The translations under genes and the position numbers were made by a program. From NCBI GenBank assembly GCA_020060385.1, contig JAGVAH010000082.1, forward strand, positions 1-64,000: a stretch of DNA of 64,000 nucleotides, written 5' to 3'. The stretch is from Syntrophobacterales bacterium (GTDB taxonomy: Bacteria; Desulfobacterota; Desulfobaccia; Desulfobaccales; 0-14-0-80-60-11). Each line of letters starts with the position of its first letter. Within the stretch, counting starts at the first letter, position 1. Below, piece by piece: positions 1 to 64,000 of the stretch. Below the pieces are notes generated by a model. That model had not been told where the DNA came from. It was given only the letters and a program-made list of their open reading frames with translations, and searched no databases.

Positions 1-1
1 G

Positions 2-514
2 GCCACCGGCCACCCGGGGGCCGGGGCCTGGATCGGGGCCGCGTCCGGGGCCGGGGCCGGAGCCCTGGTAGGTTCCATTTACGCCCGGGACCAGAACCGG
101 TACCAGGCCCAGTCCCAGTACCAGGGCCAGACCCAGGCCCCCCCGGGCCCACCGCCCCCCGGTTACGATCCCGGGTATGGTACGCAGATGGGGAACGGGG
201 TGGCCATTGATCAGGTCTACGTCCAGCCCAGCCGGGCCCGGCCCGGCAGCCAGATTATGCTCACCATGAAATACCGGGTGACGAGCCCCCGGAACCAGCC
301 GGTGCCCCTGCAACTGGTGCGGGAGATCAGCAAGGACGGACAACTGATCGACCAGCCCTATCAGGAGGAGCGCCAGGTTCCCAACGGCACCTATGGGGCC
401 CGGGTCGCTTATCAACTGGCCCCCAGCATCCCCCCCGGCGATTATGTGGCCACCTTCCGCATCATGAGCAGCTTGGGCACCTCGGAAAAGAGCGTCTATT
501 TTTCGGTGCAATGA
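2..514 (+). CDS. Glycine-zipper envelope protein (5' truncated)
   Basis: The reading frame is open from base 2, so the gene begins upstream of the window and only its C-terminal 170 residues are present. The visible N-terminal part is an alternating Gly/Ala segment (GAGAWIGAASGAGAGALVG) followed by a charged residue pair, the pattern of glycine-zipper two-TM domains that insert in a membrane. A Gln/Pro/Tyr-rich linker follows, then a compact domain of about 105 residues (from GNGVAIDQVYVQPS) that looks like a beta-sandwich: it has alternating hydrophobic strands and ends YFSVQ. An internal ATG at 188 is not a convincing start because the upstream residues clearly belong to the same protein. 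Probably exported and envelope-associated; the function is unknown. Confidence 0.7.
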   Translation, partial: ATGHPGAGAWIGAASGAGAGALVGSIYARDQNRYQAQSQYQGQTQAPPGPPPPGYDPGYGTQMGNGVAIDQVYVQPSRARPGSQIMLTMKYRVTSPRNQPVPLQLVREISKDGQLIDQPYQEERQVPNGTYGARVAYQLAPSIPPGDYVATFRIMSSLGTSEKSVYFSVQ

Positions 515-660
515 GACAAAACGGGAGGCGCGGCCAGCGCGTCCTTTGCCCTTTCTTGCCGGGGCAATCACGGAAAATGTGAACCGCATTGTCCCGGGTA
601 ATGTGGGATTATCTGGGTGGGTCCTGGAACCGTAGCTCCAATTATCGCTGGTATGGGCCA

Positions 661-689
661 AAGAAAAAGGGACCACGGACGGGTCCCTT
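661..689 (-). terminator. Rho-independent terminator of the MucR-type gene
   Basis: An 8-bp perfect stem (AAGGGACC at 667-674 with GGTCCCTT at 682-689) is followed, when read on the minus strand, by a T-rich tract. It lies about 80 bases past the stop of the minus-strand regulator gene. A second, imperfect hairpin lies closer to the gene at about 705-735. Confidence 0.6.
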
Positions 690-769
690 ATCCAAAGCAC
701 ACCAGGGGGACCTACACCTGTGCAGGTGGCCCCCCGGGGCCAAAGCCTATAAAGACTTATTGGTCGTTT

Positions 770-1225
770 TTACGCGGGCTTGGCCGCCTTACGGGCGCCT
801 CTTTTAGCCCCCAGGCCCTTTTCCACCGCCAGCTTCCGGCGCTGCTCAGAATATTCCTTGCATACTAAAGGATATTTTTTGGGGTCCAGGCCGAATCTCT
901 TGAAATATTCTTTGGGCATTAAACCGTGGGCCTTGCGGATATGGGCCTTTAAGGTGCGCATCTCTTTGCCGCACTCCAAGCAAACCACGTACTTTTCTTT
1001 AACAATATCTTTAAGAGGAATCGAAGGCTTCTTTACCACCTCAGCCTCTTTGCCTTTTGCCGCGCCGCTCACCTCCATCAGTCCCGTCTCTCCTTCCAAG
1101 GAAGACAGGGTATTATAGACCTCTTTAATTTCATCCACTAATTCGGCTGGGGTAAGTTCACTCATGGAGGCGTGAGAGATTACAATCTGAGCGGTTAATT
1201 TCAAAACTTCGTTGGCCATGGGCAT
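770..1225 (-). CDS. Ros/MucR-family zinc-finger transcriptional regulator
   Basis: A 151-residue protein with the Ros/MucR signature: CLECGKEMRTLKAHIRKAH is a C2H2-like zinc finger (Cys-x2-Cys...His-x4-His), followed by the family hallmark GLMPKEYFKRFGL and a basic Lys/Arg/Ala-rich tail. MucR/Ros proteins bind AT-rich DNA and usually control exopolysaccharide, motility or virulence genes; that role is inferred here, since no target is visible. The ATG at 1225 is preferred because GAGGAA sits 3 bases upstream; an in-frame start at 1264 lacks a ribosome site. The region just upstream (1226-1330) is very AT-rich, which fits autoregulation by an AT-binding regulator. Confidence 0.85.
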   Translation of the reverse strand: MPMANEVLKLTAQIVISHASMSELTPAELVDEIKEVYNTLSSLEGETGLMEVSGAAKGKEAEVVKKPSIPLKDIVKEKYVVCLECGKEMRTLKAHIRKAHGLMPKEYFKRFGLDPKKYPLVCKEYSEQRRKLAVEKGLGAKRGARKAAKPA

Positions 1226-1792
1226 ATTCCTCGCTTTTTTTGTAAAATGTATTTCAGAGAGCACTCTAATTTTTATTATAATTTTTTATATTGTCAAGAT
1301 TTTTATTTTAATTTTGTATTTTTGGTCAGCCACTATTCTTAAATTTTGCTACCAAAGACTCTTTTGCCCCTGGGAAATCACTGCAGATAACCAATAAATT
1401 TTGCGGCGATAAGCTCTGCTAGCAGCGGATGTTTGCCTCTGCCAAATTATTGACGATGATGTCGCTCTCCCCCTTTTGTTCGATTACTTGCGCCATAATT
1501 TCTCCCCAGGGAAAACCATGCACCGCGCCACCATGCCATTAACCTGCCAGTCAAAGGATTAGGACTGCAGATAATAATCTGCTTCACCCCTGTCTTTAAG
1601 GGGGGGCAGGGGGACAATAACCCTCTATTACTAACTAAAAATCTGCATCACCCGTAGCTTATTGCTATCTCCTGAAGGGAAAGCCAGGTGCGGCAGAAAA
1701 GGATTGGTCCCTCTCCGTACTTCACGGTCAGAAGTTATCAACCCTGCAGGTTATTGAGGAGATTATCTGGAAGAAAGAATAAGAACGAAGGC
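1226..1792. other. Gene-poor intergenic stretch
   Basis: AT-rich promoter-like DNA lies at 1260-1330 next to the regulator gene. The rest has no long open frame with plausible codon use. A G-run (about 1600-1615) and C-rich flanks resemble the dispersed intergenic repeats seen elsewhere in the window, but no full copy is present. One very short minus-strand frame is listed separately. Confidence 0.5.
1419..1496 (-). CDS. Possible 25-residue small ORF (unrecognised)
   Basis: On the minus strand an ATG at 1496 is preceded by GGGGAGAAATT, a good ribosome binding site, and opens a 25-codon frame (starting MAQVIEQKGESD) ending in TAG. Past the stop the same frame continues for about 30 more sense codons, so it may be the eroded N-terminus of a longer gene rather than a genuine small protein. 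No family is recognised. The support is only the ribosome site and the amphipathic-looking sequence. Confidence 0.22.
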   Translation of the reverse strand: MAQVIEQKGESDIIVNNLAEANIRC

Positions 1793-2365
1793 TTAGATCC
1801 TGATATTGATCCGGGGGAGGTTGGCCTTTTCCTGGGCATAATAGAGGGCCTGGTTTTCGTAAACCTGGCGACCCGCGGCCAGGGTCCGGAGAGGTTTGGG
1901 GACCGGCACGAGATTAGATGGGGCCTTTTGGATTTCCGGGGAGAATCCCAGGGTGGCCGCAACTTGGGCCGCGGCCTGATCTTGGCTGGGGGTGGGGAGT
2001 TGGTCTGGGGCTCTCTGGCCCGGGGCAAGAACGGGAAGGCTTGCCGGTTCCGGGGCCAGGTCAGGTTGGGGCCCGGCCAGGCTCCAGGCGGCCTCAGAGA
2101 GGCTGGCGGCAGATTGCTGCTGTGTTTGCCAGGCCTCCCGAAAAACTGGATTGCCTCTGAGAAGTGTGGCCAGCTCCTGGGTTCGTCCGTTTTGCTGGAG
2201 CTGTTGGATATAGGCCAGGGCTTCTTCCGGGGTCTCGACCCCGGGGGGGCTTAATAAGGCCTGGAGACGCCACGGGGCTGGCTTTATTAGGGCTGAGTGC
2301 TGTCCAGCCCTCTGATCAGGCCAGGGTATTTGCCCCAGATTCTGGATAGGTTGCACAAAACCCAA
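1793..2365 (-). CDS. Hypothetical Gln/Pro/Ala-rich protein
   Basis: A 190-residue frame starting at TTG, with AAGGAAG about 5-8 bases upstream. It has no signal peptide and no recognised domain. The middle (residues 45-70, TPEEALAYIQQLQQNGRTQELATLL) looks helical, a Pro/Gln-rich low-complexity stretch follows, and a more conserved-looking C-terminus ends QVYENQALYYAQEKANLPRI. Third-position GC matches neighbouring genes, which favours real coding. The ending resembles short structural C-termini of exported or appendage-related proteins, but I cannot assign it. Overlapping frames on the other strand look like shadows. Confidence 0.5.
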   Translation of the reverse strand: MGFVQPIQNLGQIPWPDQRAGQHSALIKPAPWRLQALLSPPGVETPEEALAYIQQLQQNGRTQELATLLRGNPVFREAWQTQQQSAASLSEAAWSLAGPQPDLAPEPASLPVLAPGQRAPDQLPTPSQDQAAAQVAATLGFSPEIQKAPSNLVPVPKPLRTLAAGRQVYENQALYYAQEKANLPRINIRI

Positions 2366-2891
2366 AAGAACTTCCTTTTCTTGTCGGCTTTCCGGCTTCT
2401 TGCCGGGCTCTCAGGTTTTTATCCGGAATCAGGCAATGCTCTTCTCCATCCCTTCCCACTTGCCGCTAATTACTGGCCCCCCAGACGGCAAAAAAACCGG
2501 GGCCTTTTTCCAGACCCCCAGAAGACAAAAAAAAACCGGGGCCCCTTTCCAGGCAACCCGGCTATCTCTGGCAAGCTGAGACCCGCGGCTTTCCGCCCCC
2601 ACCTCACGATGGGTTCGGCTTGTTCTGGTTTCTGTAAAGTTAAAGAGGGATCAGCCCCTTGTCAAGTCAAATCAACTTTAACAAAGTTTAAAAATTTTAT
2701 ATTTTTTTTAAAATATTTTACGAAGCGATGGTCATTATCCCCCCCTATGCCTCCATGGCCCGCGGCCCTGGACTGCCAGCAAGCTTGGCTTTTTCCCAGG
2801 GATTGTGGTATCTTTACCCTCAAACTTCCTAAATAAATCAAGGGTCAGCACCGGAGAAAGCCTGGGGCTGACTTGCCTGATTGGGGCGGAC
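2366..2891. other. Intergenic region upstream of nnr
   Basis: No convincing gene. Two near-copies of an A-run followed by CCGGGGCC (around 2490-2505 and 2527-2545) form a short direct repeat with terminator-like character. An extremely AT-rich patch at 2680-2720 is a likely promoter region for the nnr operon. The nnr frame is open upstream of 2892 but has no good start there. Confidence 0.45.
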
Positions 2892-4487
2892 ATGAAGCTG
2901 GTCACTGCCGAAGAGATGCGGGAACTGGACCGCCGGGCCATGGAAGAGGTGGGCATCCCTTCCCTGGTGCTCATGGAGAACGCGGGGCGCACCACCTACC
3001 AGATTCTCCGCCGGGAATTCCCGGATTTGGCCGGACCGGTGGCAGTCCTGGCCGGCCGGGGCAACAATGGCGGTGACGGTTGCGTGGTGGCCCGCTACCT
3101 GGCCCAGGCGGGCATGCCGGTGGCTGTCTTCCTGATGGCCGCCCGGGATCAGGTCCAGGGGGACGCCCGGGTAAATCTGGAGATTGCCGCCCGCCTGGGG
3201 GTGGAAATCGTGGAGGTCCGGGAAGAAAGAGACCTGAACCCCCTGGCCCACCGCCTGGCCCGCTCCGCCCTCATCGTCGACGCCCTTTTGGGCACCGGTC
3301 TGAACAGCGAAGTCCGGGGCCTGATGCGGCTGGTGATCGAGGAGGTCAATCGTCTGCGGCCGCCGGTCCTGGCCGTGGACATCCCTTCCGGCCTCTGCGG
3401 GGATACCGGGAGGCCCCTGGGCGCGGCCGTTCAGGCCCAGGTCACGGTCACCTACGGCTGGCCCAAAATTGGCCAGATCCTGCCTCCGGGCCGGGATTGC
3501 GCGGGCCGGCTCTGGCAGGTGGATATCAGCATTCCCCCGGAACTGGCCAGGGAGTTGCCGGTGGAACTGGCGGAGGCCGGGCAGATGCGGGCCTTATTCC
3601 CGCCCCGCCCTTTTGCCAGCAACAAAGGGACCTTCGGCCACCTGGTGGTCCTGGCCGGCTCGGAAGGCAAGACCGGGGCCGCCACCATGACCGGGGAGGG
3701 AGCCCTGCGGGCCGGCGCCGGCCTGGTGACCCTGGGGATTCCCGCCAGCCTCAATGACATCCTGGAAGTGAAGGTCACCGAGGCCATGACCCTGCCCCTG
3801 CCGGAAGCGGCAGACGTCCGGGCCTTAGGCAGGGGGGCACTGGGGCCCATACAAAATTTTCTGAAAAATATGACCGCCGCGGCCCTGGGGCCGGGACTGG
3901 GGACCCATCCGGAGACCCAGGAACTGGTGCGTCACCTGGCCCGGGACCTGGCCCTGCCCCTGGTCCTGGACGCGGACGGGGTCAATGCCCTGGCCGGCGC
4001 TCCCGAGCTATTAACAGACGCGGCCGGCCCCCGCCTGATCACTCCCCATCCCGGGGAGATGGCCCGGTTCATGGGCCTCACGGTGCCGGAGGTGCAGGCC
4101 CACCGTCTGGGCATCGCCAAGGAAGCTGCGGCCCGCACCCAGGCGGTGGTGGTGCTCAAGGGCGCGCAGACCGTGGTGGCCGACCCCCGGGGCCGGGTCA
4201 GCATCAACTCCACGGGCAATCCGGCCCTGGCCAGCGGCGGCACCGGCGACGTGCTCACCGGCCTCATCGGCGGCTATCTGGCCCAGAAACTCTCTCCCTG
4301 GGACGCGGCCCGCCTGGGGGTCTATCTCCACGGCCTGGCCGCGGACTATTTGGCCGCGCATTACGGACTCCGAGGGCTGATCGCCGGAGACTTGCTGGAA
4401 GTTTTTCCTGAAGTTGTCAATCAATTTATCCAAGGCCATATTCCCCCGACAGAGGAAGATATATGCTACAAGCGCGTGATATCATGA
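2892..4487 (+). CDS. nnr: Bifunctional NAD(P)HX epimerase / ADP-dependent NAD(P)HX dehydratase
   Basis: A 531-residue fusion of the two NAD(P)H-hydrate repair activities. Residues 1-215 are the epimerase half (YjeF N-domain) with the nucleotide-binding loop GRGNNGGDG at 55-63. Residues 225-531 are the ribokinase-like dehydratase half, recognised by SNKGTFGHLVVLAGSEGKTG and the ATP/ADP motif GGTGDVLTG near residue 450. Together they turn damaged R- and S-NADHX back into NADH in the cytoplasm. The start ATG at 2892 (MKLVTAEEMRELD) is the family start; the frame stays open to 2805 but that segment is not family-like. The 3' end overlaps the CBS gene by 25 bases, so this is the first gene of an nnr-CBS-tsaE-TPR operon. 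Confidence 0.92.
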   Translation: MKLVTAEEMRELDRRAMEEVGIPSLVLMENAGRTTYQILRREFPDLAGPVAVLAGRGNNGGDGCVVARYLAQAGMPVAVFLMAARDQVQGDARVNLEIAARLGVEIVEVREERDLNPLAHRLARSALIVDALLGTGLNSEVRGLMRLVIEEVNRLRPPVLAVDIPSGLCGDTGRPLGAAVQAQVTVTYGWPKIGQILPPGRDCAGRLWQVDISIPPELARELPVELAEAGQMRALFPPRPFASNKGTFGHLVVLAGSEGKTGAATMTGEGALRAGAGLVTLGIPASLNDILEVKVTEAMTLPLPEAADVRALGRGALGPIQNFLKNMTAAALGPGLGTHPETQELVRHLARDLALPLVLDADGVNALAGAPELLTDAAGPRLITPHPGEMARFMGLTVPEVQAHRLGIAKEAAARTQAVVVLKGAQTVVADPRGRVSINSTGNPALASGGTGDVLTGLIGGYLAQKLSPWDAARLGVYLHGLAADYLAAHYGLRGLIAGDLLEVFPEVVNQFIQGHIPPTEEDICYKRVIS

Positions 4488-4924
4488 CCAAAGAAGTGAT
4501 TACCATCACCCCCGGCACTAAGGTGACGGACGCGGCGGCCCTGCTGGAACAGCACCGCATCAGCGGGGTGCCGGTGGTGGATAAAGCTGGCCTGGTGGTG
4601 GGAGTGATCACCCAGAGCGACCTGGTGGCCCGGGCCCGGGACCTGGAATTGCCCCCCACCATCGCCCTGTTTGACTTGCGTATCTTTCTGGAAACCCCCT
4701 CCCATTTTAAAAAGCGGTTGGAAAAGATGCTGGGGGTCACCGTGGGGGAAGTGATGACTCCCAACCCCCTCACCGTCTCCCCGGAAACTTCGGTGGAGGA
4801 GATTGCCACGCTCATGACCCGGAAAAAGGTGCATACCCTGCCGGTGGTGGCCGCAGGGAAGATGGTGGGGGTAATCGGCAAGACCGACCTGATCCGGGCC
4901 CATACCCAAGAATCGGAGGCGTGA
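4463..4924 (+). CDS. Tandem CBS-domain protein
   Basis: 153 residues made of two CBS domains (about 1-60 and 95-150), the first beginning ARDIMTKEVITITPGTKV and the second EVMTPNPLTVSPETSV. The G(V/L)PVVD and HTLPVVAAGKMVGVIG strands are typical of the fold. Stand-alone CBS pairs bind adenine nucleotides and act as energy sensors or regulate partners; the partner here is unknown. The gene starts inside the end of nnr and its TGA overlaps the GTG of tsaE (GTGA), so translation is probably coupled. A link between nucleotide repair, an adenylate sensor and tsaE is suggested only by the operon. Confidence 0.88.
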   Translation: MLQARDIMTKEVITITPGTKVTDAAALLEQHRISGVPVVDKAGLVVGVITQSDLVARARDLELPPTIALFDLRIFLETPSHFKKRLEKMLGVTVGEVMTPNPLTVSPETSVEEIATLMTRKKVHTLPVVAAGKMVGVIGKTDLIRAHTQESEA

Positions 4925-5397
4925 GGATCCTGGCCTGGACCAGCACCAGCCCCGCCGCCACCCGGGCCCTGGCCGCGGCTCTGGGCCGGTGGATGGCCCC
5001 GGGGGACGTCTTGGCCCTGAAAGGGGAATTGGGTAGCGGCAAAACGGAATTCGTCCACGGCCTGGCCCAGGGTTTGGAGGTGGACCCGGCCGCGGGGGTG
5101 GCCAGCCCCAGCTTCACCCTGATCCACGAATATCCGGGCCGGCTGCCCTTAGTGCATATCGACCTCTACCGGCTGGAGAGCCTGCCCCCGGAGATGCTGC
5201 CGGACCTGGAGGAATACCTCTCCGGGGACGGGGTGGCGGCGGTGGAGTGGGCCGAGAGGCTGGGGGCCTTGCTCCCCAAGGATTATCTGGAAATAGAGAT
5301 TTTGATTACCGGGGAGACCACCCGGGAGTTCACCATGCGGGGCCATGGCCCCCGGGGTGAGGAACTGGCGGCGCGGCTGGCCCGGGAATGGTTATAA
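4921..5397 (+). CDS. tsaE: tRNA threonylcarbamoyladenosine biosynthesis ATPase TsaE
   Basis: 158 residues, the usual length for TsaE. The Walker A loop GELGSGKT is at residues 35-42, followed by the family motif ASPSFTLIHEY and the conserved HIDLYRLES and VEWAERL segments. TsaE drives the TsaB-TsaD-TsaE complex that makes t6A at position 37 of ANN-decoding tRNAs. The start is GTG at 4921, overlapping the CBS stop codon by four bases, so it depends on coupled translation. Neither tsaB nor tsaD is in the window. Confidence 0.92.
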   Translation: MRILAWTSTSPAATRALAAALGRWMAPGDVLALKGELGSGKTEFVHGLAQGLEVDPAAGVASPSFTLIHEYPGRLPLVHIDLYRLESLPPEMLPDLEEYLSGDGVAAVEWAERLGALLPKDYLEIEILITGETTREFTMRGHGPRGEELAARLAREWL

Positions 5398-5430
5398 AGA
5401 AGCTGTAAGCTTTCAAAGAGAGGAAACATC

Positions 5431-6114
5431 ATGGCCAAACCAGGTTCCCGCAAACGGGACTTTGTGGAACAGCCTCCGGAGATCCTGACCCTGCAGCTGC
5501 GGTTGCTGCAATATCTCAAGGATTACTGGAAGTGGGTGGCCGCCGGCCTGGCGGTGGTTTTCATGGGCCTGGCCACCTGGGGGATCATGGCCCAGATGCA
5601 GGCTCGCCGGGTAGAGCAGGCGGGGGCCGCCATGGCCAAAATCACCCAGCAGTTGAGCAATCCCCAAGACGCGGCCGGGGCCTTGAAGGCCCTGGACCAG
5701 ATACTTAAAGATTATCCCGGCACCCCCACTGCCCTGGAGGCTTCCATCTTCCGGGCCCATCTCCTTTACCAAATGCAAAAATACGGCGAGGCAGCCAAGG
5801 CCTATGAAGCCCTGCTGCAGGGCCCTTTGTCCAGCTGGGACCCCTTGATTGCCGAGAGCCTCAGCTATTGTTACGAAGCCCAGGGAGATTACCGCAAAAC
5901 TGCCCAGACCTTGGAGCCGGTGGTGGAAAGGGCCGCCAGACCCCTGCAAAACGAGATGTACCGGCGCCTGGCGCTGGTCCTGGAGAAGGCCGGCGAACCT
6001 AAGGCCGCGGCCCAGTATTGGGGAAAACTCCTGGACAAGGTTCCTGACCCGGCTTTATTAACCTATATCAAAGAAAAAGAGGCCGCAGCCGCGGCCGCGG
6101 CCCGGAAGAAATAA
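5431..6114 (+). CDS. Inner-membrane-anchored TPR protein (YfgM-like)
   Basis: 227 residues with a cytoplasmic N-terminus, one transmembrane helix at about 33-54 (KWVAAGLAVVFMGLATWGI) and a long periplasmic helical part with TPR-like repeats (YGEAAKAYEALLQG; YRKTAQTLEPVVERA). It ends in a low-complexity Ala/Lys tail. This is the architecture of YfgM-type proteins, which in enterobacteria associate with the SecYEG translocon and BamB. GAGAGGAAACATC gives a good ribosome site. It follows tsaE by 33 bases in the same operon. Assignment to YfgM is by architecture, not by close similarity. Confidence 0.75.
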   Translation: MAKPGSRKRDFVEQPPEILTLQLRLLQYLKDYWKWVAAGLAVVFMGLATWGIMAQMQARRVEQAGAAMAKITQQLSNPQDAAGALKALDQILKDYPGTPTALEASIFRAHLLYQMQKYGEAAKAYEALLQGPLSSWDPLIAESLSYCYEAQGDYRKTAQTLEPVVERAARPLQNEMYRRLALVLEKAGEPKAAAQYWGKLLDKVPDPALLTYIKEKEAAAAAAARKK

Positions 6115-6123
6115 GGGAAAAAA

Positions 6124-6239
6124 TTAACCACCAAGACCCAGAGGACCCCGAGTCGCACCGGGAAAGGCTTTAGGCTTGGCGCTAAGGCATAAATGTTTTC
6201 CCAGGTGCGACTTGGTGCTCTTTGGGTCTTTGTGGTTAA
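6124..6239. repeat. Family A palindromic repeat, copy 1
   Basis: The outer arms TTAACCACCAAGACCCAGAG and CTTTGGGTCTTTGTGGTTAA are inverted copies about 75 bases apart, with further inverted similarity (GTCGCACC ... GGTGCGAC) inside. It lies in the gap between two convergent genes and could double as a bidirectional terminator. Related copies occur near 47.4, 55.3 and 63.9 kb. Confidence 0.8.
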
Positions 6240-6257
6240 GTACTTTATTTGGGAGAG

Positions 6258-6689
6258 TTATTTCTTTTCCGCGGCCTTTCTGGCCACCATCTTCAGAAAG
6301 TCTTCATCGATCTTGTGCCCCAGGCTCTGGGCCTTTTTCAGATCAGTCAGGGCTTTGTCGAATTCCCCCAGATCAAAATAGACCATGCCCCGATTGCGGT
6401 AAGCCCGGGCGAATTTGGGGTCCAGCTCCATGGCCTTGTTAAAATCCTGGATGGCCTTATCATTCTGGCCCTTACAGCGGTAAACCATCCCCCGGTAATC
6501 ATACAAGGCCGGGTCTTTGGGTTTCATCTTTAAACCCGCATTGAAATCCTTCATGGCCTGGTCGAATTTACCTGCTTCACAGTTGGCAATCCCTTGGTCC
6601 ACGTGGGTCTTCACGTCCTGCGCAGCCAGAAGGCCGGGCAGCAGGCTGGCCAGGAACAGCCAAGCCGATACCAAAAATAAACGTCTCAT
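6258..6689 (-). CDS. Secreted TPR protein
   Basis: 143 residues with a signal peptide (MRRLFLVSAWLFLASLLPGLLAAQ) and three consecutive TPR units (AIANCEAGKFDQAMKDFNAG-, PALYDYRGMVYRCKGQNDKA-, ARAYRNRGMVYFDLGEFDKA-type), so a small periplasmic helical scaffold. The ATG at 6689 is 9 bases after AGGAG; an in-frame TTG at 6698 directly abuts the ribosome site and is rejected. It stands alone between a repeat element and a 200-base gap; its partner is unknown. Confidence 0.8.
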   Translation of the reverse strand: MRRLFLVSAWLFLASLLPGLLAAQDVKTHVDQGIANCEAGKFDQAMKDFNAGLKMKPKDPALYDYRGMVYRCKGQNDKAIQDFNKAMELDPKFARAYRNRGMVYFDLGEFDKALTDLKKAQSLGHKIDEDFLKMVARKAAEKK

Positions 6690-6895
6690 AGATTGCAACT
6701 CCTGAATTTAAGTTTTTTCCGGCCCGCAGCGTTCAGCTCCAAGCCACCGTGGTCCCGCCTGGGACCGATCTGCGCCTGTCCGTTTTAGCTTATCATAAGA
6801 CTAGGAGATGGGAAGTCAACGCGGCGTTAATATAAGTTTCCAAAATAAAAGGCCCCCGAAGGGGCCAGGAGCTCCTGCTGGGCGGCAGTTAGTTA

Positions 6896-7375
6896 TTATC
6901 TGGGGCCTTTCCCGGACAGGGGTTCGGAGGACATATATTGCTTGACCATATCGATGTTCAACTTGACCAGGGGCTCCAGCTCTTGGTTGCCGGTGCCACC
7001 GGACACCGGTTTAAAAGCCGAACAGATGCCACCGACCACGCACACCCGGTTGATCTGCACCATGTAGCCCTTGGCCCGGGGCAGAGCCTGGTTGAGATAG
7101 GTGTCAGCCTTATCAAATTTTTTCATTTTGACCATAATGGCCGCCATATTGTTCAGGGCCAGGGGATTGCCGGGATCTTTGGCCAGAACCTGGTCCAGCA
7201 GTTTCTGGGCCGCAGGGTATTTCCCCTTTTCCATCAACTCAAAGCTCTGCATCAACATCGCCCCGACATCCATTTCCTTCGCAGGTTTCTTGGCTTTAGC
7301 CGCGAAGGCCAGGCCGCCGGCGCAAATAATGAGAGCCAAAACAATGGCGGTAATTTTAACCGAAGTCCGAATCAT
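6896..7375 (-). CDS. Secreted TPR protein with conserved cysteine pair (paralog 1)
   Basis: 159 residues: signal peptide at 1-25 (MIRTSVKITAIVLALIICAGG), then a TPR pair (KGKYPAAQKLLDQVLAKDPG / NNMAAIMVKMKKFDKADTYL) and a C-terminal segment with INRVCVVGGICSAFKP and QELEPLVKLNIDMV. The start at 7375 follows GGGAGGATTTTT. It is clearly paralogous to the protein encoded at 7673-8131, including the spacing of the two cysteines, so the pair arose by duplication. The cysteines could form a disulfide in the periplasm. The function is unknown. Confidence 0.78.
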   Translation of the reverse strand: MIRTSVKITAIVLALIICAGGLAFAAKAKKPAKEMDVGAMLMQSFELMEKGKYPAAQKLLDQVLAKDPGNPLALNNMAAIMVKMKKFDKADTYLNQALPRAKGYMVQINRVCVVGGICSAFKPVSGGTGNQELEPLVKLNIDMVKQYMSSEPLSGKGPR

Positions 7376-7672
7376 AAAAATCCTCCCTCGAATTGATGGT
7401 ACCATCTCTACATTGCCGCCCTGCGCAGTAAGATAGGGGCTTTTAGCGTAATTGTCAATGCATTTGCGAGGCTAATGGGCCTTGTGCAAAAGTTTTTCTG
7501 GCCCCCACGTCTTCTCGAAATCAAACCTTGGGAAGACCAAGAGATAAAGTTAAACCGCGCCGGCGCGCATCATATAAAGACGCAGCTAAGGGAATTTTTA
7601 ACTTGGCAGCGCTGCACCAAGTAATAATCATTGCTTGTTGATTCTTAACAATCTTTGGGTCATTGGGGTGAA

Positions 7673-8131
7673 TCATTTCCCCGGAGTTGCGGCCACCTTT
7701 CCTTGGACCATCTGGATATTCAAGCGGATCAAAGGCTCCAACTCCTGGTCGCCGTAGACCTCCTGGAGGGGCCGGAAGGCGAGGCAAATCCCTTTGACCG
7801 CACATACCCGGTTGACTTTCACTTTGTAGCCTTTGGCCTTGGGCAAGGCCTGGCCCAGGTAAGAAATGGCCTCCCGGTACTTCCCTGCCGTGACCATAAT
7901 GGCTCCCAGGTTATTCAAGGCCAGGGGGTTGCCCGGGTCCTCTTTCAGCACCTCCTCGTAAAGCTTCTGGGCTTCCTCCAGCTTGCCCCCTTCCAGAAGG
8001 TCATAACTCTGGACCATCATCTGGGTTAGTTTCTGGCCATTCTGGCACCATGCCGGGGAAATGCCGGCGCCCCAGCCCACCCAAACCACCGCGGCCGCCA
8101 CCAGCAGCGTCTTAGAAATTAGCTTACCCAT
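7673..8131 (-). CDS. Secreted TPR protein with conserved cysteine pair (paralog 2)
   Basis: 152 residues: signal peptide (LLVAAAVVWVGWGAGISPAWC), a TPR pair (GGKLEEAQKLYEEVLKEDPG / NNLGAIMVTAGKYREAISYL) and the motif VNRVCAVKGICLAFRP followed by QELEPLIRLNIQMV, matching the paralog at 6896-7375. The AGGAG six bases before the ATG overlaps the stop codon of the upstream permease gene, only three bases away, so the two are translationally coupled. This points to a periplasmic accessory role linked to the transporter, an inference from position only. Confidence 0.8.
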   Translation of the reverse strand: MGKLISKTLLVAAAVVWVGWGAGISPAWCQNGQKLTQMMVQSYDLLEGGKLEEAQKLYEEVLKEDPGNPLALNNLGAIMVTAGKYREAISYLGQALPKAKGYKVKVNRVCAVKGICLAFRPLQEVYGDQELEPLIRLNIQMVQGKVAATPGK

Positions 8132-8134
8132 GTG

Positions 8135-8971
8135 CTACTCCTTCAAACGTGGGTCAATGGCCTCCCGGATGCCCTCCCCCAGGAGATTATAGCTCATTAC
8201 CGTCACCAGGATGGCCACCCCGGGAAAGAATGACAGCCACCAGGCGATCTCGATGTTGTCCTTGCCCAAGGTGAGGATGTTGCCCCAACTGGGGGTGGGG
8301 GGCTGCACCCCCAGGCCCAGGAAACTGAGGGCGCTCTCCACCAGGATGGCCCCGGCCACCCCCAGGGTGGCGGAGACCATCACCGGGGTCAGGGCGTTGG
8401 GCAGCAGGTGCCGCCACATGAGCCGGGCATCCGCAGCCCCCAGGGCCCGGGCCGCGACCACGAATTCCCGCTCCTTCAGGGAGAGAAACTCCGCCCGCAC
8501 CAGCCGGGCCACCCCCATCCAGCCGGTGAGGCCGATGACCACCATGATGTTCCAAATGCTGGGCCCCAAAACGGCGATGACCGCCAGGATCAGAAACAAG
8601 GTGGGGAAACAGAGCATCAGGTCCACCAGGCGCATCAGGGCCTGATCCACCCAACCCCCGTAATATCCGGCCAGCGCGCCCACCAGCAAGCCGATGAGGG
8701 TGCCGATGCCCACGGCCACAAACCCCACCAGCAGCGAGACCCGGGACCCGAAGATGATGCGGGACAGGACATCCCGGCCCAGGGTGTCGGTGCCCAGGAG
8801 GTGCTCCGCACTGGGGGGCATGAGCACCTCCTTAAGGTCGATGAAGTTGGGGTCGTAGGGGGCCAGCCAGGGCGCGGCCAGGGCCACCACCACCATCCCG
8901 GCCACCAGGACCAGGCCGCTCATGGCCAGGCGATTGCGCCGGAAGCGCGCCCAGAATTCGCGTTTTATCAT
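8135..8971 (-). CDS. Dipeptide/oligopeptide ABC transporter permease, DppC/OppC type
   Basis: 278 residues with an N-terminal TM helix (RLAMSGLVLVAGMVVVALAAPWLAPYDP), the OppC_N signature HLLGTDTLGRDVLSRIIFGSRVS and the permease loop EREFVVAARALGAADARLMWRHLLPNALTPVMV that contacts the ATPase. It works in the inner membrane as the partner of the DppB/OppB-type protein encoded at 9777-10751. A two-gene HEPN/nucleotidyltransferase module separates the two permease genes. No substrate-binding protein or ATPase gene is in the window, so the substrate cannot be deduced. Confidence 0.9.
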   Translation of the reverse strand: MIKREFWARFRRNRLAMSGLVLVAGMVVVALAAPWLAPYDPNFIDLKEVLMPPSAEHLLGTDTLGRDVLSRIIFGSRVSLLVGFVAVGIGTLIGLLVGALAGYYGGWVDQALMRLVDLMLCFPTLFLILAVIAVLGPSIWNIMVVIGLTGWMGVARLVRAEFLSLKEREFVVAARALGAADARLMWRHLLPNALTPVMVSATLGVAGAILVESALSFLGLGVQPPTPSWGNILTLGKDNIEIAWWLSFFPGVAILVTVMSYNLLGEGIREAIDPRLKE

Positions 8972-9004
8972 AGCGTCTTGTCTTTGCGTCTTGGGGTGAG
9001 ATCC

Positions 9005-9415
9005 TTAATGCCCAGAGACGCTATTAGAAAGCCGTTCCCGAATGGCCTCATAGACAAGGCCCGCGACTCGGCGGTATTCCTTTACTTCCTCCAGTGGCGG
9101 AACCGGGGCGTCACCGGGATAACGGAATTCCCAGGCAAATATTGTCAGGTCCCTGGCGGGCTCCAAGAATTCTTTCAATCCTTGGTCCAAAGCTTCACAA
9201 GCCATAGCCAGTTCGTCCAAATCGTGGGTCTTGCGAAAAATCCGGTCGTGGGCGGCAAGAAACCCCTTCATGTACTTCTCGGCAGCCTGCTGGCAGTGGA
9301 ATAATGCGTCTTCGAGGAAAGGGGGCGTAGCCGCCAAATCCAGGTCCGCGCCCCGAAGATCGTCGGCCGCCTTTTTTAGCCAGGATTTCACTTCTGCCAG
9401 TTGCTCAGGATGCAT
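9005..9415 (-). CDS. HEPN-domain protein (toxin-like half of MNT/HEPN pair)
   Basis: 136 residues, all-helical, with the HEPN family pattern: AEVKSWLKKAADDLRGA at the start, ALFHCQQAAEKYMKGFLAAH in the middle and an R-x5-H arrangement at Arg58/His64 (RIFRKTH), the proposed ribonuclease motif of HEPN toxins. It overlaps the nucleotidyltransferase gene by 11 bases. Such pairs act as toxin-antitoxin or RNA-metabolism modules in known cases. The PF05168-like subgroup often lacks activity, so toxicity is not assured. Confidence 0.82.
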   Translation of the reverse strand: MHPEQLAEVKSWLKKAADDLRGADLDLAATPPFLEDALFHCQQAAEKYMKGFLAAHDRIFRKTHDLDELAMACEALDQGLKEFLEPARDLTIFAWEFRYPGDAPVPPLEEVKEYRRVAGLVYEAIRERLSNSVSGH

Positions 9416-9719
9416 AAAGAAGCATTCCTTCCCGGGACACCGTAGCCGCCAAGGAACAAATTACCGTCCTTTTTGCCTCGAATTCTTCCCGGGTCATGAC
9501 AATAACCTCTTTGGAGACGCCCAGGCCGCAAAGCGCCCGGAAGGCCTCCTGGTCCCGGCGATATCGGGGCAGGGATGAGGCGTGAACCACCATGAGCAGG
9601 TCATAGTCGCTATCCTCACGAGCCTCTCCTCTGACTCGAGAGCCATAGAGATATATGGCCTCAGGCTTGAAGGCGGCCACTAAACGGGAGACTATCTCGG
9701 TTAAGATGGGGTCTTCCAT
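9405..9719 (-). CDS. MNT-type nucleotidyltransferase (antitoxin-like half)
   Basis: 104 residues with the minimal nucleotidyltransferase signature GSRVRG-x5-SDYDLLMVV (residues 26-45; Gly-Ser plus two metal-binding Asp at 38 and 40) and a third acidic position in a C-terminal strand (KEVIVMTREEFE). In characterised MntA/HepT pairs the nucleotidyltransferase AMPylates the HEPN toxin. The ATG at 9719 is 8 bases from AAGGAGG; the ATG at 9725 is an alternative only 2 bases from it. The module sits inside a peptide-transporter operon, probably by insertion. Confidence 0.85.
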   Translation of the reverse strand: MEDPILTEIVSRLVAAFKPEAIYLYGSRVRGEAREDSDYDLLMVVHASSLPRYRRDQEAFRALCGLGVSKEVIVMTREEFEAKRTVICSLAATVSREGMLLYAS

Positions 9720-9776
9720 AGCCATGTCCTCCTTAGAGACAACAGGCAAGAAAACTTTAATTTCTCTCCAATCCTA

Positions 9777-10751
9777 CTACCCCGCCCGGATCCGGGGGTC
9801 CACCAAGGCGTAGCTCACGTCCGCCAGGAGGTTGCCCAGCAGGGTGAGGAGCGCGCCGATGACCAGTTCTCCCATGACCAGGGGGTAGTCCCGGGCCATG
9901 ACCGCGCCGTAGAAGAGTTGTCCCATGCCGGGGATGGCGAAGATGGACTCAAAGATGACGCTGCCGCCGATGAGGCCCGGGAGGCTCAACCCCAACATGG
10001 TGACCACCGGCAGCAGGGCGTTGCGCAGGGCGTGCTTGAAAATGACGGTGCGCTCCGGCAGGCCCTTGGCCCGGGCGGTGGTGATGTAATCCTGGCGAAT
10101 GACCTCCAGCATGCTGCCCCGCATGTAGCGGGACATGCCGGCCAGGCCCATGAAGGCCGCGCCCAGCACCGGCAGGGTCACGTGGGCCGCCAGGTCCTGG
10201 ACCTTTTGCCAGAAGGTGAATTGGGAAAATTGCAGGGAAGTCAACCCGGAGATGGGCAGCCAGTCCAGATAGACGCCGAAGAACAAGATCAGGAGCAGGG
10301 CCAGCCAGAAACTGGGCATGGCAAAGCCGAAGAAGACCAGGATGGTGGTGGCCTTGTCAAACCAGGAATGGGCCCGGTACGCGGCCAGCACCCCCATGGG
10401 CACGGCCACCGCCAGGATGATGATCAGGCTCAAAAGATTGAGGCCCAAGGTGATGCCGATGCGCTCCTTGATCTTGTCCCACACCGGGCGGCGGTCCGGG
10501 GAGAATGAACGGCCGAAGTCCAGGAAGGCCATGCGTTTGAGCCAGTCCCAATATTGGATATACAGGGGCTTGTCCAGGCCGTAGATTTCCTTGAGGCGCT
10601 TTTGGGCCTCCAGGGAGGCCTTGGGGTTCATGGTGGTCTGCAGTTCCACGGGCGTGCCCGGGGCCAGGTGAATGACAGTGAAGGAGACCAGGGTGATCCC
10701 CAGGAGCATGGGGAGCATGATGATTAGGCGCTTGGTCAGGTAAAGCCACAT
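9777..10751 (-). CDS. Dipeptide/oligopeptide ABC transporter permease, DppB/OppB type
   Basis: 324 residues with the classic N-terminus ([21 protein letters not shown], then VIHLAPGTP), six predicted TM helices and the EAA-like loop [33 protein letters not shown]. The ending [14 protein letters not shown] is also typical. It pairs with the DppC-type permease downstream to form the membrane channel of a peptide- or nickel-type importer. The gene begins 40 bases after rpe on the same strand without a clear ribosome site. The cognate ATPases and binding protein must lie elsewhere. Confidence 0.9.
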
Positions 10752-10791
10752 AGGGATTAGGGGATGAGCCTGTACTTACCGAATCTTGCTA

Positions 10792-11463
10792 TTATTTTCC
10801 TTTGAGGGCCTTATCGATCTGCTGGCGCAGCTCTTTTATGGCCTGGCCATAGTCCTTGGCCCCGAAGATGGCGGTGCCCGCCACAAAGACGTCGGCCCCG
10901 GCCTGGGCCACAGCCCCTATGGTCTTTGCGTTTATCCCCCCGTCCACCTCGATCTTCACCTTCAGCCCCCGGGAGTCGATCATCTCCCGGAGTCGGCGGA
11001 TCTTGGGAAGCGCCGCGGGAATGAAGCTCTGTCCCCCGAAGCCCGGGTTGACGCTCATAACCAGGACCATGTCCAGATACTCCAGCACGTATTCCACCTC
11101 ATCCGGGGGGGTGGCGGGGTTGAGCACTGCCCCGGCCTGGCACCCGGCCTGGCGGATCTGCTCTAAGACGCGGTGCAGATGGATGCAGGCCTCCGCCTGC
11201 ACGGTAATCATCTGGGCCCCGGCCGCGGCAAAGTCGTCGATATAACGCTCCGGCTGGGAGATCATCAGGTGCACGTCGAAGGTCAGGGGGGTATAGGAAC
11301 GCAGGCATTTGATCACCGGCGGCCCCAGGGTGATATTGGGAACGAAGTGGCCGTCCATCACGTCGATATGGATCCAATCCGCGCCCACCGCGGTGATCTC
11401 TTTAATCTCCTCCCCCATGCGGGCGAAATCCGCGGACAGAATCGAAGGCGCGATCAGGGCCAT
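10792..11463 (-). CDS. rpe: Ribulose-phosphate 3-epimerase
   Basis: 223 residues, normal length, TIM barrel. All family motifs are visible: [27 protein letters not shown] (metal-binding His and Asp), [25 protein letters not shown] and EVDGGIN (second catalytic Asp). It interconverts ribulose-5-phosphate and xylulose-5-phosphate in the pentose phosphate pathway. AAGGAGAAC lies upstream of the ATG. It is the first gene of a minus-strand run continuing into the permease genes. Confidence 0.95.
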
Positions 11464-11536
11464 GCTTACGTTCTCCTTCTGTTGAATTCTTCCGCTTTAA
11501 ATTAGCTCATTTAACCGGGGGATGCAACCGGACAGA

Positions 11537-11671
11537 ATAGTTCAAAGTTCAAGGTTCAAAGTTCAAAGTTGGTCTGTGCCCACCGCCATCTTGACACCAT
11601 CGCCATACTTCCTTTATCTTGATTGTCGTTCTGATATGGAAATTTTCTTAACCTTGAACCTTGAACTATTT
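11537..11671. repeat. Family B repeat (TTCAAAG arms), copy 1
   Basis: The left arm is a run of the heptad-like unit TTCAAAGTTCAAGGTTCAAAG starting at AATAG, and the right arm is its inverse, AACCTTGAACCTTGAACTATT. About 75 bases of unrelated DNA lie between. It separates the divergent rpe and dtd genes and ends immediately before the dtd ribosome site. Other copies are at 46.3 and 48.7-49.0 kb. Confidence 0.8.
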
Positions 11672-11682
11672 TCGGAGGCGCA

Positions 11683-12132
11683 ATGCGGGCGGTGGTGCAG
11701 CGGGTGAAGGAGGCCTGGGTATTGATCGAGGGGGAAGAGGTGGCTAGAATCGGCCCGGGCCTGTTGATTCTGGCGGGGGTGGCCGCGGGGGACGGCCCTG
11801 AGGACGTGGCCCATATGGCCCAGAAGCTGGCCCACCTCAGGGTCTTTGGCGCCGAAGGCAAGTTGATGCACCTTTCCCTGGTGGACCTCCAGGCCGAGGC
11901 CCTGCTGGTTTCCCAATTCACCATTTTGGGCGACTGCCGCAAAGGCCGGCGTCCTTCCTTTGAGCACGCGGCCCCCCCGGAGATGGCGGAGAGGCTTTAC
12001 GAAGACCTGGCCGCGGCCCTGGCGGGGTACGGCATAAAAGTCGCCACCGGGCGTTTCCGCCAAATGATGGAAGTGGGCCTGATCAACGACGGCCCCGTCA
12101 CCCTGCTCCTGGACAGCAAGAAGGTGTTTTGA
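11683..12132 (+). CDS. dtd: D-aminoacyl-tRNA deacylase
   Basis: 149 residues, standard DTD length. The two active-site signatures are present: SQFTILGDCRKGRRPSF (SQxT motif) and NDGPVTLLLD (the GP cis-proline motif that excludes L-amino acids). The enzyme removes D-amino acids, and glycine mischarged on tRNA-Ala, from tRNA. CGGAGG precedes the ATG by 4 bases and directly follows a repeat arm, so the repeat forms the 5' leader. Confidence 0.95.
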   Translation: MRAVVQRVKEAWVLIEGEEVARIGPGLLILAGVAAGDGPEDVAHMAQKLAHLRVFGAEGKLMHLSLVDLQAEALLVSQFTILGDCRKGRRPSFEHAAPPEMAERLYEDLAAALAGYGIKVATGRFRQMMEVGLINDGPVTLLLDSKKVF

Positions 12133-12451
12133 AATAATAGTAGATGGGGGAAGGAGCACAGGCGTCCCGCCTGTGGCCCTCGCTGCCCTCCACCCCCCTC
12201 TTCCCCAACCAGCATATTGTTATCTGGAGAGAGGTTAAGCTGCTGCCACTGCGCGGCAATGGGGCCATTAAAAAGGGGCTTGGGGTGAGCGTCCTGGCTT
12301 CCCGCCAATGGGACATCACCCCCCCTCCCCTCTTGCCCCGTCCCCATCTTTTTTCCCTAATTTTATCCGGAATATATTGACTCAAGCCCGCAATAGGAGG
12401 GTGATTTGGTCTTGACAAAAACCGGATGCCGGGATAGAAAAATCGCTTGGG
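12133..12451. other. Intergenic region between dtd and tRNA-Phe
   Basis: No gene is seen. The first part contains a short palindrome, CAGGCGTCCCGCCTG (about 12160-12175), of the kind scattered between genes in many environmental bacteria, then C-rich low-complexity DNA. The last 40 bases hold the tRNA promoter. Confidence 0.5.
12412..12440 (+). promoter_or_regulatory. Sigma-70-type promoter of tRNA-Phe
   Basis: TTGACA at 12412-12417 is a perfect -35 box. TAGAAA or ATAGAA at about 12434-12440 gives a weak -10 box at 16-17 bases spacing. The expected start point falls a few bases before the mature tRNA 5' end. Confidence 0.55.
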
Positions 12452-12527
<76 letters not shown>

Positions 12528-13265
12528 ATGATCCCGCCACACCTAGCCACTACGTGCCAGCCCCGCGGATCACCACTGGCCGTTGCGCCTCCCCCCAGAA
12601 AACTGAATCATGAAAATTATCCGGACTCGGGGAACATCATAGTCCCACAGATTTATTCCTATACCCCCCTGCCCTCCCCGCATCCTCCCATAGTTAAAAA
12701 TCCTTATTAAAATAACCAACAATTCCCAACGCCAATTAGGTTCCACCGATTTGAGCCGTTGCAGTGACAAAAATTAGCATTAGCAGTTAGCTCCATAAGA
12801 AAGATGGTGAAATTTAAAAAATAAAGAAAAAAATTCTTTTTTAGTGAAACTTATGCTATCCTGCCTCTGACAAAAATGTTGGTTTTCCAGGCGAACCTTT
12901 CTGGGGGAGACAAGAAAGGAGCCTGGAATTCCGGGGCAGGCCGAGTCAAGGCATCACCGATTACTTGAAAAGGAAACCATTCCGAGAGACGGGAGGGTAT
13001 TGCCTTCCCAAGAACCTTCCGGGATGGAGGCGGCACCACCTGATCAAGAAAATTGGTGGCGCCACCCGCACGGCCGCGCAGCTAAAGCCGCCAGGGATGG
13101 AGGCGCAGCTTGGCTGGGTGCCCCCTCAGCCTGGTCCACAGCCAGAACCAGGTGGGTAAGTAGAGGAGGGAAATCAGCCTTTTTTTCTTGGAGGTCTAAT
13201 ACCTAAATTATCTCTGGTCATCCGGCAGTTTCAATTTGGATTTTGCTGTGATTAAGGGGGGGACT
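12528..13265. other. 738-base gene-free region with strong secondary-structure potential
   Basis: No open frame has plausible coding character. The first half is AT-rich. From about 12885 to 13160 the DNA becomes GC-rich and rich in hairpins: TCCAGGCGAACCTTTCT pairs with AGAAAGGAGCCTGGA, GGTGGCGCCACC is self-complementary, CCTGGT...ACCAGG closes another stem, and GGGATGGAGGCG occurs twice (about 13021 and 13092). This could be the structured leader of the outer-membrane protein gene at 13266 or an independent small RNA. Confidence 0.45.
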
Positions 13266-14726
13266 ATGAAGAGCAAAATCATTCGCACAAGTTTCTGGAA
13301 AACACTCCTGTCTGTTCTGATTGCCAACCTGTCACTATTGATGATGATGGGCATCGTCAGCACCGCCTGGGCCAATGAGGCGGGGGAAATCTTCCTGGCC
13401 CGGGGCACCAAGCTTTATCTGGATGGCAAGCACCTCGCGGCCAAAGAACAATTCTCCCAGGGCGTCAAGGCTGATCCCGAGAATGCGGAGATCTGGGCCG
13501 CCCTGGGTTCCACCAATATATCCCTTAAAGACTACCCGGCCGCCAAAGAAGCCCTCACCAAGGCCATCGCCCTTAATCCGGAAGTGCCCCGGGGAAAGAT
13601 GTTCCTGGGAGTAACCTGCTATTATCAGGGCAACCTGGTGGAGGCCAAACGCCTGCTCCAGGAAGCCAAGGCGATAAACCCCAACGATGCCATGGCCCGT
13701 TACTATTTGGCGCTGTTGGCCTCCCATGCCCAACAACCCCAAGAGGCCCTGCAGGAGCTGGAAATAGGCATATCTTTAGATCCGACCCATAGCCCGGGGT
13801 TTAGAAGCGCCGTCCAGGCGGCCCAAGCGCCCATGGCGGCCGCCAGGCCATACGGCATTGCCCTCACCAGCGGCATTGAATATGATGACAATGTCAAAGT
13901 CCTGCCGGATAATATCTCGGCAGTGGGCCAGGCGAATTTCGGGGGACAATACAAGGGGCACAAGGCCGATTGGCGCACTCCTGTAATTATCAGGGCTTAT
14001 TATGAACCGCTGCGAACTCCCACCACTACCATGGGAGTCCGTTATTATAGCTATGTGGGACTCAATTATTATCTGGACAATTTCAATAACTATGAGCAAT
14101 ATGGGGAACTTTATTTAAAGTATCAATTTAACCGGTTAACCATCAATCCCTTCTATATTTTCGATTACACCTGGGTGGGGGGCCAACCCTGGGCCATGTT
14201 CAACGACGTGGGCCTGCGGCTGACCCTGCAGGAGACCTCGTGGCTCACCGGGGACCTGGTGTACATGTTCAAGGCCCAGGATTACAAGTGGTTGAGATCC
14301 TATAATCTGCCTTGGCAGATTCACCGGGATGGCTATGTGAATCAAGTGGGTTTTTTCCAAACCGTCAAGTTGCCAAAAGCGACGGTTAGGGCCGGATTTT
14401 ATTGGGAACGGGAAGTTGCCAGCGGTCCCAATTGGACCCAAAATATCTACCATTTCCCCATCGAAGGCACCCTGAATTTGCCCTGGCAGATTAGCGCTTA
14501 CGGTTATTTTGAATACGCCTATGGCGCCTATTCGAATCAAGATTATCTTTATCAGAAACGTCGCCGTGACAATCTGTTCACGGTAATCGCCCAGCTGCGC
14601 CGACCCATTACCACCTGGGCCACCGCGGTGGCGATGTACACGCATTCCAATAATGATGGCTGCAACATTGGAGATTACCGGTACCATCGCAACATCTACT
14701 CTTTGTTGCTCCAGCTTCACTATTAA
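13266..14726 (+). CDS. TPR / beta-barrel outer-membrane protein
   Basis: 486 residues: signal peptide (about 1-37), an N-terminal TPR domain to about residue 185 (GTKLYLDGKHLAAKEQFSQG, WAALGSTNISLKDYPAAKEA, ARYYLALLASHAQQPQEAL), then a Tyr-, Trp- and Asn-rich part with alternating hydrophobic residues that ends LLLQLHY. A terminal aromatic residue after alternating strands is the BAM-recognised ending of an outer-membrane barrel. The layout recalls Slam/DUF560-like proteins. The start ATG at 13266 follows a G-run. The FecR-domain gene begins 34 bases downstream, so the two probably act together in the envelope. GC content drops in the barrel half. Confidence 0.78.
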   Translation: MKSKIIRTSFWKTLLSVLIANLSLLMMMGIVSTAWANEAGEIFLARGTKLYLDGKHLAAKEQFSQGVKADPENAEIWAALGSTNISLKDYPAAKEALTKAIALNPEVPRGKMFLGVTCYYQGNLVEAKRLLQEAKAINPNDAMARYYLALLASHAQQPQEALQELEIGISLDPTHSPGFRSAVQAAQAPMAAARPYGIALTSGIEYDDNVKVLPDNISAVGQANFGGQYKGHKADWRTPVIIRAYYEPLRTPTTTMGVRYYSYVGLNYYLDNFNNYEQYGELYLKYQFNRLTINPFYIFDYTWVGGQPWAMFNDVGLRLTLQETSWLTGDLVYMFKAQDYKWLRSYNLPWQIHRDGYVNQVGFFQTVKLPKATVRAGFYWEREVASGPNWTQNIYHFPIEGTLNLPWQISAYGYFEYAYGAYSNQDYLYQKRRRDNLFTVIAQLRRPITTWATAVAMYTHSNNDGCNIGDYRYHRNIYSLLLQLHY

Positions 14727-14760
14727 TGGTCTCAGGGCCTGGTGAAAAGAGGTTTACGCC

Positions 14761-15636
14761 ATGAGGAAAAATTGCAAGACTTTTTGGTTGTGGGTAATCT
14801 GGGCTTCCCTGGCAGGAAGTTTAACCCTCGCCATTCCGGGGGTTCAGGCCCAGGAGAGGCAAGAAGTCGCCCAAATCATCGCCCTGGTGGGAACTGCCGA
14901 GATCAAGTCGCCCCCTGAAGCTCAGTTTCGCAAAGCCAAATTGAAGGATCCTCTCTATGCCCGGGACCAGGTGCGCACCTTGGAGAAATCCCGGGCCAAG
15001 CTCTTCTTTAAGGACGAAAGCATCTTGATGCTGGGAGAAAAGACCACCCTGGACATCTCCCAGTTCCAGATGGACAACCAGAACCGCCGGCAGAACGCCC
15101 TGTTCAAGGTCTTGTCGGGAACCATGCGCTTCATCATCCATAAATTTTATCAGGGTCTGCCACCGGGAGTGGAAGTTCAAGGCACCACTGCGGTCATGGG
15201 CGTCCGCGGCTCCGATTGTATCATTGAAGTCCACAGCCCTGACCTGTTTTTGAATATCGGCAAGTCCCCGGAATGGGTGAAGAGCCTCACCACCAATGAA
15301 ATCATCGACTTGCCCGCGGGAATTTGGGCCCGGGTTATGCCGGGCCTGCCTATAAAGACCGGCGCTATTTCTCCTGACATGAGGCAGAAATATATCAACC
15401 AGACCCAATCCGGACAGACGCAGTTGCCTGACCAGGTCAGTGCGCCATCACCGGCACTCATCACGGGTGGGCCAGAGGGCCTCGGGAATCCTCTGGTTCC
15501 TCAAGATAGCACCTACAGGGATCTGACCAGTCCCAGCGTAACAGGCGCGGGTGTGCAGCCAGCCCTGCCTTCTATTCATCATGGAGCGTCAACCCCAGGC
15601 ACGCCGCAACCGCCGCCAGGTGCAACACATAAATAA
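14761..15636 (+). CDS. Secreted FecR-domain protein
   Basis: 291 residues with a signal peptide (cleavage near GVQAQ) and a FecR domain at about residues 40-165: ALVGTAEIKSP, VRTLEKSRAKLFFKDESILMLGEKTTLDI and GTTAVMGVRGSD are the family blocks. The C-terminal 120 residues are Pro/Gly/Thr-rich and unstructured. FecR domains in the periplasm usually sense or bind other envelope components; no sigma factor or TonB receptor is nearby, so iron signalling is unlikely. It forms an operon with the upstream TPR/barrel gene. Confidence 0.82.
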   Translation: MRKNCKTFWLWVIWASLAGSLTLAIPGVQAQERQEVAQIIALVGTAEIKSPPEAQFRKAKLKDPLYARDQVRTLEKSRAKLFFKDESILMLGEKTTLDISQFQMDNQNRRQNALFKVLSGTMRFIIHKFYQGLPPGVEVQGTTAVMGVRGSDCIIEVHSPDLFLNIGKSPEWVKSLTTNEIIDLPAGIWARVMPGLPIKTGAISPDMRQKYINQTQSGQTQLPDQVSAPSPALITGGPEGLGNPLVPQDSTYRDLTSPSVTGAGVQPALPSIHHGASTPGTPQPPPGATHK

Positions 15637-15681
15637 CCTGGCATCCAGGTTCAGCAGCAGCATTTTCTCCTCAGTATAATA

Positions 15682-15717
15682 AAAGACCCAGGGGCCTGAA
15701 AGGGCCCTTGGGTCTTT
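15682..15717 (+). terminator. Rho-independent terminator after the FecR gene
   Basis: A long stem, AAAGACCCAGGGGCC paired with GGGCCCTTGGGTCTTT around a TGAA loop, with A- and T-runs on both sides. It should work for the operon on the plus strand. Confidence 0.8.
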
Positions 15718-15762
15718 ACGTCCTCTGGTTCCATCCCGGTTCTTGTCGTCCATTCCTGAAAA

Positions 15763-16005
15763 AGCCAGAGAATTTCAGGCGGTGAACGATAAATACGCCC
15801 GGACCCGCCAAGCAATTCATTGACCGGATCAAGAAGAACGAAAGGGAACTGGGAAAGCCCTGGACGCCCCCAAAGCCGAGGAGGCCAAGATAAAAGCCGG
15901 GGTCTGCGCCGATCATGGCCGACTCCTGGAAACCGTCACGGCTCAGCGCCAGGAGGAGTTCCGGCTCCGGCCCCGGGGCAGCAGGGTAAGTCTATCTTGG
16001 CCTTA
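15763..16005 (+). pseudogene. Frameshifted coding remnant (unrecognised helical protein)
   Basis: Three overlapping short frames join into one plausible helical protein if two single-base frameshifts are allowed: EFQAVNDKYARTRQAI, then IDRIKKNERELGK, then KALDAPKAEEAKIKAG followed by HGRLLETVTAQRQEEF. Charge pattern and codon use stay coding-like across the joins (about 15816-15822 and 15850-15856). No start codon or ribosome site is seen. I do not recognise the family; it reads as a decayed gene or gene fragment. Confidence 0.5.
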
Positions 16006-16093
16006 AAAGGTGGCATAAGGAGATGTGGCAGCAGTACCAAAAGAGAGGGCAGAAATAGGGGGCAGGCTGCGTCCCAGAACGGCGGGAAACTGC

Positions 16094-16140
16094 AAGGGCG
16101 GGACCCCGCGGAGTGTCAGATCACCGGGGGACCCGCCCTT
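16094..16140 (-). terminator. Hairpin downstream of the lytic transglycosylase gene
   Basis: AAGGGCGGGACCCC and GGGGGACCCGCCCTT form a near-perfect inverted repeat about 45 bases past the minus-strand stop codon. It lacks a clear T-run, so it may stabilise the mRNA 3' end rather than terminate transcription. Confidence 0.5.
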
Positions 16141-16183
16141 GATGGTAACCACTTCCAAATAGCAGCCCCCTGGGGGGCCTAGT

Positions 16184-17926
16184 TCAAATGCGGGGCAGGA
16201 GCGCCTTTTTTTCTTCCGCCAGGAACCACCCCATGACCTGGGTGAGGAACTCTTGGGTCTCCTTGATGGCCGGCACCCGGTAGCCGCAATCCACTACCCG
16301 CTGGTAACCGGCGTTATAACCCGCCAGGGCCAAGGGCACCGAACCCCCGAAAGAGTCGATGAGAAGCCGTAAGTAGCGGCATCCTCCCATGATATTCTCC
16401 CGGGGGTTAAAGGGTTCCTGCACTCCCAATAAGGCTGCGGTCCCGGGCATCAGTTGCATCAGACCCATGGCCCCCTTGGGGGACACGGCCCGGGTGGCGA
16501 AGTTCGACTCCACCTTGATCACGGCCCGAATCAGGGTGGCCGGCAGGCCGTAAGTCCGGGCCGCCTCCTGGATAAGAGGCTCCAGGAGAACCCGGGCCTC
16601 CGCCACGCTCTGGCCCCTCCCCAACCCGGCTGCCGGTAGGGCATTGCTGATGGTCAGTCTGCCCCGGGGGTCCCGGAACACAGCGATGCCGCCATAACTG
16701 CGGACAGGGGCGGAGCCGCTCCCCTGGGCGTCGCCAGCCTGCCCCCAGGCCCCGGGGGGAGCGCTCCCCGGGTTGAGGCTGGCCAGGGTCAGTTTCTGGC
16801 TCAGTTCATCCAGCCGCGGCAGCTGCGGTGGTCCTCCCGGCATTGCTGGCTCCATGTTTTCCAGGTGCGTAACTCCCTGCCCATCCCGGTAGCACCGGAT
16901 ATTTCCCAGGAGGGTGGTTTCAGGTTTGGAGAAAGGGGCTGAGATCAGGGCCGTGGGGGGGCTGGGAACCCCTGACCCTGAACAACCCCCGGGTTGTTGG
17001 GCCAACTGGTCTCCAGCCCCTTCCGGGGGTGGAGGCCGGGACTCCGGGGGTGGCGCCCTTTCGTCCCCCGGTCCGGCCCGGGCCAACAGCGACGCCTGCT
17101 GGCCGGATTCCCGGTCCCCGGAACCCTCATTGTCAATATGAATCACCCCCTGGCTGTCCCGGTAGATACGGATGGCCTGTTCCGGGCCTGCCGCCGCTTT
17201 CCCCCTGGTCGCAGAGGTAGGGGTTAAAGGGGCGGGACCGGGGTTATCCGGGCCCCAGGACACATTTTGCAGGGGCAGGGTGGTGGAAGCTAGGCCATCC
17301 TGGTGAGAGGGTTCTTTCAAGATGCCTTTTGTCAAAACCCCGGGGGTCTTGGTGGGTAGCATTCGAGGTCCGGAATCTTCCCGGCCGGGTGGGGCATTGG
17401 TGATGTGCAGGACCCCCTGGTGGTCCCGGAAACGCCGGATGCCGCCTTCCTTGATGATCTCTGGCTGCCGGGGGGCGGTGGCTTGGGGATCAGGAATTGC
17501 GGCCGCGGCCGCAGATCCGTTGAACGCCGCCCGTTTTACCGGCAAGGTCCCGGTAGCGGTCCCGGTCTCCGGAGCCGCCCGAAGCCCTTGTTTTTCCGGA
17601 CTTGGCTGGGGATTGGGGACTGCAGCTGGATGGGGGCCGGGAGCCGGGAGGGAATTTGGCCGCGTGGCGGCTGCAGGGAGCGCCCCCCCGGGGCTGGGCT
17701 CCACTGCGGCCGCTCCGAGGGGCTGGGCCTCCTGACCCCCCTGGTTCCGGGCCGCAGACGGGGGGCCAGGGCCTTCTTTGCGGCCTGGTTCGCCCTGGTC
17801 CCTGGTGATGTTGCTGATGCGGATGACGCCCTGGCTGTCCACATGTTTCTGGATGCCTGCGGCCGCGGGAGCAGCCAGAAGCAGCCCGGCCATGATCATG
17901 GTGGGAATGCCGGCTCGCCAGATCAT
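16184..17926 (-). CDS. Secreted lytic transglycosylase with five DUF4124-like modules
   Basis: 580 residues. After a signal peptide (AGLLLAAPAAAG) come five short modules with a common core, each an aromatic or basic residue plus D-x-x-G-x and a Thr/Ser/Ile-rich strand: HVDSQGVIRISN, FRDHQGVLHITN, YRDSQGVIHIDN, YRDGQGVTHLEN and FRDPRGRLTISN. Long Pro/Gly/Ala linkers separate them. The last 150 residues are an SLT domain: IRAVIKVESNF has the catalytic Glu (about residue 473), followed by SPKGAMGLMQLMPGTA, ENIMGGCRYL and ALAGYNAG. It should cleave peptidoglycan in the periplasm. One DUF4124 unit before an SLT domain is common; five is unusual. No clear ribosome site precedes the ATG. Confidence 0.88.
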   Translation of the reverse strand: MIWRAGIPTMIMAGLLLAAPAAAGIQKHVDSQGVIRISNITRDQGEPGRKEGPGPPSAARNQGGQEAQPLGAAAVEPSPGGALPAAATRPNSLPAPGPHPAAVPNPQPSPEKQGLRAAPETGTATGTLPVKRAAFNGSAAAAAIPDPQATAPRQPEIIKEGGIRRFRDHQGVLHITNAPPGREDSGPRMLPTKTPGVLTKGILKEPSHQDGLASTTLPLQNVSWGPDNPGPAPLTPTSATRGKAAAGPEQAIRIYRDSQGVIHIDNEGSGDRESGQQASLLARAGPGDERAPPPESRPPPPEGAGDQLAQQPGGCSGSGVPSPPTALISAPFSKPETTLLGNIRCYRDGQGVTHLENMEPAMPGGPPQLPRLDELSQKLTLASLNPGSAPPGAWGQAGDAQGSGSAPVRSYGGIAVFRDPRGRLTISNALPAAGLGRGQSVAEARVLLEPLIQEAARTYGLPATLIRAVIKVESNFATRAVSPKGAMGLMQLMPGTAALLGVQEPFNPRENIMGGCRYLRLLIDSFGGSVPLALAGYNAGYQRVVDCGYRVPAIKETQEFLTQVMGWFLAEEKKALLPRI

Positions 17927-18311
17927 AAGCGCCCACGAAGGAGGGTAAATTTTTTTAAGGCTGTAACTTGAAGGAAATTTTTCTTAACAATATTAAAGAG
18001 GATGCCAACAAAAGTCAAGTTCGGGGGCAGCCAGGGAGAAAGATAATAAGGTCCTCCGAGACCAATTTCTGCTGAAAAATAGAGGGTTGTCTCCCTGAGG
18101 GGGAAGGGGTTTGCCGCCGCTCATGATCCAGGCATCCCCTTCCAGACCTGGGGAGGCCCGCATATTATAATACGTCATGGGGGGCCTGGCCCTGCAAGGG
18201 ACCATATTCCCTTGGCCTCCTCCCCTCTTTTTGTGGCAGTATAATATTCCGTATCCGGTTATATTTATCCGCTGGCAGACGATACCTACAACCCTGAAGA
18301 AAGGGGAAGAT
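17927..18311. other. Intergenic region between divergent genes
   Basis: No gene is seen. An AT-rich patch at 17950-18000 probably holds the promoter for the transglycosylase gene, and 18160-18250 the promoter for the plus-strand gene. The frame of the latter is open upstream of 18312 but without a ribosome site or sensible sequence. Confidence 0.4.
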
Positions 18312-18827
18312 ATGGATCTCCATATTTTTGACCAAATGGAAGCCCCGGCCCTGCGCCAGTATATCCAGTTCTTGCTCCGGCATTACCGGGTGATGGATTC
18401 CTTCTGGTACATCTATATCACCGAGCTCTTTGACGAAGCTACCGCAGACCGGCTCAATGAAAAGGTCTGGGGCAAGATCCCGGCCCTGGGGGCCAGGGAT
18501 CTGGTCAAGCGCTTCCAGATTCGGGAGAAGGGGCTCAAGGGTTTTGTCCAGGCCCTGCGGTATTGGCCCTGGCATCTCCTGGTGGGTTACCAGATTGAGG
18601 AAAGGGCAGAAGAAGTCATCATCTCCGTGCCCTCCTGCCCCACCCAGGAAGCCCGGCTGCAAAGGGGCCTCAAAGTATATCACTGCAAGGAGATGCACCG
18701 GCTGGAGTTCGACAGCTTTGCCCGGGAGATCGACCCCCGCATTCAAACAGAGTGTGTCTTCGCCCCCCCGGATCCCCACCCCCCGGAGATGATCTGCCAA
18801 TGGCGGTTTTTCTTGGGCGGGGCCTGA
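18312..18827 (+). CDS. DUF6125-like cytoplasmic protein
   Basis: 171 residues, no signal peptide. The ATG at 18312 follows AAGGGGAAGAT. The C-terminal half has the pattern I associate with the DUF6125 / L-2-amino-thiazoline-4-carboxylate hydrolase-like family: [18 protein letters not shown], then [16 protein letters not shown] and a Trp-Arg-Phe ending. Conserved Cys and His could bind a cofactor or metal. No enzymatic role is established for this branch. It stands alone between a divergent transglycosylase gene and IS remnants. Confidence 0.55.
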
Positions 18828-18962
18828 AAGCAATAGGGAATAAAAAATGGCATAAGCGCCTTCCTGGTTCAATTTTGGGCCTCGCCCAGGGGCCTGGTTG
18901 GTATTGTTTTCCATAATTCGCTCTTCATTGAAAAGTGCCGATATTGGCAAGTGATCCCACGA

Positions 18963-19088
18963 TTAGTTCTGATTGGCAATGCCCGAGGTATGGCAAACCT
19001 GGGCCGCCGTCTGTCCTTGCGCTAAGGCCATCTCTGATTCCCGCAGCTTACCAATGATCTGCTCTGTAGCATACTGTTTCCTGCTCAT
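18963..19088 (-). pseudogene. IS3-type transposase OrfA remnant (N-terminus)
   Basis: The frame begins MSRKQYATEQIIGKLRESEM and continues ALAQGQTAAQVCH-SGI, which matches the helix-turn-helix N-terminus of IS3-family OrfA proteins. A stop cuts it after about 41 residues, before the rest of OrfA and all of OrfB. AGAGGGGG lies 7-12 bases before its ATG. No inverted repeats or flanking duplications are visible, so the element is a dead fragment. Confidence 0.75.
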
Positions 19089-19188
19089 TCTCTTACCCCC
19101 TCTAAATTGGCCTGCTCCCCAAAAACTAGAGCATTCAAAAAGAGAGAATTTTGCAAAGATAACCATTCTGACAAGGAGGAAATTTTCG

Positions 19189-19257
19189 ATGGGGCGGTCC
19201 AGATTCACCGAACAGCAGACCACAATTTTAGGGGCGACAGATAAACCAACAAAATAA
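19189..19257 (+). pseudogene. Second IS3-type OrfA N-terminal remnant
   Basis: AAGGAGGAAATTTTCG followed by ATG opens a 22-codon frame, MGRSRFTEQQTTILG then TAA within seven codons. It matches the start of another IS3-group OrfA (typically K-RSRFTEEQI-ILKE). It points away from the remnant at 18963-19088, so two unrelated transposase starts lie head to head about 100 bases apart. Confidence 0.55.
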
Positions 19258-19358
19258 TAGTCTTAGGGTTCATTTAGTTTTGAAGTAATTTCAACCAAAT
19301 TTAATTTCTTTAAACAAGTTTAGGGTTATCATTTTTGTAGAGAAATTTTTAAATTTTC

Positions 19359-19387
19359 TTGACAAAATTTTTCATTACTCCTAGTGT
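19359..19387 (+). promoter_or_regulatory. Promoter of the riboswitch-controlled Kelch protein gene
   Basis: TTGACA (19359-19364) and TAGTGT (19382-19387) are separated by exactly 17 bases in otherwise AT-rich DNA. The predicted start, near 19394, falls at the first base of the GEMM aptamer. Confidence 0.7.
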
Positions 19388-19393
19388 GGATTT

Positions 19394-19476
19394 TTAATGA
19401 AAAAGCCAAATCCGTCGTGAGGCGGAGACGGAAAACCACGGGTCTCGCTTTAGGAGAGATAGCCGGGTTGCCTAAA
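19394..19476 (+). ncRNA. GEMM-I (cyclic di-GMP class) riboswitch aptamer
   Basis: Reading 5' to 3': the AAAAAGCCAAA entry strand, a hairpin TCCGTC-GTGA-GGCGGA with a GNRA tetraloop, the core GACGGAAAACCACGGGTCT, a second irregular arm, and the hallmark closing strand AGCCGGGTTGCC. These are the GEMM-I blocks, including the tetraloop and its receptor side. Known members bind c-di-GMP; a subclass in related bacteria binds 3',3'-cGAMP, and the base that decides this could not be aligned with certainty. It lies between a good promoter and the 980-residue secreted protein gene. Confidence 0.87.
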
Positions 19477-19494
19477 AAGCAATCCGGCTTTTTT
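19461..19494 (+). terminator. Riboswitch expression platform: terminator hairpin
   Basis: AGCCGGGTTGC (19461-19471) pairs with GCAATCCGGCT (19479-19489), followed by a T-run. The 5' arm is also the last strand of the aptamer, so aptamer and terminator exclude each other. Ligand binding should prevent termination, giving an ON switch; this direction is inferred from the overlap. Confidence 0.8.
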
Positions 19495-19544
19495 GTTACA
19501 ACCAGGGGAGCACAATCTGCCTTTTATTTAGAGGAGATAACAGC

Positions 19545-22487
19545 ATGGACAGGCTAAGGAAGAGTTGGTGTACTTTTCCTCAACCGCGGCACCTGGCAGC
19601 CATAATTATTCTGGCAACCCTGACCCTTGGCTTGGCTCTGCCGGCCACCGGCGCCACCGGCGCCTGGAGCTTCACCGGCTCACTCCACGAGTCCCGCTTC
19701 TATCACACGGCCACTCTCTTGCCCAACGGCCAGGTGTTAGTGGTGGGCGGCTATAAGGGCGGTAATTGGCCTAATGCGAATGAACTGACTAGTGCGGAGC
19801 TTTATGATCCGGCCACCGGCGCCTGGAGCTACGCCGGCACCAACCACCAGGCCCGTTTCTCTCACACGGCCACCCTGTTGCCCAATGGCAAGGTGTTAGT
19901 GGTAGGTGGCTTAGGTAGCAACGGTTTAATAGCTAATGCTGAGCTTTATGATCCGGCCAGCGACACCTGGAGCCCCACCGGCTCCCCCAGCCAGAACCGC
20001 CTCAATCACACGGCCACCCTGTTGCCCAATGGCAAGGTGTTAGTGGCATCTGGCTGGGGCTACGCTGGTTATATAGCCGGGGCGGAGCTTTATGATCCAA
20101 CCAGCGGCACCTGGACCCCCACTGGCTCTCTCAGCAAGGCCCGTTACGTACACACAGCCACCCTCTTGCCCAACGGCAAGGTGTTGGTGGCGGGCGGCTA
20201 TAACCACTACTACAGTAATGTACTCAGCGCGGAGCTTTATGATCCGGCCAGCGGCGCCTGGACCCCCATCGGCTCCCTCGGCTCGGGCCGCTACCATCAC
20301 ACGGCCACTCTCCTGCCCAACGGCCGGGTGTTAATAGCGGGCGGCTATGGCTCTTATGCATATACTGCGGAACTTTATGATCCAACCAGCGGCGCCTGGA
20401 CCCCCACCGGCTCCCTCAGTCAGTACCGCTCCTGGCACACGGCCACCCTTTTGCCCAACGGCCAGGTGTTAGTGGCAGGTGGCGGCAACACTACTTCAGG
20501 TGGCGCCGACGGTTATTTATATTCTGCGGATTATGGGGAACTTTATGATCCGGCCAGCGGCGCCTGGACCCCCACCGGCCGCCACTGCCAGTCCCGCTTC
20601 CGACACACGGCCACTCTCTTGCCCAACGGCCAGGTGTTAGTGGCAGGTGGCGTTGGCGCTGCTGGTCAATTAACCAGTGCGGAGCTTTATCCACAACAAC
20701 CGCTTACCGCCAATGCCGGCCCCAACCAGACGGTGCAGGCCGGGGCTCTGGTGCAACTGGATGGCTCCAACTCCACTCCGGCAGGAGAGATCGTCTCCTT
20801 CCAATGGACGCAGTTATCAGGACCGGCAGTTGCCATGTCCGACCCCACTATTGCCAGGCCGACCTTTACCGCCCCGCAGGTGGGGAGCGGCGGCGCCTCC
20901 CTGGTGTTCCAATTAACCGTAACCGATAGAAACGGCCAGAGTTCCCAGGCCACCTGCACGATCTCGGTGACCTGGCTCAATCAGCCGCCCGTGGCCAATG
21001 CCGGCGGTGACCAGACGAAGAACGCCGGGGAGACAGTAACCCTGAATGGTTCCGCCTCCGCCGATCCGGATGACGGCATCGCCTCCTATGCCTGGACGCA
21101 AACGGGCGGCCCCTTGGTGCTACTCTCCGATCCCGCCGCCGCCAATCCCACCTTCACCGCCCCGCCCGTAGGCATGGCCGGCGCGGCTCTCACCTTCCAG
21201 TTAACCGTAGCCGACAACCACGGCCTCACTAATACCAGTTCCTGCATTGTCAACGTGACCTGGGTCAACCAGCCGCCCGTGGCCAATGCCGGCGGTGACC
21301 AGACGAAGAACGCCGGAGAGACGGTAACCCTGAACGGCGCCGGCTCCACTGATAACGATGACGGCATCGCCTCCTATCAATGGACGCAGCTAGCCGGGAC
21401 GCCGGTCACTTTGAGTAATCCCACGGCTGCCCAACCCTCCTTCACCGCCCCGCATGTGGGTTACGGCGGCGAGGTGCTAACCTTCCAGGTGACGGTGACC
21501 GACATGGGCGGACTCAAATCCACCGCCCAGTGTGCAGTGAACGTACTGTGGGTGAACACCCCGCCGGTTGCTAAAGTTGCGGGTAACCTGACAATTCTGA
21601 GCAAAGACCAGGGCCTCACGACCCTGGGAGGCACTGCCAGTGATGCGGACGGTGATTCCCTGACTTACAGATGGCTGGAAGGGACCACCGCCCTGGCCCC
21701 CAGCCAGCAGGTAGGGGTGGGCGGGCAGACGCCCCTTAACCTGGGAACCCTATCCATGCCGCTGGCCATTGGCCAGCACACCCTTAACCTGGAGGTAAGC
21801 GACGGCTATGCTACCGCCACGGACACGATGATCCTTACCATTGGCAATTCGGCCCCGTCTGTGGCCCCCACCGGAGCAGGCACCTTTCAGTTAAACACCC
21901 CGGTTCCCTTGGCTGGACAAGTGGCGGACTATGATGGCGATCAGTTGACCTGTCAGTGGCTAGAGGGAGAGACAGTCCTAAACAGCGCCCAGGTGCAGAC
22001 CGCGGCAGGGGGAGCGCCGGTTAACCTTGCTCCTTTTACCATCTCTAACTTGCCGGTGGGCACCCATATCCTGACGCTGCTAGCCAGTGACGGGGTAAAC
22101 AGCCCGGTGGCCAAGACTGTTACCGTCAACATCATCGACACTACCGCTCCGACCCTGGCCCCCGTAGCCGACAAAACCATGCTGTGGCCGCCCAACAAGC
22201 GGATGGTGCCAGTCACCATCAAAGCCAATGCCTGTGACAATAGCGGCCAGCCGGTTACATTGAATGTCGTGGTGGCCTGTAATGAGGCTCAAAACGGGGA
22301 AGTGTACTGGACAACCCCGGTCATCGACCAGGCAACGGCGATGATTTACTTGCAACTTCAAGCCGATCGCCAGGGGAAGGGAAGCGGCAGGCAATATACC
22401 ATCACCATCACGGCCACGGATCAGTCCGGCAATGAGAGCACCGCTAATGTGAAAATTTTAGTACCGCATGATCAGGGGAAAAATTAG
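19545..22487 (+). CDS. Secreted seven-Kelch / PKD-domain surface protein under riboswitch control
   Basis: 980 residues: signal peptide (cleavage near residue 35), then seven Kelch-type units of about 47-55 residues (to about 383), each with HTATLLPNG-VLV-GG and AELYDP, just enough for one seven-bladed propeller. Three nearly identical PKD domains follow (about 384-480, 481-575, 576-671; PPVANAGGDQTKNAGETV repeated), two Ig/cadherin-like domains (672-767, 768-864; DGDSLTYRWLEG and DGDQLTCQWLEG) and a last domain (865-980) starting TAPTLAPVADKTMLWPPN. No sorting signal or anchor is visible. It is probably an exported adhesin or matrix protein, consistent with c-di-GMP control. GAGGAGATAACAGC precedes the ATG. 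Confidence 0.9.
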   Translation: MDRLRKSWCTFPQPRHLAAIIILATLTLGLALPATGATGAWSFTGSLHESRFYHTATLLPNGQVLVVGGYKGGNWPNANELTSAELYDPATGAWSYAGTNHQARFSHTATLLPNGKVLVVGGLGSNGLIANAELYDPASDTWSPTGSPSQNRLNHTATLLPNGKVLVASGWGYAGYIAGAELYDPTSGTWTPTGSLSKARYVHTATLLPNGKVLVAGGYNHYYSNVLSAELYDPASGAWTPIGSLGSGRYHHTATLLPNGRVLIAGGYGSYAYTAELYDPTSGAWTPTGSLSQYRSWHTATLLPNGQVLVAGGGNTTSGGADGYLYSADYGELYDPASGAWTPTGRHCQSRFRHTATLLPNGQVLVAGGVGAAGQLTSAELYPQQPLTANAGPNQTVQAGALVQLDGSNSTPAGEIVSFQWTQLSGPAVAMSDPTIARPTFTAPQVGSGGASLVFQLTVTDRNGQSSQATCTISVTWLNQPPVANAGGDQTKNAGETVTLNGSASADPDDGIASYAWTQTGGPLVLLSDPAAANPTFTAPPVGMAGAALTFQLTVADNHGLTNTSSCIVNVTWVNQPPVANAGGDQTKNAGETVTLNGAGSTDNDDGIASYQWTQLAGTPVTLSNPTAAQPSFTAPHVGYGGEVLTFQVTVTDMGGLKSTAQCAVNVLWVNTPPVAKVAGNLTILSKDQGLTTLGGTASDADGDSLTYRWLEGTTALAPSQQVGVGGQTPLNLGTLSMPLAIGQHTLNLEVSDGYATATDTMILTIGNSAPSVAPTGAGTFQLNTPVPLAGQVADYDGDQLTCQWLEGETVLNSAQVQTAAGGAPVNLAPFTISNLPVGTHILTLLASDGVNSPVAKTVTVNIIDTTAPTLAPVADKTMLWPPNKRMVPVTIKANACDNSGQPVTLNVVVACNEAQNGEVYWTTPVIDQATAMIYLQLQADRQGKGSGRQYTITITATDQSGNESTANVKILVPHDQGKN

Positions 22488-22517
22488 GCCCTAGGCTCAA
22501 TGAATAAACATTTCACC

Positions 22518-22550
22518 AGGCAGGGTCAGAAATGGCCCTGCCTCTTTTTT
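22518..22550 (+). terminator. Rho-independent terminator after the Kelch/PKD gene
   Basis: AGGCAGGGTCA pairs with TGGCCCTGCCT around a GAAA loop and is followed by CTTTTTT. Confidence 0.88.
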
Positions 22551-22583
22551 CGTAAACTATTAAGGGAGTAGATCATATACCCG

Positions 22584-22671
22584 TTGCCAAAAGTTTTTTC
22601 CGCCCCCCCCTCACCCTAGCCCTCTCCCCCCGCTGGGGGGAGAGGGGACAAGAGGAAAGAACTTTTGGCAA
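22584..22671. repeat. MITE-like palindromic element
   Basis: The ends TTGCCAAAAGTT and AACTTTTGGCAA are perfect inverted repeats of 12 bases. The centre (CCCTCACCCTAGCCCTCTCCCCCC, then GGGGGGAGAGGGGAC) is itself a hairpin of a type widespread in environmental bacteria. Nothing between 22551 and 22860 looks coding. Confidence 0.7.
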
Positions 22672-22767
22672 ATGCTATAAATTGTTGATAGCTTCGCTAT
22701 ATATCAAAACTTTTCCAGATCCTTAAAATCTTCCTTTTGAGGGCAATATGCGGGGAAGTTGCTCATT

Positions 22768-22797
22768 CCAAAAGGCGGCCCGGAGGCCGCCTTTTGG
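22768..22797 (-). terminator. Terminator of the RRM gene
   Basis: A perfect 13-bp stem, CCAAAAGGCGGCC with GGCCGCCTTTTGG around a CGGA loop, about 65 bases past the minus-strand stop of the RNA-binding protein gene. Confidence 0.75.
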
Positions 22798-22860
22798 ATA
22801 TCCCCAAAGTTCCGGGGCTGGTGGGGCAGACCGCTGCGGCTGCACCCATGATCATGGTGG

Positions 22861-23175
22861 TCAGCGATAACCGCCGCCGCGACCACCGCCGCGGCCGCCG
22901 CCGCCCCGGCCGCCGAAGCCTTTTTTCTGTTGGGGTCTGGCTTCGTTGACCGCCAGGGTGCGGCCCTCAATATTCTTGCCGTTGAACATGGAAATGGCCT
23001 TCTGGCCTTCTAACTTGGTGTCCATCTCCACAAAGGCGAACCCCCGGGGCAAGCCCGTCTGCCGGTCGGTGATGATCTTGGCGGAGGCCACGTTGCCCGC
23101 TTCGGCAAATAGGGTTCGTAACTGTTCTTCGGTCATCTGCTGGGGGAGATTGCCCACATATAATTTGATACTCAT
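22861..23175 (-). CDS. RRM-type RNA-binding protein with RGG tail
   Basis: 104 residues. Residues 1-80 are one RNA recognition motif with RNP2 LYVGNL (5-10) and RNP1 RGFAFVEM (44-51). The C-terminal 20 residues are Gly/Arg-rich (RGGGGRGGGRGGG), as in the small bacterial and cyanobacterial Rbp proteins. It probably acts as an RNA chaperone, perhaps in cold or stress, supported by the nearby cold-shock gene on the same strand. A purine-rich ribosome site (GGAAGGGG) precedes the ATG. Confidence 0.92.
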   Translation of the reverse strand: MSIKLYVGNLPQQMTEEQLRTLFAEAGNVASAKIITDRQTGLPRGFAFVEMDTKLEGQKAISMFNGKNIEGRTLAVNEARPQQKKGFGGRGGGGRGGGRGGGYR

Positions 23176-23214
23176 CGCTTCCCCTTCCAGGTATAGGTAG
23201 TCTGGTGCAGCTCT

Positions 23215-23361
23215 TTAAGATTCTTCTCCGGATGGCGGCGGGGTTTCCTCCGGGGGAGCGGTGGTGGTTTTCCCCTGGCGGCGTTTCATTTTTTCTTCGT
23301 TCTTCTGTTTCCGGGCCATTTCTTTGGCCCGCTTTTCCCAACCATAACGGTTTCTTGCCAA
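23215..23361 (-). CDS. Small basic protein between RRM and cold-shock genes
   Basis: A 48-residue frame with a TTG start at 23361, seven bases after GGGAGG. It starts MARNRYGWEKRAKEMARKQK and continues with a Lys/Glu/Arg-rich helix, then a Pro/Thr tail ending SGEES. The pattern (YGWEKRAKE-ARKQK) is one I have seen in small conserved proteins beside RRM or cold-shock genes in deltaproteobacteria, but no function is known. It lies 40 bases upstream of the RRM gene on the same strand and likely shares its mRNA. Confidence 0.72.
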   Translation of the reverse strand: MARNRYGWEKRAKEMARKQKNEEKMKRRQGKTTTAPPEETPPPSGEES

Positions 23362-23387
23362 ATCAACACCTCCCTGGCCCCAAAATG

Positions 23388-23424
23388 CCAGGACTCCGGG
23401 GCCAGAAGACCTCCGGAGTCCTGG
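23388..23424 (-). terminator. Hairpin after the cold-shock gene
   Basis: A 12-bp perfect stem CCAGGACTCCGG / CCGGAGTCCTGG between the cold-shock gene and the small basic protein gene. Read on the minus strand it is followed by CATTTTG, so it may be a partial terminator or a processing site. Confidence 0.65.
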
Positions 23425-23441
23425 GTCTCAAGACTTGCGGC

Positions 23442-23645
23442 TTAGAGTTTTACCACGTTCTGGGCCTGGGCGCCTTTGGGGCCCTGGACCACCTCAAACT
23501 CCACTTCCTGGTCTTCGGACAGGGACCGGAAACCTTCGCCGACGATGGCGCTGTGATGCACGAACACATCCGGTCCGTTGGCCCGGGAGATGAAGCCGAA
23601 GCCCTTGGAGTCATTAAACCACTTGACTTTGCCAGTTTCCTTCAT
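23442..23645 (-). CDS. Cold-shock domain protein
   Basis: 67 residues, a complete CspA-type OB-fold: [17 protein letters not shown] carries RNP1 (KGFGFI, 14-19) and DVFVHHSAI carries RNP2 (VFVHH, 27-31). It binds single-stranded RNA/DNA and melts mRNA structure. The ATG at 23645 lies 6 bases after GGAGG; an in-frame TTG at 23651 directly abuts that site and is rejected. Confidence 0.95.
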
Positions 23646-24362
23646 GAACAACCTCCTGCAATAATTATCCCGCTTAAAAAGCAGGCCGCAGAGCAGTCAG
23701 GCAAAAAAAAAATCGGTGAGGATCTTTAGCATCCCCGTCCGATAAATCTCCAGGACTCGCGGCCCTGCTTTCAGTCTGACATGCTAAACTGAGATTAACT
23801 ATACAGCTAAAATAAGCCAATGTCAAACTAATCATTAAAATACTGCCAGTTTCAAAAGTTTTTGGGTTATCCCGTTTTATGATCCCGGACCTCCTTAGCG
23901 ATGTAGGACCCACTTCTATTTCCACAGATTGTTGAGGAAAGTGACAGAGTCACCGGGGTGCCGCCAAATCATCAGGAGTTACTGTAGCTTGGCGCCAGCC
24001 CCGCCCACTGCAAGTCAGCAGCAGCACCGGCTGCAGCCCCCAGATAGAGCCCCTGATAAATATCCTAAATTTATGGAAAATATTGACATCTCCCATTATC
24101 TTCCCTACCTTAAATAGGGTACCACTTGTCACCAATCATACGCTGATATCGTCATTTCTCTCCCTGGAAGTTTACGGCGCTGAACTTATTTACCTAAATT
24201 TCCGATATATTTTACTAATAACCCCGGTATAAATAATTGATTTTCACCGGATGTTAAACATTGCATCCAACAGTGAACGTCTTTTAAAAAAATCCACTCT
24301 CTAAGTAATGTCCAATTGAGGTGTGAATCTCCCAAGATGCCTGAAAATACGGATAATCTCTA
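23646..24362. other. 717-base gene-free region between cold-shock and kinase genes
   Basis: No gene is seen. The first 280 bases probably include the promoter and long 5' leader expected for a cold-shock gene. The remainder (23930-24350) is AT-rich with several stretches suitable as promoters for the plus-strand kinase, but no clear consensus. Confidence 0.4.
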
Positions 24363-26990
<2,628 letters not shown>

Positions 26991-27098
26991 AATCGCCCCG
27001 GCCTCAGTCCTGCTTGACTCTGCCTCCTTTTCCTCTTTTTTTTAACCCCGTCGCATTTAAGCCGATAATCTAGCCAGGAGAAGAACTCTCTCCCGTAA

Positions 27099-27225
27099 TA
27101 TACCAAATCGCAATCTAAGGGTATTTTTTTGTAGGGGCGAACCTTGTGTTCGCCCGCCCACACAGGGCGAATACAAGATTCACCCCTACAGTTCCATGCC
27201 TTTTGATTGCGAAATGGTATTAGAA
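27099..27225. repeat. MITE-like element with TCGCAATC ends
   Basis: The ends TAATATACCAAATCGCAATC and GATTGCGAAATGGTATTA are imperfect inverted repeats. Inside lies a second inverted pair (TGTAGGGGCGAACCTTGTGTTCGCC and GGGCGAATACAAGATTCACCCCTACA). It ends just before the flagellar-type gene and contains an in-frame ATG (27196) that would wrongly extend it. Confidence 0.75.
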
Positions 27226-27246
27226 TTTTTAGAAGAGCGGGGAAAT

Positions 27247-27972
27247 TTGATCAGCGCCCTCAACAGCGGCCTGTCCGGACTGGCGGTGCATAGCGCCATG
27301 GTCAGCAACGCCGGCGGCAACCTGGCCAACCTCAACACCACCGGCTATAAGAGCAGCCGCGTGCAGGTGGGCACCCTCGGGGCCTCGTCCCGGGGCGGGG
27401 GGGAAGTGGGCCGGGGCGCCCAAGTCCTGGCCGTGTCCCGGAATTTCTCCTCCGGCCCTCTCCTCAGCACCGGCGGCGATATAAATTTGGCCATCCAGGG
27501 AGACGGCTTCTTCCGGGTGAGCAGAGGCGGCGAGGACGTCTATACCCGGGACGGCTCCTTCCGCCTGGACCAGGACCGCTATCTGGTGGATGCCCAGGGC
27601 AACCGGCTGCAGCCGGACCTCCAGCTGCCCCAGGACGCGGCCTCCATCCAGGTGGATCGAAACGGGCATCTGACGGCCCTGGACGCGCAGGGCAACATTG
27701 TGGCCAGCGCGGCTATCCCCCTGTTCAGGTTCGCCAACCCGGAGGGCCTGCAGAGTTTAGGGGAGAATGATTTTGCCCCCACCGGGGTTTCCGGACCAGC
27801 CCTGGAGGGGGCGCCGGGCGCCGTGGTCCAGGGGGCCCTGGAGGGCGCCAACGTGGACCCGGCCCGGGAGATGGTGGACCTCATGCTGGGGCAGCGGGGT
27901 TTTGCAGCCAGCCTCAAGGTGATGCAGACCGCGGACCAGATGCTCGGGAGCATCCTCGATATCCGGGCCTAG
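27247..27972 (+). CDS. Flagellar basal-body rod/hook protein (FlgF/FlgG-like)
   Basis: About 241 residues from the proposed TTG start (MISALNSGLSGL), preceded by GAGCGGGGAAAT. The N-terminal motif NLANLNTTGYKSSRV matches the NxANxxTxGYK helix of rod/hook proteins; the middle has GDGFFRVSRGGEDVYTRDGSFRLD (FlgG-like); the C-terminus EMVDLMLGQRGFAASLKVMQTADQML is the conserved coiled coil of the axial family. A frame-extending ATG at 27196 lies inside a repeat and adds residues foreign to the family. No other flagellar gene is in the window, so this is isolated between two kinase genes. Confidence 0.85.
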   Translation: MISALNSGLSGLAVHSAMVSNAGGNLANLNTTGYKSSRVQVGTLGASSRGGGEVGRGAQVLAVSRNFSSGPLLSTGGDINLAIQGDGFFRVSRGGEDVYTRDGSFRLDQDRYLVDAQGNRLQPDLQLPQDAASIQVDRNGHLTALDAQGNIVASAAIPLFRFANPEGLQSLGENDFAPTGVSGPALEGAPGAVVQGALEGANVDPAREMVDLMLGQRGFAASLKVMQTADQMLGSILDIRA

Positions 27973-28004
27973 GCTAGGAAAACAGGCTTTTGAGGTAGCA
28001 AAAT

Positions 28005-28033
28005 AAAGAAGCGGCCACCTGGCCTCTTTTTTT
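28005..28033 (+). terminator. Probable terminator after the flagellar-type gene
   Basis: An imperfect hairpin, AGCGGCCA with TGGCCTCT, is followed by a run of seven T. It lies 35 bases past the stop codon. Confidence 0.6.
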
Positions 28034-28122
28034 GCAGGCACTAAGTGGGGTGGCCGCCGCACTGCCGGCAGGCGCCTTCCCTACCTTTCCCCTGCTATCC
28101 CTTACCCTGGCCCTTCCCCATT

Positions 28123-30819
28123 CTAATTCTTTGGCTCGTCGGAATTCTGGGCATCATCCACTGGCAGGGGCCGTTTGCTTGTTCCCGGGGAGATCGTTTC
28201 CAGATCCACGGTGGGCATATCCAGCACCTTGCGCACCCGGCTGGCCAGGGCATTGGGGGTGAAGGGCTTGGCCAGAAAGGCGATGCCCGGGTCCAAGACG
28301 CCGTGATGGGAGATGGCATTTTCCGCGTAGCCGGAGATGTATAAGACCCGCAGGTCCTGATACTGGGAAGTCAGTCGTTCCGCCAGCTGCTTGCCGCTCA
28401 TCCCCGGCATGACCACGTCGGTGAGCAGGAGGTGGATGGCGCCCCCATACCTTTCACAAATGGCCAGAGCTTCCTCGGGATCCTGGGCCGCGAGAACCTG
28501 GTAGCCGTTCTGCTGCAGGGAGGAGCAAGCCAGGTCTCGCACCACTTCCTCGTCTTCCACCAGCAAGATGGTTTCCCAGCCCTGGAGATGATCGATGGTT
28601 TCCGGACGGGTTTTTTCCACTTCCAGGCCGCAAGTGGCCAGGGGCAAGTAGATCTTAAAGGTGGTGCCCCACTTGGGCTCGCTGTAAACCCAGATATAGC
28701 CGCCGCTCTGTTTGACGATGCCATACACCGTGGACAGGCCCAGGCCAGTGCCCTTCTGACTGCCTTTGGTGGTGAAAAAGGGCTCGAAGATGCGGGCCAT
28801 GGTCTCTTCGTCCATGCCCTCGCCATTATCGCTTACCGCCAGCATCACATAGGAGCCGGGCAGGAAATTAATGTCCCGGTACCCATAGGCCCCGTCCAGC
28901 TCCACGTTGGCCGTCTCAATGGTCAATTTGCCGCCCAGGGGCATGGCGTCCCGGGCGTTGACCGCCAGATTGATGATCACCTGCTCGATCTGGCCGGGGT
29001 CTGCCTCCACCGCGCCCAGCCCGGCCTCCAGATTAGTGACCAGGTAAATGTCCTCCCCGATCAGCCGCTGCAACAACTTCTCCATGTCCCTGACCACGGT
29101 GTTGAGGTTCAGCTTCTTCGGTTGCAGGATCTGCTTGCGGCTGAAGGCTAGCAGCTGCTTGGTCAAAGACCCGGCCCGCTCCCCGGCTTTCCTGATTTCT
29201 TCCACTTCCCGGCGGTGGGGGTTTTGCGGCTCCAGGCGCGCCTGTAACAGTTCGGCGTAACCGATGATGCCGGTGAGGAGATTATTGAAGTCATGGGCCA
29301 CCCCCCCGGCCAACCGCCCCACGGCTTCCATCTTCTGGGCCTGGAGAAGCTGTTCCTGGCTGTGGCGCAAGGCCTCTTCGGTCTCTTTGGTATGGGTGAT
29401 GTCATAGAAGACGCCGCTGATATAGGCGAACTCCCCGGCGGCATCACAGATGATCTGGCTTCTTTCCTGGATCCAGAGGATTCTGCCATCCTTGGCTTTG
29501 ATGCGGTACTCCCGGGTATAAGACTTGGGACCTTTTAAGGCCGCGGAGACCACTTTTTGGGCGGCCGGCAGGTCTTCCGGGAGGATCAGATCCGACCACT
29601 TGATTCTCCGGGAGTCAAATTCTTCTTTGGGATAACCGGTCAAATCCCCGATCTTCCGGTCAAAGAAATCCACGGTCCAGTCCCCGTATCCTTTAAAGAC
29701 CAGGGCCGGGATATTATTTACCAGCAGGCGGTATTTCTCTTCGCTTGCCCGGATGGCCTCGGCCGCGCGCTGGCGGTCGGTAACGTTTTTCAAGGACAGG
29801 GCCAGAAATTGCACTGCGCCTTCGTGGTCCAAAATGGGCACTAGAGTCCAATCCCAGAAAGTCACCCCCCAGTCCGGATGATCCGGGAAGGTATAAGGCT
29901 GGGCGAATTTCTGCACGGGGGTTTTTTCTGCCACCGCCCGCACAAAGACGCTCCGCGCCTCACTGGGGTATAATTCAAAATGATTTTTCCCCTGGAAATC
30001 GGCAACGTCCCGCTGGGCGGCCTTGGCAAAGGCCTTATTCACCCTGATGTAGTTAAAATTTGTATCCAGGATGACCATGGGAATAATGGTGTGCTCATAT
30101 AAGGCTTCCAGGTGCGAGGACTTTTGCAGCAGCTCTTCCTGGGCTTTCTTGAAGGCCGTGGAGTCATTGCCGATACACAGTAATTCCATGGGGCGGCCTT
30201 GCTCATCCAGCACGGCCTTGTAGGTCCAGGTGACCCAGGCCCGGTCCCCTTGGCGGCGCAGGGTTTCATGTTCGCTGTTGGGATATTGCTCGGGGTGGGC
30301 CACGATTGCCGCCATCAAAGCCCCCAGGTCCCGGCCCTGGCTGTCCCTGGGCGGCACAATGGCGCCCACCGGGCTCTGGCCCAGAATCTCCTCTTCGGCA
30401 TAGCCGAAAAAGGTTTGGGCAAACTCGTTGAAGAAAGTGATCCTGCCCTGGGAATCCAGGCGCATGATGATGCTGTTGGCGTTTTCCACCAGATCCCGGT
30501 ACCTGGATTCACTCCGGGCCAGGGCCGCATTGGTGCGTTGGATGGAGCGGAACAGGGGACTGATGCAGGCCATGCCCAGTAACAGGAGGGCGGAAGTGAT
30601 CAGGGCCACCCACTCCGCCGTGAGATCCGCAGAAGAGAACCAGGCCACCGACTCCGGATGCCAATAGCTGACGGCCCGGCGCAGGGCCATGAGCAAGAGG
30701 GCCACGGAGATCAGCCCCCAGGCCAGCCGCTTCCCGGTGACCGGAATCAGCCGGAAAGCGAGGATGGCGGCGATAACTTGTAAAACCACGGATACTATTA
30801 AAACGGTGCTGACATCCAT
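28123..30819 (-). CDS. Multi-PAS hybrid sensor histidine kinase
   Basis: 898 residues: two or three N-terminal TM helices (5-25, 32-50, 68-92) without a large periplasmic loop, three PAS domains (about 105-230, 235-360, 370-495), HisKA ([20 protein letters not shown], His509), HATPase ([29 protein letters not shown]) and a receiver ([15 protein letters not shown], Asp801). From the third PAS to the end it is a close paralog of the kinase at 24363-26990, suggesting local duplication with replacement of the sensor part. The first PAS domains could bind a cofactor; no ligand residue can be named. The two genes are convergent around the flagellar-type gene. Confidence 0.92.
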
Positions 30820-31420
30820 TCCTGCCTCTTATATCGTCTTTCCAGTGATCGCCGCTAAACTTCCGGAGCGGACACATGAGTACCCCCACAGGGAGTGAAA
30901 ACATGGCTCTGCACTGTCCATAAACCCTTAGACCTGGCGCTAGACAGCCCCCAAACCGAAATATTTAAGCCGCGGATTCTCGTGGTAATCAAAACGCTGG
31001 ACGTTCACCTGAATACTTGGGAGGGAAGCGGCTAGGGTGGGAATGCCAGTAAGTCGAACACCTCGAGGTGACTGCGGATGATGATCAATAGTGCAGGGAC
31101 CCATGATTAGGTAATACAAAATATGTACTATATCTTATGTAAATTCAACTAATTGAACTATAATAGGATCTATACCTCTAAGAGCTTGTTAAATATTGTA
31201 CATGATTGTTAAGATATATTCAAGCCAGGGAATGACAAAAAAAGCAGGATTCGTTTTTTCTTATCGGTATTCAAGCTTGCTTTAATTTTTTTTAATAGTA
31301 TATGAAAAATCTTCCTGGATTATTTTACATTCATTAAATAGGGGACTGTCTGGCCCCTTTTGTTAATTGAGAACTGTGCACCCCACTGCGACTCTCCCAT
31401 CATGGCGGATGGACCAAAAG
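30820..31420. other. 601-base gene-free region
   Basis: No coding frame is seen. A perfect 12-base palindrome CACCTCGAGGTG lies at 31059-31070 in a GC-rich patch that is otherwise unexplained. The DNA at 31110-31340 is strongly AT-rich. A weak hairpin AGGGG...CCCCT at 31340-31358 could terminate the radical SAM gene that ends at 31421. Confidence 0.4.
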
Positions 31421-33058
31421 TTATTTGGCTATGGGTAATAAGACTTTGGGAGAGATACGGTCACCCGGAGGAACATCCAATCCCCGTTCCTGCATGATGA
31501 CCGTGATTTTTTCCCCCACGATCTGCCGCATCATTATCAGGTCCTCGCCCATGGCGCAGGAATTCAGATAACTCTTTAATCTGGTGGGGTTTTGCTTCCA
31601 GATCCCGATTAATTGTTTCCAGAACTGCAGCCGGGCCGACGAACGGATCCCTTGCCACCAGAGGAGCCTAAGCAAAGCCCGGATCTCATAGCATTTCTGA
31701 CGCCAAGTCATCTTGCGGGGCTCATAGACGCTGCTGCTCGGCGGGAGTTCTCCTTTAGCTATTGCCATGGCCCGGCGCGTCGGCCGCATAGCCAGGTGGA
31801 AGCGGTAGGCCCTCTCCAGAAAATGAGAAGGTTCGTAGAGATAGTTCCAAGCATCGATATATTCCTGCATTATCTCCGCTTCCGGCCGGTCCGGATGATA
31901 ATTCATGGCGCCAAAGGTCCCACCCTTGTCGGTATGCTCCTCAGCTCGCAGCCTTCCTTCTTTCTCCAATCGCTGCCATAGCTTGGTATGGTGAGGAGCC
32001 TGCAGGAGACCGAGCATGGCGATGGGCAGGGAAGTCTGGTCCATAAAGGCGCAGATGCGCTGGCCGGTGCCTTTGGTTTCCCCGTCCAGGCCCAGGATAA
32101 AACTGCCTATAACAATCATCCCATTATGCTTGAGATTGTTGACCGATTCTACCAAGGGATTATGGAGGTTGGGATATTTGTGGCTGATATGGAGAGCTTT
32201 CTCGTCAGGGGACTCGATGCCGATAAAAACCGTCCCCACGTTGGCATCGGTCATAAGGTCGATCAAGTCCACATCCTGCCCCAGATTTAAGGACGCCTGG
32301 GTCATGAAGCAGAAGGGCTCCCCCCGGCTTTTCAACCAAGGTGACATTTCCTGCAAGAGATTCAGGACATACTTCTTGCTACCGATGAAGTTGTCGTCGC
32401 AGAGGAAGACATTGCCGGTGGCGCCCAGCCGGTAGAGGTTTTCCAGTTCGGCGATTACCTGCTGGGTGGTTTTATGCCGGGGTTTGCGCCCAAAGAGATT
32501 CACCACATCGCAGAATTCGCAGTCAAAAGGGCAGCCCCTGGTGGTCTGAATCGCCACGCTGGTATAATCCTCTAACCGGATCAGATCATACCGGGGGATG
32601 GGCGAGGTGGTTAAATCCGGCTTTCCCTTATTTTCGACCACTCCCTTCTTGCCGTCGCGCATCGCCTCCAGAAGCAAATGGATGGTATTCTCCCCTTCGC
32701 CCCGCACCACGAAATCACAGCCCGCGTTCAGGGCCTCTTCCGGCAGGGAAGTGGGGTACGGGCCTCCGGCCACCACGGTTTTGCCCCGCTGCTTGCCTTC
32801 CCTGACCAGGGCCAGGAAGCCCTCCTTTTGAATGTACATGGCCGACAGTAAAATCAAATCGGCCCACTGCCAGTCATTTTCCGTGATTTTTCTGACGCTT
32901 AGATCCGCCAGGCGCAATTCCCATGCTGCCGGCAGCAGGGCAGCCACCGTGAGAAGGCCCAATGGCGGCACGATGGTTTTGGCGCCCATAAAGCCGATGG
33001 ATTTCCGAAAACTCCAGAAGGAAAGGGGAAATTCCGGACATACCAACAAAGCCCGCAT
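31421..33058 (-). CDS. B12-binding radical SAM protein, DUF4070 type
   Basis: 545 residues. The N-terminal 140 residues form a B12-binding-like Rossmann domain; the radical SAM motif TTRGCPFDCEFC has Cys176, Cys180 and Cys183 binding the 4Fe-4S cluster; the C-terminal region from about 300 matches the DUF4070 type. The start (MRALLVCPEFPLSFWSF) resembles that of hopanoid-modifying enzymes such as HpnP, which methylate lipids, but equal similarity to uncharacterised members is possible. It lies near a second radical SAM gene and upstream of a lipid-type operon, which makes a lipid substrate plausible. Confidence 0.85.
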   Translation of the reverse strand: MRALLVCPEFPLSFWSFRKSIGFMGAKTIVPPLGLLTVAALLPAAWELRLADLSVRKITENDWQWADLILLSAMYIQKEGFLALVREGKQRGKTVVAGGPYPTSLPEEALNAGCDFVVRGEGENTIHLLLEAMRDGKKGVVENKGKPDLTTSPIPRYDLIRLEDYTSVAIQTTRGCPFDCEFCDVVNLFGRKPRHKTTQQVIAELENLYRLGATGNVFLCDDNFIGSKKYVLNLLQEMSPWLKSRGEPFCFMTQASLNLGQDVDLIDLMTDANVGTVFIGIESPDEKALHISHKYPNLHNPLVESVNNLKHNGMIVIGSFILGLDGETKGTGQRICAFMDQTSLPIAMLGLLQAPHHTKLWQRLEKEGRLRAEEHTDKGGTFGAMNYHPDRPEAEIMQEYIDAWNYLYEPSHFLERAYRFHLAMRPTRRAMAIAKGELPPSSSVYEPRKMTWRQKCYEIRALLRLLWWQGIRSSARLQFWKQLIGIWKQNPTRLKSYLNSCAMGEDLIMMRQIVGEKITVIMQERGLDVPPGDRISPKVLLPIAK

Positions 33059-33214
33059 AGTCTTTATACTCCATCCCGGCCGCGATTAGGCCGCTTCTTG
33101 TCTTGATAATAGCGAATCATACCCGCTAAAGGCCAGCTTTTTCCGCCTCCATCCCTGCTAGGCGCACTGAGTTTCCTCATTAAGCCGCGGCCAGAGTCAC
33201 TTTCGGTCCAGGGT

Positions 33215-34639
33215 TTAAATATCCAATTTCAGCGCCCGTTGACGCCCGGAGATCGTATTGTAAAAATCAGCGCCAATAGCTTTTAAGATGCTGCGGAGAA
33301 AGTATCCCTTATGATGGCGCAAAAAGTAATTAATCTTTATTTGGGAAAGGTTAAAGTTGCTCTTGACCCCCAATCTTTTCAAAAGGCGGTATAGTTCGTC
33401 GCAGCTCAGATGATGGGTACGGATGTTGCAGTTGAAACCGTCGTAACTGCGAAAGTCATCCGGGTTGACCACGAGTCCGGCCTCTAATAGTTCCTGGCGC
33501 ACCACGGTTTTGGGGTAAGGGGTCAGGTATTGGGCGTAGATTAAATCCGGCTGCAGCTGCTCCGTCAGATGCCAGTTCTTGGTGACCGTTTCCCGGGTAT
33601 CTTCGGGATAACCCACAATCAAGCCGGCGATGATGGCGATGCCGTGCTGCCGCAGTAAAGTAGCCGCCCTCCGGTTGATTTCCGGGTTGGTGGGCTTCTT
33701 CACCCCCTTCAGGTAACTGGGGTCCATGGATTCGAAGCCCACAAAGACTATCCGGAAATTGGCCCGCTGCATGTCGGCCACCAGCTCGGGATTTTGGGCG
33801 ATGCCCACCGCGCTGGCCTGGGTCACAAAGAGCATGTCATTTAATCGATGCTCGACTATGGCCTGGCAAACTCCCCGGAAATGATCGATGTCATAAGTGA
33901 TATTGTCGTCGCCGAAAAAAACCGCCCGGAAACCGAGGCTGCGGATGTTTTCCAGGTCGGCGATGATGCGGGGCACGGGAAAACGCCGGTAAGTATGGCC
34001 ATACATGCGGGTGATGGAACAGAACTTACAGTTATAAGGGCAGCCCCTGGAGGTTTCGGCCACGTCCATGGGCAGATCCAGCAGATAAAAATCTTGGGAT
34101 AGTCTGGCCTGGCGGCGGGGGAGAGCAATGGTCTCCAAATCCAACAGAGCCCGGTCAGGGTTGTGCACCCAACCCTTATCTCCCCGGTAGCTTAACCCCG
34201 CTATTTTGCCCAATTCCGGTTCCGGTGCGGCCAATGCGGCAATCAATTCCCGAAAGGTGGCCTCACCCTCACCCCGGATCAGGAAATCCAAGGGTAATTC
34301 TCCGGCCGCGGCTGTCTCTTCTTTGGCCATCAGGGTGGCGTGATACCCTCCGGCCGCAATCTTGATGGATGGGTCAAAGCCCCGGATATACCGGGCCACC
34401 TGCAACAGGGTATGGAACTGGAAGGTCATGGCGCTCAGGCCCACCACCTGCGGGCGCAAATCAGCCAGGGCTTTCTCCAGGGGTTTGCGGATGCGGGGCT
34501 TGTGGAGCACCAGGTCCAGGACCCGAACTTCATGTCCCGGCAAATTGCCGGCCAGGGAGATGAGGGCCAAATTGGGCAAGCGGGTGAGAAAATCAATAAC
34601 CTCAGTGGTGTCCGGCATGGCGATGAGTAAGATTCGCAT
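33215..34639 (-). CDS. B12-binding radical SAM protein (second)
   Basis: 474 residues from the ATG at 34639 (after GAGGAGCTGC). B12-binding-like domain at 1-140 (VVGLSAMTFQFHTLLQVARYI; AGGYHATL), radical SAM motif SRGCPYNCKFC (Cys200, Cys204, Cys207), and a partial TIM barrel with FFGDDNITYD and GFESMDP. Members of this group methylate or rearrange unreactive carbons in lipids, peptides or pigments. About 155 bases separate it from the downstream radical SAM gene on the same strand; the proteins differ enough not to be recent duplicates. Confidence 0.87.
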   Translation of the reverse strand: MRILLIAMPDTTEVIDFLTRLPNLALISLAGNLPGHEVRVLDLVLHKPRIRKPLEKALADLRPQVVGLSAMTFQFHTLLQVARYIRGFDPSIKIAAGGYHATLMAKEETAAAGELPLDFLIRGEGEATFRELIAALAAPEPELGKIAGLSYRGDKGWVHNPDRALLDLETIALPRRQARLSQDFYLLDLPMDVAETSRGCPYNCKFCSITRMYGHTYRRFPVPRIIADLENIRSLGFRAVFFGDDNITYDIDHFRGVCQAIVEHRLNDMLFVTQASAVGIAQNPELVADMQRANFRIVFVGFESMDPSYLKGVKKPTNPEINRRAATLLRQHGIAIIAGLIVGYPEDTRETVTKNWHLTEQLQPDLIYAQYLTPYPKTVVRQELLEAGLVVNPDDFRSYDGFNCNIRTHHLSCDELYRLLKRLGVKSNFNLSQIKINYFLRHHKGYFLRSILKAIGADFYNTISGRQRALKLDI

Positions 34640-34951
34640 GCAGCTCCTCATTGACCCCAATCAGCCGCGGCCCTAGCTGCCTTGGGAGGTTTGTGGGGAA
34701 GTGGCTCTTGAAGGGCTCTAATCCGGGATGCGGCCGCACCCTCGGCCACCCTGGGCAAAAAATGGTTTTTTAGAACCTCTCTGCCCAGTGAAAATCTTCT
34801 TGAATTTCTGTGCCTTAAGCCAGATCATCTCCTTGTTTTGAACCATCGCCACACTCCTGGATATGAAGGCAGTCCAGGAGATCTGGATGTCCATCATTGT
34901 TTAATCTTCAGGCTGCCAAAAGATCGAACCGGGGCAAAGGCGAGTCGCACA
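34640..34951. other. Intergenic region, nothing recognised
   Basis: No gene, hairpin or repeat of note. It separates the second radical SAM gene from the end of the large membrane-protein operon on the same strand, so it may hold the promoter of the radical SAM gene. Confidence 0.4.
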
Positions 34952-36802
34952 TTAGCGGGGTGGCGTCCTGCTGCAAGACCCCTCTCCCCGCAGACAGGCT
35001 CGCATATCCAGAAGCCGTTGCTGGGCATTTACAAATATGCCAGGAAAAACGTCCGGACGCAAGAGGACAAAGCCCTTCTGAGCCCGGATCAGGCCGCGGA
35101 TCTCGCGGTTGAAAGGCGCAAAGAAGGGGCAGTCCACCCGTTCCCCCAGCCTTGGCCCGCTGCTCCGCAAGGGCGGGTCAAAGGGGGCCAGGAACCGCCC
35201 TCCGGCCAGGAATTCCGGGGTAAAATGACGTTCATCCACCACCAGGAAGGCGACCCCATATTTCCGGCAAAAATCCCGGACCACCTGGGGGTCGGTGGCA
35301 TAATAAGCCTGGAAAAAATCCTGTAGACGGGGCCTGATCTTTTGCCAATAGCCCCGGCTCCAGGGATGGGCCAGCTCATAGTTGACCAGGACCGGGCGCC
35401 GGGCAAAGGTGGGGAGATTATCCATCAGGTTGGGGTGACCCGCGAAGATCGCGGACTTGGGGGTCTGGGCCACCGCCCGGTACAAGGGCCGGTAGGCGGA
35501 AAAATCTTTCAGGCCCACATTGTGCAGACGCAAGCCCGCCAGCACCGCCACCAGGGCCACGGCCACCACGGGCAGCCAGCGGGGCCAGGGCCGGACCCGG
35601 GTGGCCCCTTCCAGGCCCAGGGCCAGGCCCAGGCCATAGACCAGGTTAAGGGTATAGACCAGGTACCGGTCCGGAATAAATAACTTCAGGAGAAAGAGCC
35701 GGGCCAAAAAATAGAGGAGGAAGGAGGACCAAAGGAGATACCAGAAGGGTTGCAGCCGGGGTTTCAGGTCCTGCCAATTTAGGAGCCTGCCTCCCCAGAC
35801 CGCCACTCCCAGAAGGAAGACCCCTCCCAGGACGCCGCCGCCCACCCCCAAGTCGAAGGGCGCGATGGACTCCCAGGGACTGAGCACTTCCCAAAAAATC
35901 GAGGGCACAGGGACGATGGGGAAGCGGCCCTGGGCGGTGAATTCCGGGCGATGGGCCATCTCCGCGGCGGTCACCAGGGGACCGAAGCCCAGGGCGTTGT
36001 ACTGGTGATTCATGAGCCAGACCAATCCGGCTCCCAGGATCACGGCGAGGAGGTGGCCCCAATTCAGCCAGGACGGTGCCGCCCCTCTGCCGGTGCGGCC
36101 CGCCAGCCAGGCCAGCGCCGCGGCCCCGGCCCCCACCAGGAAGATATAGGGAATAAAGAGGGCCTGGAGCAGCAGGGCCAGGGCCAGGCCCCAGGGACTG
36201 CCCGCCAGCCAGCAGAGGCAATAAAAGGCCAACAGGGGCGCAGCAAAGGCCCGGGCCAGACCCCCGGACAGGTTGTCCAGGAAGAAGGGCATCAGCCAGT
36301 AAACCCCCAGGGAGAACCAGGCCAGGCGGCGGGAACCCAGGCAGGCGCCGATCCGGAACAAACACCAACCCAGAAAAACGAACAACAGACCCGGCAGCCA
36401 CTTGGATAAAATGATGGGACCCACCCCCGCGGCAGGCAGGGGATATGGCCCCGTGCCCCACAGGGACAGGCATATCAACGACAGGCCCGGGAACAATTTC
36501 GCAAAAGTGTGGGGATCCAGCAGGGGGGAGACCAGCCAATAGAGCCCTTTAACCCCCCAGGGAACATAGGTCCGGGCATAGGCGGTCAGGAGATCATCGG
36601 GGAAAAGCTGGGGATCCTCCCATTGCTGCATCCAATAAATCTGTTGGCGCACGTCGTCATTGATGACCCAGTGGCTGGTCAAGGCCTGAAAGTGGGCCAA
36701 GACGAAAATGACCGCGGAGAGGATGACTACCAGAACCGTATCAGTCCAGGGGATGGTTGCCGGTGGCGGCGTACTGGCGGTGGGGTTAGATTTCCTTTTC
36801 AA
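34952..36802 (-). CDS. Large polytopic membrane protein (GT-C-like), last gene of lipid/exporter operon
   Basis: 616 residues. About 12 hydrophobic helices between residues 20 and 430, then a soluble C-terminal domain of about 185 residues. The first loop carries HWVINDDVRQQIYWM, with the acidic pair after TM1 that is typical of GT-C glycosyltransferases using lipid-phosphate sugar donors. The rest (PYIFLVGAGAAALAW; RYLVYTLNLVYGLGLALG) fits but gives no specific family. The gene overlaps the end of the GNAT gene by 17 bases, so it is translated with it. A role in glycosylating or moving a lipid product is an inference. Confidence 0.7.
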   Translation of the reverse strand: MKRKSNPTASTPPPATIPWTDTVLVVILSAVIFVLAHFQALTSHWVINDDVRQQIYWMQQWEDPQLFPDDLLTAYARTYVPWGVKGLYWLVSPLLDPHTFAKLFPGLSLICLSLWGTGPYPLPAAGVGPIILSKWLPGLLFVFLGWCLFRIGACLGSRRLAWFSLGVYWLMPFFLDNLSGGLARAFAAPLLAFYCLCWLAGSPWGLALALLLQALFIPYIFLVGAGAAALAWLAGRTGRGAAPSWLNWGHLLAVILGAGLVWLMNHQYNALGFGPLVTAAEMAHRPEFTAQGRFPIVPVPSIFWEVLSPWESIAPFDLGVGGGVLGGVFLLGVAVWGGRLLNWQDLKPRLQPFWYLLWSSFLLYFLARLFLLKLFIPDRYLVYTLNLVYGLGLALGLEGATRVRPWPRWLPVVAVALVAVLAGLRLHNVGLKDFSAYRPLYRAVAQTPKSAIFAGHPNLMDNLPTFARRPVLVNYELAHPWSRGYWQKIRPRLQDFFQAYYATDPQVVRDFCRKYGVAFLVVDERHFTPEFLAGGRFLAPFDPPLRSSGPRLGERVDCPFFAPFNREIRGLIRAQKGFVLLRPDVFPGIFVNAQQRLLDMRACLRGEGSCSRTPPR

Positions 36803-37928
36803 AGATACGGAAGGTCTTGTAGCGTTCGGCCCCGAAAATCTTAAAGGCCTTCATGTAGTGGCGCAGGTTTTCGGGGATTAGGGAAAGATCGCAAAACTCA
36901 CAGGGGGTTTCCCGGACCGCGTCCACATAGCTCTTGAGGATCAGGGCCTGATGCAGCTTACGCCTCTGGTAGCGCTGCCGCACCCCCAGCACCAGGGCCC
37001 GGGCCTTCTTGACGGGTTGGTATTTGGCGGCATAGAGGAGCCGCAGCTTGTTCCAGAAGGACAATTTACCGTTGAAGGTCTTCACCAGGGGGTTGAGGTC
37101 CGGGAGGACGATGGAGAAGGCCACCAAATCATCGCCGTCCAGCAGGCTGCTCACCAGATTGGGACGCAGAAGCAGCTTCAGTTCCTCATAAAACGACTGG
37201 AACTGCTTCCGGGTGAGGGGAATGTGGCACCAATTGGAGCTCCAGGCTTCATTAAAGAGCTCATAGACCTCTTCCCGGCGGCGCTCCAACTCCCGGGGGT
37301 CATAGGGAGCGAGCCGCAAGTTCTGGCCCTGGAGGATTTCCGCGATCTTTGTTTCCAGAGGCTCCACAGGGAAACGCTGGGTGAGGCGCAGGGCATAGAA
37401 ATCAAAGGTCTTGCGAAACCCCAGGTCTCCCAAAAACTGGGCGTAATACGGGGGATTATGGGATTGGAACATGGCGGGCAGGGAATCGAAACCATCCACC
37501 AGCAGACCCACTTCATCGTAAATGGAGAAGCTCAAGGGGCCCAAGAGCCGCGTCCGGCCCCGCTGCCGCAACCAGTCGGCCGCAGCCTGAAAAAGGGCCG
37601 CGGTCACCTGGGGCTGCGGCAGGCTTTCAAAAAAACCGAAAAAACCGGTTACCCGGTCGTAAATCTCGTCATAGAGGTGGTTGATGTGCGCGGAGATGCG
37701 CCCTGCGGGCCGTCCTCCCTGGAGAGCCAGGAAATATTGGGCCTCCCCGTGCTCGAAGAAAGGGCCCTTGGCAGGGTCCAGGAAGTCCCGCTGGTGGGCC
37801 AGGAGAGGAGGCACCCAATAGGGATCGTGCTGGTAGATGCGCCAGGGCAGGCGGAGAAATTCCCACAAGCCCCCCTCCCCCCGCACGGGAATGACCGTAA
37901 CTCCCTCCCGTTTATCAATGAACGGCAC
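36786..37928 (-). CDS. GNAT-fold acyltransferase resembling bacterial ceramide synthase (bCerS/YghO group)
   Basis: About 380 residues. The N-terminus (EFLRLPWRIYQHDPYWVPPLLAHQRDFLDP, then GPFFEHGEAQYFLAL and GRPAGRISAHINHL) is the signature of a large GNAT-related family that includes YghO and the bacterial ceramide synthase described in Caulobacter; GFFGFFES and LGPLSFSIYDEVGLLVDGF continue it. Such enzymes N-acylate long-chain bases. The start is uncertain: GTG at 37928, four bases after the upstream stop, is chosen, while a TTG at 37955 would overlap the upstream gene. The pairing with an SPT-like synthase in the same operon strengthens the ceramide-type reading. Confidence 0.68.
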   Translation of the reverse strand: MPFIDKREGVTVIPVRGEGGLWEFLRLPWRIYQHDPYWVPPLLAHQRDFLDPAKGPFFEHGEAQYFLALQGGRPAGRISAHINHLYDEIYDRVTGFFGFFESLPQPQVTAALFQAAADWLRQRGRTRLLGPLSFSIYDEVGLLVDGFDSLPAMFQSHNPPYYAQFLGDLGFRKTFDFYALRLTQRFPVEPLETKIAEILQGQNLRLAPYDPRELERRREEVYELFNEAWSSNWCHIPLTRKQFQSFYEELKLLLRPNLVSSLLDGDDLVAFSIVLPDLNPLVKTFNGKLSFWNKLRLLYAAKYQPVKKARALVLGVRQRYQRRKLHQALILKSYVDAVRETPCEFCDLSLIPENLRHYMKAFKIFGAERYKTFRIFEKEI

Positions 37929-37932
37929 AGGC

Positions 37933-38928
37933 CTAACGGGGCTTGCGCACCACAATGCGCACTTTCATGCCCTCTTTGAGGGTCAGGTCGGGATTGTGCA
38001 CCTGGACCTCCGCCTCATAGTAAGAAGGCTGCTCCAGGCCCCCTTGCATGGGCACCCAGGAGAGGCGGCTGATCCGGGCCTCAAACTTGCGCCCGGGGAG
38101 GGATTCCGGGAAGATCTCCGCCTGGTCTCCCACCCGCAAGCGGAGAGTCTCCATTTCATGGACCTGGGCCTTGACTACCAGAGGGTCCATGACCCCCACC
38201 TGAAAGGCCACGGTATTGGGTCCCAGTTCCGCGTCTTCCCGGAGATCAGGATGCACAAAAAGCACATATCCGTCGATGGGGGCCTTCAGGGCCGCCTCCT
38301 TGAGCAAGTGGCCGGGACTCAGGGAGTCCCCCATCTGGGTCTTTAAGACCTGCAGTTCCTCAGCGGCCAACGCCTTTTCCTGCTGCAGGTTGGCCTGCAC
38401 GGCATTCCGCTGCTTCACCAGGAGCTGCCACTCTTTTTCGGCCTGGGTCCGGGCCTGGTTGGAGGCCAGTTTTTGCTCTGCCAGTTGGATGACTTCCCGG
38501 CGTTTGACGGCCGCCCGGTCCAGGGCCCTTTGCACCTCGGCCAGTCTCATCTCCAGGTCTTTGATTTGGGGTGGGGATAAGCGCCGCCGCAACTGCATGG
38601 TGGCCTCCGTGGTGAGGCGGTAGCGGGCCAAAACCTCCCCTGCTTGCACCTTTTGCCCGGCCTGGACGGCCAGGGAAGTGATAATCCCCTTAAAGGGCAG
38701 GATCACCTGTCGCTTCACGGGGCAGCTGAATTTCCCCATAAAGGAGATTTCCGACAACCCTGGTTCCACCGGAAGCGGCCCGGTGACCTTATCCGGCCCC
38801 GGGGCCTTCTCCGAGCTGGTGCCCCAGGAGGGGGAGCTAACCAGGGCCAGACAAATAACGATAACGGCCCCGGCCAGCCAGACCGCCCGCCTATTGCCGC
38901 CAAGAACTCGCATCCACATAACTTGCAT
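37933..38928 (-). CDS. Periplasmic adaptor / membrane-fusion protein (HlyD/MacA-like)
   Basis: 331 residues: N-terminal TM anchor (WLAGAVIVICLALVSSPSWG), a lipoyl-like half (PFKGIITSLAVQAGQKVQAGEVLARY), a coiled-coil hairpin (about 105-205, Gln/Glu/Lys/Arg-rich), the second lipoyl half (LKAPIDGYVLFVHPDL) and a beta-barrel domain (LRVGDQAEIFPES). It should bridge the inner-membrane ABC transporter and the TolC-like channel encoded next to it. GGAG sits 6 bases before the ATG, which lies inside the end of the TolC-like gene (38-base overlap). Confidence 0.85.
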   Translation of the reverse strand: MQVMWMRVLGGNRRAVWLAGAVIVICLALVSSPSWGTSSEKAPGPDKVTGPLPVEPGLSEISFMGKFSCPVKRQVILPFKGIITSLAVQAGQKVQAGEVLARYRLTTEATMQLRRRLSPPQIKDLEMRLAEVQRALDRAAVKRREVIQLAEQKLASNQARTQAEKEWQLLVKQRNAVQANLQQEKALAAEELQVLKTQMGDSLSPGHLLKEAALKAPIDGYVLFVHPDLREDAELGPNTVAFQVGVMDPLVVKAQVHEMETLRLRVGDQAEIFPESLPGRKFEARISRLSWVPMQGGLEQPSYYEAEVQVHNPDLTLKEGMKVRIVVRKPR

Positions 38929-40300
38929 CTAAGTCTCCGGAAAGTTGCCGTAGCTTTACTAATGCCAGATCGTAGTCCAGATTCTTGAGAAAGGTATTTT
39001 TCTGGGCCTCCGCCAAGATCTTGCGCCCATCCAGATACACGGCCAGGGGCTCTCCCCCGGAATGATAACGGATTTGGCTCTGCCGTTCCTTGAGGCGCGC
39101 CAGTTCCTCCTGGGCTCGGGCCGCCTTCCTGGAAGCGTCTGCGGCTCTTACGTTTTCCTGGGCTTCCTGCCACTGATCAGCCAGGCCCATCTCTTTTTCC
39201 TGGGTTTCCGCCTCAAATTGCCGCATGATGGTCTTTTGGCGGGAGATGTTCCGGAGCCGTTTAAACCCATCCCAAACCGGCACGTCCAGGCCCACCGAGA
39301 AGAAAAGGCCCCGGGAATTGGAGGTTAAAGGATCGGGGCTCGTGGCGCCGATAAAGATGGATGGCAGCAATCTGGCCTTGGCCAATAAAATATTATAATT
39401 TTGCAGCTCTTTTTTCAGGGCCGCAATCTTGAGTTCGTAGGAGTGGGTCTTGGCCTGCTCCAGGTTGGCCGCACCCTTGTCAAAGGCTCCCAATACCTGG
39501 CGCCGGGCCTCCTTGTAGTCCAGCTCCAGAGGCTGGCCGGCCTTCAAGCCGATGAAGGCCCGCAAATTGTCCCGGAGCCGGTTCTGGGAATAGATAATAT
39601 GTTCTTTCTCGGCCTGGGCCCCTGCCAACTCCTGCTGGGCCACCTTTATTTCCAGGGAAGTAATGGCGCCGAGATGGAGCCGCTTCTGCAAAAAGGCCAG
39701 ATTCTGCCGGGCCAGATCAATGAGGTTATCCTGACGGGCCGCGGCTTGATGCAGGGCCTCCATCTCCAGAAACATCTTGGCCAGCTTGCGGATACCTTCG
39801 GAAATGACTTGCATGTGGGCCAGGACGGCTATTTGGGTGATCAATTTCCTGGCCTGCAAGCTGAAATAAGACTCCACGGGATTATAATTGGTGCTGAGAA
39901 AACTTAGGGAATAGGGACGGCCGCGCACATCCGACGGTTGATCCACGTAGTACTGGGTCCGGAAAGTTACGGGCGGCACCAGATCAAACTTGCTGTCCTT
40001 TTCATCCAGCCGTTTGACCTCAATCTCCAGGGAGCTTCTGGTGAAAAATGGGGAGCGGACCAGGGCCAGTCGCACCCCTCTATCAAAGTCCACGGGTCCG
40101 GTAACGGCCTGGGACTCTTGGGCCTCGCTCCCTAAAGGCCCCTCTGCCCCCTGGACCCCAGGAGCCGCCGCGGCCAGGGCCAGAACCAGAAGGCTCAAGG
40201 CCAGGACGAAGGGATGTCTTGGGCCCAGCCGCCTCCTCGTTCCTCTCGGGTGCGGCTTGGTCAGACTCTTGGGGACCGCGCTCCGAGGATCAATTCTCAT
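38891..40300 (-). CDS. TolC-family outer-membrane efflux protein
   Basis: 469 residues. A basic N-terminus and signal peptide (FVLALSLLVLALAAAAPGVQG) precede a long helical protein with two repeated halves of TolC type (AGAQAEKEHIIYSQNRLRDNLRAFIGL; EETQEKEMGLADQWQEAQENVRAADASRKAARAQEEL). It should form the outer-membrane channel and periplasmic tunnel for the exporter in this operon. Its ATG overlaps the stop of the ATPase gene by 11 bases. Confidence 0.85.
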   Translation of the reverse strand: MRIDPRSAVPKSLTKPHPRGTRRRLGPRHPFVLALSLLVLALAAAAPGVQGAEGPLGSEAQESQAVTGPVDFDRGVRLALVRSPFFTRSSLEIEVKRLDEKDSKFDLVPPVTFRTQYYVDQPSDVRGRPYSLSFLSTNYNPVESYFSLQARKLITQIAVLAHMQVISEGIRKLAKMFLEMEALHQAAARQDNLIDLARQNLAFLQKRLHLGAITSLEIKVAQQELAGAQAEKEHIIYSQNRLRDNLRAFIGLKAGQPLELDYKEARRQVLGAFDKGAANLEQAKTHSYELKIAALKKELQNYNILLAKARLLPSIFIGATSPDPLTSNSRGLFFSVGLDVPVWDGFKRLRNISRQKTIMRQFEAETQEKEMGLADQWQEAQENVRAADASRKAARAQEELARLKERQSQIRYHSGGEPLAVYLDGRKILAEAQKNTFLKNLDYDLALVKLRQLSGDLDASYVDASSWRQ

Positions 40301-40997
40301 TGAGGATGCCGTCTTCCAGGGAAAATATCCGGGAACAGCGCGCCGCTACTTGGGGATCGTGGGTCACCACTATAAGGGCGGTGTCCCCAGCAGCCACGAT
40401 TTGGGAAAAATGGTCCATCACCATGTGGCCGTGGGTGCGGTCCAGATGACCGGTGGGTTCGTCAGCCAGGATCACCAGGGGTTCATTGACCAGGGCCCGG
40501 GCGATGGCCACCCGCTGCTTCTCCCCCCCGGAAAGATGATTGGCCTGGTGGTGGATACGGTGGGCCAGGTCCACCCTCTGCAAAGCCGCGGCGATCCTCT
40601 CTGGCCGGTCCTGACGTTCGACTTTGGCATAGACCAGGGGGAACTCCAGATTTTCGTAAACCGTGGAGTTTTCAAAAAGATCGCAATTCTGAAAAACGAA
40701 GCCCACTTGGCGGCGGCGGAATTCGGCTTGGGCCGCGCGGCTCAGGGCGAGCATGTCCTGGCCCATGAACTGATAATTTCCCGAAGACGCCGGCATCAGC
40801 AGGCCCAAGATAAAGAGCAGGGTAGACTTCCCCGAACCGGAGGGGCCCATGACCGCCACCATCTCTCCGGGCCGCACCTCCAGGTTGACTCCCCGGAGTA
40901 CCGGGATGACCCCCTGGCCATTGCTGTAATGTTTGGATAATCTGGTGACCCGGATCAAGGGGCCGCCATTTCCCGGGAGCATAAAACCCCTATTCAT
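40290..40997 (-). CDS. MacB/LolD-type ABC transporter ATPase
   Basis: 235 residues with Walker A GPSGSGKST (51-59), Q-loop VFQNCDLFENSTVYENL, signature LSGGEKQR (156-163), Walker B VILADEPTGHLD (176-187) and H-loop VVTHDP: a complete ATPase of the mechanotransmission type. The first ATG (40997) overlaps the permease stop; an internal ATG at 40982 with AGGGG just upstream is an equally good start. It powers the FtsX-like permease encoded immediately upstream. Confidence 0.93.
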   Translation of the reverse strand: MNRGFMLPGNGGPLIRVTRLSKHYSNGQGVIPVLRGVNLEVRPGEMVAVMGPSGSGKSTLLFILGLLMPASSGNYQFMGQDMLALSRAAQAEFRRRQVGFVFQNCDLFENSTVYENLEFPLVYAKVERQDRPERIAAALQRVDLAHRIHHQANHLSGGEKQRVAIARALVNEPLVILADEPTGHLDRTHGHMVMDHFSQIVAAGDTALIVVTHDPQVAARCSRIFSLEDGILNEN

Positions 40998-42168
40998 AAC
41001 GGATAGCAGATACCACTTCCATGCGGCTGGCCTGGAGGGAAGGATAGAGGCCCGCGGCCACCCCCAGTCCCACCGCCACCAGGAGACCCAACAGAACGCA
41101 CATCAAAAAGAGCCCCTCGCCGGGGTGGCTGTGGATCAAGAGGCTGGTGACCTCCACGGATATGAATCCCAAGGCGCTTCCCAACAGGGAGGCGGCCACG
41201 CTGAGACACACGGCTTCCGCCAGAAATTGGGCCATAATGGCTCGATCCTCGGCGCCCATGGCCTTTTTCAGGCCGATTTCCCGGGTGCGGGAGCGCACCG
41301 CCGCCATCATCACCGTCCAAATGCCCAATCCCCCCAGGATCAAGGTGGCCACAATGGAGCTGTAAATGAAAAACTCCACCCACCAGGCCACCGCCTCCAC
41401 CCGGCGCAAATGCTCCCAGGCCACTTCCACCTTGAGGCCCTGGGCGGGCTGGACCGCCTGAATGGCCCCGGGAATAAGAGGGGCCACTTTACTAACGTCT
41501 TCCCAGGTGCGGCAACGCAGGTAGATGCGGTTCGCGGGGCTGATCCTCATAATGCGATTCTCGGCGGTGCTCAAGGGCATAAACGCGAAATGGGCATAAT
41601 CCCCCAGACCCGCGCCGTTGAGCACGGCCAGCACCGTGTATAGCTCTTGCTGGATGGTCAGTTGCTCACCCACCACATTGTCGCGACCGAAGATAGTGCG
41701 GGCCAATTCCGGGCCTAAAATGACCACCCGCTGGCTGAAGCGCAGGTCTTCGGGGGTAAAAAACTTGCCCCTGCGAGGGATCAAGCCGTTGACTTGCCAA
41801 AATGCTGCATCCACGCCCAGCATGGCTAAATTATAATCGCGTCCCTGCCAGCTGGCGAGGACCCAGGGCTGTTGGGCCACCAAGCTGGCCTCGCTCACCC
41901 CCGGCAGGCGGCGTAAGGCGTCCAGAGTGGAGGGCTGAAATCTTTGATAGGCAAAAGAGGGTCGTTTTTCGAAGTAGACCCTGATCAGGGTGGCTTTGCC
42001 CAAGAGTTCCAGGTCCCGATTGAAATTCTTTTTGAGATCCCGGCCCATGGTGATAATGGTGATAAAGCCGGCGGTGCCTATGGCGATGGCCAGCATTACT
42101 CCCCAGTAGCGCCGCCGATGGCGCAGGAGTTGGCGGATGCTGACTCGCAGTAGGTCACCGAGGTGCAA
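40990..42168 (-). CDS. MacB/FtsX-type ABC transporter permease
   Basis: 392 residues: TM1 (about 21-43, WGVMLAIAIGTAGFITIITM), a periplasmic domain of about 220 residues (VSEASLVAQQPW, GRDNVVGEQLTI) and three C-terminal TM helices (272-297, 325-345, 355-380) with REIGLKKAMGA in the coupling loop, as in MacB, FtsX and LolCE. With the separate ATPase it makes a split MacB. These transporters act on substrates in the periplasm or outer leaflet of the inner membrane, fitting export of an amphipathic lipid or peptide through the TolC-like channel. Confidence 0.9.
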   Translation of the reverse strand: MHLGDLLRVSIRQLLRHRRRYWGVMLAIAIGTAGFITIITMGRDLKKNFNRDLELLGKATLIRVYFEKRPSFAYQRFQPSTLDALRRLPGVSEASLVAQQPWVLASWQGRDYNLAMLGVDAAFWQVNGLIPRRGKFFTPEDLRFSQRVVILGPELARTIFGRDNVVGEQLTIQQELYTVLAVLNGAGLGDYAHFAFMPLSTAENRIMRISPANRIYLRCRTWEDVSKVAPLIPGAIQAVQPAQGLKVEVAWEHLRRVEAVAWWVEFFIYSSIVATLILGGLGIWTVMMAAVRSRTREIGLKKAMGAEDRAIMAQFLAEAVCLSVAASLLGSALGFISVEVTSLLIHSHPGEGLFLMCVLLGLLVAVGLGVAAGLYPSLQASRMEVVSAIRYE

Positions 42169-42219
42169 AGGAAAAGGTCCCCCTTTTATCTAATCGGCAA
42201 ACCCTGCAGATTTCTCGAT

Positions 42220-43488
42220 TCAAACGCGCAGGCTCTGGGACGAAAATTGATCTTTGGTCAGAAACGGCTCTCGACCTGCCAAATCCGTGGCGCGGATCCG
42301 GTGTTTTTTCGCCAGGCGATCCAGGGTCTCCAAGACGAATTCGATCTGCCGCTCCTCATGAGTGCTCATATAAGCGGTGCGGATTACGGCTTGTCCCCGG
42401 GGAACTGCCGGAAAGATGGCGGGCAGCGCAAATACGCCGGCTTCAAAGAGGTCCCGGGCAAATGTGGCGGCCTTCAGGTCGTCCCCGATGTGGATGGGTA
42501 TGATGGGGGTTTTTGAATCACCGGTAATGAGGCCGATCTCCTGATAGCCGGCATGCACCCTCCGGGTGATGTCCCAGAGACGCTCGACCCGCTCCGGTTC
42601 CTGCTCCAAGATGTCCAGGCAGCCAAGGACGGTGGCCGCATTGCTGGCGGGCAAGGCTGCAGAAAAAATCAGGGGCCGGGAATTATGGCGCAGATATTCC
42701 AGCACGTCTTCATCATCCGCGGCGATGAATCCTCCCACCGAAGCCAACGCCTTGCTGAAGGTGCCCATAATAAAGTCCACCTGGCTGGTCAGGTCGAAGT
42801 GGGCCACCGTTCCCCGGCCCCCGGGCCCCATTACCCCCAGGCCGTGGGCATCATCCAGGTAGATCAGCAGATCCGGGTATTCCTCCTTCAAACGGATCAG
42901 TTCGGGCAGCGGGGACATGTCTCCGGACATGCTGAACACCCCCTCGGTGATCAGCAATATTAGGGATTGGCTTTTCTTCTCGCGAATAGAGGCCAGCTTT
43001 TTAGCAGCGGCCTCCACATCGTTATGGGCAAAAGGAATGAGCCGGGCCCTGGAGGCCTGGCATCCTTCAAAGATGCTGGCATGGTTCTCCCGGTCGCAAA
43101 GGATGACATCCTGGGGAGTTAACAAACAGGCGATGGCGCCCAGATTGGTGCTAAAGCCGGTGACATGGACCACTGCCTTCTTCTTGTTGACAAAAGCCGC
43201 CAGGCGCTCTTCCAAGACTTCGTGTAAGACTAAGTTTCCGCAGAGAAAACGGGATCCCCCGGCGCCCGTACCCCACCTGCGCAAGGCCTTTGCAGCCGCT
43301 TCCATAACCCGGGGCTCATGGCTCAGCCCCAGGTAGTCGTTAGAACCGATCATGATTAACCGCCGTCCGTCCACCTCCACCTCAGTCCCCCAGGACCGGG
43401 ATAATGGGCGGAAATACGGGTAGTACCCCGCATTTTTGGCGGATTGCACGTAGCGGGCAAAAGGTTGGCAGCGAGTTTTCAGAGACAT
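42220..43488 (-). CDS. PLP-dependent alpha-oxoamine synthase, serine palmitoyltransferase-like
   Basis: 422 residues. The start GYYPYFRPLS then GTEVEVDGRRLIMIGSNDYLGL is the pattern of Bacteroidetes-type serine palmitoyltransferases. GTGAGGSRFLCGN, DRENHASIFEG (His136 stacks on PLP), YLDDAHGLGVMG (Asp213, His215) and GTFSKALASVGG (Schiff-base Lys246) complete an intact active site. The family joins an acyl thioester to an amino acid with loss of CO2; serine palmitoyltransferase gives 3-ketosphinganine, while glycine or alanine users (KBL, BioF, CqsA) are possible alternatives. It is the first gene of a seven-gene operon with an exporter and a bCerS-like gene. A GGAGG lies about 14 bases before the ATG. 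Confidence 0.85.
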   Translation of the reverse strand: MSLKTRCQPFARYVQSAKNAGYYPYFRPLSRSWGTEVEVDGRRLIMIGSNDYLGLSHEPRVMEAAAKALRRWGTGAGGSRFLCGNLVLHEVLEERLAAFVNKKKAVVHVTGFSTNLGAIACLLTPQDVILCDRENHASIFEGCQASRARLIPFAHNDVEAAAKKLASIREKKSQSLILLITEGVFSMSGDMSPLPELIRLKEEYPDLLIYLDDAHGLGVMGPGGRGTVAHFDLTSQVDFIMGTFSKALASVGGFIAADDEDVLEYLRHNSRPLIFSAALPASNAATVLGCLDILEQEPERVERLWDITRRVHAGYQEIGLITGDSKTPIIPIHIGDDLKAATFARDLFEAGVFALPAIFPAVPRGQAVIRTAYMSTHEERQIEFVLETLDRLAKKHRIRATDLAGREPFLTKDQFSSQSLRV

Positions 43489-43856
43489 ATCAAGAATCTG
43501 TTCCTCCCCCGTATGTCCTTAACGTTTTAATGGTATCTGCGGAAAAAGTCAACCGTATATCACAAGGCCCACATAAGGCACAAGGACCTTCCCCCGAAGC
43601 GGCAGACCATCTTCCTCATACCATAAACGCCTATTCCCCCAGTAGGCTCGCCCCCGGCAAGTACTGGGAGTAATAAAAAGATCGGCCTCCTTTATCTTCA
43701 ATGATTTTCCCCGTGTTTCCTACTTTAAGGGATATTCCGCTTTTATACCAGAATAAAAGGCCTTATGGAAAGAAAAATATCCATAATTATTATCCAAGTC
43801 AGATTAATAACACCGGTCGTTCCGGGTAATTTATTTTTTCCTGGCAATACATATAG
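43489..43856. other. Promoter region of the lipid/exporter operon
   Basis: No gene is seen. AT-rich DNA at 43660-43860 lies between the divergent... same-strand end of the polytopic protein gene and the first operon gene, and should hold the promoter of the seven-gene operon. No clear -35/-10 pair or operator palindrome was found. Confidence 0.4.
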
Positions 43857-45217
43857 TTAAGACCTTGGTCGCGGCCGTAATGGCGGCGTCCCGGAGAGAA
43901 ACCGCCGGATGCTCTCCGCTTGTCCCCAGGTCAGGTGCAGACGTTCCGGATACCAGAATTGGGGGGGCACCATCTGGGGCGCGGCCTCCGGCGGTCTGGC
44001 CGCGCCCCGGTCCAGGCGTTGATAAAAATCCCTGGACGCGCGGCTCATCTGTCCATAGAGCTTCTCCCAGTGGGGCAGGCTGAGGATCTGGCCGCTCACC
44101 ATCACCGCCAGCAGAGCCACCGGCAAAAGGCGGAGCGCCAGGCCAGGGCGCAGCCGCCGCTTGAGAATAACCCAGGCCGTGCCCAAGAGAAGCAAGGTTC
44201 CCATGAGGGTGAACACTGCATAGCGAGGGACAAAGGCTTGATTCACCCCTCTCTGGTAACGGGCCAGGGACACCAGGAAGATGGGCAAGGCATTGCAGGT
44301 CAGGGCCCAGAGCCCCAGGCGCCGCTCCTGGTCGTCCCCCCAGCGCCAGATCAAGGCTACGCTCAGGATCAGGGCCATGGCCCCCAAAACGTGGGCCCAT
44401 ACCGGGAAATGAAAATGCCCCCAAAACAGAAACGTAAAAGGGGAAAGAAAAGCGCCAAAAAACCAGTGCACCAGATAAGTGGGACCGGGCAGGCCCGCCA
44501 TTATGCCCCGGTTATGGCTGGCCGCGGCCGCGAAGCCGGCATAATGAAAATATCCCAGGGCAAAGGCCAGGAAAGCCAGGGCCACGGCCAGGCTCACGGC
44601 CCAGAAGCGGGGCCGCGTTTCTTTGCCCCCGACGATGGCCACATACAGGGGCAAGGCCCAGACCGCCAGGATGGTAAAATTCCAGGAAATTAGGGAACAC
44701 CAGACGCCTAGAGTGATGCCTGGCAGCAAGATCCGGGAGGCAGTCTGCAGGTAATAATGGGTCAGCAGCAAAGCCAGCAGGAAGAAATTGAAACAGAGGA
44801 GGGCGTTGTTGTAAAAGGCCACCTGGGTCAGACTGGTATGGACCGCGGCCCCCCCATAAAACAACCCCAATACCAATGCCGGCAGGGAATTAAAGTGTTG
44901 TTTTAAAAACAAGTAGAACTGAAAGCCCAACAAGCCGCTTAACAGGCAGTTAATCAGCAACAAGGCGTCGTAATGCTCACCGTAAATTTGAGCCAGGCCG
45001 TAATAGACCCCGCGGGAAAGAGGCATCCAGACTTCACCGTCCGGCATGGTCAAGTATTGCCAGAAAGGGTGGCTCACCAGTTGCGAGAGAATGGCCCAAT
45101 CATCCTCAATAAAAAAAAGTGGCCGGGACGCCAAAACAGGGCCACCGGCAGTGCCAAAAAGAGCAAGGCCAATCCGGCCAGATAAATACTCCGGGGCTTG
45201 GTGGGTGCACGTCTCAC
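43857..45217 (-). CDS. Polytopic membrane protein (GT-C-like) with a homopolymer frameshift
   Basis: About 453 residues if intact, with roughly 11 TM helices and the GT-C-like FFIEDDWAILSQL acidic pair after TM1. The N-terminus lies in another frame: GTG at 45217 (after AGAGAAG) opens RRAPTKPRSIYLAGLALLFL then ALPVALFWRPGHFF, a proper first TM helix, and meets the main frame only if the run of 8 T (A on the plus strand, 45111-45118) is read as 9. The continuous main frame has no sensible start (TTG at 45245, no ribosome site). So the gene is either mutated, phase-variable, subject to slippage, or affected by a sequencing error. Donor and acceptor are unknown. Confidence 0.72.
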
Positions 45218-45494
45218 TAAACTTCTCTTGGTTAGTTTTCGGCAAAAAATATCAAAATGATTAATAACGCCAGACCCCGGATCAATTACCCCGGCCTCTT
45301 GACGCGGCGATCACCCGGCCAGATCACCCGGAATCTATTGATAAAAGGCTATCCCCCTATCCTGGCCGGTGCCGGACCAGGACCTCGCCGCCACCTTGGG
45401 GTGAGCGAGTTGCTTTTTGCCGGCAACTCTTGTATGAAGTGGAGAAAGCGCCTGCGCGTCTACTATAACAGAGGAGCAAACGGGGGGAAAGAAC

Positions 45495-46292
45495 TTGTTG
45501 GCAGGGAAAAAGGTGTTGGTGGTCATGCCCGCCTACAATGCCGCCCGCACCCTGGAGCGCACCTTTCAAGACATCCCTTTCGATGTCGTGGACGAAGTTC
45601 TGCTGGTGGACGACGCCTCCCACGACGAAACCCTGGAAGTCGCCCGCCGCCTGGGGATCCGCTGCTTTTTACATGAACGGAATATGGGTTATGGCCGCAA
45701 TCAGAAGACCTGTTATACCGAGGCCCTGAAATCGGGGGCGGACATTGTGGTTATGCTCCACCCGGACTATCAGTATTCCCCGAAGATCATCCCGGCCCTG
45801 GCCGGCCTGGTGGCCAGCGGCGAATACGACGTGGCCATCGGCTCCCGCATCCTGGGGGGCAAGTCCCGCCAGGGGGGCATGCCCGTGTATAAATACCTGG
45901 CCAACCGCCTCCTCACCGCCTTTCAGAACCTATTCCTGGGGGCCAAGCTCTCGGAATACCACACGGGCTTCCGGGCCTTTTCCCGGCAGGTGCTGGAGAC
46001 CTTGCCCCTGTGGGAAAACTCCGACGATTTTGTCTTTGATAACCAGATGCTGGCCCAGGCCATCTTTTTCGGCTTCCGGGTGGGGGAGGCCTCCTGTCCC
46101 ACCCGTTATTTCCCGGAGGCCTCCTCCATCAATTTCCCCCGGAGCGTGAAATACGGCCTGGGGGTGTTGGCCACCTCCCTGCAATTTTTCCTGGAGAAAC
46201 GGGGGTGGGGCCAATACCGCATCTATTCCCCCATGGGGCGCGGCCTGCTTAATCCTCCATATTACTCCGAGCATAGGCTCTCGCGCCATTAG
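45495..46292 (+). CDS. Family 2 glycosyltransferase
   Basis: 265 residues, GT-A fold: [33 protein letters not shown] (nucleotide binding), [23 protein letters not shown] (metal-binding variant of DxD) and [15 protein letters not shown]. It resembles dolichyl/undecaprenyl-phosphate mannose- or glucose-type synthases but has no C-terminal TM helices. It may charge polyprenyl phosphate with a sugar for the GT-C-like proteins nearby, an inference. The start is TTG (45495 or 45498) after GGGGGGAAAG. Confidence 0.88.
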
Positions 46293-46319
46293 CAAACGCG
46301 CGGTTTCCATCCTTTTTAC

Positions 46320-46401
46320 AGTTCAAGGTTTAAGGTTCAAAGTGTGGTCTATCCTGTACGAGCAACATGCAATACCTTGAACTTTAAACCCGGAACTTAA
46401 C
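46320..46401. repeat. Family B repeat, copy 2
   Basis: GTTCAAGGTTTAAGGTTCAAAG on the left and CCTTGAACTTTAAACCCGGAACTTAAC on the right are inverted versions of the family B arms, around 30 bases of unique DNA. It fills the gap between two convergent genes. Confidence 0.75.
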
Positions 46402-47335
46402 TGCTCTCCTCGTAAAGCTCCGACAGAGTAACACCCTGTACCGGCCCGGCGGCCTGCAGCCATCTCAGGAAGGCCCGGATTTTGGCGATCAGCCGGGCCA
46501 CCGCTTCCTCGGTGGGGAATTGGGGGGAGCCCCCGGCCGCCAGTTCCGAAGAATGCAGAAAGAGGTTGAGCACCCGCCCCCCCCGGCGCCGGTGCAGCCG
46601 CACCGCCAGGCGCATGGAGCGGAGAGGATACCAGACGGGATGGATGCCCGCGGCCAGTACGTAGGGGAACCAGGAGAGGAGCCGGGGCCCCCAGTCTCCG
46701 GGCAAGCTTTTGCCTAGACGGTAAATCAGGGGGGGGCTCCCGGCCCAGACCGGCACCATGGTCAGGGGCGCCTCCAGCAGGGAAGTCCCAGAAGGGCCCG
46801 GGACCGGCAACCGGAAGGGATCGGCCGGGGCCAGGAAATGATCGGCCCCGCCGGGCTGGAAGCGGAGGGGCACCATGCTGCTGTCCACCTGAAAGCCCAT
46901 CTCCGGCAACAGCGACAGGAGCCGGGGCCCCCAGTCAAACCGCCCCATGCGGAAAGATAGGGGCGTCACCCCCAGATTCTCCTGGATAACCCCCACCAGA
47001 TTGGCCAGCTTTTCCCTGAGGATCGTCAGGGGCATCTTTGCCGACGGCACCGGCTCGGGTTCGGCAAGGTCTGGAAAAGGCGGGGTATTCCAGGGGTGGA
47101 GGTGTGCGCCGATCTCCGCGCGGTAATGATCCCGCCAATGCTCCAGGACCTGCCGGGCCCCGGGGTTTTGGGCCACCTGATAGGTGACCAGCAGGGTCAG
47201 GGGCCAGCCGAATTCCCGGGTGATGAACTCCAGGCGGTCCAGATTGGCCACATTACTCACCCCCGGAGGAATGCGGGGATATTGACCCGCAAATAACCCT
47301 TCTTCCTCCACGTCGATGCTGATGACCAGTTTCAT
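46397..47335 (-). CDS. Polysaccharide deacetylase-like protein
   Basis: 312 residues. The start KLVISIDVEEEG has the metal-binding Asp8 of the NodB fold; IGAHLHPWNTPPF supplies the His pair (H-x-H); GVTPLSFRMGRFDWG and VLNLFLHSSELA fit the remaining catalytic blocks. It probably removes an N-acetyl group from a glycan or glycolipid in the cytoplasm, since no signal peptide is seen. It is flanked by repeats of families A and B. Confidence 0.82.
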   Translation of the reverse strand: MKLVISIDVEEEGLFAGQYPRIPPGVSNVANLDRLEFITREFGWPLTLLVTYQVAQNPGARQVLEHWRDHYRAEIGAHLHPWNTPPFPDLAEPEPVPSAKMPLTILREKLANLVGVIQENLGVTPLSFRMGRFDWGPRLLSLLPEMGFQVDSSMVPLRFQPGGADHFLAPADPFRLPVPGPSGTSLLEAPLTMVPVWAGSPPLIYRLGKSLPGDWGPRLLSWFPYVLAAGIHPVWYPLRSMRLAVRLHRRRGGRVLNLFLHSSELAAGGSPQFPTEEAVARLIAKIRAFLRWLQAAGPVQGVTLSELYEESS

Positions 47336-47344
47336 TGATAATTA

Positions 47345-47467
47345 TTTACCACAAAGACACAAAGAGCACCAAGGAGCACCAAGACAAAACATTTAAGTAG
47401 GCGAGGAACCCGCCTACTTAAAAATATTCTCTGCGATTCTTTGTGTCCTTTGTTTCTTGGTGGTTTA
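47345..47467. repeat. Family A palindromic repeat, copy 2
   Basis: Outer arms TTACCACAAAGACACAAAGAG and CTTTGTTTCTTGGTGGT; the centre has its own hairpin AAGTAGGCGAGGAACCCGCCTACTT. It occupies the gap between two minus-strand genes. Confidence 0.8.
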
Positions 47468-47473
47468 TATTTT

Positions 47474-48682
47474 TTATTTCCGCAAATCCACGGCCACCTT
47501 GACGCTCTCAAAGCGGCGCTTGTTGAAGGCCACCCGGAAGGCCTGGCTGTACTCGCGCAGGGGAAAGGTATGGGAGAGAAGCCCCTGGCTGGGGTAATCC
47601 CCCCGGGCCAGCAGGTCCACGGCCATTTCATAGGTGCGTACTCTCTGGCCTTGAAAATGGCCATAGCCAAACATGGAAGAGCCGGTGAGGCGCAGTTCCC
47701 GGAACCAGAGGCTGGAGAGGTCCACCCGGTTCAAGGTGCCGGCGGTGCCCACCAGCACGTAGGCGCCATGGGCCCTGAGGGCCAGGAGGCCTTCCTGCAG
47801 GGAACTGCTGCTGCCCACGCAGTCAAAGAAGAACTCCGCGCCCCCTTCCGGGTTGCCGCCCCCCAGGGTGGTGGGCAGCATCCGGGCCCCCACGGCCGCG
47901 GCCAGCTCCTTGCGGCTGGGATCAATTAAGACCAGATCCGCGCCTCCGGCCCGGGCCAGGTCTTCCTGGAAGGGGTAGCGGGCCACGGCCACCACCCGGG
48001 CGCCGGGGGCCAGGATCTTAATCAAGCGGAGAAGGTGCTGGCCGATAATGCCGGCCCCATAGACCACCGCGGTCTCCCCCTCCCCGGGGAGGTGGTCCAG
48101 GACCGGCTGCAGGGCCGAGGCCAGGGAATCCGTGAGCACCGCCACTTCGTCCGGCAGATCTGCCGGCACCTTCACCAGGCGGCTGGGGTGCGCGGCCATG
48201 AATTCCGCCATGCCGCCCCCCGCGTCCCGGTGAAAGCCGATGATGGCCCCGGGGGAGAGGCTCCCCTGGGTGAAATTTTCACAGAGATTGTATTCCCCCC
48301 GGTTACAAGGGGGGCAGGGGGGCAAACCCCGGACCTCGCAGGGCAGCACCGGCTCCACCACCACCCGCTCCCCGGGGCGCCAGGCCGAGCCCGGCGGCGC
48401 CTCCGCCACCTCCGCCAGCACCTCGTGGCCCAGGACCGCGGGGAAAGAGGCGTAGGGTTCCAGGAGATAGGATTCCGCGCCTTTCAGCAGACGCAGGTCC
48501 GAGCCGCAAATGCCGCAAACGCGGTTGCGGAGAATCACCCAATCCGGGGCCGGAGGGTGAAGGGGGAGTTCCTGCAACCTGATGGACGCCAGGGCTGGCC
48601 AGAACCGCCGGGGGCAAAACAGGTAGTACCAACGGGACAACAGATACCGGGGAATGGACTGGGTATAGACCAGGGCTTGCAT
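47474..48682 (-). CDS. Zinc-binding alcohol/polyol-type dehydrogenase
   Basis: 402 residues, medium-chain dehydrogenase. CGICGSD (catalytic Cys56/Cys59 area), GHEVLAEV (His86), the structural zinc lobe CPPCNRGEYNLCEN and the Rossmann motif GAGIIGQHLLRLI are visible. The substrate is unknown; the setting among glycosyltransferases suggests oxidation or reduction of a sugar or lipid alcohol. The N-terminal RYLLSRWYYLFCPRRFWPA is longer and more hydrophobic than usual. Confidence 0.88.
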   Translation of the reverse strand: MQALVYTQSIPRYLLSRWYYLFCPRRFWPALASIRLQELPLHPPAPDWVILRNRVCGICGSDLRLLKGAESYLLEPYASFPAVLGHEVLAEVAEAPPGSAWRPGERVVVEPVLPCEVRGLPPCPPCNRGEYNLCENFTQGSLSPGAIIGFHRDAGGGMAEFMAAHPSRLVKVPADLPDEVAVLTDSLASALQPVLDHLPGEGETAVVYGAGIIGQHLLRLIKILAPGARVVAVARYPFQEDLARAGGADLVLIDPSRKELAAAVGARMLPTTLGGGNPEGGAEFFFDCVGSSSSLQEGLLALRAHGAYVLVGTAGTLNRVDLSSLWFRELRLTGSSMFGYGHFQGQRVRTYEMAVDLLARGDYPSQGLLSHTFPLREYSQAFRVAFNKRRFESVKVAVDLRK

Positions 48683-48746
48683 GGGCTTTATCAGGGGTCG
48701 GGGTCCAGTTGTTCGTAGTCAGTATTAAAAAAGAACAACTTTTGAG

Positions 48747-48970
48747 AATAGTTCAAAGTTCAAGGTTCAAAGTTCAAAGTTAATATTATGAGGTTTCGAG
48801 GAATTTCATAATTTATTTGCCTTGGCAACCCCTCTTTGTCAAGGTTATTCTCGGAAGTTTGCTTGGATATTAAAGTAATTTAGATTAATATAAAAATTTT
48901 AGATTTGAGAACCCTTAACCCTTAATTCTTAACCTTGAACTTTGAACTTTGCACCTTAAACTTTGAACCT
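48747..48970. repeat. Family B repeat, copy 3 (long form)
   Basis: Left arm GTTCAAAGTTCAAGGTTCAAAG; right arm CTTAACCTTGAACTTTGAAC, CTTTG, then AAACTTTGAACCTCAAGG. The space between is longer (about 130 bases) and AT-rich. It forms most of the gap upstream of the SPASM gene. Confidence 0.78.
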
Positions 48971-48981
48971 CAAGGATCATC

Positions 48982-50199
48982 ATGGGAGAACATAGCCGGG
49001 TGGCCCTGGGGGTGGTGCTGAAAAGCATGCGCCGCCTGGCCCGCCACCCCTGGATCTATTCCAAACTTGCGGCTCTGCAGGGGGAAAAATGGCTCTTTAA
49101 CCTCTCTTATCCCCCCTCCAAAGAAGGCCTGGGCCGCCGCATCCGGCAGGTGAGCCTGAGGATCACCGATATCTGCAATCTCCGCTGTCATACCTGCGGC
49201 CAATGGGGGGACCAGGGTTTTCTCCGGGGCCAGGACCTCAAGGAATTTAAAAAGCGGGAAGTCTCCCCCAGCCGCTATCTGGAGGTCTTCGAAGACCTGG
49301 TGCGCCACGGCCACCGGCCCCTGCTCTACCTCTGGGGCGGGGAACCCATGCTCTACGAAGGGGCCCTGGAGGTCATCGACCGGGCCACCCAACTGGGCTT
49401 TCCCACCTCCATCGCCACCAACGGCACCCGCATCGCCCAAGTGGCGGAGCGCCTGGTCCAGGCCCCCCTGTTCCTCATGCAGGTCTCCATCGACGGCCCC
49501 ACCGCGGCCTTGCATAACCAGGCCCGGCCGGGCGTGGGCAAAGCTGACAATTTTGCGGACATCCAGGCCGGCCTGGCCGCAGTGCGCCAGGCCCGGTTGA
49601 GAAACGGCTCGGGGGGCCTGCCCCTCATCGCCTCCCTCACTACTATCTCCAAGGAAAACTATCGGCACCTGGTGGACATCTATGAGGCCTTCCGGGACCA
49701 GGTGGACCTCTTTGTCTTTTACCTGGCCTGGTGGATCGACCGGAAGAACGCCAAGGCCCACGCCGAGGATTTTGCCCGGCGCTTCGGCTTTGTCCCCACC
49801 CGCCCCTGGGGTTGGGTGGCGGACTGGAAGCCGGACGACTACCAGGAGTTGAACCGCCAGTTGCAGGAACTGTTGCGGCGCTCCCATTCCTGGTCGTCCC
49901 CCCCGGTCACCCTGATCCCTTCCATCCTGGGGGCGGGGGACCTCCGCACCTATTACACCGACCATCGGGCCAGGTTCGGGTACGACCGCTGCCTCTCCAT
50001 TTTCCAGGTGGTGGAAATCAACAGCAACGGCGATCTTTCCCCCTGCCGGGACTACCATGATTACGTGGTGGGCAATATCAAGGAGGCCACCATTACCGAG
50101 CTGTGGAACTCCCCGCCTTACCGCCATTTCCGCCGCAGCCTGGCCACGGACGGCCTGATGCCCGTCTGCTCCCGCTGCTGCGGCCTGATGGGATATTGA
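48982..50199 (+). CDS. Radical SAM / SPASM-domain enzyme
   Basis: 405 residues. The radical SAM motif is CNLRCHTC (Cys65, Cys69, Cys72) within RQVSLRITDICNLRCHTC. The barrel continues with LWGGEPMLYEGALEVID, SIATNGTR and SIDGPTAA. The C-terminal SPASM-like part has VVEINSNGDLSPCRDYHDYVVGNI and CSRCCG, which bind an auxiliary cluster. Such enzymes modify peptides or sugars; no precursor peptide is seen nearby, and the gene is followed 15 bases later by a glycosyltransferase gene, so a glycan or lipid-related role is more likely. The ATG at 48982 follows CAAGGATCATC. Confidence 0.9.
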   Translation: MGEHSRVALGVVLKSMRRLARHPWIYSKLAALQGEKWLFNLSYPPSKEGLGRRIRQVSLRITDICNLRCHTCGQWGDQGFLRGQDLKEFKKREVSPSRYLEVFEDLVRHGHRPLLYLWGGEPMLYEGALEVIDRATQLGFPTSIATNGTRIAQVAERLVQAPLFLMQVSIDGPTAALHNQARPGVGKADNFADIQAGLAAVRQARLRNGSGGLPLIASLTTISKENYRHLVDIYEAFRDQVDLFVFYLAWWIDRKNAKAHAEDFARRFGFVPTRPWGWVADWKPDDYQELNRQLQELLRRSHSWSSPPVTLIPSILGAGDLRTYYTDHRARFGYDRCLSIFQVVEINSNGDLSPCRDYHDYVVGNIKEATITELWNSPPYRHFRRSLATDGLMPVCSRCCGLMGY

Positions 50200-50214
50200 T
50201 AGGTAAGCTATGAT

Positions 50215-52611
50215 ATGGCCGACTTGAATGTACCCCGCCCTGCCCGCATCGTCTTGCTCCTGGAGGACCTGAAATTCGGGGGCACCCAGCGCCAGGCCCT
50301 GGAATTGGCCCGGGGCCTGGACCGGACCCGCTTTCAGCCCGAAATCTGGCTCATGGCCGCCGGAGAGGACCTGGCGCCCCTGGCCCGGGACTGGGGAGTC
50401 CCCCTGGTCCGCCTCTCTGCCGGGAGAAAACCGGGCCCCATTGGCCTGGCCTCCCTCTGGTGGCAACTAAAGAAGACGCCCCCGGACCTGCTCCTCTGCC
50501 TGACCGCGCTCCCCAATATCTGGGGCCGTCTTCTGGGTTACTTGGCCGGAGCGCCCCTGGTGGTGGGCAATGTCCGGAGTCTGTTGCCCGGGGACCAATT
50601 TGAGCGCTGGCTCTGGCCCCTGGCTGACCATATTCTTTGTAATACCCATAGCCTAACCGACATTCTTAACAACGATTGTAAGATATGCTCCTCCCGGGTC
50701 ACCGTGATTCCCAATGGCGTGGATACCGGCTTTTTCCGGCCCGGGCCTCCTGCTCCCAAGGGAAAGCCCATTATCCTCTCCGTGGCCCGCATGGTCCCGG
50801 AAAAAGACCATGGGACCCTGATCCGGGCCTTTAGCCTGGTGAGCCGGGAGCATCCGCACGCGCAACTCTGGCTGGTGGGGGACGGCCCCCTGAAACCGGC
50901 CATGGTGCGGCTGGTGCAGCAGACCCTGCCCGGGGCCCGGGTGCGCTTCCTGCCGGGCCAGGCCGACTTGCGGCCCTTCCTGGCCCAGGCCTCTCTCTTT
51001 GTCCTCAGCTCCCGGCACGAAGCCTTTCCCAACGTGGTCCTGGAGGCCATGGCCATGGGCCTGCCGGTGGCGGCCACCCGGGTGGGCGGCCTCCCGGAGT
51101 TGGTCACCCCTGGGGAGACCGGCTGGTTAACCCCTCCGGGGAACGTCCCCGCCCTGGCCGCAGCCATGTCCCAACTCCTGGCGGACCCCGGGACCCTTCA
51201 GGCCTTTGGCCGGGCCGGCAGGGAGCGGGTGGAGCGGGATTTTACTCTGGAAGTCATGGTGCGCCGCCATGAAGAGGTCTTTGCCCATCTTCTGGCCCGG
51301 AAACTCACCACCCAGCTTGCGGTCAAAGAATCTGCCGGGGCGGCCGCGGCTTTGCCCTCCCCCGGCCCTGCCCTCCCCTCCTGCCCCCGCCCCAAATCCG
51401 GCCCCCGGGTGGCTTATTTCCTCCTCTGGTTCCCCGAGCCCACCCAGACCTTCATCCTGGACGAAGCCAACACCCTGTGCCGGCTGGGACTGGACCTGCA
51501 GGTCCACACCTTTTATGGGGCCCGGCCCGGGCCCCGGGTCTCGGGCATGGGGGAAGTCCTGGTGCCGGTGGAACGGCTGGGCCTTGCTTCCCTTGGCGCC
51601 TTAGTAATGCATCTCCTGCGCCTCTTCCGGGACCACCGGCCCCTGGCCAGGCTGGTCCTGGCCGAGACCCTGATCCGGCCCTGGCGGGATCTGGAAACCG
51701 CGGGGGAGGCCCTGTGGGCCACCCTGGCCGGGGCCTACCTGGGGCAGGTGTTGGTGCGGGAGGGAGTGGACCACATCCACGCGGCCTGGGCCAACGGCCC
51801 GGCCACCGGGGCCTGGGTGGCCGCCCGCCTGAGTGGCCTGCCCTTCAGCTTCTGCGGCCATGCCCACGATATTTATCCCCCGGATGGGGCCCTGGAGGAA
51901 AAAATCCGGGCCGCCAGCTTTGTCCGGGTCGTCTCCGAGGTCAACCGGGGCTATTTGACGGCCCTGGCCCCGGACGCGGCGGAAAAATTGGCGGTCATCC
52001 GTTACGGCGTGCCTCTGACCCCGGTGCCCGGGCCCCGGCGCCGGCCCGGGCCCCCTTTTCAACTCCTGAGCATCGGCAGAATGGTGCCCAAAAAGGGTCT
52101 GCCCATTCTGCTCCAGGCCTGCCGCGTCTTGGCGGCTCAAGGTCTGGATTTCCATCTCACCCTGGCCGGGGATGGACCCCAGCGCCAGGAACTCCAGGAA
52201 CTGGTGATAGACTATGGCTTGTCAGGGAGGGTAGCCTTCCCGGGCTTCGTCCCCCATTTCCAGGTGCCGGCCCTGCTCCACCGGGCCGACCTCTTCATCC
52301 TCCCCTGCATCGTGGACCCTCACGGCGACCGGGACGGCATCCCCAACGTCATCCTGGAGGCCATGGCCCATGAGGTGCCGGTGGTGTCCACCGACGTCTC
52401 CGGGGTCAGGGAGGCCGTGGTGCCGGGCAAGACCGGCTGGCTGCTGCCCCCGGGTGATCCCCAGGCCCTGGCGGAGGCCATCCGGGAGGCCCTGGATCAC
52501 CCTGCTGAGGCCCGCCGCCGGGCCCAGGCCGGGAAGCGCCGGGTGGCCCAGGAATTCGATTCCGTCAAAAATTATGGCGAGTTGAAGAAATTATTGGAGA
52601 AATATTCTTAA
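50215..52611 (+). CDS. Tandem GT4-GT4 glycosyltransferase fusion
   Basis: 798 residues with two complete GT-B glycosyltransferases: residues 1-370 (start LLLEDLKFGGTQRQALELARGL; donor motif SSRHEAFPNVVLEAMAMGLP) and 395-798 (start RVAYFLLWFPEPTQTFILDEA; AWANGPATGAWVAARLSG; GIPNVILEAMAHEVP). A Pro/Ala-rich linker joins them. Each has its own E-x7-E-type donor site, so the protein can add two sugars, or one half may have another role. It is coupled to the SPASM gene 15 bases upstream. Confidence 0.9.
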   Translation: MADLNVPRPARIVLLLEDLKFGGTQRQALELARGLDRTRFQPEIWLMAAGEDLAPLARDWGVPLVRLSAGRKPGPIGLASLWWQLKKTPPDLLLCLTALPNIWGRLLGYLAGAPLVVGNVRSLLPGDQFERWLWPLADHILCNTHSLTDILNNDCKICSSRVTVIPNGVDTGFFRPGPPAPKGKPIILSVARMVPEKDHGTLIRAFSLVSREHPHAQLWLVGDGPLKPAMVRLVQQTLPGARVRFLPGQADLRPFLAQASLFVLSSRHEAFPNVVLEAMAMGLPVAATRVGGLPELVTPGETGWLTPPGNVPALAAAMSQLLADPGTLQAFGRAGRERVERDFTLEVMVRRHEEVFAHLLARKLTTQLAVKESAGAAAALPSPGPALPSCPRPKSGPRVAYFLLWFPEPTQTFILDEANTLCRLGLDLQVHTFYGARPGPRVSGMGEVLVPVERLGLASLGALVMHLLRLFRDHRPLARLVLAETLIRPWRDLETAGEALWATLAGAYLGQVLVREGVDHIHAAWANGPATGAWVAARLSGLPFSFCGHAHDIYPPDGALEEKIRAASFVRVVSEVNRGYLTALAPDAAEKLAVIRYGVPLTPVPGPRRRPGPPFQLLSIGRMVPKKGLPILLQACRVLAAQGLDFHLTLAGDGPQRQELQELVIDYGLSGRVAFPGFVPHFQVPALLHRADLFILPCIVDPHGDRDGIPNVILEAMAHEVPVVSTDVSGVREAVVPGKTGWLLPPGDPQALAEAIREALDHPAEARRRAQAGKRRVAQEFDSVKNYGELKKLLEKYS

Positions 52612-52662
52612 AAGCAGCGGTATTAGCATCTTATGGTGCGTGAGACGCACCCTACAGTGTCT

Positions 52663-53718
52663 TTAATAATCTAACTTGTTCTCCCGCACAAACTGCTCCA
52701 CCTGCCTAAAAATCTCCTCATTGCCGCAGAAATTGGTACTGCGGATGCGCGTCCTGAACTCCTCCAACCTGGACTCAAATCGGGGGATGATCTCCGGCTG
52801 CAGAAAGGGGCCCACTGCCTGGCGCCCATAACCCAACCTCTCGATGTAAAAGGCGTTGAGAAACTGCTCGAACGCGGCCTTGATGGGAAAGGAGATCACC
52901 GGCTTGCCGTAATAGAGGGCCTCGGAAATCATGGAATGGCCGCCCCCGCAGACCACATAGGCGCAACTAGCCAGGTCGTCCAGGAACCCTTCTTCGGACT
53001 TTTTTTTGTACAGCAGGTTCCCCTCCCTCCCCTCCTTGGGCACCCCATAGACGATCACCGGCCTTTTTAACGCCCCCACAAAGGCCAGAAACTTGCGGAA
53101 GTCGGTGATATAGCTCTGGTAGACCAGGACGTGGTCCCGGTCTTCCGGTTGCCGGGCCAGCACTGTGTCCCGGAGCAGGGGCGGCAGTATCCTGGCCCGG
53201 ACTCCGGGTTTAACTTCGGGCTGGAAAAAGGAGATCACCAGGTAATCCGTGGCCCGGCTGAAGAGCAGCTTTACCGACAGGCTGGTGGCCAGATAACTGG
53301 GGTATTCCCCCCAGGGGAGGGGATGGCGGCAGGTGGTGATCACGTGCTGGTGGTCGATGGACAGGCAGGGCAGCCCCAGCCGCCGGCAGGCCCGGGGCAG
53401 GAAGAACTCGTAGTCGCTGATCACCGCGTCCGGCTTAAAACCCTCTATCAGGTCCAGGACCCGGCGCATAAGCGCCTTCCGGTCCCGGAAGACCGGATAA
53501 TTCAGCTTCAGGGTGGCCAGGGTGTCCACCTGGTGGTTGGTGAACACCGTGCCCATACTGGGGATGTCCACCACCGGATACTCTTCCTCCAGAATCGCCG
53601 GCCCCGCCTCATGGCTGACAAAGATAAACTCGTGCTCCGGGAACCGCCGGGCAATGGTCAAGGCCCGAATCGCATGCCCATGCGCGGTCCCATGCACGCC
53701 GTAGAGGATTTTGGCCAT
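52663..53718 (-). CDS. MurG-like glycosyltransferase
   Basis: 351 residues from the ATG at 53718 (MAKILYGVHGTAHGHAIRAL). GHGTAHGHA is the acceptor-side loop typical of MurG/MGDG-synthase-like GT28 relatives, and the C-terminal donor site is CAYVVCGGGHSMISEALYYGKPVISFPI. It matches the group of glycosyltransferases acting on lipid acceptors. It is convergent with the GT4-GT4 gene. The frame runs 12 codons upstream into a repeat and has no ribosome site there; the true start also lacks a good one. Confidence 0.85.
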   Translation of the reverse strand: MAKILYGVHGTAHGHAIRALTIARRFPEHEFIFVSHEAGPAILEEEYPVVDIPSMGTVFTNHQVDTLATLKLNYPVFRDRKALMRRVLDLIEGFKPDAVISDYEFFLPRACRRLGLPCLSIDHQHVITTCRHPLPWGEYPSYLATSLSVKLLFSRATDYLVISFFQPEVKPGVRARILPPLLRDTVLARQPEDRDHVLVYQSYITDFRKFLAFVGALKRPVIVYGVPKEGREGNLLYKKKSEEGFLDDLASCAYVVCGGGHSMISEALYYGKPVISFPIKAAFEQFLNAFYIERLGYGRQAVGPFLQPEIIPRFESRLEEFRTRIRSTNFCGNEEIFRQVEQFVRENKLDY

Positions 53719-53748
53719 AGTGGTAGTTTCTTGAGATTCTTGCATAAT

Positions 53749-53810
53749 TGTCATTCTGAGGGAGCGAAGCGACCGAAGAATCTAGCTCCTTCGCTTCCCT
53801 CAGGATGACA
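53749..53810. repeat. Family D repeat (TGTCATTCTGAGGGAGCGAAGCG), copy 1
   Basis: Left arm TGTCATTCTGAGGGAGCGAA and right arm TCGCTTCCCTCAGGATGACA form an imperfect palindrome around GAAGAATCTAGCTCC. A second copy is at 60359-60422. Confidence 0.85.
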
Positions 53811-53910
53811 AGACCATCATAATCCGAGGTCTCTTCTGGAAAGAGATTGTCGGGGAGGGGAGAGGATTGGAGGGATGCTTATAATAAATGCCGGCGATAA
53901 CAAAGCGTTT

Positions 53911-53993
53911 TACCCCCCCTTTTCTAAAGGGGGGTAAGGGGGGATTAATAAGCGCTTCATAATCCCCCTAAATCCCCCTTTAGAAAAGGGGGA
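53911..53993. repeat. Family C repeat (CCCCCTTTTCTAAAGGGGG), copy 1
   Basis: Two C/G-run hairpins: CCCCCCCTTTTCTAAAGGGG, then CCCCCTAAATCCCCCTTTAGAAAAGGGGG. A related copy, inverted, is at 61280-61370. The stretch 53811-53910 holds nothing else. Confidence 0.8.
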
Positions 53994-54101
53994 CTTAATT
54001 CCGCCTGTGGCTCCCCCGCTTTCCCCTCAAACTCCCCCCCACAACCCCCTTCCCCAACCCGCATAAATTAAAAGAAGTTGGCGCTGGGTGTGCCTTTTTT
54101 C

Positions 54102-55280
54102 CTACAAATACCCCGTCACCAGCAAATCCGGGCCTATCCTCCTGATGCTCAAATCCTTGGCCTCCAAGGCCTCCTTCAGGCGCCACACCCCCGCGCCGGC
54201 CAGCATCCCCGGCGCGGTCTTGCCTCCCAGGATCTTGGGCGCGTAGAAGAAATAGAACTTGTCCACCAGGCGCTGGTAGAAGAAGGAGCCCAGGGTCTCC
54301 CCGCCCCCTTCCACCAGGAGGCTCTGCACCTGGCGGCGGCCCAGCTCTTTGAGCAAGGGCTTCAGGGCCACCTGGCCGTTGGCTTCTGCCGGCATTACCA
54401 AGACCTCTGCGCCCAAGTCTTTGACGGCCCGGATTTTCTCTTTGAGGGCCCCGGACGTGCAGGCAATCCAGGTAGGCGCCGCAGAATTCAGGTGTAGCAG
54501 CTGGATGCTCAAGGGTAGCCGCAGGTAGCTGTCCAGGACGACGCGGATGGGGTCTTTGAAGCGGTTGCCGGTTTTCTGATGCCGGTTTTCTGTCTTTGGA
54601 GCACCGCCGGGCCAAAAGTCCTGGCCCCCTGCCCCACCCTTCCTCTTCCCTCCCGCCAGCCTGACTGTGAGTCGAGGGTCGTCGGCGATCACCGTGCCCA
54701 CGCCCACCAGGATGGCGTCCACCTGGTGGCGCAGATGGTGGCCAAAAGACCGGGCCTTCTCGCCGGTGAGCCACTGGCTTTCGCCGCTGGCGGTGGCGAT
54801 CTTGCCGTCCAGGGAGGACGCGGCCTTGGCGATGACAAAGGGAAAACCGGTTTCCACCCACTTAAACCAGGCCTCGTTGAGCCGCCGGGCCTCCTCCGCC
54901 AGCAGGCCGATTTCCACCTGCAAGCCCTGGGCTTGCAGAAACCCGGCGCCGCCGCCGTTCACCCGGGGGTTGGGGTCCGGGGTGGCGATGACCACCCGGC
55001 GGATGCCGGCCTGAAGCACGGCCTGGGTGCAAGGGGGGGTGCGGCCCTGGTGGTTGCAGGGCTCCAGGGTGACATAGAGGTCGGCTCCTTGGGCCGCAGC
55101 CCCGGCCCGGTTCAGGGCCTCCACCTCCGCGTGGGGCAGGCCGTAGGCCCGGTGGTAGCCCTGGCCCACGATCTCCCCTTTTTGCACCACCACCGCGCCC
55201 ACCATGGGGTTGGGGGAGACCCAGCCCGCGCCTTTGGCCGCCAGGCTCAGGGCCAGCTGCATGTATTTCTGATCATTCAT
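54102..55280 (-). CDS. ribD: Riboflavin biosynthesis deaminase/reductase RibD
   Basis: 392 residues. The N-terminal deaminase has HAEVEAL (His50, Glu52) and PCNHQGRTPPC (Cys75, Cys84) for zinc. The reductase half starts near 148 (FVIAKAASSLDGKIAT; GVGTVIADDPRLTVRL; LLVEGGGETLGSFF). It catalyses the second and third steps from GTP to riboflavin. An insertion of about 32 residues (210-241; GGKRKGGAGG then APKTENRHQKTGNR) is absent from usual family members and looks repeat-derived. It lies downstream of nrdR with a family A repeat between. Confidence 0.93.
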   Translation of the reverse strand: MNDQKYMQLALSLAAKGAGWVSPNPMVGAVVVQKGEIVGQGYHRAYGLPHAEVEALNRAGAAAQGADLYVTLEPCNHQGRTPPCTQAVLQAGIRRVVIATPDPNPRVNGGGAGFLQAQGLQVEIGLLAEEARRLNEAWFKWVETGFPFVIAKAASSLDGKIATASGESQWLTGEKARSFGHHLRHQVDAILVGVGTVIADDPRLTVRLAGGKRKGGAGGQDFWPGGAPKTENRHQKTGNRFKDPIRVVLDSYLRLPLSIQLLHLNSAAPTWIACTSGALKEKIRAVKDLGAEVLVMPAEANGQVALKPLLKELGRRQVQSLLVEGGGETLGSFFYQRLVDKFYFFYAPKILGGKTAPGMLAGAGVWRLKEALEAKDLSIRRIGPDLLVTGYL

Positions 55281-55291
55281 AAAATAATCTC

Positions 55292-55408
55292 ACCACCAAG
55301 ACACAAAGGCACTAAGAATCACAAAGGAAAAACTATTTTTATAGGCGGGAAACCCGCCTATAAAAACAATTTCTTGGTGAATCTTGGTGTCTTGGTGTCT
55401 TGGCGGTA
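55292..55408. repeat. Family A palindromic repeat, copy 3
   Basis: Outer arms CACCACCAAGACACAAAGGC and CTTGGTGTCTTGGTGTCTTGGCGG; the centre hairpin is TTTTTATAGGCGGG-AAA-CCCGCCTATAAAAA. It fills the gap between nrdR and ribD almost completely. Confidence 0.85.
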
Positions 55409-55410
55409 AA

Positions 55411-55881
55411 TCATTTCTTCCCCTCCTTCCGGGATTCCAGGAGTTGCCGGATTTCGTTCATGAAGTCCGTGGCGTCGGTGAAGTGGCGGTAAACGCTGGC
55501 GAAGCGCACGAAGGCCACTTCATCCCACTGCCGCAGTTGGTTCATCACTTTCTCCCCGATCCAGGCGGAGGGGATTTCCCGCTGGCCGCTCTCCAGCATC
55601 TCCCGTTCCAGTTGGTCCAGGAAGTTCTCGATGGCGTCGATGGAGACCGGCCTTTTTTCACAGGCCTTTTTGATGCCCTCATAGATTTTGGGGCGCTGGT
55701 AGGTCTCCCGGCGGCCGTCTTTTTTGATGACCAGGGGCATGGTCTCTTCCACCTGTTCATAGGTGGTGAAGCGCCGCTTGCAATTAAGGCATTCCCGCCG
55801 CCGGCGGATGGCATTGGCCTCACGACTGGGCCGGGAGTCGATGACCTTATTGTTGGTGCTGTGGCAATAGGGGCAGCGCAT
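55411..55881 (-). CDS. nrdR: Transcriptional repressor NrdR
   Basis: 156 residues: N-terminal zinc ribbon (MRCPYCHSTNNKVIDSRPS with the second pair CLNCKRRF) and an ATP-cone (PLVIKKDGRRETYQRPKIYEGIKKACEKRP). NrdR binds (d)ATP and represses ribonucleotide reductase genes. The position between glyA and ribD is a common order. No NrdR box was identified in this window. Confidence 0.95.
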   Translation of the reverse strand: MRCPYCHSTNNKVIDSRPSREANAIRRRRECLNCKRRFTTYEQVEETMPLVIKKDGRRETYQRPKIYEGIKKACEKRPVSIDAIENFLDQLEREMLESGQREIPSAWIGEKVMNQLRQWDEVAFVRFASVYRHFTDATDFMNEIRQLLESRKEGKK

Positions 55882-56061
55882 GGGATTATCTTATACCAAA
55901 GGAGGGGGAAGGGGAAAAGGTTAAATAGCTAGCAGCTAAGTAGCTTTCAGCCATCAGCTTCTTAAAAGGAGGGGCGTACCCGTGTATGCGCCTTCACCAG
56001 GGCGGACACTTGGTTCCGACCCTGGAAATTGACTGTGACTTGCTATCACCCCCGCGCCCAT

Positions 56062-56090
56062 AAAAAAACCGCAGGCTCTTAGCCTGCGGT
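56062..56090 (-). terminator. Terminator of the fabG-glyA operon
   Basis: Stem ACCGCAGGCT/AGCCTGCGGT with a CTT loop, and on the minus strand a run of T (A-run at 56062-56068). It lies 48 bases past glyA. Inverted GCTGATGGCTGA-type repeats flank it (about 55926-55962 and 56103-56134), and a GGGCGTACCCGTG hairpin-like motif is at 55972-55992. Confidence 0.85.
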
Positions 56091-56137
56091 ACCCGTCTTT
56101 TAAGCTGATGGCTGATAGCTAAAAGCTGACAGCTCTC

Positions 56138-57391
56138 TCACACCTGCCATTCCTCGGCAAATAAGGGGAACTGGGCGCAGAAATCCCGGACCTGGCCCTG
56201 CAGCCGGCTGAGGCTGGCGCTATCTTTCGGATTGCTCAAGGCCTGGTGCATGAAATCGGCCACCGTGGCCATCTCCCCTTCTTTCATGCCCCGGGTGGTC
56301 AAAGCCGGAGTCCCTACCCGAATGCCGCTGGTGACCTTGGGGGGGCGGGGGTCGAAGGGGATGGCGTTCTTATTCACCGTGATGCCCGCCAGATCCAGGG
56401 CTTCTTCGGCTTCCTGGCCGGTGAGCCCGGTTTTCGTAAGGTCCACCAGGATAAGGTGGGTGTCGGTGCCTCCGGCCACCAGGCGGTAGCCCCGTTTGCT
56501 GAATTCCTGGCCCAGGGTCCGGGCATTGCTGATGATTTGTTCCTGGTAGCTTCGGAAATTAGGGGCCAGGGCCTCTTTAAAGGCCACGGCCTTGGCGGCG
56601 ATGATGTGCATCAGGGGGCCGCCCTGCATGCCCGGAAAGATCTGGCTGTCCAGTGCCTTGCCGTATTGTTCCTGGGCTAGAATCAGACCGCCCCGGGGGC
56701 CCCGCAAGGTCTTGTGGGTGGTGGAGGTGACAAAATCGGCCACCGCCACCGGGTCAGGATGCAGGTTCGCGGCGATAAGCCCGGCGATGTGGGCCATGTC
56801 CACCAGCAGATAGGCCCCCACTTCCCGGGCGATGTCCCCGAAGCGGGCGAAGTCCAAGGCCCGGGGATAGGCGCTGGCCCCGGCGATGATCATTTTGGGG
56901 CGATGGCGCCGGGCCAGATCGGCCACCGTCTCGAAATCCACCTCTTCCGTCTGCCGGTCCACCCCATAAGTCACGGGTTTGAACAGACGTCCGGAAAAGT
57001 TCACGGCCGCGCCGTGACTCAGGTGCCCCCCATGGGCCAGGTCCATGCCCATGATGGTGTCGCCCACCTGCAAATAAGTAAAGTAGACGGCCATGTTGGC
57101 CTGGGTGCCGGAATGGGGCTGGACATTGGCGTACTTGGCCCCGAAGAGTTCCTTCACCCGGCTCAAGGCCAGGTTTTCAGCGGTATCCACGAATTCGCAA
57201 CCGCCGTAATAGCGGCGGCCCGGGTAACCTTCCGCGTACTTGTGAGTCAGGATGGACCCCTGGGCCTCCATCACCGCGGCGCTGACAAAGTTTTCGGAGG
57301 CGATCATCTCTAATTTCTGGAGTTGCCGCTGCCGCTCCCTTTCGATGACCGCATAGATTTCAGGGTCAATATGTGCCAAATCGTCTATCAT
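56138..57391 (-). CDS. glyA: Serine hydroxymethyltransferase
   Basis: 417 residues, full length. [31 protein letters not shown] and the PLP-lysine motif [14 protein letters not shown] are conserved, as is [11 protein letters not shown]. It converts serine and tetrahydrofolate to glycine and methylene-tetrahydrofolate. The ATG overlaps the rpiB stop by four bases (ATGA), so the two are coupled. Confidence 0.96.
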
Positions 57392-57891
57392 GCCTTACCC
57401 GCGAGAGGTTGGGCCTCCCGGGCCAATTGTTCCAGAAGGTTCAGCCGTTCCTGGTGACGTCCGCCGTCAAAGGGGGTGTTCAGCCAGGTCCGGACGATCT
57501 CTTTAGCCAGGTCGGGACCGATTACCCGCCCCCCCATGACCAGGAGATTGGCGTCATTGTGGCGCCGGCCCATGATGGCGGAAAAGATATCATGGCAAAG
57601 GGTCGCCCGAATGCCGGGAAAGCGGTTGGCCGCGATGCTCATCCCCAAGCCGGTGCCGCAGATCAATATGCCCCGGGACCGGGGCCGGGCCAGGAGCGCG
57701 TCCACTACTTTTTTCCCATAGAGGGGATAGTGCACCGACTCCGCGGCCGAGGCGCAACCCAGGTCCTCCACCGGCACCTGCATTTCCTGCAAAAGTTTGA
57801 GTATTACGGTTTTCAGGCCGTGACCGGCGTGATCGCAGGCAATGGCGATCACCTCCGGCTCAGGACCTGGCTTTGATGAAACTGATGACAT
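57388..57891 (-). CDS. rpiB: Ribose-5-phosphate isomerase B
   Basis: 167 residues. DHAGHGLK, the catalytic-Cys loop [23 protein letters not shown] and [15 protein letters not shown] are typical. It interconverts ribose-5-phosphate and ribulose-5-phosphate, complementing rpe at 10.8 kb. The ATG at 57891 lies 32 bases inside acpP; a GTG 36 bases further in (at [10 protein letters not shown]) would give a shorter N-terminus and avoid the overlap. Confidence 0.93.
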
Positions 57892-58093
57892 CCTGGACGG
57901 TCCTCATTTTTTCCGCTTCTTCGTCCGCGATCTCGAAGCCGAATTCCTCTTCCATGGCCATGATCAATTCCACCAAGTCCAGGGAATCGGCGCCCAGGTC
58001 GTCCACGAACACCGCTTCGGGGGTCACTTCGGCCTTTTCCACCCCCAATTTGTCCACGATGATGTCAATCACTTTCTCTTCCACTGTGCCCAT
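57860..58093 (-). CDS. acpP: Acyl carrier protein
   Basis: 77 residues, acidic four-helix protein with the phosphopantetheine site [12 protein letters not shown] (Ser37). It carries growing acyl chains for fatty acid synthesis and can donate them to lipid enzymes. The ATG at 58093 lies 9 bases after AAGGAGG. It follows fabG by 22 bases; fabF, which commonly comes next, is absent and rpiB takes its place. Confidence 0.97.
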
Positions 58094-58115
58094 GGGCAAG
58101 AACCTCCTTATTGTC

Positions 58116-58862
58116 TTAAACCATCAACATGCCGCCGTTCACGTGCAGAACCTGGCCGGTCATATAGGCCGCGGCGTCACCGGCCAGGAAGACTACTGCC
58201 TGGGCCACCTCTTCCGGGGTGCCGAAGCGGTTCAAAGGAATCTGGGCCAGCATTTCCGCCTGAACTTTTTCGGGCAGGGCCGCGGTCATCTCGGTGGCAA
58301 TGAACCCCGGGGCCACTGCGTTCACGGTAATATTGCGGGAGGCCAGCTCCCGGGCCACCGATTTGGTGAGTCCGATCAAGCCCGCCTTGGAAGCCACGTA
58401 ATTGGCCTGGCCGGCATTGCCCATCACCCCCACCACCGAGGAAATGTTGATGATGCGCCCGTAACGCTGCTTGAGCATGGGCTTGGCCGCGGCCCGGATA
58501 CAGTTATAGGCCCCCTTGAGATTGACCTCCAGGACCTGGTCCCATTCGCTCTCTTTCAGGCGCATCACCAGATTGTCCCGGGTGATGCCGGCGTTATTCA
58601 CCAGGATGTCCAGGCGGCCGCTCTCTTTGACGATCTGGTCGATCCCCCGCTGCACCGCGGCCTGGTCAGCCACGTTGAAGGGCAGCAAAAGCACGGCCGC
58701 GCCTTCAGCCTCCACCTCCTTCCGTGTCGCCTCGGCCTCCTCGCCGATCACCACGTCATTGAGATAGAGGGTCAGACCGGGCCGGGCCAGGGCCAGGGCG
58801 ATGGCCCGGCCAATACCCCGGGCCGCGCCGGTTACCAGGGCTACTCTTGAAATTTCGGTCAT
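58116..58862 (-). CDS. fabG: 3-oxoacyl-ACP reductase FabG
   Basis: 248 residues, short-chain dehydrogenase. [10 protein letters not shown] (NADPH binding), [10 protein letters not shown] and the catalytic Ser142, Tyr155 and Lys159 ([24 protein letters not shown]) match FabG closely, as does the ending [13 protein letters not shown]. It reduces 3-oxoacyl-ACP in each elongation cycle. First gene of the fabG-acpP-rpiB-glyA operon; it has 200 bases of non-coding DNA upstream. Confidence 0.95.
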
Positions 58863-59070
58863 CAGATCGACTTGGGAATATTCCTTGATTTTCCCGCCCC
58901 TTTCAGGGGCAGGTCTCTTTCACTCCGGATAAAGCGTCTAATTTTAATAAAACGAATCGCCGGAAATTGAAAGAGGTTTGTTACAATTTTTTCAAACTTG
59001 ATTCTGCACCAGGTAAGGCCGGGAGCCTAATCCTGGGTCGATTCCTCCCCTCCCCCAGCCTAATCCCGTA

Positions 59071-60267
59071 TCAGCTACCCCTGGATTTCTTGATTTCCTG
59101 GATCAGGGCCGGGACGATCTCCATGACATCCCCCACCAGGCCCACGTCCGCCACCTGGAAGATGGGGGCTCCGGGGTCCTTGTTGATGGCCACGATGAAG
59201 TCCGAGGACTGCATGCCCACCAGGTGCTGGGCTGCGCCGCTGATACCGCAGGCAAGGTAGACTTTGGGGGATACGGTCTTGCCGGTCTGGCCGATCTGGT
59301 GGGGATAGGAGATCCAGCCCGCGTCCACCGCGGCCCGGGTGGCGCCCACGGCCGCGCCCAAGAGGTCCGCCAGCTCTTCCAACAACTTGAAATTTTTGGC
59401 CTCTTTCAGCCCGCGCCCCCCGGCCACAATGACCTCCGCCGCGGCCAGGGCCACCCGTTCCTTGATTTCGGCCACCGTGGACAAAAAGCGGCTGCGGCCG
59501 GCAGCCCCGGCCGGGTCAAAACCCACCTGCACCACCTGGCCGTCCCCCTGATAACCCGGGGCCAGGGGCTTAAAGGTCCCGGGCCGGGCCGTGGCCATCT
59601 GGGGATAGGTCCGGGGGGTGATGATGGTGGCCATGATATTGCCCCCGAACGCGGGGCGGGTCTGTTGCAGGAGCCTTGGCTCCGGATCGATGGCGAACGC
59701 GGTGCAGTCCGCGGTCAGGCCGGTTTTCAAAGCCGCGGCCACCCCGGGAATAAAGGCCCGGCCCACGTAGGTGGCTCCGGCCAGGATGATCTCCGGTTGA
59801 TATTTTTTGGCCAGGGACGTCAGGGCCGCAACATAGGGCTCCTCCAGGAATTCCGCCAGCAGGGGGTGTTCCACCAGGTAGACCTTGTCCGCGCCCCGGT
59901 CCAGGAGCACGGGGGCCAGGGGTTCCACCTGTCCGCCGCAGAGCACCGCGCTGACTTTGACCCCCAGCGCCTCCGCCAGGCGGCGGGCCTCCCCCAGCAA
60001 TTCCAGGGCCACCGGGGCCAGCTCCCCGTGGCGCTGCTCCGCAAAGACCCAGATGCCGTCCGGGGGCACCCCGGGCCGGGGGGAAGGCCCGGCCGTCTCC
60101 GGCAGGGCCAAGGCCCCTGCTTCACAGGCCTCCAAACAGGCGCCGCAGAGATTGCAGCCTTCGCCGATGACCAGGTTCTCCCCCTCCAGGGAGAGGACCC
60201 CGAAGGGGCAGACGTCCACGCACTGCCCGCAGGCCGTGCATTTGTCGGTATCAAGAATGAGGCTCAT
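59071..60267 (-). CDS. etfA: Electron transfer flavoprotein alpha subunit with N-terminal ferredoxin domain
   Basis: 398 residues. Residues 1-58 hold two 4Fe-4S motifs (Cys10/13/16/20 and Cys38/41/44/48). Residues 70-398 are EtfA, ending with the FAD-binding [16 protein letters not shown] and [15 protein letters not shown]. Ferredoxin-fused EtfA is found in electron-bifurcating or confurcating acyl-CoA or lactate dehydrogenase complexes of anaerobes, where ordinary EtfA has no clusters. The matching etfB and an acyl-CoA dehydrogenase gene lie upstream on the same strand. Confidence 0.93.
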
Positions 60268-60358
60268 GATTTATTCTTTTATCCTAGCAAATGCCGGGGG
60301 AACGCAATCACCTAGACTTACCTCTCGCTTTCGCCGCCAGCGCTAATTTCCCCAGTAT

Positions 60359-60422
60359 TGTCATTCTGAACGGAGCGAAGCGGAGTGAAGAATCTAGATC
60401 CTTCGCTGCGCTCAGGATGACA
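60359..60422. repeat. Family D repeat, copy 2
   Basis: TGTCATTCTGAACGGAGCGAAG and CTTCGCTGCGCTCAGGATGACA surround GAAGAATCTAGATC. About 75 percent identical to the copy at 53749-53810. Confidence 0.85.
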
Positions 60423-60448
60423 AACGATTACGGCTTTCTGCGGTTATC

Positions 60449-61189
60449 CTATCTCCCGGCCACTTGCAGCCAGGCGGTGCGTTTCTTCAGGTATCTCACA
60501 CCCAGGTAAATGCTGAGGCTGACCCCGAACAGGAGGGCCCAGCTCCAGTCCAGCCCCAGCCGCCCCCGGCCGAAAAACTCCCCGGCCACTTTCAAGGCCG
60601 TAAAGACTGCGATCATGGCGAAAAAGCCGGAGTATTCCTTCCTGACCGCGGTTTTGCAGGAGAACGGCAGGTCCGGCTTCACCCAAGGGCTAAATTTGGG
60701 GATGAAGGCCGGGGTCTTCTCGGCCCACTCTACAAAAACATCGCCGAATTTCTCCTGGAGGAACTCCTCCTCCGCGAACATGATCCTTTCATAGTAAAGC
60801 CAGAGGATCAAAATGATGATCAGGCTTAACCACCAGAGACCCCAAAACAGGGAAATCCCCAGCCAGATGAGAAAGTTCCCCAGGTACAGGGGGTGTCTCA
60901 CCAGGGAATAGACGCCAGTGGTGTTCAACACGTCCGCGACCTGCCCCTTGACGTTGCGCCCGGAAGTGCCCACGGGCACATAGCCGCCGGTGTAGAAGCG
61001 AATGCCCAGCCCGGCAAAAGAGACGGCCAGGCAAAAAACCTCCCATAATCCACCCGGCGGGGGGCTGCCGTAAGGGTGGCGCAAGCTCGCCAAGGCCAAC
61101 AGAAACACAACGATCAATAATAAAGGGAGGTAGCTCCGCCAGCGGAACAGCCACTCCCCGGATTTTGTGAATTCCTCTTTAAGGGCCAT
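60449..61189 (-). CDS. Isoprenylcysteine/phospholipid methyltransferase-like membrane protein
   Basis: 246 residues with about five TM helices. The C-terminal ICMT/PEMT fold is recognised by TTGVYSLVRHPLYLGNFLIWLG and LYYERIMFAEEEFLQEKFGDVFVEW, both SAM-binding blocks. The closest described type I can recall is the lipid A 1-phosphate methyltransferase (LmtA), but the substrate is uncertain. It interrupts the expected etfB-etfA gene pair and has a repeat on each side, consistent with insertion by recombination. Confidence 0.78.
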   Translation of the reverse strand: MALKEEFTKSGEWLFRWRSYLPLLLIVVFLLALASLRHPYGSPPPGGLWEVFCLAVSFAGLGIRFYTGGYVPVGTSGRNVKGQVADVLNTTGVYSLVRHPLYLGNFLIWLGISLFWGLWWLSLIIILILWLYYERIMFAEEEFLQEKFGDVFVEWAEKTPAFIPKFSPWVKPDLPFSCKTAVRKEYSGFFAMIAVFTALKVAGEFFGRGRLGLDWSWALLFGVSLSIYLGVRYLKKRTAWLQVAGR

Positions 61190-61279
61190 GTATCCCTGTC
61201 AGGTTATTGAAAAACCATTTTGGCCAATTTGGGCCAATGGTGACGGTTTTTCCTGGGAGCACCGGGCACCGGTTTCTTA

Positions 61280-61370
61280 AGTCCCCCTTTATTAAAGGGG
61301 GATTTAGGGGGATTTTTAGAGGCTGACACAAATCCCCCCTTACCCCCCTTTAGAAAAGGGGGGTAAGTAC
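61280..61370. repeat. Family C repeat, copy 2
   Basis: GTCCCCCTTTATTAAAGGGGGATTTAGGGGGATT, then AATCCCCCCTTACCCCCCTTTAGAAAAGGGGGG. Inverted relative to the copy at 53911-53993. Confidence 0.82.
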
Positions 61371-61454
61371 CTCCCTTTTCCATGCCTGGCAGCCAAATTG
61401 AAGGTCCTGCAAATCTTTCGTATTAGCTTGCGATAGCCCGCAGCTTTAAAATCC

Positions 61455-61539
61455 TCGTTCCCAAGTTGCATTTGGGAACGGGAATTTGGGCCAAGTTGAG
61501 CTTGGCCGACAAAGCGTTCCCAAGCTCAGCTTGGGAACG
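61455..61539. repeat. Family E repeat: paired CGTTCCCAAG palindromes
   Basis: CGTTCCCAAGTTGCATTTGGGAACG and CGTTCCCAAGCTCAGCTTGGGAACG are two palindromes in tandem, with a third imperfect one (CCAAGTTGAGCTTGG) between them. The area 61190-61620 is otherwise gene-free and ends in a half-copy of the family A arm (about 61556-61602). Confidence 0.82.
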
Positions 61540-61620
61540 ATAAAGTAATTCCTAATTCTTGCGTCTTGGCCTTGGCGCCTTGGCGTCCTGGCGTGAGGTT
61601 TACCTTCGCCTGGGCGTGAG

Positions 61621-62415
61621 CTAGCCCGCGGCCTTGGACCTCTCCTGCAACCGCTGCCACAGCCGTGCAGCCAGGTCCGGGGCCGCACCTTCCCAGGTCT
61701 CCGATTGCCCCCGGGCCGGAGGGGGAAAGACCTTCACCACCTGGGTAAAGGATCCGGCCAGGCCCACTGCTTCGGCGGGCAAACCCAGGTCTCCCAAGCC
61801 CCACACCGGAATGGCTTCCTTCTTGGCCCGGAGCTTGGCCTTAAAAGACGGCACCCGGGGCTCATTGATCTCCTTGACCACGGAGATCAAGGCGGGAAGC
61901 TCCACCTCCACCGCGTCGTAGCCGTGGTCCAGGAGGCGCTCCACCTCCACCTTGCCAGCGGCAGGGAAACTCACCTTCCGGGCCCAGGACGCGAAAGGGA
62001 TGTTCATGATCGCGGCCAGCATGGGCCCCACCTGGGCGGTATCCCCGTCAATGGCCTGCTTGCCGGTGAAGATCAGGTCCGCGCCCCCCAGCTTCTCGAT
62101 GGCCTTGGCCAGGGTCAGGGCGGTGGCCCAGGTGTCCGCGCCCGCGAAGGCCCGGTCCGACAGGAGCACTGCCCCGTCCGCGCCGAAGCCCAGGGCCTCC
62201 CGCAACGCCTCTTCCGCCTGGGGCGGGCCCATAGTGATCACCGTGACCGTGCCCCCTTTAGCGTCCTTGACCCTTAACCCCTCTTCCAGGGCATAGAGGT
62301 CAAAGGGATTGATAATGGACTTGATCCCTTCCCGCTTCAGGGTATGGGTCACCGGATCCAGGCGCACGTCCTGGGTTTCGGGCACTTGTTTGATGCAAAC
62401 GACGATTTTTAGCAT
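61621..62415 (-). CDS. etfB: Electron transfer flavoprotein beta subunit
   Basis: 264 residues. LKIVVCIKQVPETQDVRLDP, GADGAVLLSDRAFAGADTWATA, FTGKQAIDGDTAQVGPMLA and EVELPALISVVKEINEPRVPS are the EtfB blocks. It binds FAD or AMP depending on subtype. The alpha subunit partner is fused to ferredoxin and lies 1.35 kb downstream. The gene follows the acyl-CoA dehydrogenase with 126 bases between. Confidence 0.95.
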   Translation of the reverse strand: MLKIVVCIKQVPETQDVRLDPVTHTLKREGIKSIINPFDLYALEEGLRVKDAKGGTVTVITMGPPQAEEALREALGFGADGAVLLSDRAFAGADTWATALTLAKAIEKLGGADLIFTGKQAIDGDTAQVGPMLAAIMNIPFASWARKVSFPAAGKVEVERLLDHGYDAVEVELPALISVVKEINEPRVPSFKAKLRAKKEAIPVWGLGDLGLPAEAVGLAGSFTQVVKVFPPPARGQSETWEGAAPDLAARLWQRLQERSKAAG

Positions 62416-62430
62416 ATGTGCTGAAATTAC

Positions 62431-62540
62431 AGGGGTAAAAAGGGGAAAAGGGGAAGAGGGTAAAAGGGAAAAGACTATGGCAATCGGATTATTGTTTCAC
62501 TTTTCCCCTTTTCCCCTTTTTCCCTTTTCCCCTTTTCCCA
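62431..62540. repeat. Inverted purine/pyrimidine repeat (GGGGAAAA units)
   Basis: Left: AGGGGTAAAAAGGGGAAAAG and further GGGAAAAG units; right: TTTTCCCCTTTTCCCC units. The two arms, each about 45 bases, are complementary around TATGGCAATCGGATTATTG. It lies between the acyl-CoA dehydrogenase and etfB genes and could attenuate downstream expression. Confidence 0.75.
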
Positions 62541-62541
62541 C

Positions 62542-63699
62542 CTATTTCTTTTTGGAATATTCCTTATTCAGCGCCAACCCGATAATATTGCGCATAATCT
62601 GGTTGGTGCCTTCGTAGATCTGCAGGATCTTGGCGTCCCGCATCATCTTTTCCACCGGGTATTCCCGCATGTAGCCGTGGCCGCCCATGACCTGGACCGC
62701 GTCCACGGTCACGCCCATGGCCATATCCGTGGGGAAGAGCTTGGCCATGGCCGCCACCTTGGAATAATCCTTGGGCTTGGTGTCGATGTAGCGGGCCACC
62801 GCGTAAACCAGGGCCCGGGCCGCCTCGATCTTGGTGGCCATGTCCGCCAGGAGGTGTTGCACGGCCTGGAAGGAGAAGATGGGCGCGCCGAACTGCTGCC
62901 GCTCCTTGGCAAAGGCCGCGGCCTCGTCCAACGCTTCCTGAGCCAGGCCCACAGCCAGGGACCCCGCGCCGGGCCGGGCCAGATCCAGGGTCTTCATGGT
63001 GATGATGAATCCCAGGCCCTCTTTACCCAACAACCGCTCCTTCGGGATGCGGCAGTCTTCCAGGACCACCTCCCGGGTCACCGAGGCCCGGATGCCCATT
63101 TTCTGCTCTTTCTTGCCGAAGGAAATCCCGGGGTCGCTTTTCTCCACCATCAGGGCGCTGGCCCCCCGCACCCCTTTGCTCTTGTCGGTGAGGGCGATGA
63201 CCGTGTAGAACTCCGCCTCCCCGGCGTTGGTGATCCACTGCTTGTTGCCGTTCAAGACGTAAAAATCGCCGTCTTTCACCGCGGTGGCGGCAATGGCGCC
63301 CGCGTCGCTGCCGGCCTGGGGTTCGGTGAGCGCGAACGCGGCCAGAGCTTCGCCCTTGGCTATGGCTGGCAGGTAGCGGCTTTTCTGGGCCTCAGTGCCG
63401 TACATCAGCAAGGGATAGGCCCCCAGGAAGCTGGCCGCATAGGTGGTGGCCACGCCCACGCAACCCATGGCCAGGGCCTCCAGGACCAGGCAGTTTTCCA
63501 GGGTGCCCAGCCCTAGCCCGCCGTATTCCTCGGGGATGATGGTGCCGCAGAGGTCCGCCTGGGCCAGGTCTTTGATGATCTCCGTGGGGAAGATCTCTTC
63601 TTCGTCCAGTTGGGCCCGGATGGGTTTGATGCGTTCCTGGGCGATCTCCCGGGCCAGGTCCTGGAGCATCCGCTGCTCTTCGGTGAGCAGGTAATCCAC
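62542..63699 (-). CDS. Acyl-CoA dehydrogenase
   Basis: 385 residues, short/medium-chain type. TEPQAGSDAGAIAATAVKDGDFYVLNGNKQWITNAG binds FAD; QIYEGTNQIMRNIIG holds the catalytic Glu in the position usual for butyryl/short-chain enzymes. It oxidises an acyl-CoA to the enoyl-CoA, passing electrons to the ETF encoded downstream. It starts with GTG six bases after the rpmF stop codon and so is co-transcribed with a ribosomal protein gene. Confidence 0.94.
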   Translation of the reverse strand: MDYLLTEEQRMLQDLAREIAQERIKPIRAQLDEEEIFPTEIIKDLAQADLCGTIIPEEYGGLGLGTLENCLVLEALAMGCVGVATTYAASFLGAYPLLMYGTEAQKSRYLPAIAKGEALAAFALTEPQAGSDAGAIAATAVKDGDFYVLNGNKQWITNAGEAEFYTVIALTDKSKGVRGASALMVEKSDPGISFGKKEQKMGIRASVTREVVLEDCRIPKERLLGKEGLGFIITMKTLDLARPGAGSLAVGLAQEALDEAAAFAKERQQFGAPIFSFQAVQHLLADMATKIEAARALVYAVARYIDTKPKDYSKVAAMAKLFPTDMAMGVTVDAVQVMGGHGYMREYPVEKMMRDAKILQIYEGTNQIMRNIIGLALNKEYSKKK

Positions 63700-63705
63700 G
63701 GGAGA

Positions 63706-63888
63706 TTACTCCGCGGCCTGGGGGATCACCAGCCTGCCCTTATAAAAACCGCAATGGGGGCAGGCGTGGTGGGGCAGGCGCAGTTCGTTGCACTTGGGGC
63801 AGTTGGAGAGCTGCGGCAGGGTGAGATGGTCGTGGGAGCGCCGCATCCCCTTCTTGGAAATGGATTTCTTGCGTTTCGGTAAAGGCAT
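63706..63888 (-). CDS. rpmF: 50S ribosomal protein L32
   Basis: 60 residues: MPLPKRKKSISKKGMRRSHD is the classic start and CPKC...HHACPHCGFYKG gives the four-cysteine zinc ribbon (the zinc-containing form). AGGAGTCGGATC precedes the ATG at 63888. In many bacteria rpmF is followed by plsX and fabH; here an acyl-CoA dehydrogenase follows instead. Confidence 0.96.
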   Translation of the reverse strand: MPLPKRKKSISKKGMRRSHDHLTLPQLSNCPKCNELRLPHHACPHCGFYKGRLVIPQAAE

Positions 63889-63913
63889 GATCCGACTCCT
63901 TAAGAAAACTTTT

Positions 63914-64000
63914 AACCACCAAGGCACCAAGACACCAAGAATCACAAAGAATGATTTTTTCCTTTGGCGCTGCAGCGCCAAAGGAAAATTATTTCTTGGT
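63914..64000. repeat. Family A palindromic repeat, copy 4 (cut by window end)
   Basis: The arm TAACCACCAAGGCACCAAGACACCAAG and a different centre hairpin, CCTTTGGCGCTGCAGCGCCAAAGG, followed by TTCTTGGT, the start of the opposite arm. The copy continues past the window. Confidence 0.8.

Follow-up and report, generated by a model that had tools for sequence, protein, structure and literature searches.

A GEMM-type riboswitch stands directly in front of a gene for a 980-aa Kelch/PKD protein, and we consider it likely that it acts as a c-di-GMP-responsive transcriptional ON switch. A large exported protein would thereby be placed under direct cyclic-dinucleotide control. The riboswitch is of a familiar kind; of more value are the comparison of two aptamer subclasses and a hybrid ligand pocket. 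The window (the whole stretch of 64,000 nucleotides analysed, C16:1-64000) belongs to a genome of 4.15 Mb with six GEMM aptamers, two of them inside the window. The features are the following.

19359..19387 (+): putative promoter, TTGACA at 19359-19364, 17-nt spacer, TAGTGT at 19382-19387 (from sequence; same -35 spacing in the type-B subclass)
19396..19476 (+): GEMM/c-di-GMP-I type aptamer of the short-P3 "type B" form (RF03167, 72.6 bits; RF01051, 72.0 bits)
19405 (+): specificity base nt 20, a G; C21 is 19406 and C22 is 19407 (alignment to RF03167)
19411..19426 (+): P2 hairpin with GUGA (GNRA) tetraloop (alignment, folding)
19430..19432 (+): G45, G46 (partner of C21) and A47 (the intercalating A) (alignment to RF03167)
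19463..19472 (+): aptamer 3' strand (3' side of P3; C92 is 19471, C93 is 19472), also most of the terminator 5' arm (folding)
19461..19495 (+): intrinsic terminator, 11-bp stem 19461-19471/19479-19489, -18.3 kcal/mol, followed by T6 (terminator scan, folding)
19545..22487 (+): 980-aa exported protein whose N-terminus resembles a signal peptide, with a Kelch propeller of seven blades (about residues 37-383), three K319L-like PKD domains and further Ig-like domains (Pfam, repeat count, AlphaFold, Foldseek)
22518..22543 (+): terminator hairpin downstream of the Kelch gene, which makes a single-gene unit (terminator scan)
2548..2628 (-): second type-B aptamer of the window, its P1 being CCAG/CUGG, with a TTGACA promoter and a terminator (RF03167, 64.5 bits)
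1796..2365 (-): 190-aa ORF behind the second aptamer, no Pfam family

Aptamer, promoter and terminator

The best cmscan match at 19396-19476(+) was RF03167 (c-di-GMP-I-GGC; untruncated, with a window E-value of 2.8e-15), with a gathering cut-off of 59 bits; the RF01051 model (c-di-GMP-I, GEMM-I) also matched above its cut-off of 35 bits. The covariance search named by the first-pass annotation as a check of its GEMM aptamer therefore gave scores well over threshold, and the GNRA tetraloop it had described is the GUGA at 19417-19420. Neither model gave a match over cut-off in 14 control genomes, and the RF03167 score of this aptamer is the second highest in its own genome. The pocket letters of c-di-GMP-I are all present (G20 at 19405, A47 at 19432, C92 at 19471), and the pocket pairs are C21-G46 (19406-19431) and C22-G45 (19407-19430). 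The numbering of nt 20 is tied to that of the cGAMP riboswitch structure, in which A14 corresponds to nt 20 and the further letters are C15-G40, A41 and C75 (PMC6274999).

The P1 stem is nearly absent. One standard pair stands beside the pocket (G19399-C19472), followed by U-U and A-A; slipped A-U pairs would be possible only if transcription started before 19393. Numerous related copies form two to four pairs in the same register, as in CCAG/CUGG of the aptamer at 2548, although 17 copies whose start is shifted score zero in this register-fixed count. In the pilM riboswitch of Geobacter metallireducens, loss of P1 raises the KD from ~0.3-0.4 to ~12-19 µM, an affinity cost of about 40-fold, whereas Clostridium difficile Cd1 still binds at 0.25 µM without detectable P1 (PMC9262584). 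From these two precedents a low affinity is predicted for the 19396 aptamer, that is, a lower sensitivity and not necessarily a loss of function. Since it would bind more weakly than the copy at 2548, the Kelch gene may respond to high signal only, and the P1 differences among copies offer a natural affinity series. The 2548-2628(-) aptamer is absent from the first-pass annotation; together with its 190-aa ORF it is present in six of the seven genomes of the genus.

That annotation had also placed a promoter with a 17-base spacer exactly at the aptamer. The TTGACA box (6/6 matches to consensus), the spacer and the position adjoining the aptamer bear this out as far as sequence evidence goes; the -10 box, TAGTGT, is the weak part, matching at 3/6 positions only, and for this reason the promoter is missing from the automatic promoter scan. 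Transcription is predicted to start at or just before the aptamer, at about 19393-19396.

Aptamer and terminator exclude each other by base pairing. The terminator stem takes the 3' strand of P3 together with C92 (19471), the base that pairs with the ligand, so that strand 19461-19471 is common to both structures, as the first-pass annotation had said of the last aptamer strand. Minimum free energy folds of growing transcripts were aptamer-like up to 19483 and had switched to the terminator at 19489. At single loci the terminator pairing was only mildly better than with shuffled downstream sequence (median shuffle fraction 0.2; window 0.21), because the terminator arm is GC-rich. Since the terminator would claim the 3' strand of the aptamer, with C19471 that pairs the ligand, ligand should give read-through, and the ON logic predicted earlier thus holds on sequence evidence. 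In G. metallireducens, measurements have shown the pilM riboswitch to be an ON switch, and there C75, the equivalent of nt 92, goes into the terminator (PMC9262584).

From these elements we infer both the ligand and the sense in which the cell uses the switch, and propose the following course of events. Transcription would begin at or just before the aptamer. Between P1, P2 and P3 c-di-GMP would be held such that G19405 reads one guanine, C19471 pairs with the other and A19432 stacks between them. With ligand bound, 19463-19472 would be kept in the aptamer, no terminator would form and RNA polymerase would continue into the Kelch/PKD gene; in the absence of ligand, 19463-19472 would instead pair with 19479-19489 and transcription would stop.

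Two aptamer forms and the genes behind them

We compared 113 aptamers from the source genome and its relatives, 36 related genomes being covered. They fall into type A (G21-C46; 52 aptamers) and type B (C21-G46; 60 aptamers), with one of another form, and both types coexist in the same genomes. The statistics below use per-sequence shuffles as controls on sequences that are related, kinship being ignored. A TTGACA box (at least 5/6) at a near-fixed distance of about -44 to -48 from nt 20 precedes 68% of type-B aptamers (n=60; shuffled, 18%) and 13% of type A (shuffled, 14%). An overlapping terminator, with at least seven pairs joining the aptamer 3' strand to downstream sequence and with T>=5, follows 45 of 60 type-B aptamers, while a T-run at the terminator position is found in only 3 of 52 type-A aptamers. 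In the 54 type-B aptamers with a 6-bp P2 the loop is GNRA throughout (54/54), and the pairs of P2 differ in sequence between copies while 94-100% remain paired, i.e. they covary. The same genomes thus hold two GEMM architectures: one adjoins its promoter, carries a terminator and serves exported surface proteins, and the other lacks a terminator and serves Tad pili. Two type-B aptamers (L090, G008:C33; L137, G037:C75) carry ~100 nt inserted in the P3 loop.

The kind of downstream protein separates the two types. Type-A aptamers lie upstream of Tad/Flp pilus genes (TadE, 17/39; Tad, 7/39), and canonical copies lacking a terminator stand before Flp, TadE or TadG genes in the source genome (C77 and C24; L018, L019) and in relatives. 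A simple hydrophobicity rule alone fails to separate the targets, the first ORF looking exported for 40/54 type-B and 32/48 type-A aptamers, because membrane segments also occur in Tad proteins. A C-terminus of the form VPxP...LLGSGLLGL...RR, which is of the exosortase type, is found in many type-B targets, and PEP-CTERM family models match up to 12 of 43; others are M23 peptidases and polysaccharide deacetylases. In four genomes (G004, G008, G021, G024), 19 of 41 VPLPA-CTERM matches have a type-B aptamer at most 2 kb upstream, against ~0.1 expected by position alone, a count at E<=1 that includes many weak matches, a hand-counted overlap and one aptamer with C-A at 21-46. An exosortase was found in G004, G008 and G024, and type B often stands before VPxP-CTERM proteins where an exosortase exists. 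Genome G008 has eleven type-B aptamers (loci of the four genomes: L066-L071, L080-L090, L114-L124). In G024, which consists of one contig (3,282,536 bases), a stretch of 6.5 kb holds four aptamers before VPLPG-type surface proteins (L124); one is A20 beside three G20, a possible ligand split inside one cluster.

The target in the window is of a different make. Its Kelch part has exactly seven units (seven HTATLLPNG and seven ELY[D/P] motifs), and the AlphaFold model is a closed propeller (pLDDT 89.7, pTM 0.90; model only) that matches Kelch propellers in Foldseek, both as the first-pass annotation had stated. Three PKD and further Ig-like domains are also present as described there, but the PKD domains are 53-69% identical and not near-identical. 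The product is a putative surface or matrix protein; the first-pass annotation had proposed a matrix or adhesion protein. An enzyme of the galactose/glyoxal-oxidase type was considered for the Kelch domain and rejected: whole-enzyme profile matches were weak or below cut-off, and the propeller has one Cys (residue 348). The C-terminus (VKILVPHDQGKN) lacks the VPxP...RR sorting signal, and profile searches of the window's genome gave no VPLPA-CTERM match and no exosortase.

Within the genus, we found no orthologue of the Kelch gene linked to a riboswitch. Family members with related Kelch genes (<=57% identical over parts) have them on contigs in which no GEMM aptamer was detected, and the second Kelch gene of the genome (C24:20 kb) has none nearby; the pairing of aptamer and Kelch gene therefore seems recent or local. 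Directly upstream of the riboswitch, at 18963-19088(-), is a truncated ORF that we take to be an IS3-type orfA remnant. In the Geobacter-like genome G052, a canonical GEMM aptamer stands before a gene for a 1411-aa Kelch-domain protein (L150), a second and apparently independent GEMM-Kelch pairing.

Ligand and alternative readings

The alignment of the specificity base narrows the question of c-di-GMP or cGAMP, which the first-pass annotation had left open, to a c-di-GMP letter (G20) on a cGAMP-type scaffold. In its letters, type B is the cGAMP-riboswitch scaffold, with flipped C21-G46 and short P3, combined with G20. Among the type-B aptamers of the relatives nt 20 is G in 55/60 and A in 5/60, three of the latter in G052; in named genomes, which range from Desulfobacterota to Methylomonas, Ferrimonas and Idiomarina, it is G in 118 of 121 type-B matches. 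Seven of the eight GGDEF proteins of the source genome are canonical. The genome also encodes a predicted Hypr enzyme, the GAF-GGDEF protein at C62:29125-30198(-) (L157, L171), which has the Hypr signature GHLLGS (GHxxGS), a GGDEF motif and a non-Arg cross-dimer residue (Pro/Thr for Arg). Its base pocket has Ser for Asp and Val for the usual Asn; its best solved match is GacA of G. metallireducens (6d9m, E 1e-35), and orthologues occur throughout the order. The protein is possibly a cGAMP synthase with an unusual base pocket, its product being uncertain because the usual Asn is Val.

This enzyme gives weight to a reading in which 3',3'-cGAMP, alone or along with c-di-GMP, is the signal, with the lineage's Hypr enzyme as the source and with G20 on C21-G46 retaining cGAMP binding. 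Point changes in lower P2 affect ligand choice (PMC9262584), and lower P2 of the 19396 aptamer (C21-G46) has the cGAMP-riboswitch form, which we counted against c-di-GMP; C21-G46, short P3 and a terminator on the aptamer strand together make up the Geobacter cGAMP riboswitch scaffold. The distribution of type B speaks against it, for nt 20 is G and not A in nearly all copies, also where Hypr enzymes were not found. In the type-B (G20) genomes of Idiomarina, Ferrimonas and two methylotrophs, the 30 GGDEFs closest to Hypr among the matches listed all have Asp and include no Hypr (cGAMP-type) GGDEF, in a scan confined to GGDEF proteins and, among these, to the ones nearest to Hypr. Because type B occurs in such bacteria, c-di-GMP is favoured from the sequence comparison as the probable ligand. 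Filing the 19396 aptamer as a cGAMP riboswitch was ruled out by G20, and we regard cGAMP sensing, kept as a rival, as unlikely. That the type-B aptamers of Desulfobacca-like bacteria might read both c-di-GMP and Hypr-made cGAMP, one RNA integrating two messengers to control exported surface proteins, seems quite unlikely. The hybrid pocket, in lineages with and without Hypr enzymes, is natural material for the question of which letters set ligand choice.

Two further readings question the riboswitch class or its function. The leader might be a decayed aptamer copy with almost no P1 and no switching, leaving a terminator-attenuated or constitutively weak promoter region. The one-pair P1, the poor -10 box, the genus without a riboswitch-linked Kelch orthologue and the IS3-like remnant just upstream would fit; yet pocket bases, P2, P3, GNRA loop and terminator are all intact, the RF03167 score ranks second in the genome, and Cd1 binds without detectable P1 (PMC9262584), so we hold decay to be very unlikely. 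A c-di-GMP-I-GGC variant with a different ligand, suggested by the 0.6 bits by which RF03167 beats RF01051, is highly improbable: the RF03167 consensus has G at model position 37 (nt 47) where the window has A, and the near tie of scores reflects the common short-P3 scaffold. Assignment to that family, whose "GGC" we read from the family name and the Rfam consensus line, was ruled out by A47. A c-di-GMP-responsive ON switch is thus the reading we retain.

Relation to known systems

The literature searched yielded no paper that describes a Kelch protein as target of a c-di-GMP riboswitch, nor one that connects such a riboswitch with an exosortase. In one strain, Methylophaga GP59, c-di-GMP riboswitches have been linked to PEP-CTERM/VPLPA-CTERM genes (PMC12530212). 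Both cases share a GEMM riboswitch before exported surface-type proteins; unlike GP59, the Kelch target has no sorting signal and its genome no exosortase. With bacterial Kelch/PKD surface proteins the target shares the signal-peptide-like start, the seven-blade propeller and the PKD/Ig tail, but it differs in having a GEMM switch in front, a combination found within the family only here.

Among riboswitch classes, c-di-GMP-I (RF01051) shares a score over cut-off, a GNRA P2 and G20/A47/C92 with the window aptamer, which has C21-G46 instead of G21-C46, a shorter P3 and almost no P1. With c-di-GMP-I-GGC (RF03167), its best-scoring Rfam family, it has the overall scaffold in common, but A47 stands where the consensus has G, and 21-46 is C-G. 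The Geobacter cGAMP (GEMM-Ib) riboswitches such as pilM share C21-G46, the short P3, a terminator 5' arm formed by the aptamer 3' strand with nt 92, and ON control, which is predicted for the window aptamer. The difference from them is G20 instead of A20; compared with the G052 copies, the window aptamer also has C22 instead of U22 and a shorter stretch from nt 50 to the P3 GGGUCU strand.

Follow-up and report, generated by a model that had tools for sequence, protein, structure and literature searches.

A conserved operon linking an SPT-like synthase with a MacB-type tripartite exporter points to a ceramide-like envelope lipid in sulfate reducers and a few other anaerobes

The window analysed here, a stretch of 64,000 nucleotides from a Syntrophobacterales bacterium (contig JAGVAH010000082.1), carries an operon of seven minus-strand open reading frames between positions 34952 and 43488, all found where the original prediction had placed them. 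Junctions measured from the open reading frames agree with its claim that the seven genes overlap or lie no more than 52 bases apart, and Pfam domain matches bear out the families it named for the PLP synthase, ATPase, permease, adaptor and channel. The first gene encodes an SPT-like alpha-oxoamine synthase of 422 aa (42220 to 43488; PF00155, E = 7.7e-51) and is separated by a 51-base gap from that of a 392-aa MacB-type permease (40990 to 42168, TTG start), in which MacB_PCD (6.8e-29) and FtsX (3.1e-16) matches are combined with the four-TM type VII ABC topology. The permease gene overlaps by 8 bases that of a LolD/MacB-like ABC ATPase (235 aa, 40290 to 40997; ABC_tran, 7.6e-35; motifs GPSGSGKST, LSGGEKQR and VILADEPT), which in turn overlaps by 11 bases the gene of a TolC-like outer-membrane channel with a hydrophobic N-terminal segment (469 aa, 38891 to 40300; OEP PF02321, E = 8.8e-25). 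A 38-base overlap joins the channel gene to that of a HlyD/MacA-type periplasmic adaptor with one N-terminal TM (331 aa, 37933 to 38928; HlyD_D23, 2.1e-12), followed after a 4-base gap by the gene of a predicted bCerS/YghO-family tandem-GNAT N-acyltransferase (380 aa, 36786 to 37928; GTG start at 37928, alternative TTG start at 37955) and, with a 17-base overlap, by that of a predicted GT-C-fold membrane glycosyltransferase (616 aa, 34952 to 36802, TTG start).

The identity of the synthase was examined by profile scores, PDB matches and phylogeny. Its best NCBIfam model is the SPT model NF047600 (438.8 bits, against 358 for BioF and 343 for the KBL type), and its best PDB match is the SPT of S. 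multivorum (SmSPT, 344 bits), in alignment with which the residues N50, S79, R80, H136, D213, H215, K246 and R370 are all present. In the tree the enzyme groups with SPTs, at a split from BioF/KBL supported 98/95; tree and scores together thus rule out a BioF/KBL identity and uphold the predicted SPT placement, and the genome carries a separate BioF-like gene (C96). The SPT equivalog cut-offs of NCBIfam were missed (438.8 of 640 bits for NF047600 and 344.4 of 500 for NF047599), and "SPT-like" is therefore the right wording. The enzyme sits in a 17-member clade of its own (support 100/100) on a long stem of 0.72 substitutions per site, and the tree leaves the branch order among SPT, CFAT and this clade unsettled. 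A CFAT/sulfonolipid identity is ruled out by its position outside the CFAT clade; its GSR motif is that of SmSPT, whereas solved CFATs have GAR, with one CFAT-like sequence also carrying GSR. A CqsA-type signal synthase is likewise ruled out, at only 125 bits as compared with 344 for SPT.

Given the long stem and the missed cut-offs, the amino acid or acyl substrate of the synthase may differ from that of SPT. If alanine were used, giving 1-deoxy-ceramides, or glycine or cysteate, the product would be a sphingolipid analogue, a reading to which the separate clade lends some weight, as does the correlation of Black Sea 1-deoxyceramides with Desulfobacterota and/or Bacteroidota (PMC11334938). 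The active-site residues and GSR motif shared with SmSPT and the placement outside the CFAT clade speak against it; we consider it rather unlikely, and it would alter only the first step of the pathway proposed below.

The predicted membership of the GNAT protein in the bCerS/YghO family is sustained by full-length homology and by a tandem-GNAT fold. Over 376 aa it shares 34% identity (194 bits) with a Roseomonas protein in the bCerS position of a Caulobacter-type cluster, taken as bCerS by the synteny of that cluster, and it is 28% identical (176 bits) to YghO of P. veronii. Pfam assigned it no family, and a PDB search gave no match with the sequence alone and weak GNAT matches only with a profile; its AF2 model (pLDDT 88.7) has tandem GNATs as top Foldseek matches (E = 2.6e-14, TM up to 0.60 by query length). 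Outside this family, but within the phylum, genes of this GNAT type adjoin SPT and an extended-SDR CerR-type gene, which ties the GNAT family to ceramide synthesis. These cerR-spt-bcerS(-PAP2) operons (L056 to L090) hold an adjacent, homologous synthase (about 43 to 51%) and acyltransferase (about 31 to 40%); they encode a CerR-type SDR, often a PAP2 enzyme and no exporter, while the operon in the window has an exporter and a GT-C protein and lacks CerR.

A ketosphinganine reductase of the cerR type, which the original prediction had suggested seeking elsewhere in the genome, has no ortholog in this 99.95% complete assembly: the best SDR reached 80.7 bits, against at least 187 bits for SPT-linked CerR-type genes, and this match is a generic extended SDR, ruling out a hidden CerR. 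Because no CerR ortholog is present, a zinc MDR dehydrogenase of 402 aa encoded on the minus strand at 47474 to 48682 (ADH_N and ADH_zinc_N) is proposed as the candidate 3-keto reductase. Its gene occurs in all 16 Desulfobaccales-family genomes with a GNAT ortholog and in one without (G009), and is absent from G003, G007 and G014, which carry CerR-type genes instead. Twelve further synthase-clade genomes repeat the pattern, with MDR in 10/10 that have the operon GNAT and 0/2 that do not, the latter two carrying the strongest CerR matches; among the 128 remaining genomes, MDR at 65% identity or more was found in one incomplete genome only. Thus an MDR gene, a CerR-type gene or both are present in all 32 synthase-clade genomes checked (20 of the family and 12 others), as expected if one reductase is needed, with CerR-type matches of 128 to 151 bits (G153, G155 and G156), which may be HpnA-like epimerases, left out of the CerR count. 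This phyletic complementarity makes it likely that the MDR dehydrogenase substitutes for CerR. The gene lies outside the operon, on another contig in 5 of the 17 synthase-clade family genomes holding it.

It could also be that the 3-keto group is never reduced, that a 3-keto ceramide is exported and that the MDR enzyme merely co-travels while serving sugar or other envelope metabolism. The missing CerR ortholog would fit this reading, as would the nearest NCBIfam and PDB relatives of the MDR enzyme, which are ketose reductase and sorbitol and threonine dehydrogenases and of which the closest act on sugars and polyols, and oxidised ceramide is known to accumulate in Caulobacter cerR mutants (PMC11087976). 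Against it, every clade genome tested has the MDR gene or a CerR-type gene, and in G010, G015, G017 and G020 the MDR gene directly precedes the synthase gene in the same orientation; we judge this reading unlikely.

The last gene of the operon had been guessed to be GT-C-like, and the fold supports this. The sole Pfam match was to Dpy19, below threshold; the AF2 model (pLDDT 83.4, pTM 0.87) found DPY19, STT3, PglB, AftA and ArnT as top Foldseek matches, and an acidic NDD motif after TM1 (N48, D49, D50) is invariant. The recurring neighbourhood is wider than seven genes, adding to the MDR gene a multi-TM protein and a GT2 enzyme. The former (462 aa, 43857 to 45245, minus strand), upstream of the operon, is GT-C-like by topology and without a Pfam match, and most of the Desulfobaccales relatives that have the operon GNAT keep its position and strand. 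The GT2 is divergent (265 aa, 45495 to 46292, plus strand; PF00535, E = 6e-20) and resembles polyprenyl-phosphate sugar synthases (NCBIfam PpgS/AglJ at about 61 bits, under the cut-off); its homologs recur near the operon, including in Desulfovibrionaceae.

Conservation of the gene order, which the original prediction had proposed to test, extends across several orders and phyla. Carriers of the gene set are sulfate reducers and a small number of other anaerobes, and the gene order is conserved in Desulfobaccales, Desulfovibrionaceae (including cultured Solidesulfovibrio and Fundidesulfovibrio), Syntrophobacteraceae and Verrucomicrobia MAGs; because the same order recurs in many genomes whose proteins are 40 to 60% identical, it is beyond chance. 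The full exporter quartet is found in 38 of 42 synthase-clade loci from named records; three of the other four are truncated where their contigs end, and the last, L174, truly departs from the pattern, having synthase and GNAT and no quartet. The exporter genes adjoin the synthase in every Desulfobaccales-family genome with the synthase clade, and relocation of the permease (in L127, L158, L161 and L178) has not broken up the quartet. In several genomes synthase and exporter occur without the operon GNAT, which in some is located elsewhere or replaced, so that a strict need of the exporter for this GNAT is ruled out.

Permease orthologs (at least 366 bits, the next best match being 263 bits) were found in exactly 20 of 148 genomes, always beside the synthase, and these are the genomes with the window's synthase clade (20/20 with the clade against 0/128 without, a count that ignores shared ancestry). 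This exclusive pairing, together with the persistence of the quartet through internal rearrangements, makes it very improbable that what adjoins the lipid genes is a pump for general efflux or envelope stress, or a lipoprotein/LPS-type transporter, carrying something other than their product, even though MacB-family pumps are abundant with varied substrates (PMC5985334) and operon neighbours need not belong to one pathway. All MacA/MacB equivalog cut-offs were missed (NF007826, 101 and 216 of 966 bits), as were those of DevA (181.1 against 295.8 bits) and DevB (36.8 against 129 bits). The genome has exactly two LptF_LptG matches, one LptF and one LptG, and hence no second pair.

In some relatives the synthase and exporter are accompanied by a PKS/sulfotransferase module, and a PKS occurs with a bCerS paralog in relatives of the window; beside the operon in the window there is no PKS. 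Such modules would suit a diffusible N-acylated amino-ketone or amino-alcohol (a signal, antibiotic or siderophore-like compound) secreted to the medium, for which the pump would be a natural-product exporter like PvdRT-OpmQ for pyoverdine. Genes for MacB-type tripartite pumps often accompany those for natural products, and such pumps secrete soluble compounds (PMC5985334); AOS enzymes also make signals, as CqsA does, and PKS-linked sphinganines as secondary metabolites (PMC12134224). However, the synthase is far from CqsA, the acyltransferase paired with it comes from a family whose other links are to ceramide operons, and one or two GT-C genes with a polyprenyl-phosphate-sugar-type GT2 suit an envelope glycolipid better, and we regard a diffusible product as improbable.

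From the observed linkage of these genes we infer a substrate, a chemistry and an export route, and the operon probably serves to produce a ceramide-like (sphingolipid-type) lipid of the envelope and to export it. Judging from its family and active site, the SPT-like enzyme would condense a long-chain acyl thioester and an amino acid (probably serine) in the cytoplasm into a 3-keto long-chain base, to which the bCerS-type tandem-GNAT enzyme, by its family and linkage, would add a second acyl chain as an amide. Before or after N-acylation, the MDR dehydrogenase encoded 4 kb upstream would reduce the 3-keto group, running the threonine dehydrogenase reaction backwards, from 2-amino-3-ketone to 2-amino-3-alcohol. 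The lipid would then be flipped across the inner membrane by a putative flippase and glycosylated in the periplasm by the GT-C enzyme or enzymes, with a polyprenyl-phosphate sugar from the neighbouring GT2 as donor. By homology, the permease-ATPase pair would pick the lipid up at the inner membrane's outer leaflet and, with a MacB-type mechanical stroke, push it by way of the adaptor and TolC-like channel to the outer membrane or the surface of the cell, on the model of DevBCA-HgdD and heterocyst glycolipids. MacB acts on periplasmic substrates and LolCDE extracts lipoproteins (PMC5985334), and DevBCA is a precedent for permease and ATPase as separate polypeptides (PMC6161253).

Comparison with known systems places the operon among several relatives. 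The Caulobacter-type cluster (spt, bcerS, cerR, acpR, aasR, LptC2/F2/G2) shares an SPT-type synthase and a bCerS-family acyltransferase and likewise has envelope transport genes alongside, though of LptF/G type rather than the MacB-HlyD-TolC type of the window, where the synthase and acyltransferase share one operon, CerR, ACP and acyl-CoA synthetase are absent and a GT-C glycosyltransferase replaces the phosphoglycerate head-group genes. DevBCA-HgdD, whose cyanobacterial substrate is a glycolipid, shares the separate MacB-type permease and ATPase, the membrane-fusion protein and the TolC channel; in contrast, the operon in the window scores under the DevA/DevB cut-offs, has its own OMF gene and is linked to sphingolipid-type genes. 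MacAB-TolC shares the MacB_PCD and FtsX permease, adaptor and TolC-like channel, but the ATPase in the window is not fused to the permease. SgaAB, the PKS-AOS sphingolipid cluster of Pseudomonas fluorescens MYb115, shares an SPT-type AOS; it has two genes, and the description consulted mentions no exporter.

More tentatively, we propose a CerR-independent sphingolipid pathway in which the MDR enzyme, unrelated to the described SDR 3-ketosphinganine/ceramide reductases, would complete the base, the MacB-type tripartite pump would export the glycosylated lipid, and the reductase/acyltransferase module would be swappable with a PKS-CerR-sulfotransferase module on the same synthase and pump. Within the collection of papers searched, which includes few subscription articles, none describes this gene set. 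According to two papers from 2024 (PMC11087976, PMC11324152), it is not known which flippases or transporters bring bacterial sphingolipids to the outer membrane; an exporter encoded together with one SPT clade, and never without it in the genomes searched, is a direct candidate, testable in cultured Solidesulfovibrio or Fundidesulfovibrio, and the gene set makes the open question of how sphingolipids reach the bacterial cell surface testable. If the tentative reading is right, the pump would be the first exporter identified that carries sphingolipids across the envelope. Non-homologous replacement enzymes were proposed in general terms by a lipid survey of the Black Sea (PMC11334938), and the exchange of CerR for a zinc MDR dehydrogenase across genomes offers a concrete candidate. 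Desulfobaccales, Desulfovibrionaceae and some Verrucomicrobia MAGs are thereby added to the organisms whose lipids merit measuring.

Beyond the operon, domain searches identified two B12-binding radical SAM enzymes on the minus strand as optional partners. A homolog (64 to 65%) of the nearer one (33215 to 34660) lies directly 3' of the GNAT gene in Syntrophobacteraceae L158 and L161, and homologs of the other, which carries DUF4070 (31421 to 33058), lie 3' of the GT-C gene in several relatives and adjoin bCerS paralogs in others.

All seven minus-strand genes that the original prediction grouped as an operon (34952-43488) were found, with one 51-base gap, one 4-base gap and four overlaps at their junctions. 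By their Pfam and NCBIfam matches, the synthase is an alpha-oxoamine synthase, the permease is of MacB_PCD/FtsX type, the ATPase belongs to the ABC class, the channel is a TolC-type OEP and the adaptor is HlyD-type; neither collection matched the GNAT protein, and the sole family match of the last gene was a sub-threshold one to Dpy19. The gene order is conserved. In the window's family (22 genomes from 9 genera, the named members being Desulfobaccales and Desulfobacca MAGs), a synthase of the same clade occurs in 20 of 22 genomes and the exporter genes adjoin it in all 20, within the limits set by contig ends. The permease ortholog is present in those 20 genomes and in 0 of 128 other relatives (at least 366 bits versus at most 263), and its co-occurrence with the synthase gave a Fisher p of 4e-25 in a test that ignores shared ancestry. 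A scan of species genomes recovered the same gene set in Solidesulfovibrio alcoholivorans DSM 5433, S. aerotolerans DSM 16695 and Fundidesulfovibrio agrisoli, as well as in Pseudodesulfovibrio, Syntrophobacteraceae and Verrucomicrobia MAGs. Among 42 clade loci, counted like the others mostly from MAGs, 38 hold the full exporter quartet, three are cut by a contig end, and the last, L174 from Lentisphaerae, holds just synthase and GNAT. The permease has shifted position in L127/L178 and L158/L161 yet stays inside the cluster, which speaks for functional linkage rather than for recent common ancestry alone.

The synthase was confirmed as SPT-like rather than KBL- or BioF-like. Its top NCBIfam model is SPT at 438.8 bits, below that model's cut-off of 640, versus 358 for BioF and 343 for the KBL type, and among solved structures S. 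multivorum SPT matches it best (344 bits; the second, 266), with all aligned catalytic residues of that enzyme kept, the GSR motif included. A maximum-likelihood tree of 40 sequences placed it in a 17-member clade (support 100/100) whose members are all exporter-type loci except one, from a Lentisphaerae MAG. At the split from BioF/KBL (98/95) this clade stands on the SPT side, and it is separate from cysteate acyltransferases. The genome carries one second homolog, BioF-like, on a different contig.

Membership of the GNAT protein (36786-37928) in the bCerS/YghO family was likewise upheld. A Roseomonas haemaphysalidis plasmid carries a Caulobacter-type cluster with ACP, SPT, DAG kinase, LptF/G, acyl-AMP ligase and SDR, and the protein in its bCerS position, annotated "dATP pyrophosphohydrolase", shares 34% identity (376 residues) with the window GNAT; likeness to the Caulobacter enzyme is measured through this protein, which synteny equates with bCerS. 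YghO of P. veronii shares 28% identity, and tandem GNAT enzymes are the structural matches of the AlphaFold model (pLDDT 88.7). Of 148 relatives, 56 have homologs; in many of the phylum's other families these adjoin an SPT and an extended-SDR CerR-type gene, often with a PAP2 enzyme.

In E. coli K-12, yghQ, yghR, yghS and yghT lie near yghO (L120, 9044-14824). A P. veronii plasmid (L213, 3476-15778) groups yghO, yghS, yghR and yghT homologs with genes for an AOS and an SDR and with small genes of ACP size, which suggests that K-12 retains in this region what is left of a sphingolipid-type cluster. Plasmid 1 of the actinobacterium Rubrobacter radiotolerans (L212, 5731-9098) has consecutive SPT-like, bCerS-like and CerR-like genes beside an LTA synthase family gene. 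NZ_CP141089.1, a 4.9 Mb E. coli record catalogued as a plasmid but by its looks a chromosome, carries a yghO-like gene.

The search for a CerR-type ketosphinganine reductase elsewhere in the genome gave no ortholog, the best SDR reaching just 80.7 bits versus 187-310 for CerR-type genes that are linked to an SPT or a PKS outside the query's own family. A candidate substitute is a zinc MDR dehydrogenase (47474-48682), present in 16/16 family genomes with the operon-type GNAT and, in four genomes, immediately ahead of the synthase on the same strand. It is missing from G003, G007 and G014. These three retain synthase and pump but not the operon-type GNAT, and they have a gene of CerR type as well as a large PKS accompanied by a bCerS paralog. 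Among 12 further clade genomes, it occurs (55-63% identity) in 10/10 with the operon GNAT and 0/2 without, and these two gave the strongest CerR matches. The co-occurrence of GNAT and MDR gave Fisher p = 0.002 and 0.015, again ignoring shared ancestry. At 65% or more, the one ortholog among the other 128 relatives is in G006, a 69%-complete genome. Each of the 20 + 12 clade genomes tested has an MDR or a CerR-type reductase, and G002 and G005 have both, with both modules. The proposed chemistry, by analogy within the enzyme family, would be the threonine dehydrogenase reaction reversed.

Genomes without the operon GNAT have the bCerS paralog (30-33%) beside a PKS of about 2650 residues and a CerR-type SDR, with a sulfotransferase in several. 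A single locus, L167, unites PKS, bCerS paralog and CerR with the synthase-pump-GT-C set, and the synthase of G009 has beside it a sulfotransferase from the family found in the PKS modules. On this basis, synthase and pump seem to be the part that stays constant, completed by either of two interchangeable modules. The paralog-PKS-sulfotransferase-SDR module recurs in L072, L077, L079, L082, L087, L088 and L167, hosted by Desulfobaccales and one Desulfovibrionaceae MAG; its PKS (KS-AT-ACP-KR-DH with an NMO domain, ~2650 residues) possibly leads to sulfated PKS-derived sphingolipids.

The last operon gene encodes about 10-12 hydrophobic segments, the first of them followed by an invariant NDD motif. 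Its predicted structure (pLDDT 83.4, pTM 0.87) matches DPY19, STT3, PglB, AftA and ArnT, which makes it a GT-C enzyme, in line with the GT-C-like character originally predicted; it is expected to act on the periplasmic side with a polyprenyl-linked sugar. The gene for a GT2 similar to polyprenyl-phosphate sugar synthases is found 2 kb upstream of the synthase gene.

In published work, Spt and bCerS are cytoplasmic, CerR is periplasmic, and no bacterial sphingolipid flippase or transporter is known (PMC11087976). Whereas the Caulobacter sphingolipid cluster contains LptC2/F2/G2 (PMC11324152), the window genome has a single LptF and a single LptG. MacB-type machines handle periplasmic substrates and LolCDE extracts lipoproteins from the inner membrane (PMC5985334); the heterocyst glycolipid exporter DevBCA-HgdD (PMC6161253) has separate permease and ATPase, as does the window operon. 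Together these locations, gene counts and precedents suggest a route in which the lipid would be synthesised in the cytoplasm, reduced there by the MDR enzyme, flipped across the inner membrane by some further protein, glycosylated on the periplasmic side, and then extracted and exported by the operon pump. The MDR protein has no hydrophobic segment; as a cytoplasmic enzyme it would act before flipping, unlike the periplasmic CerR.

Further genes accompany these loci. In Desulfovibrionaceae (L164-L173), the synthase is preceded, at about 7-9 kb of the locus, by two small unknown-family genes and a GT-C gene of PMT_2 type; after the GT-C gene, at about 19-21 kb, come genes for a GtrB-like GT2 and an asparagine-synthase-like protein. 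A SPASM radical SAM gene (48982-50199), also near the synthase in relatives, adjoins a gene (50215-52611) whose 798-residue product contains two glycosyltransferase units of the group-1/GT4 kind. B12-binding radical SAM genes stand beside both kinds of bCerS (window 31421-34660; L039, L041, L044, L072, L077, L079, L082, L158, L161), in several genomes immediately following the GNAT or GT-C gene, and their products may modify the lipid chain.
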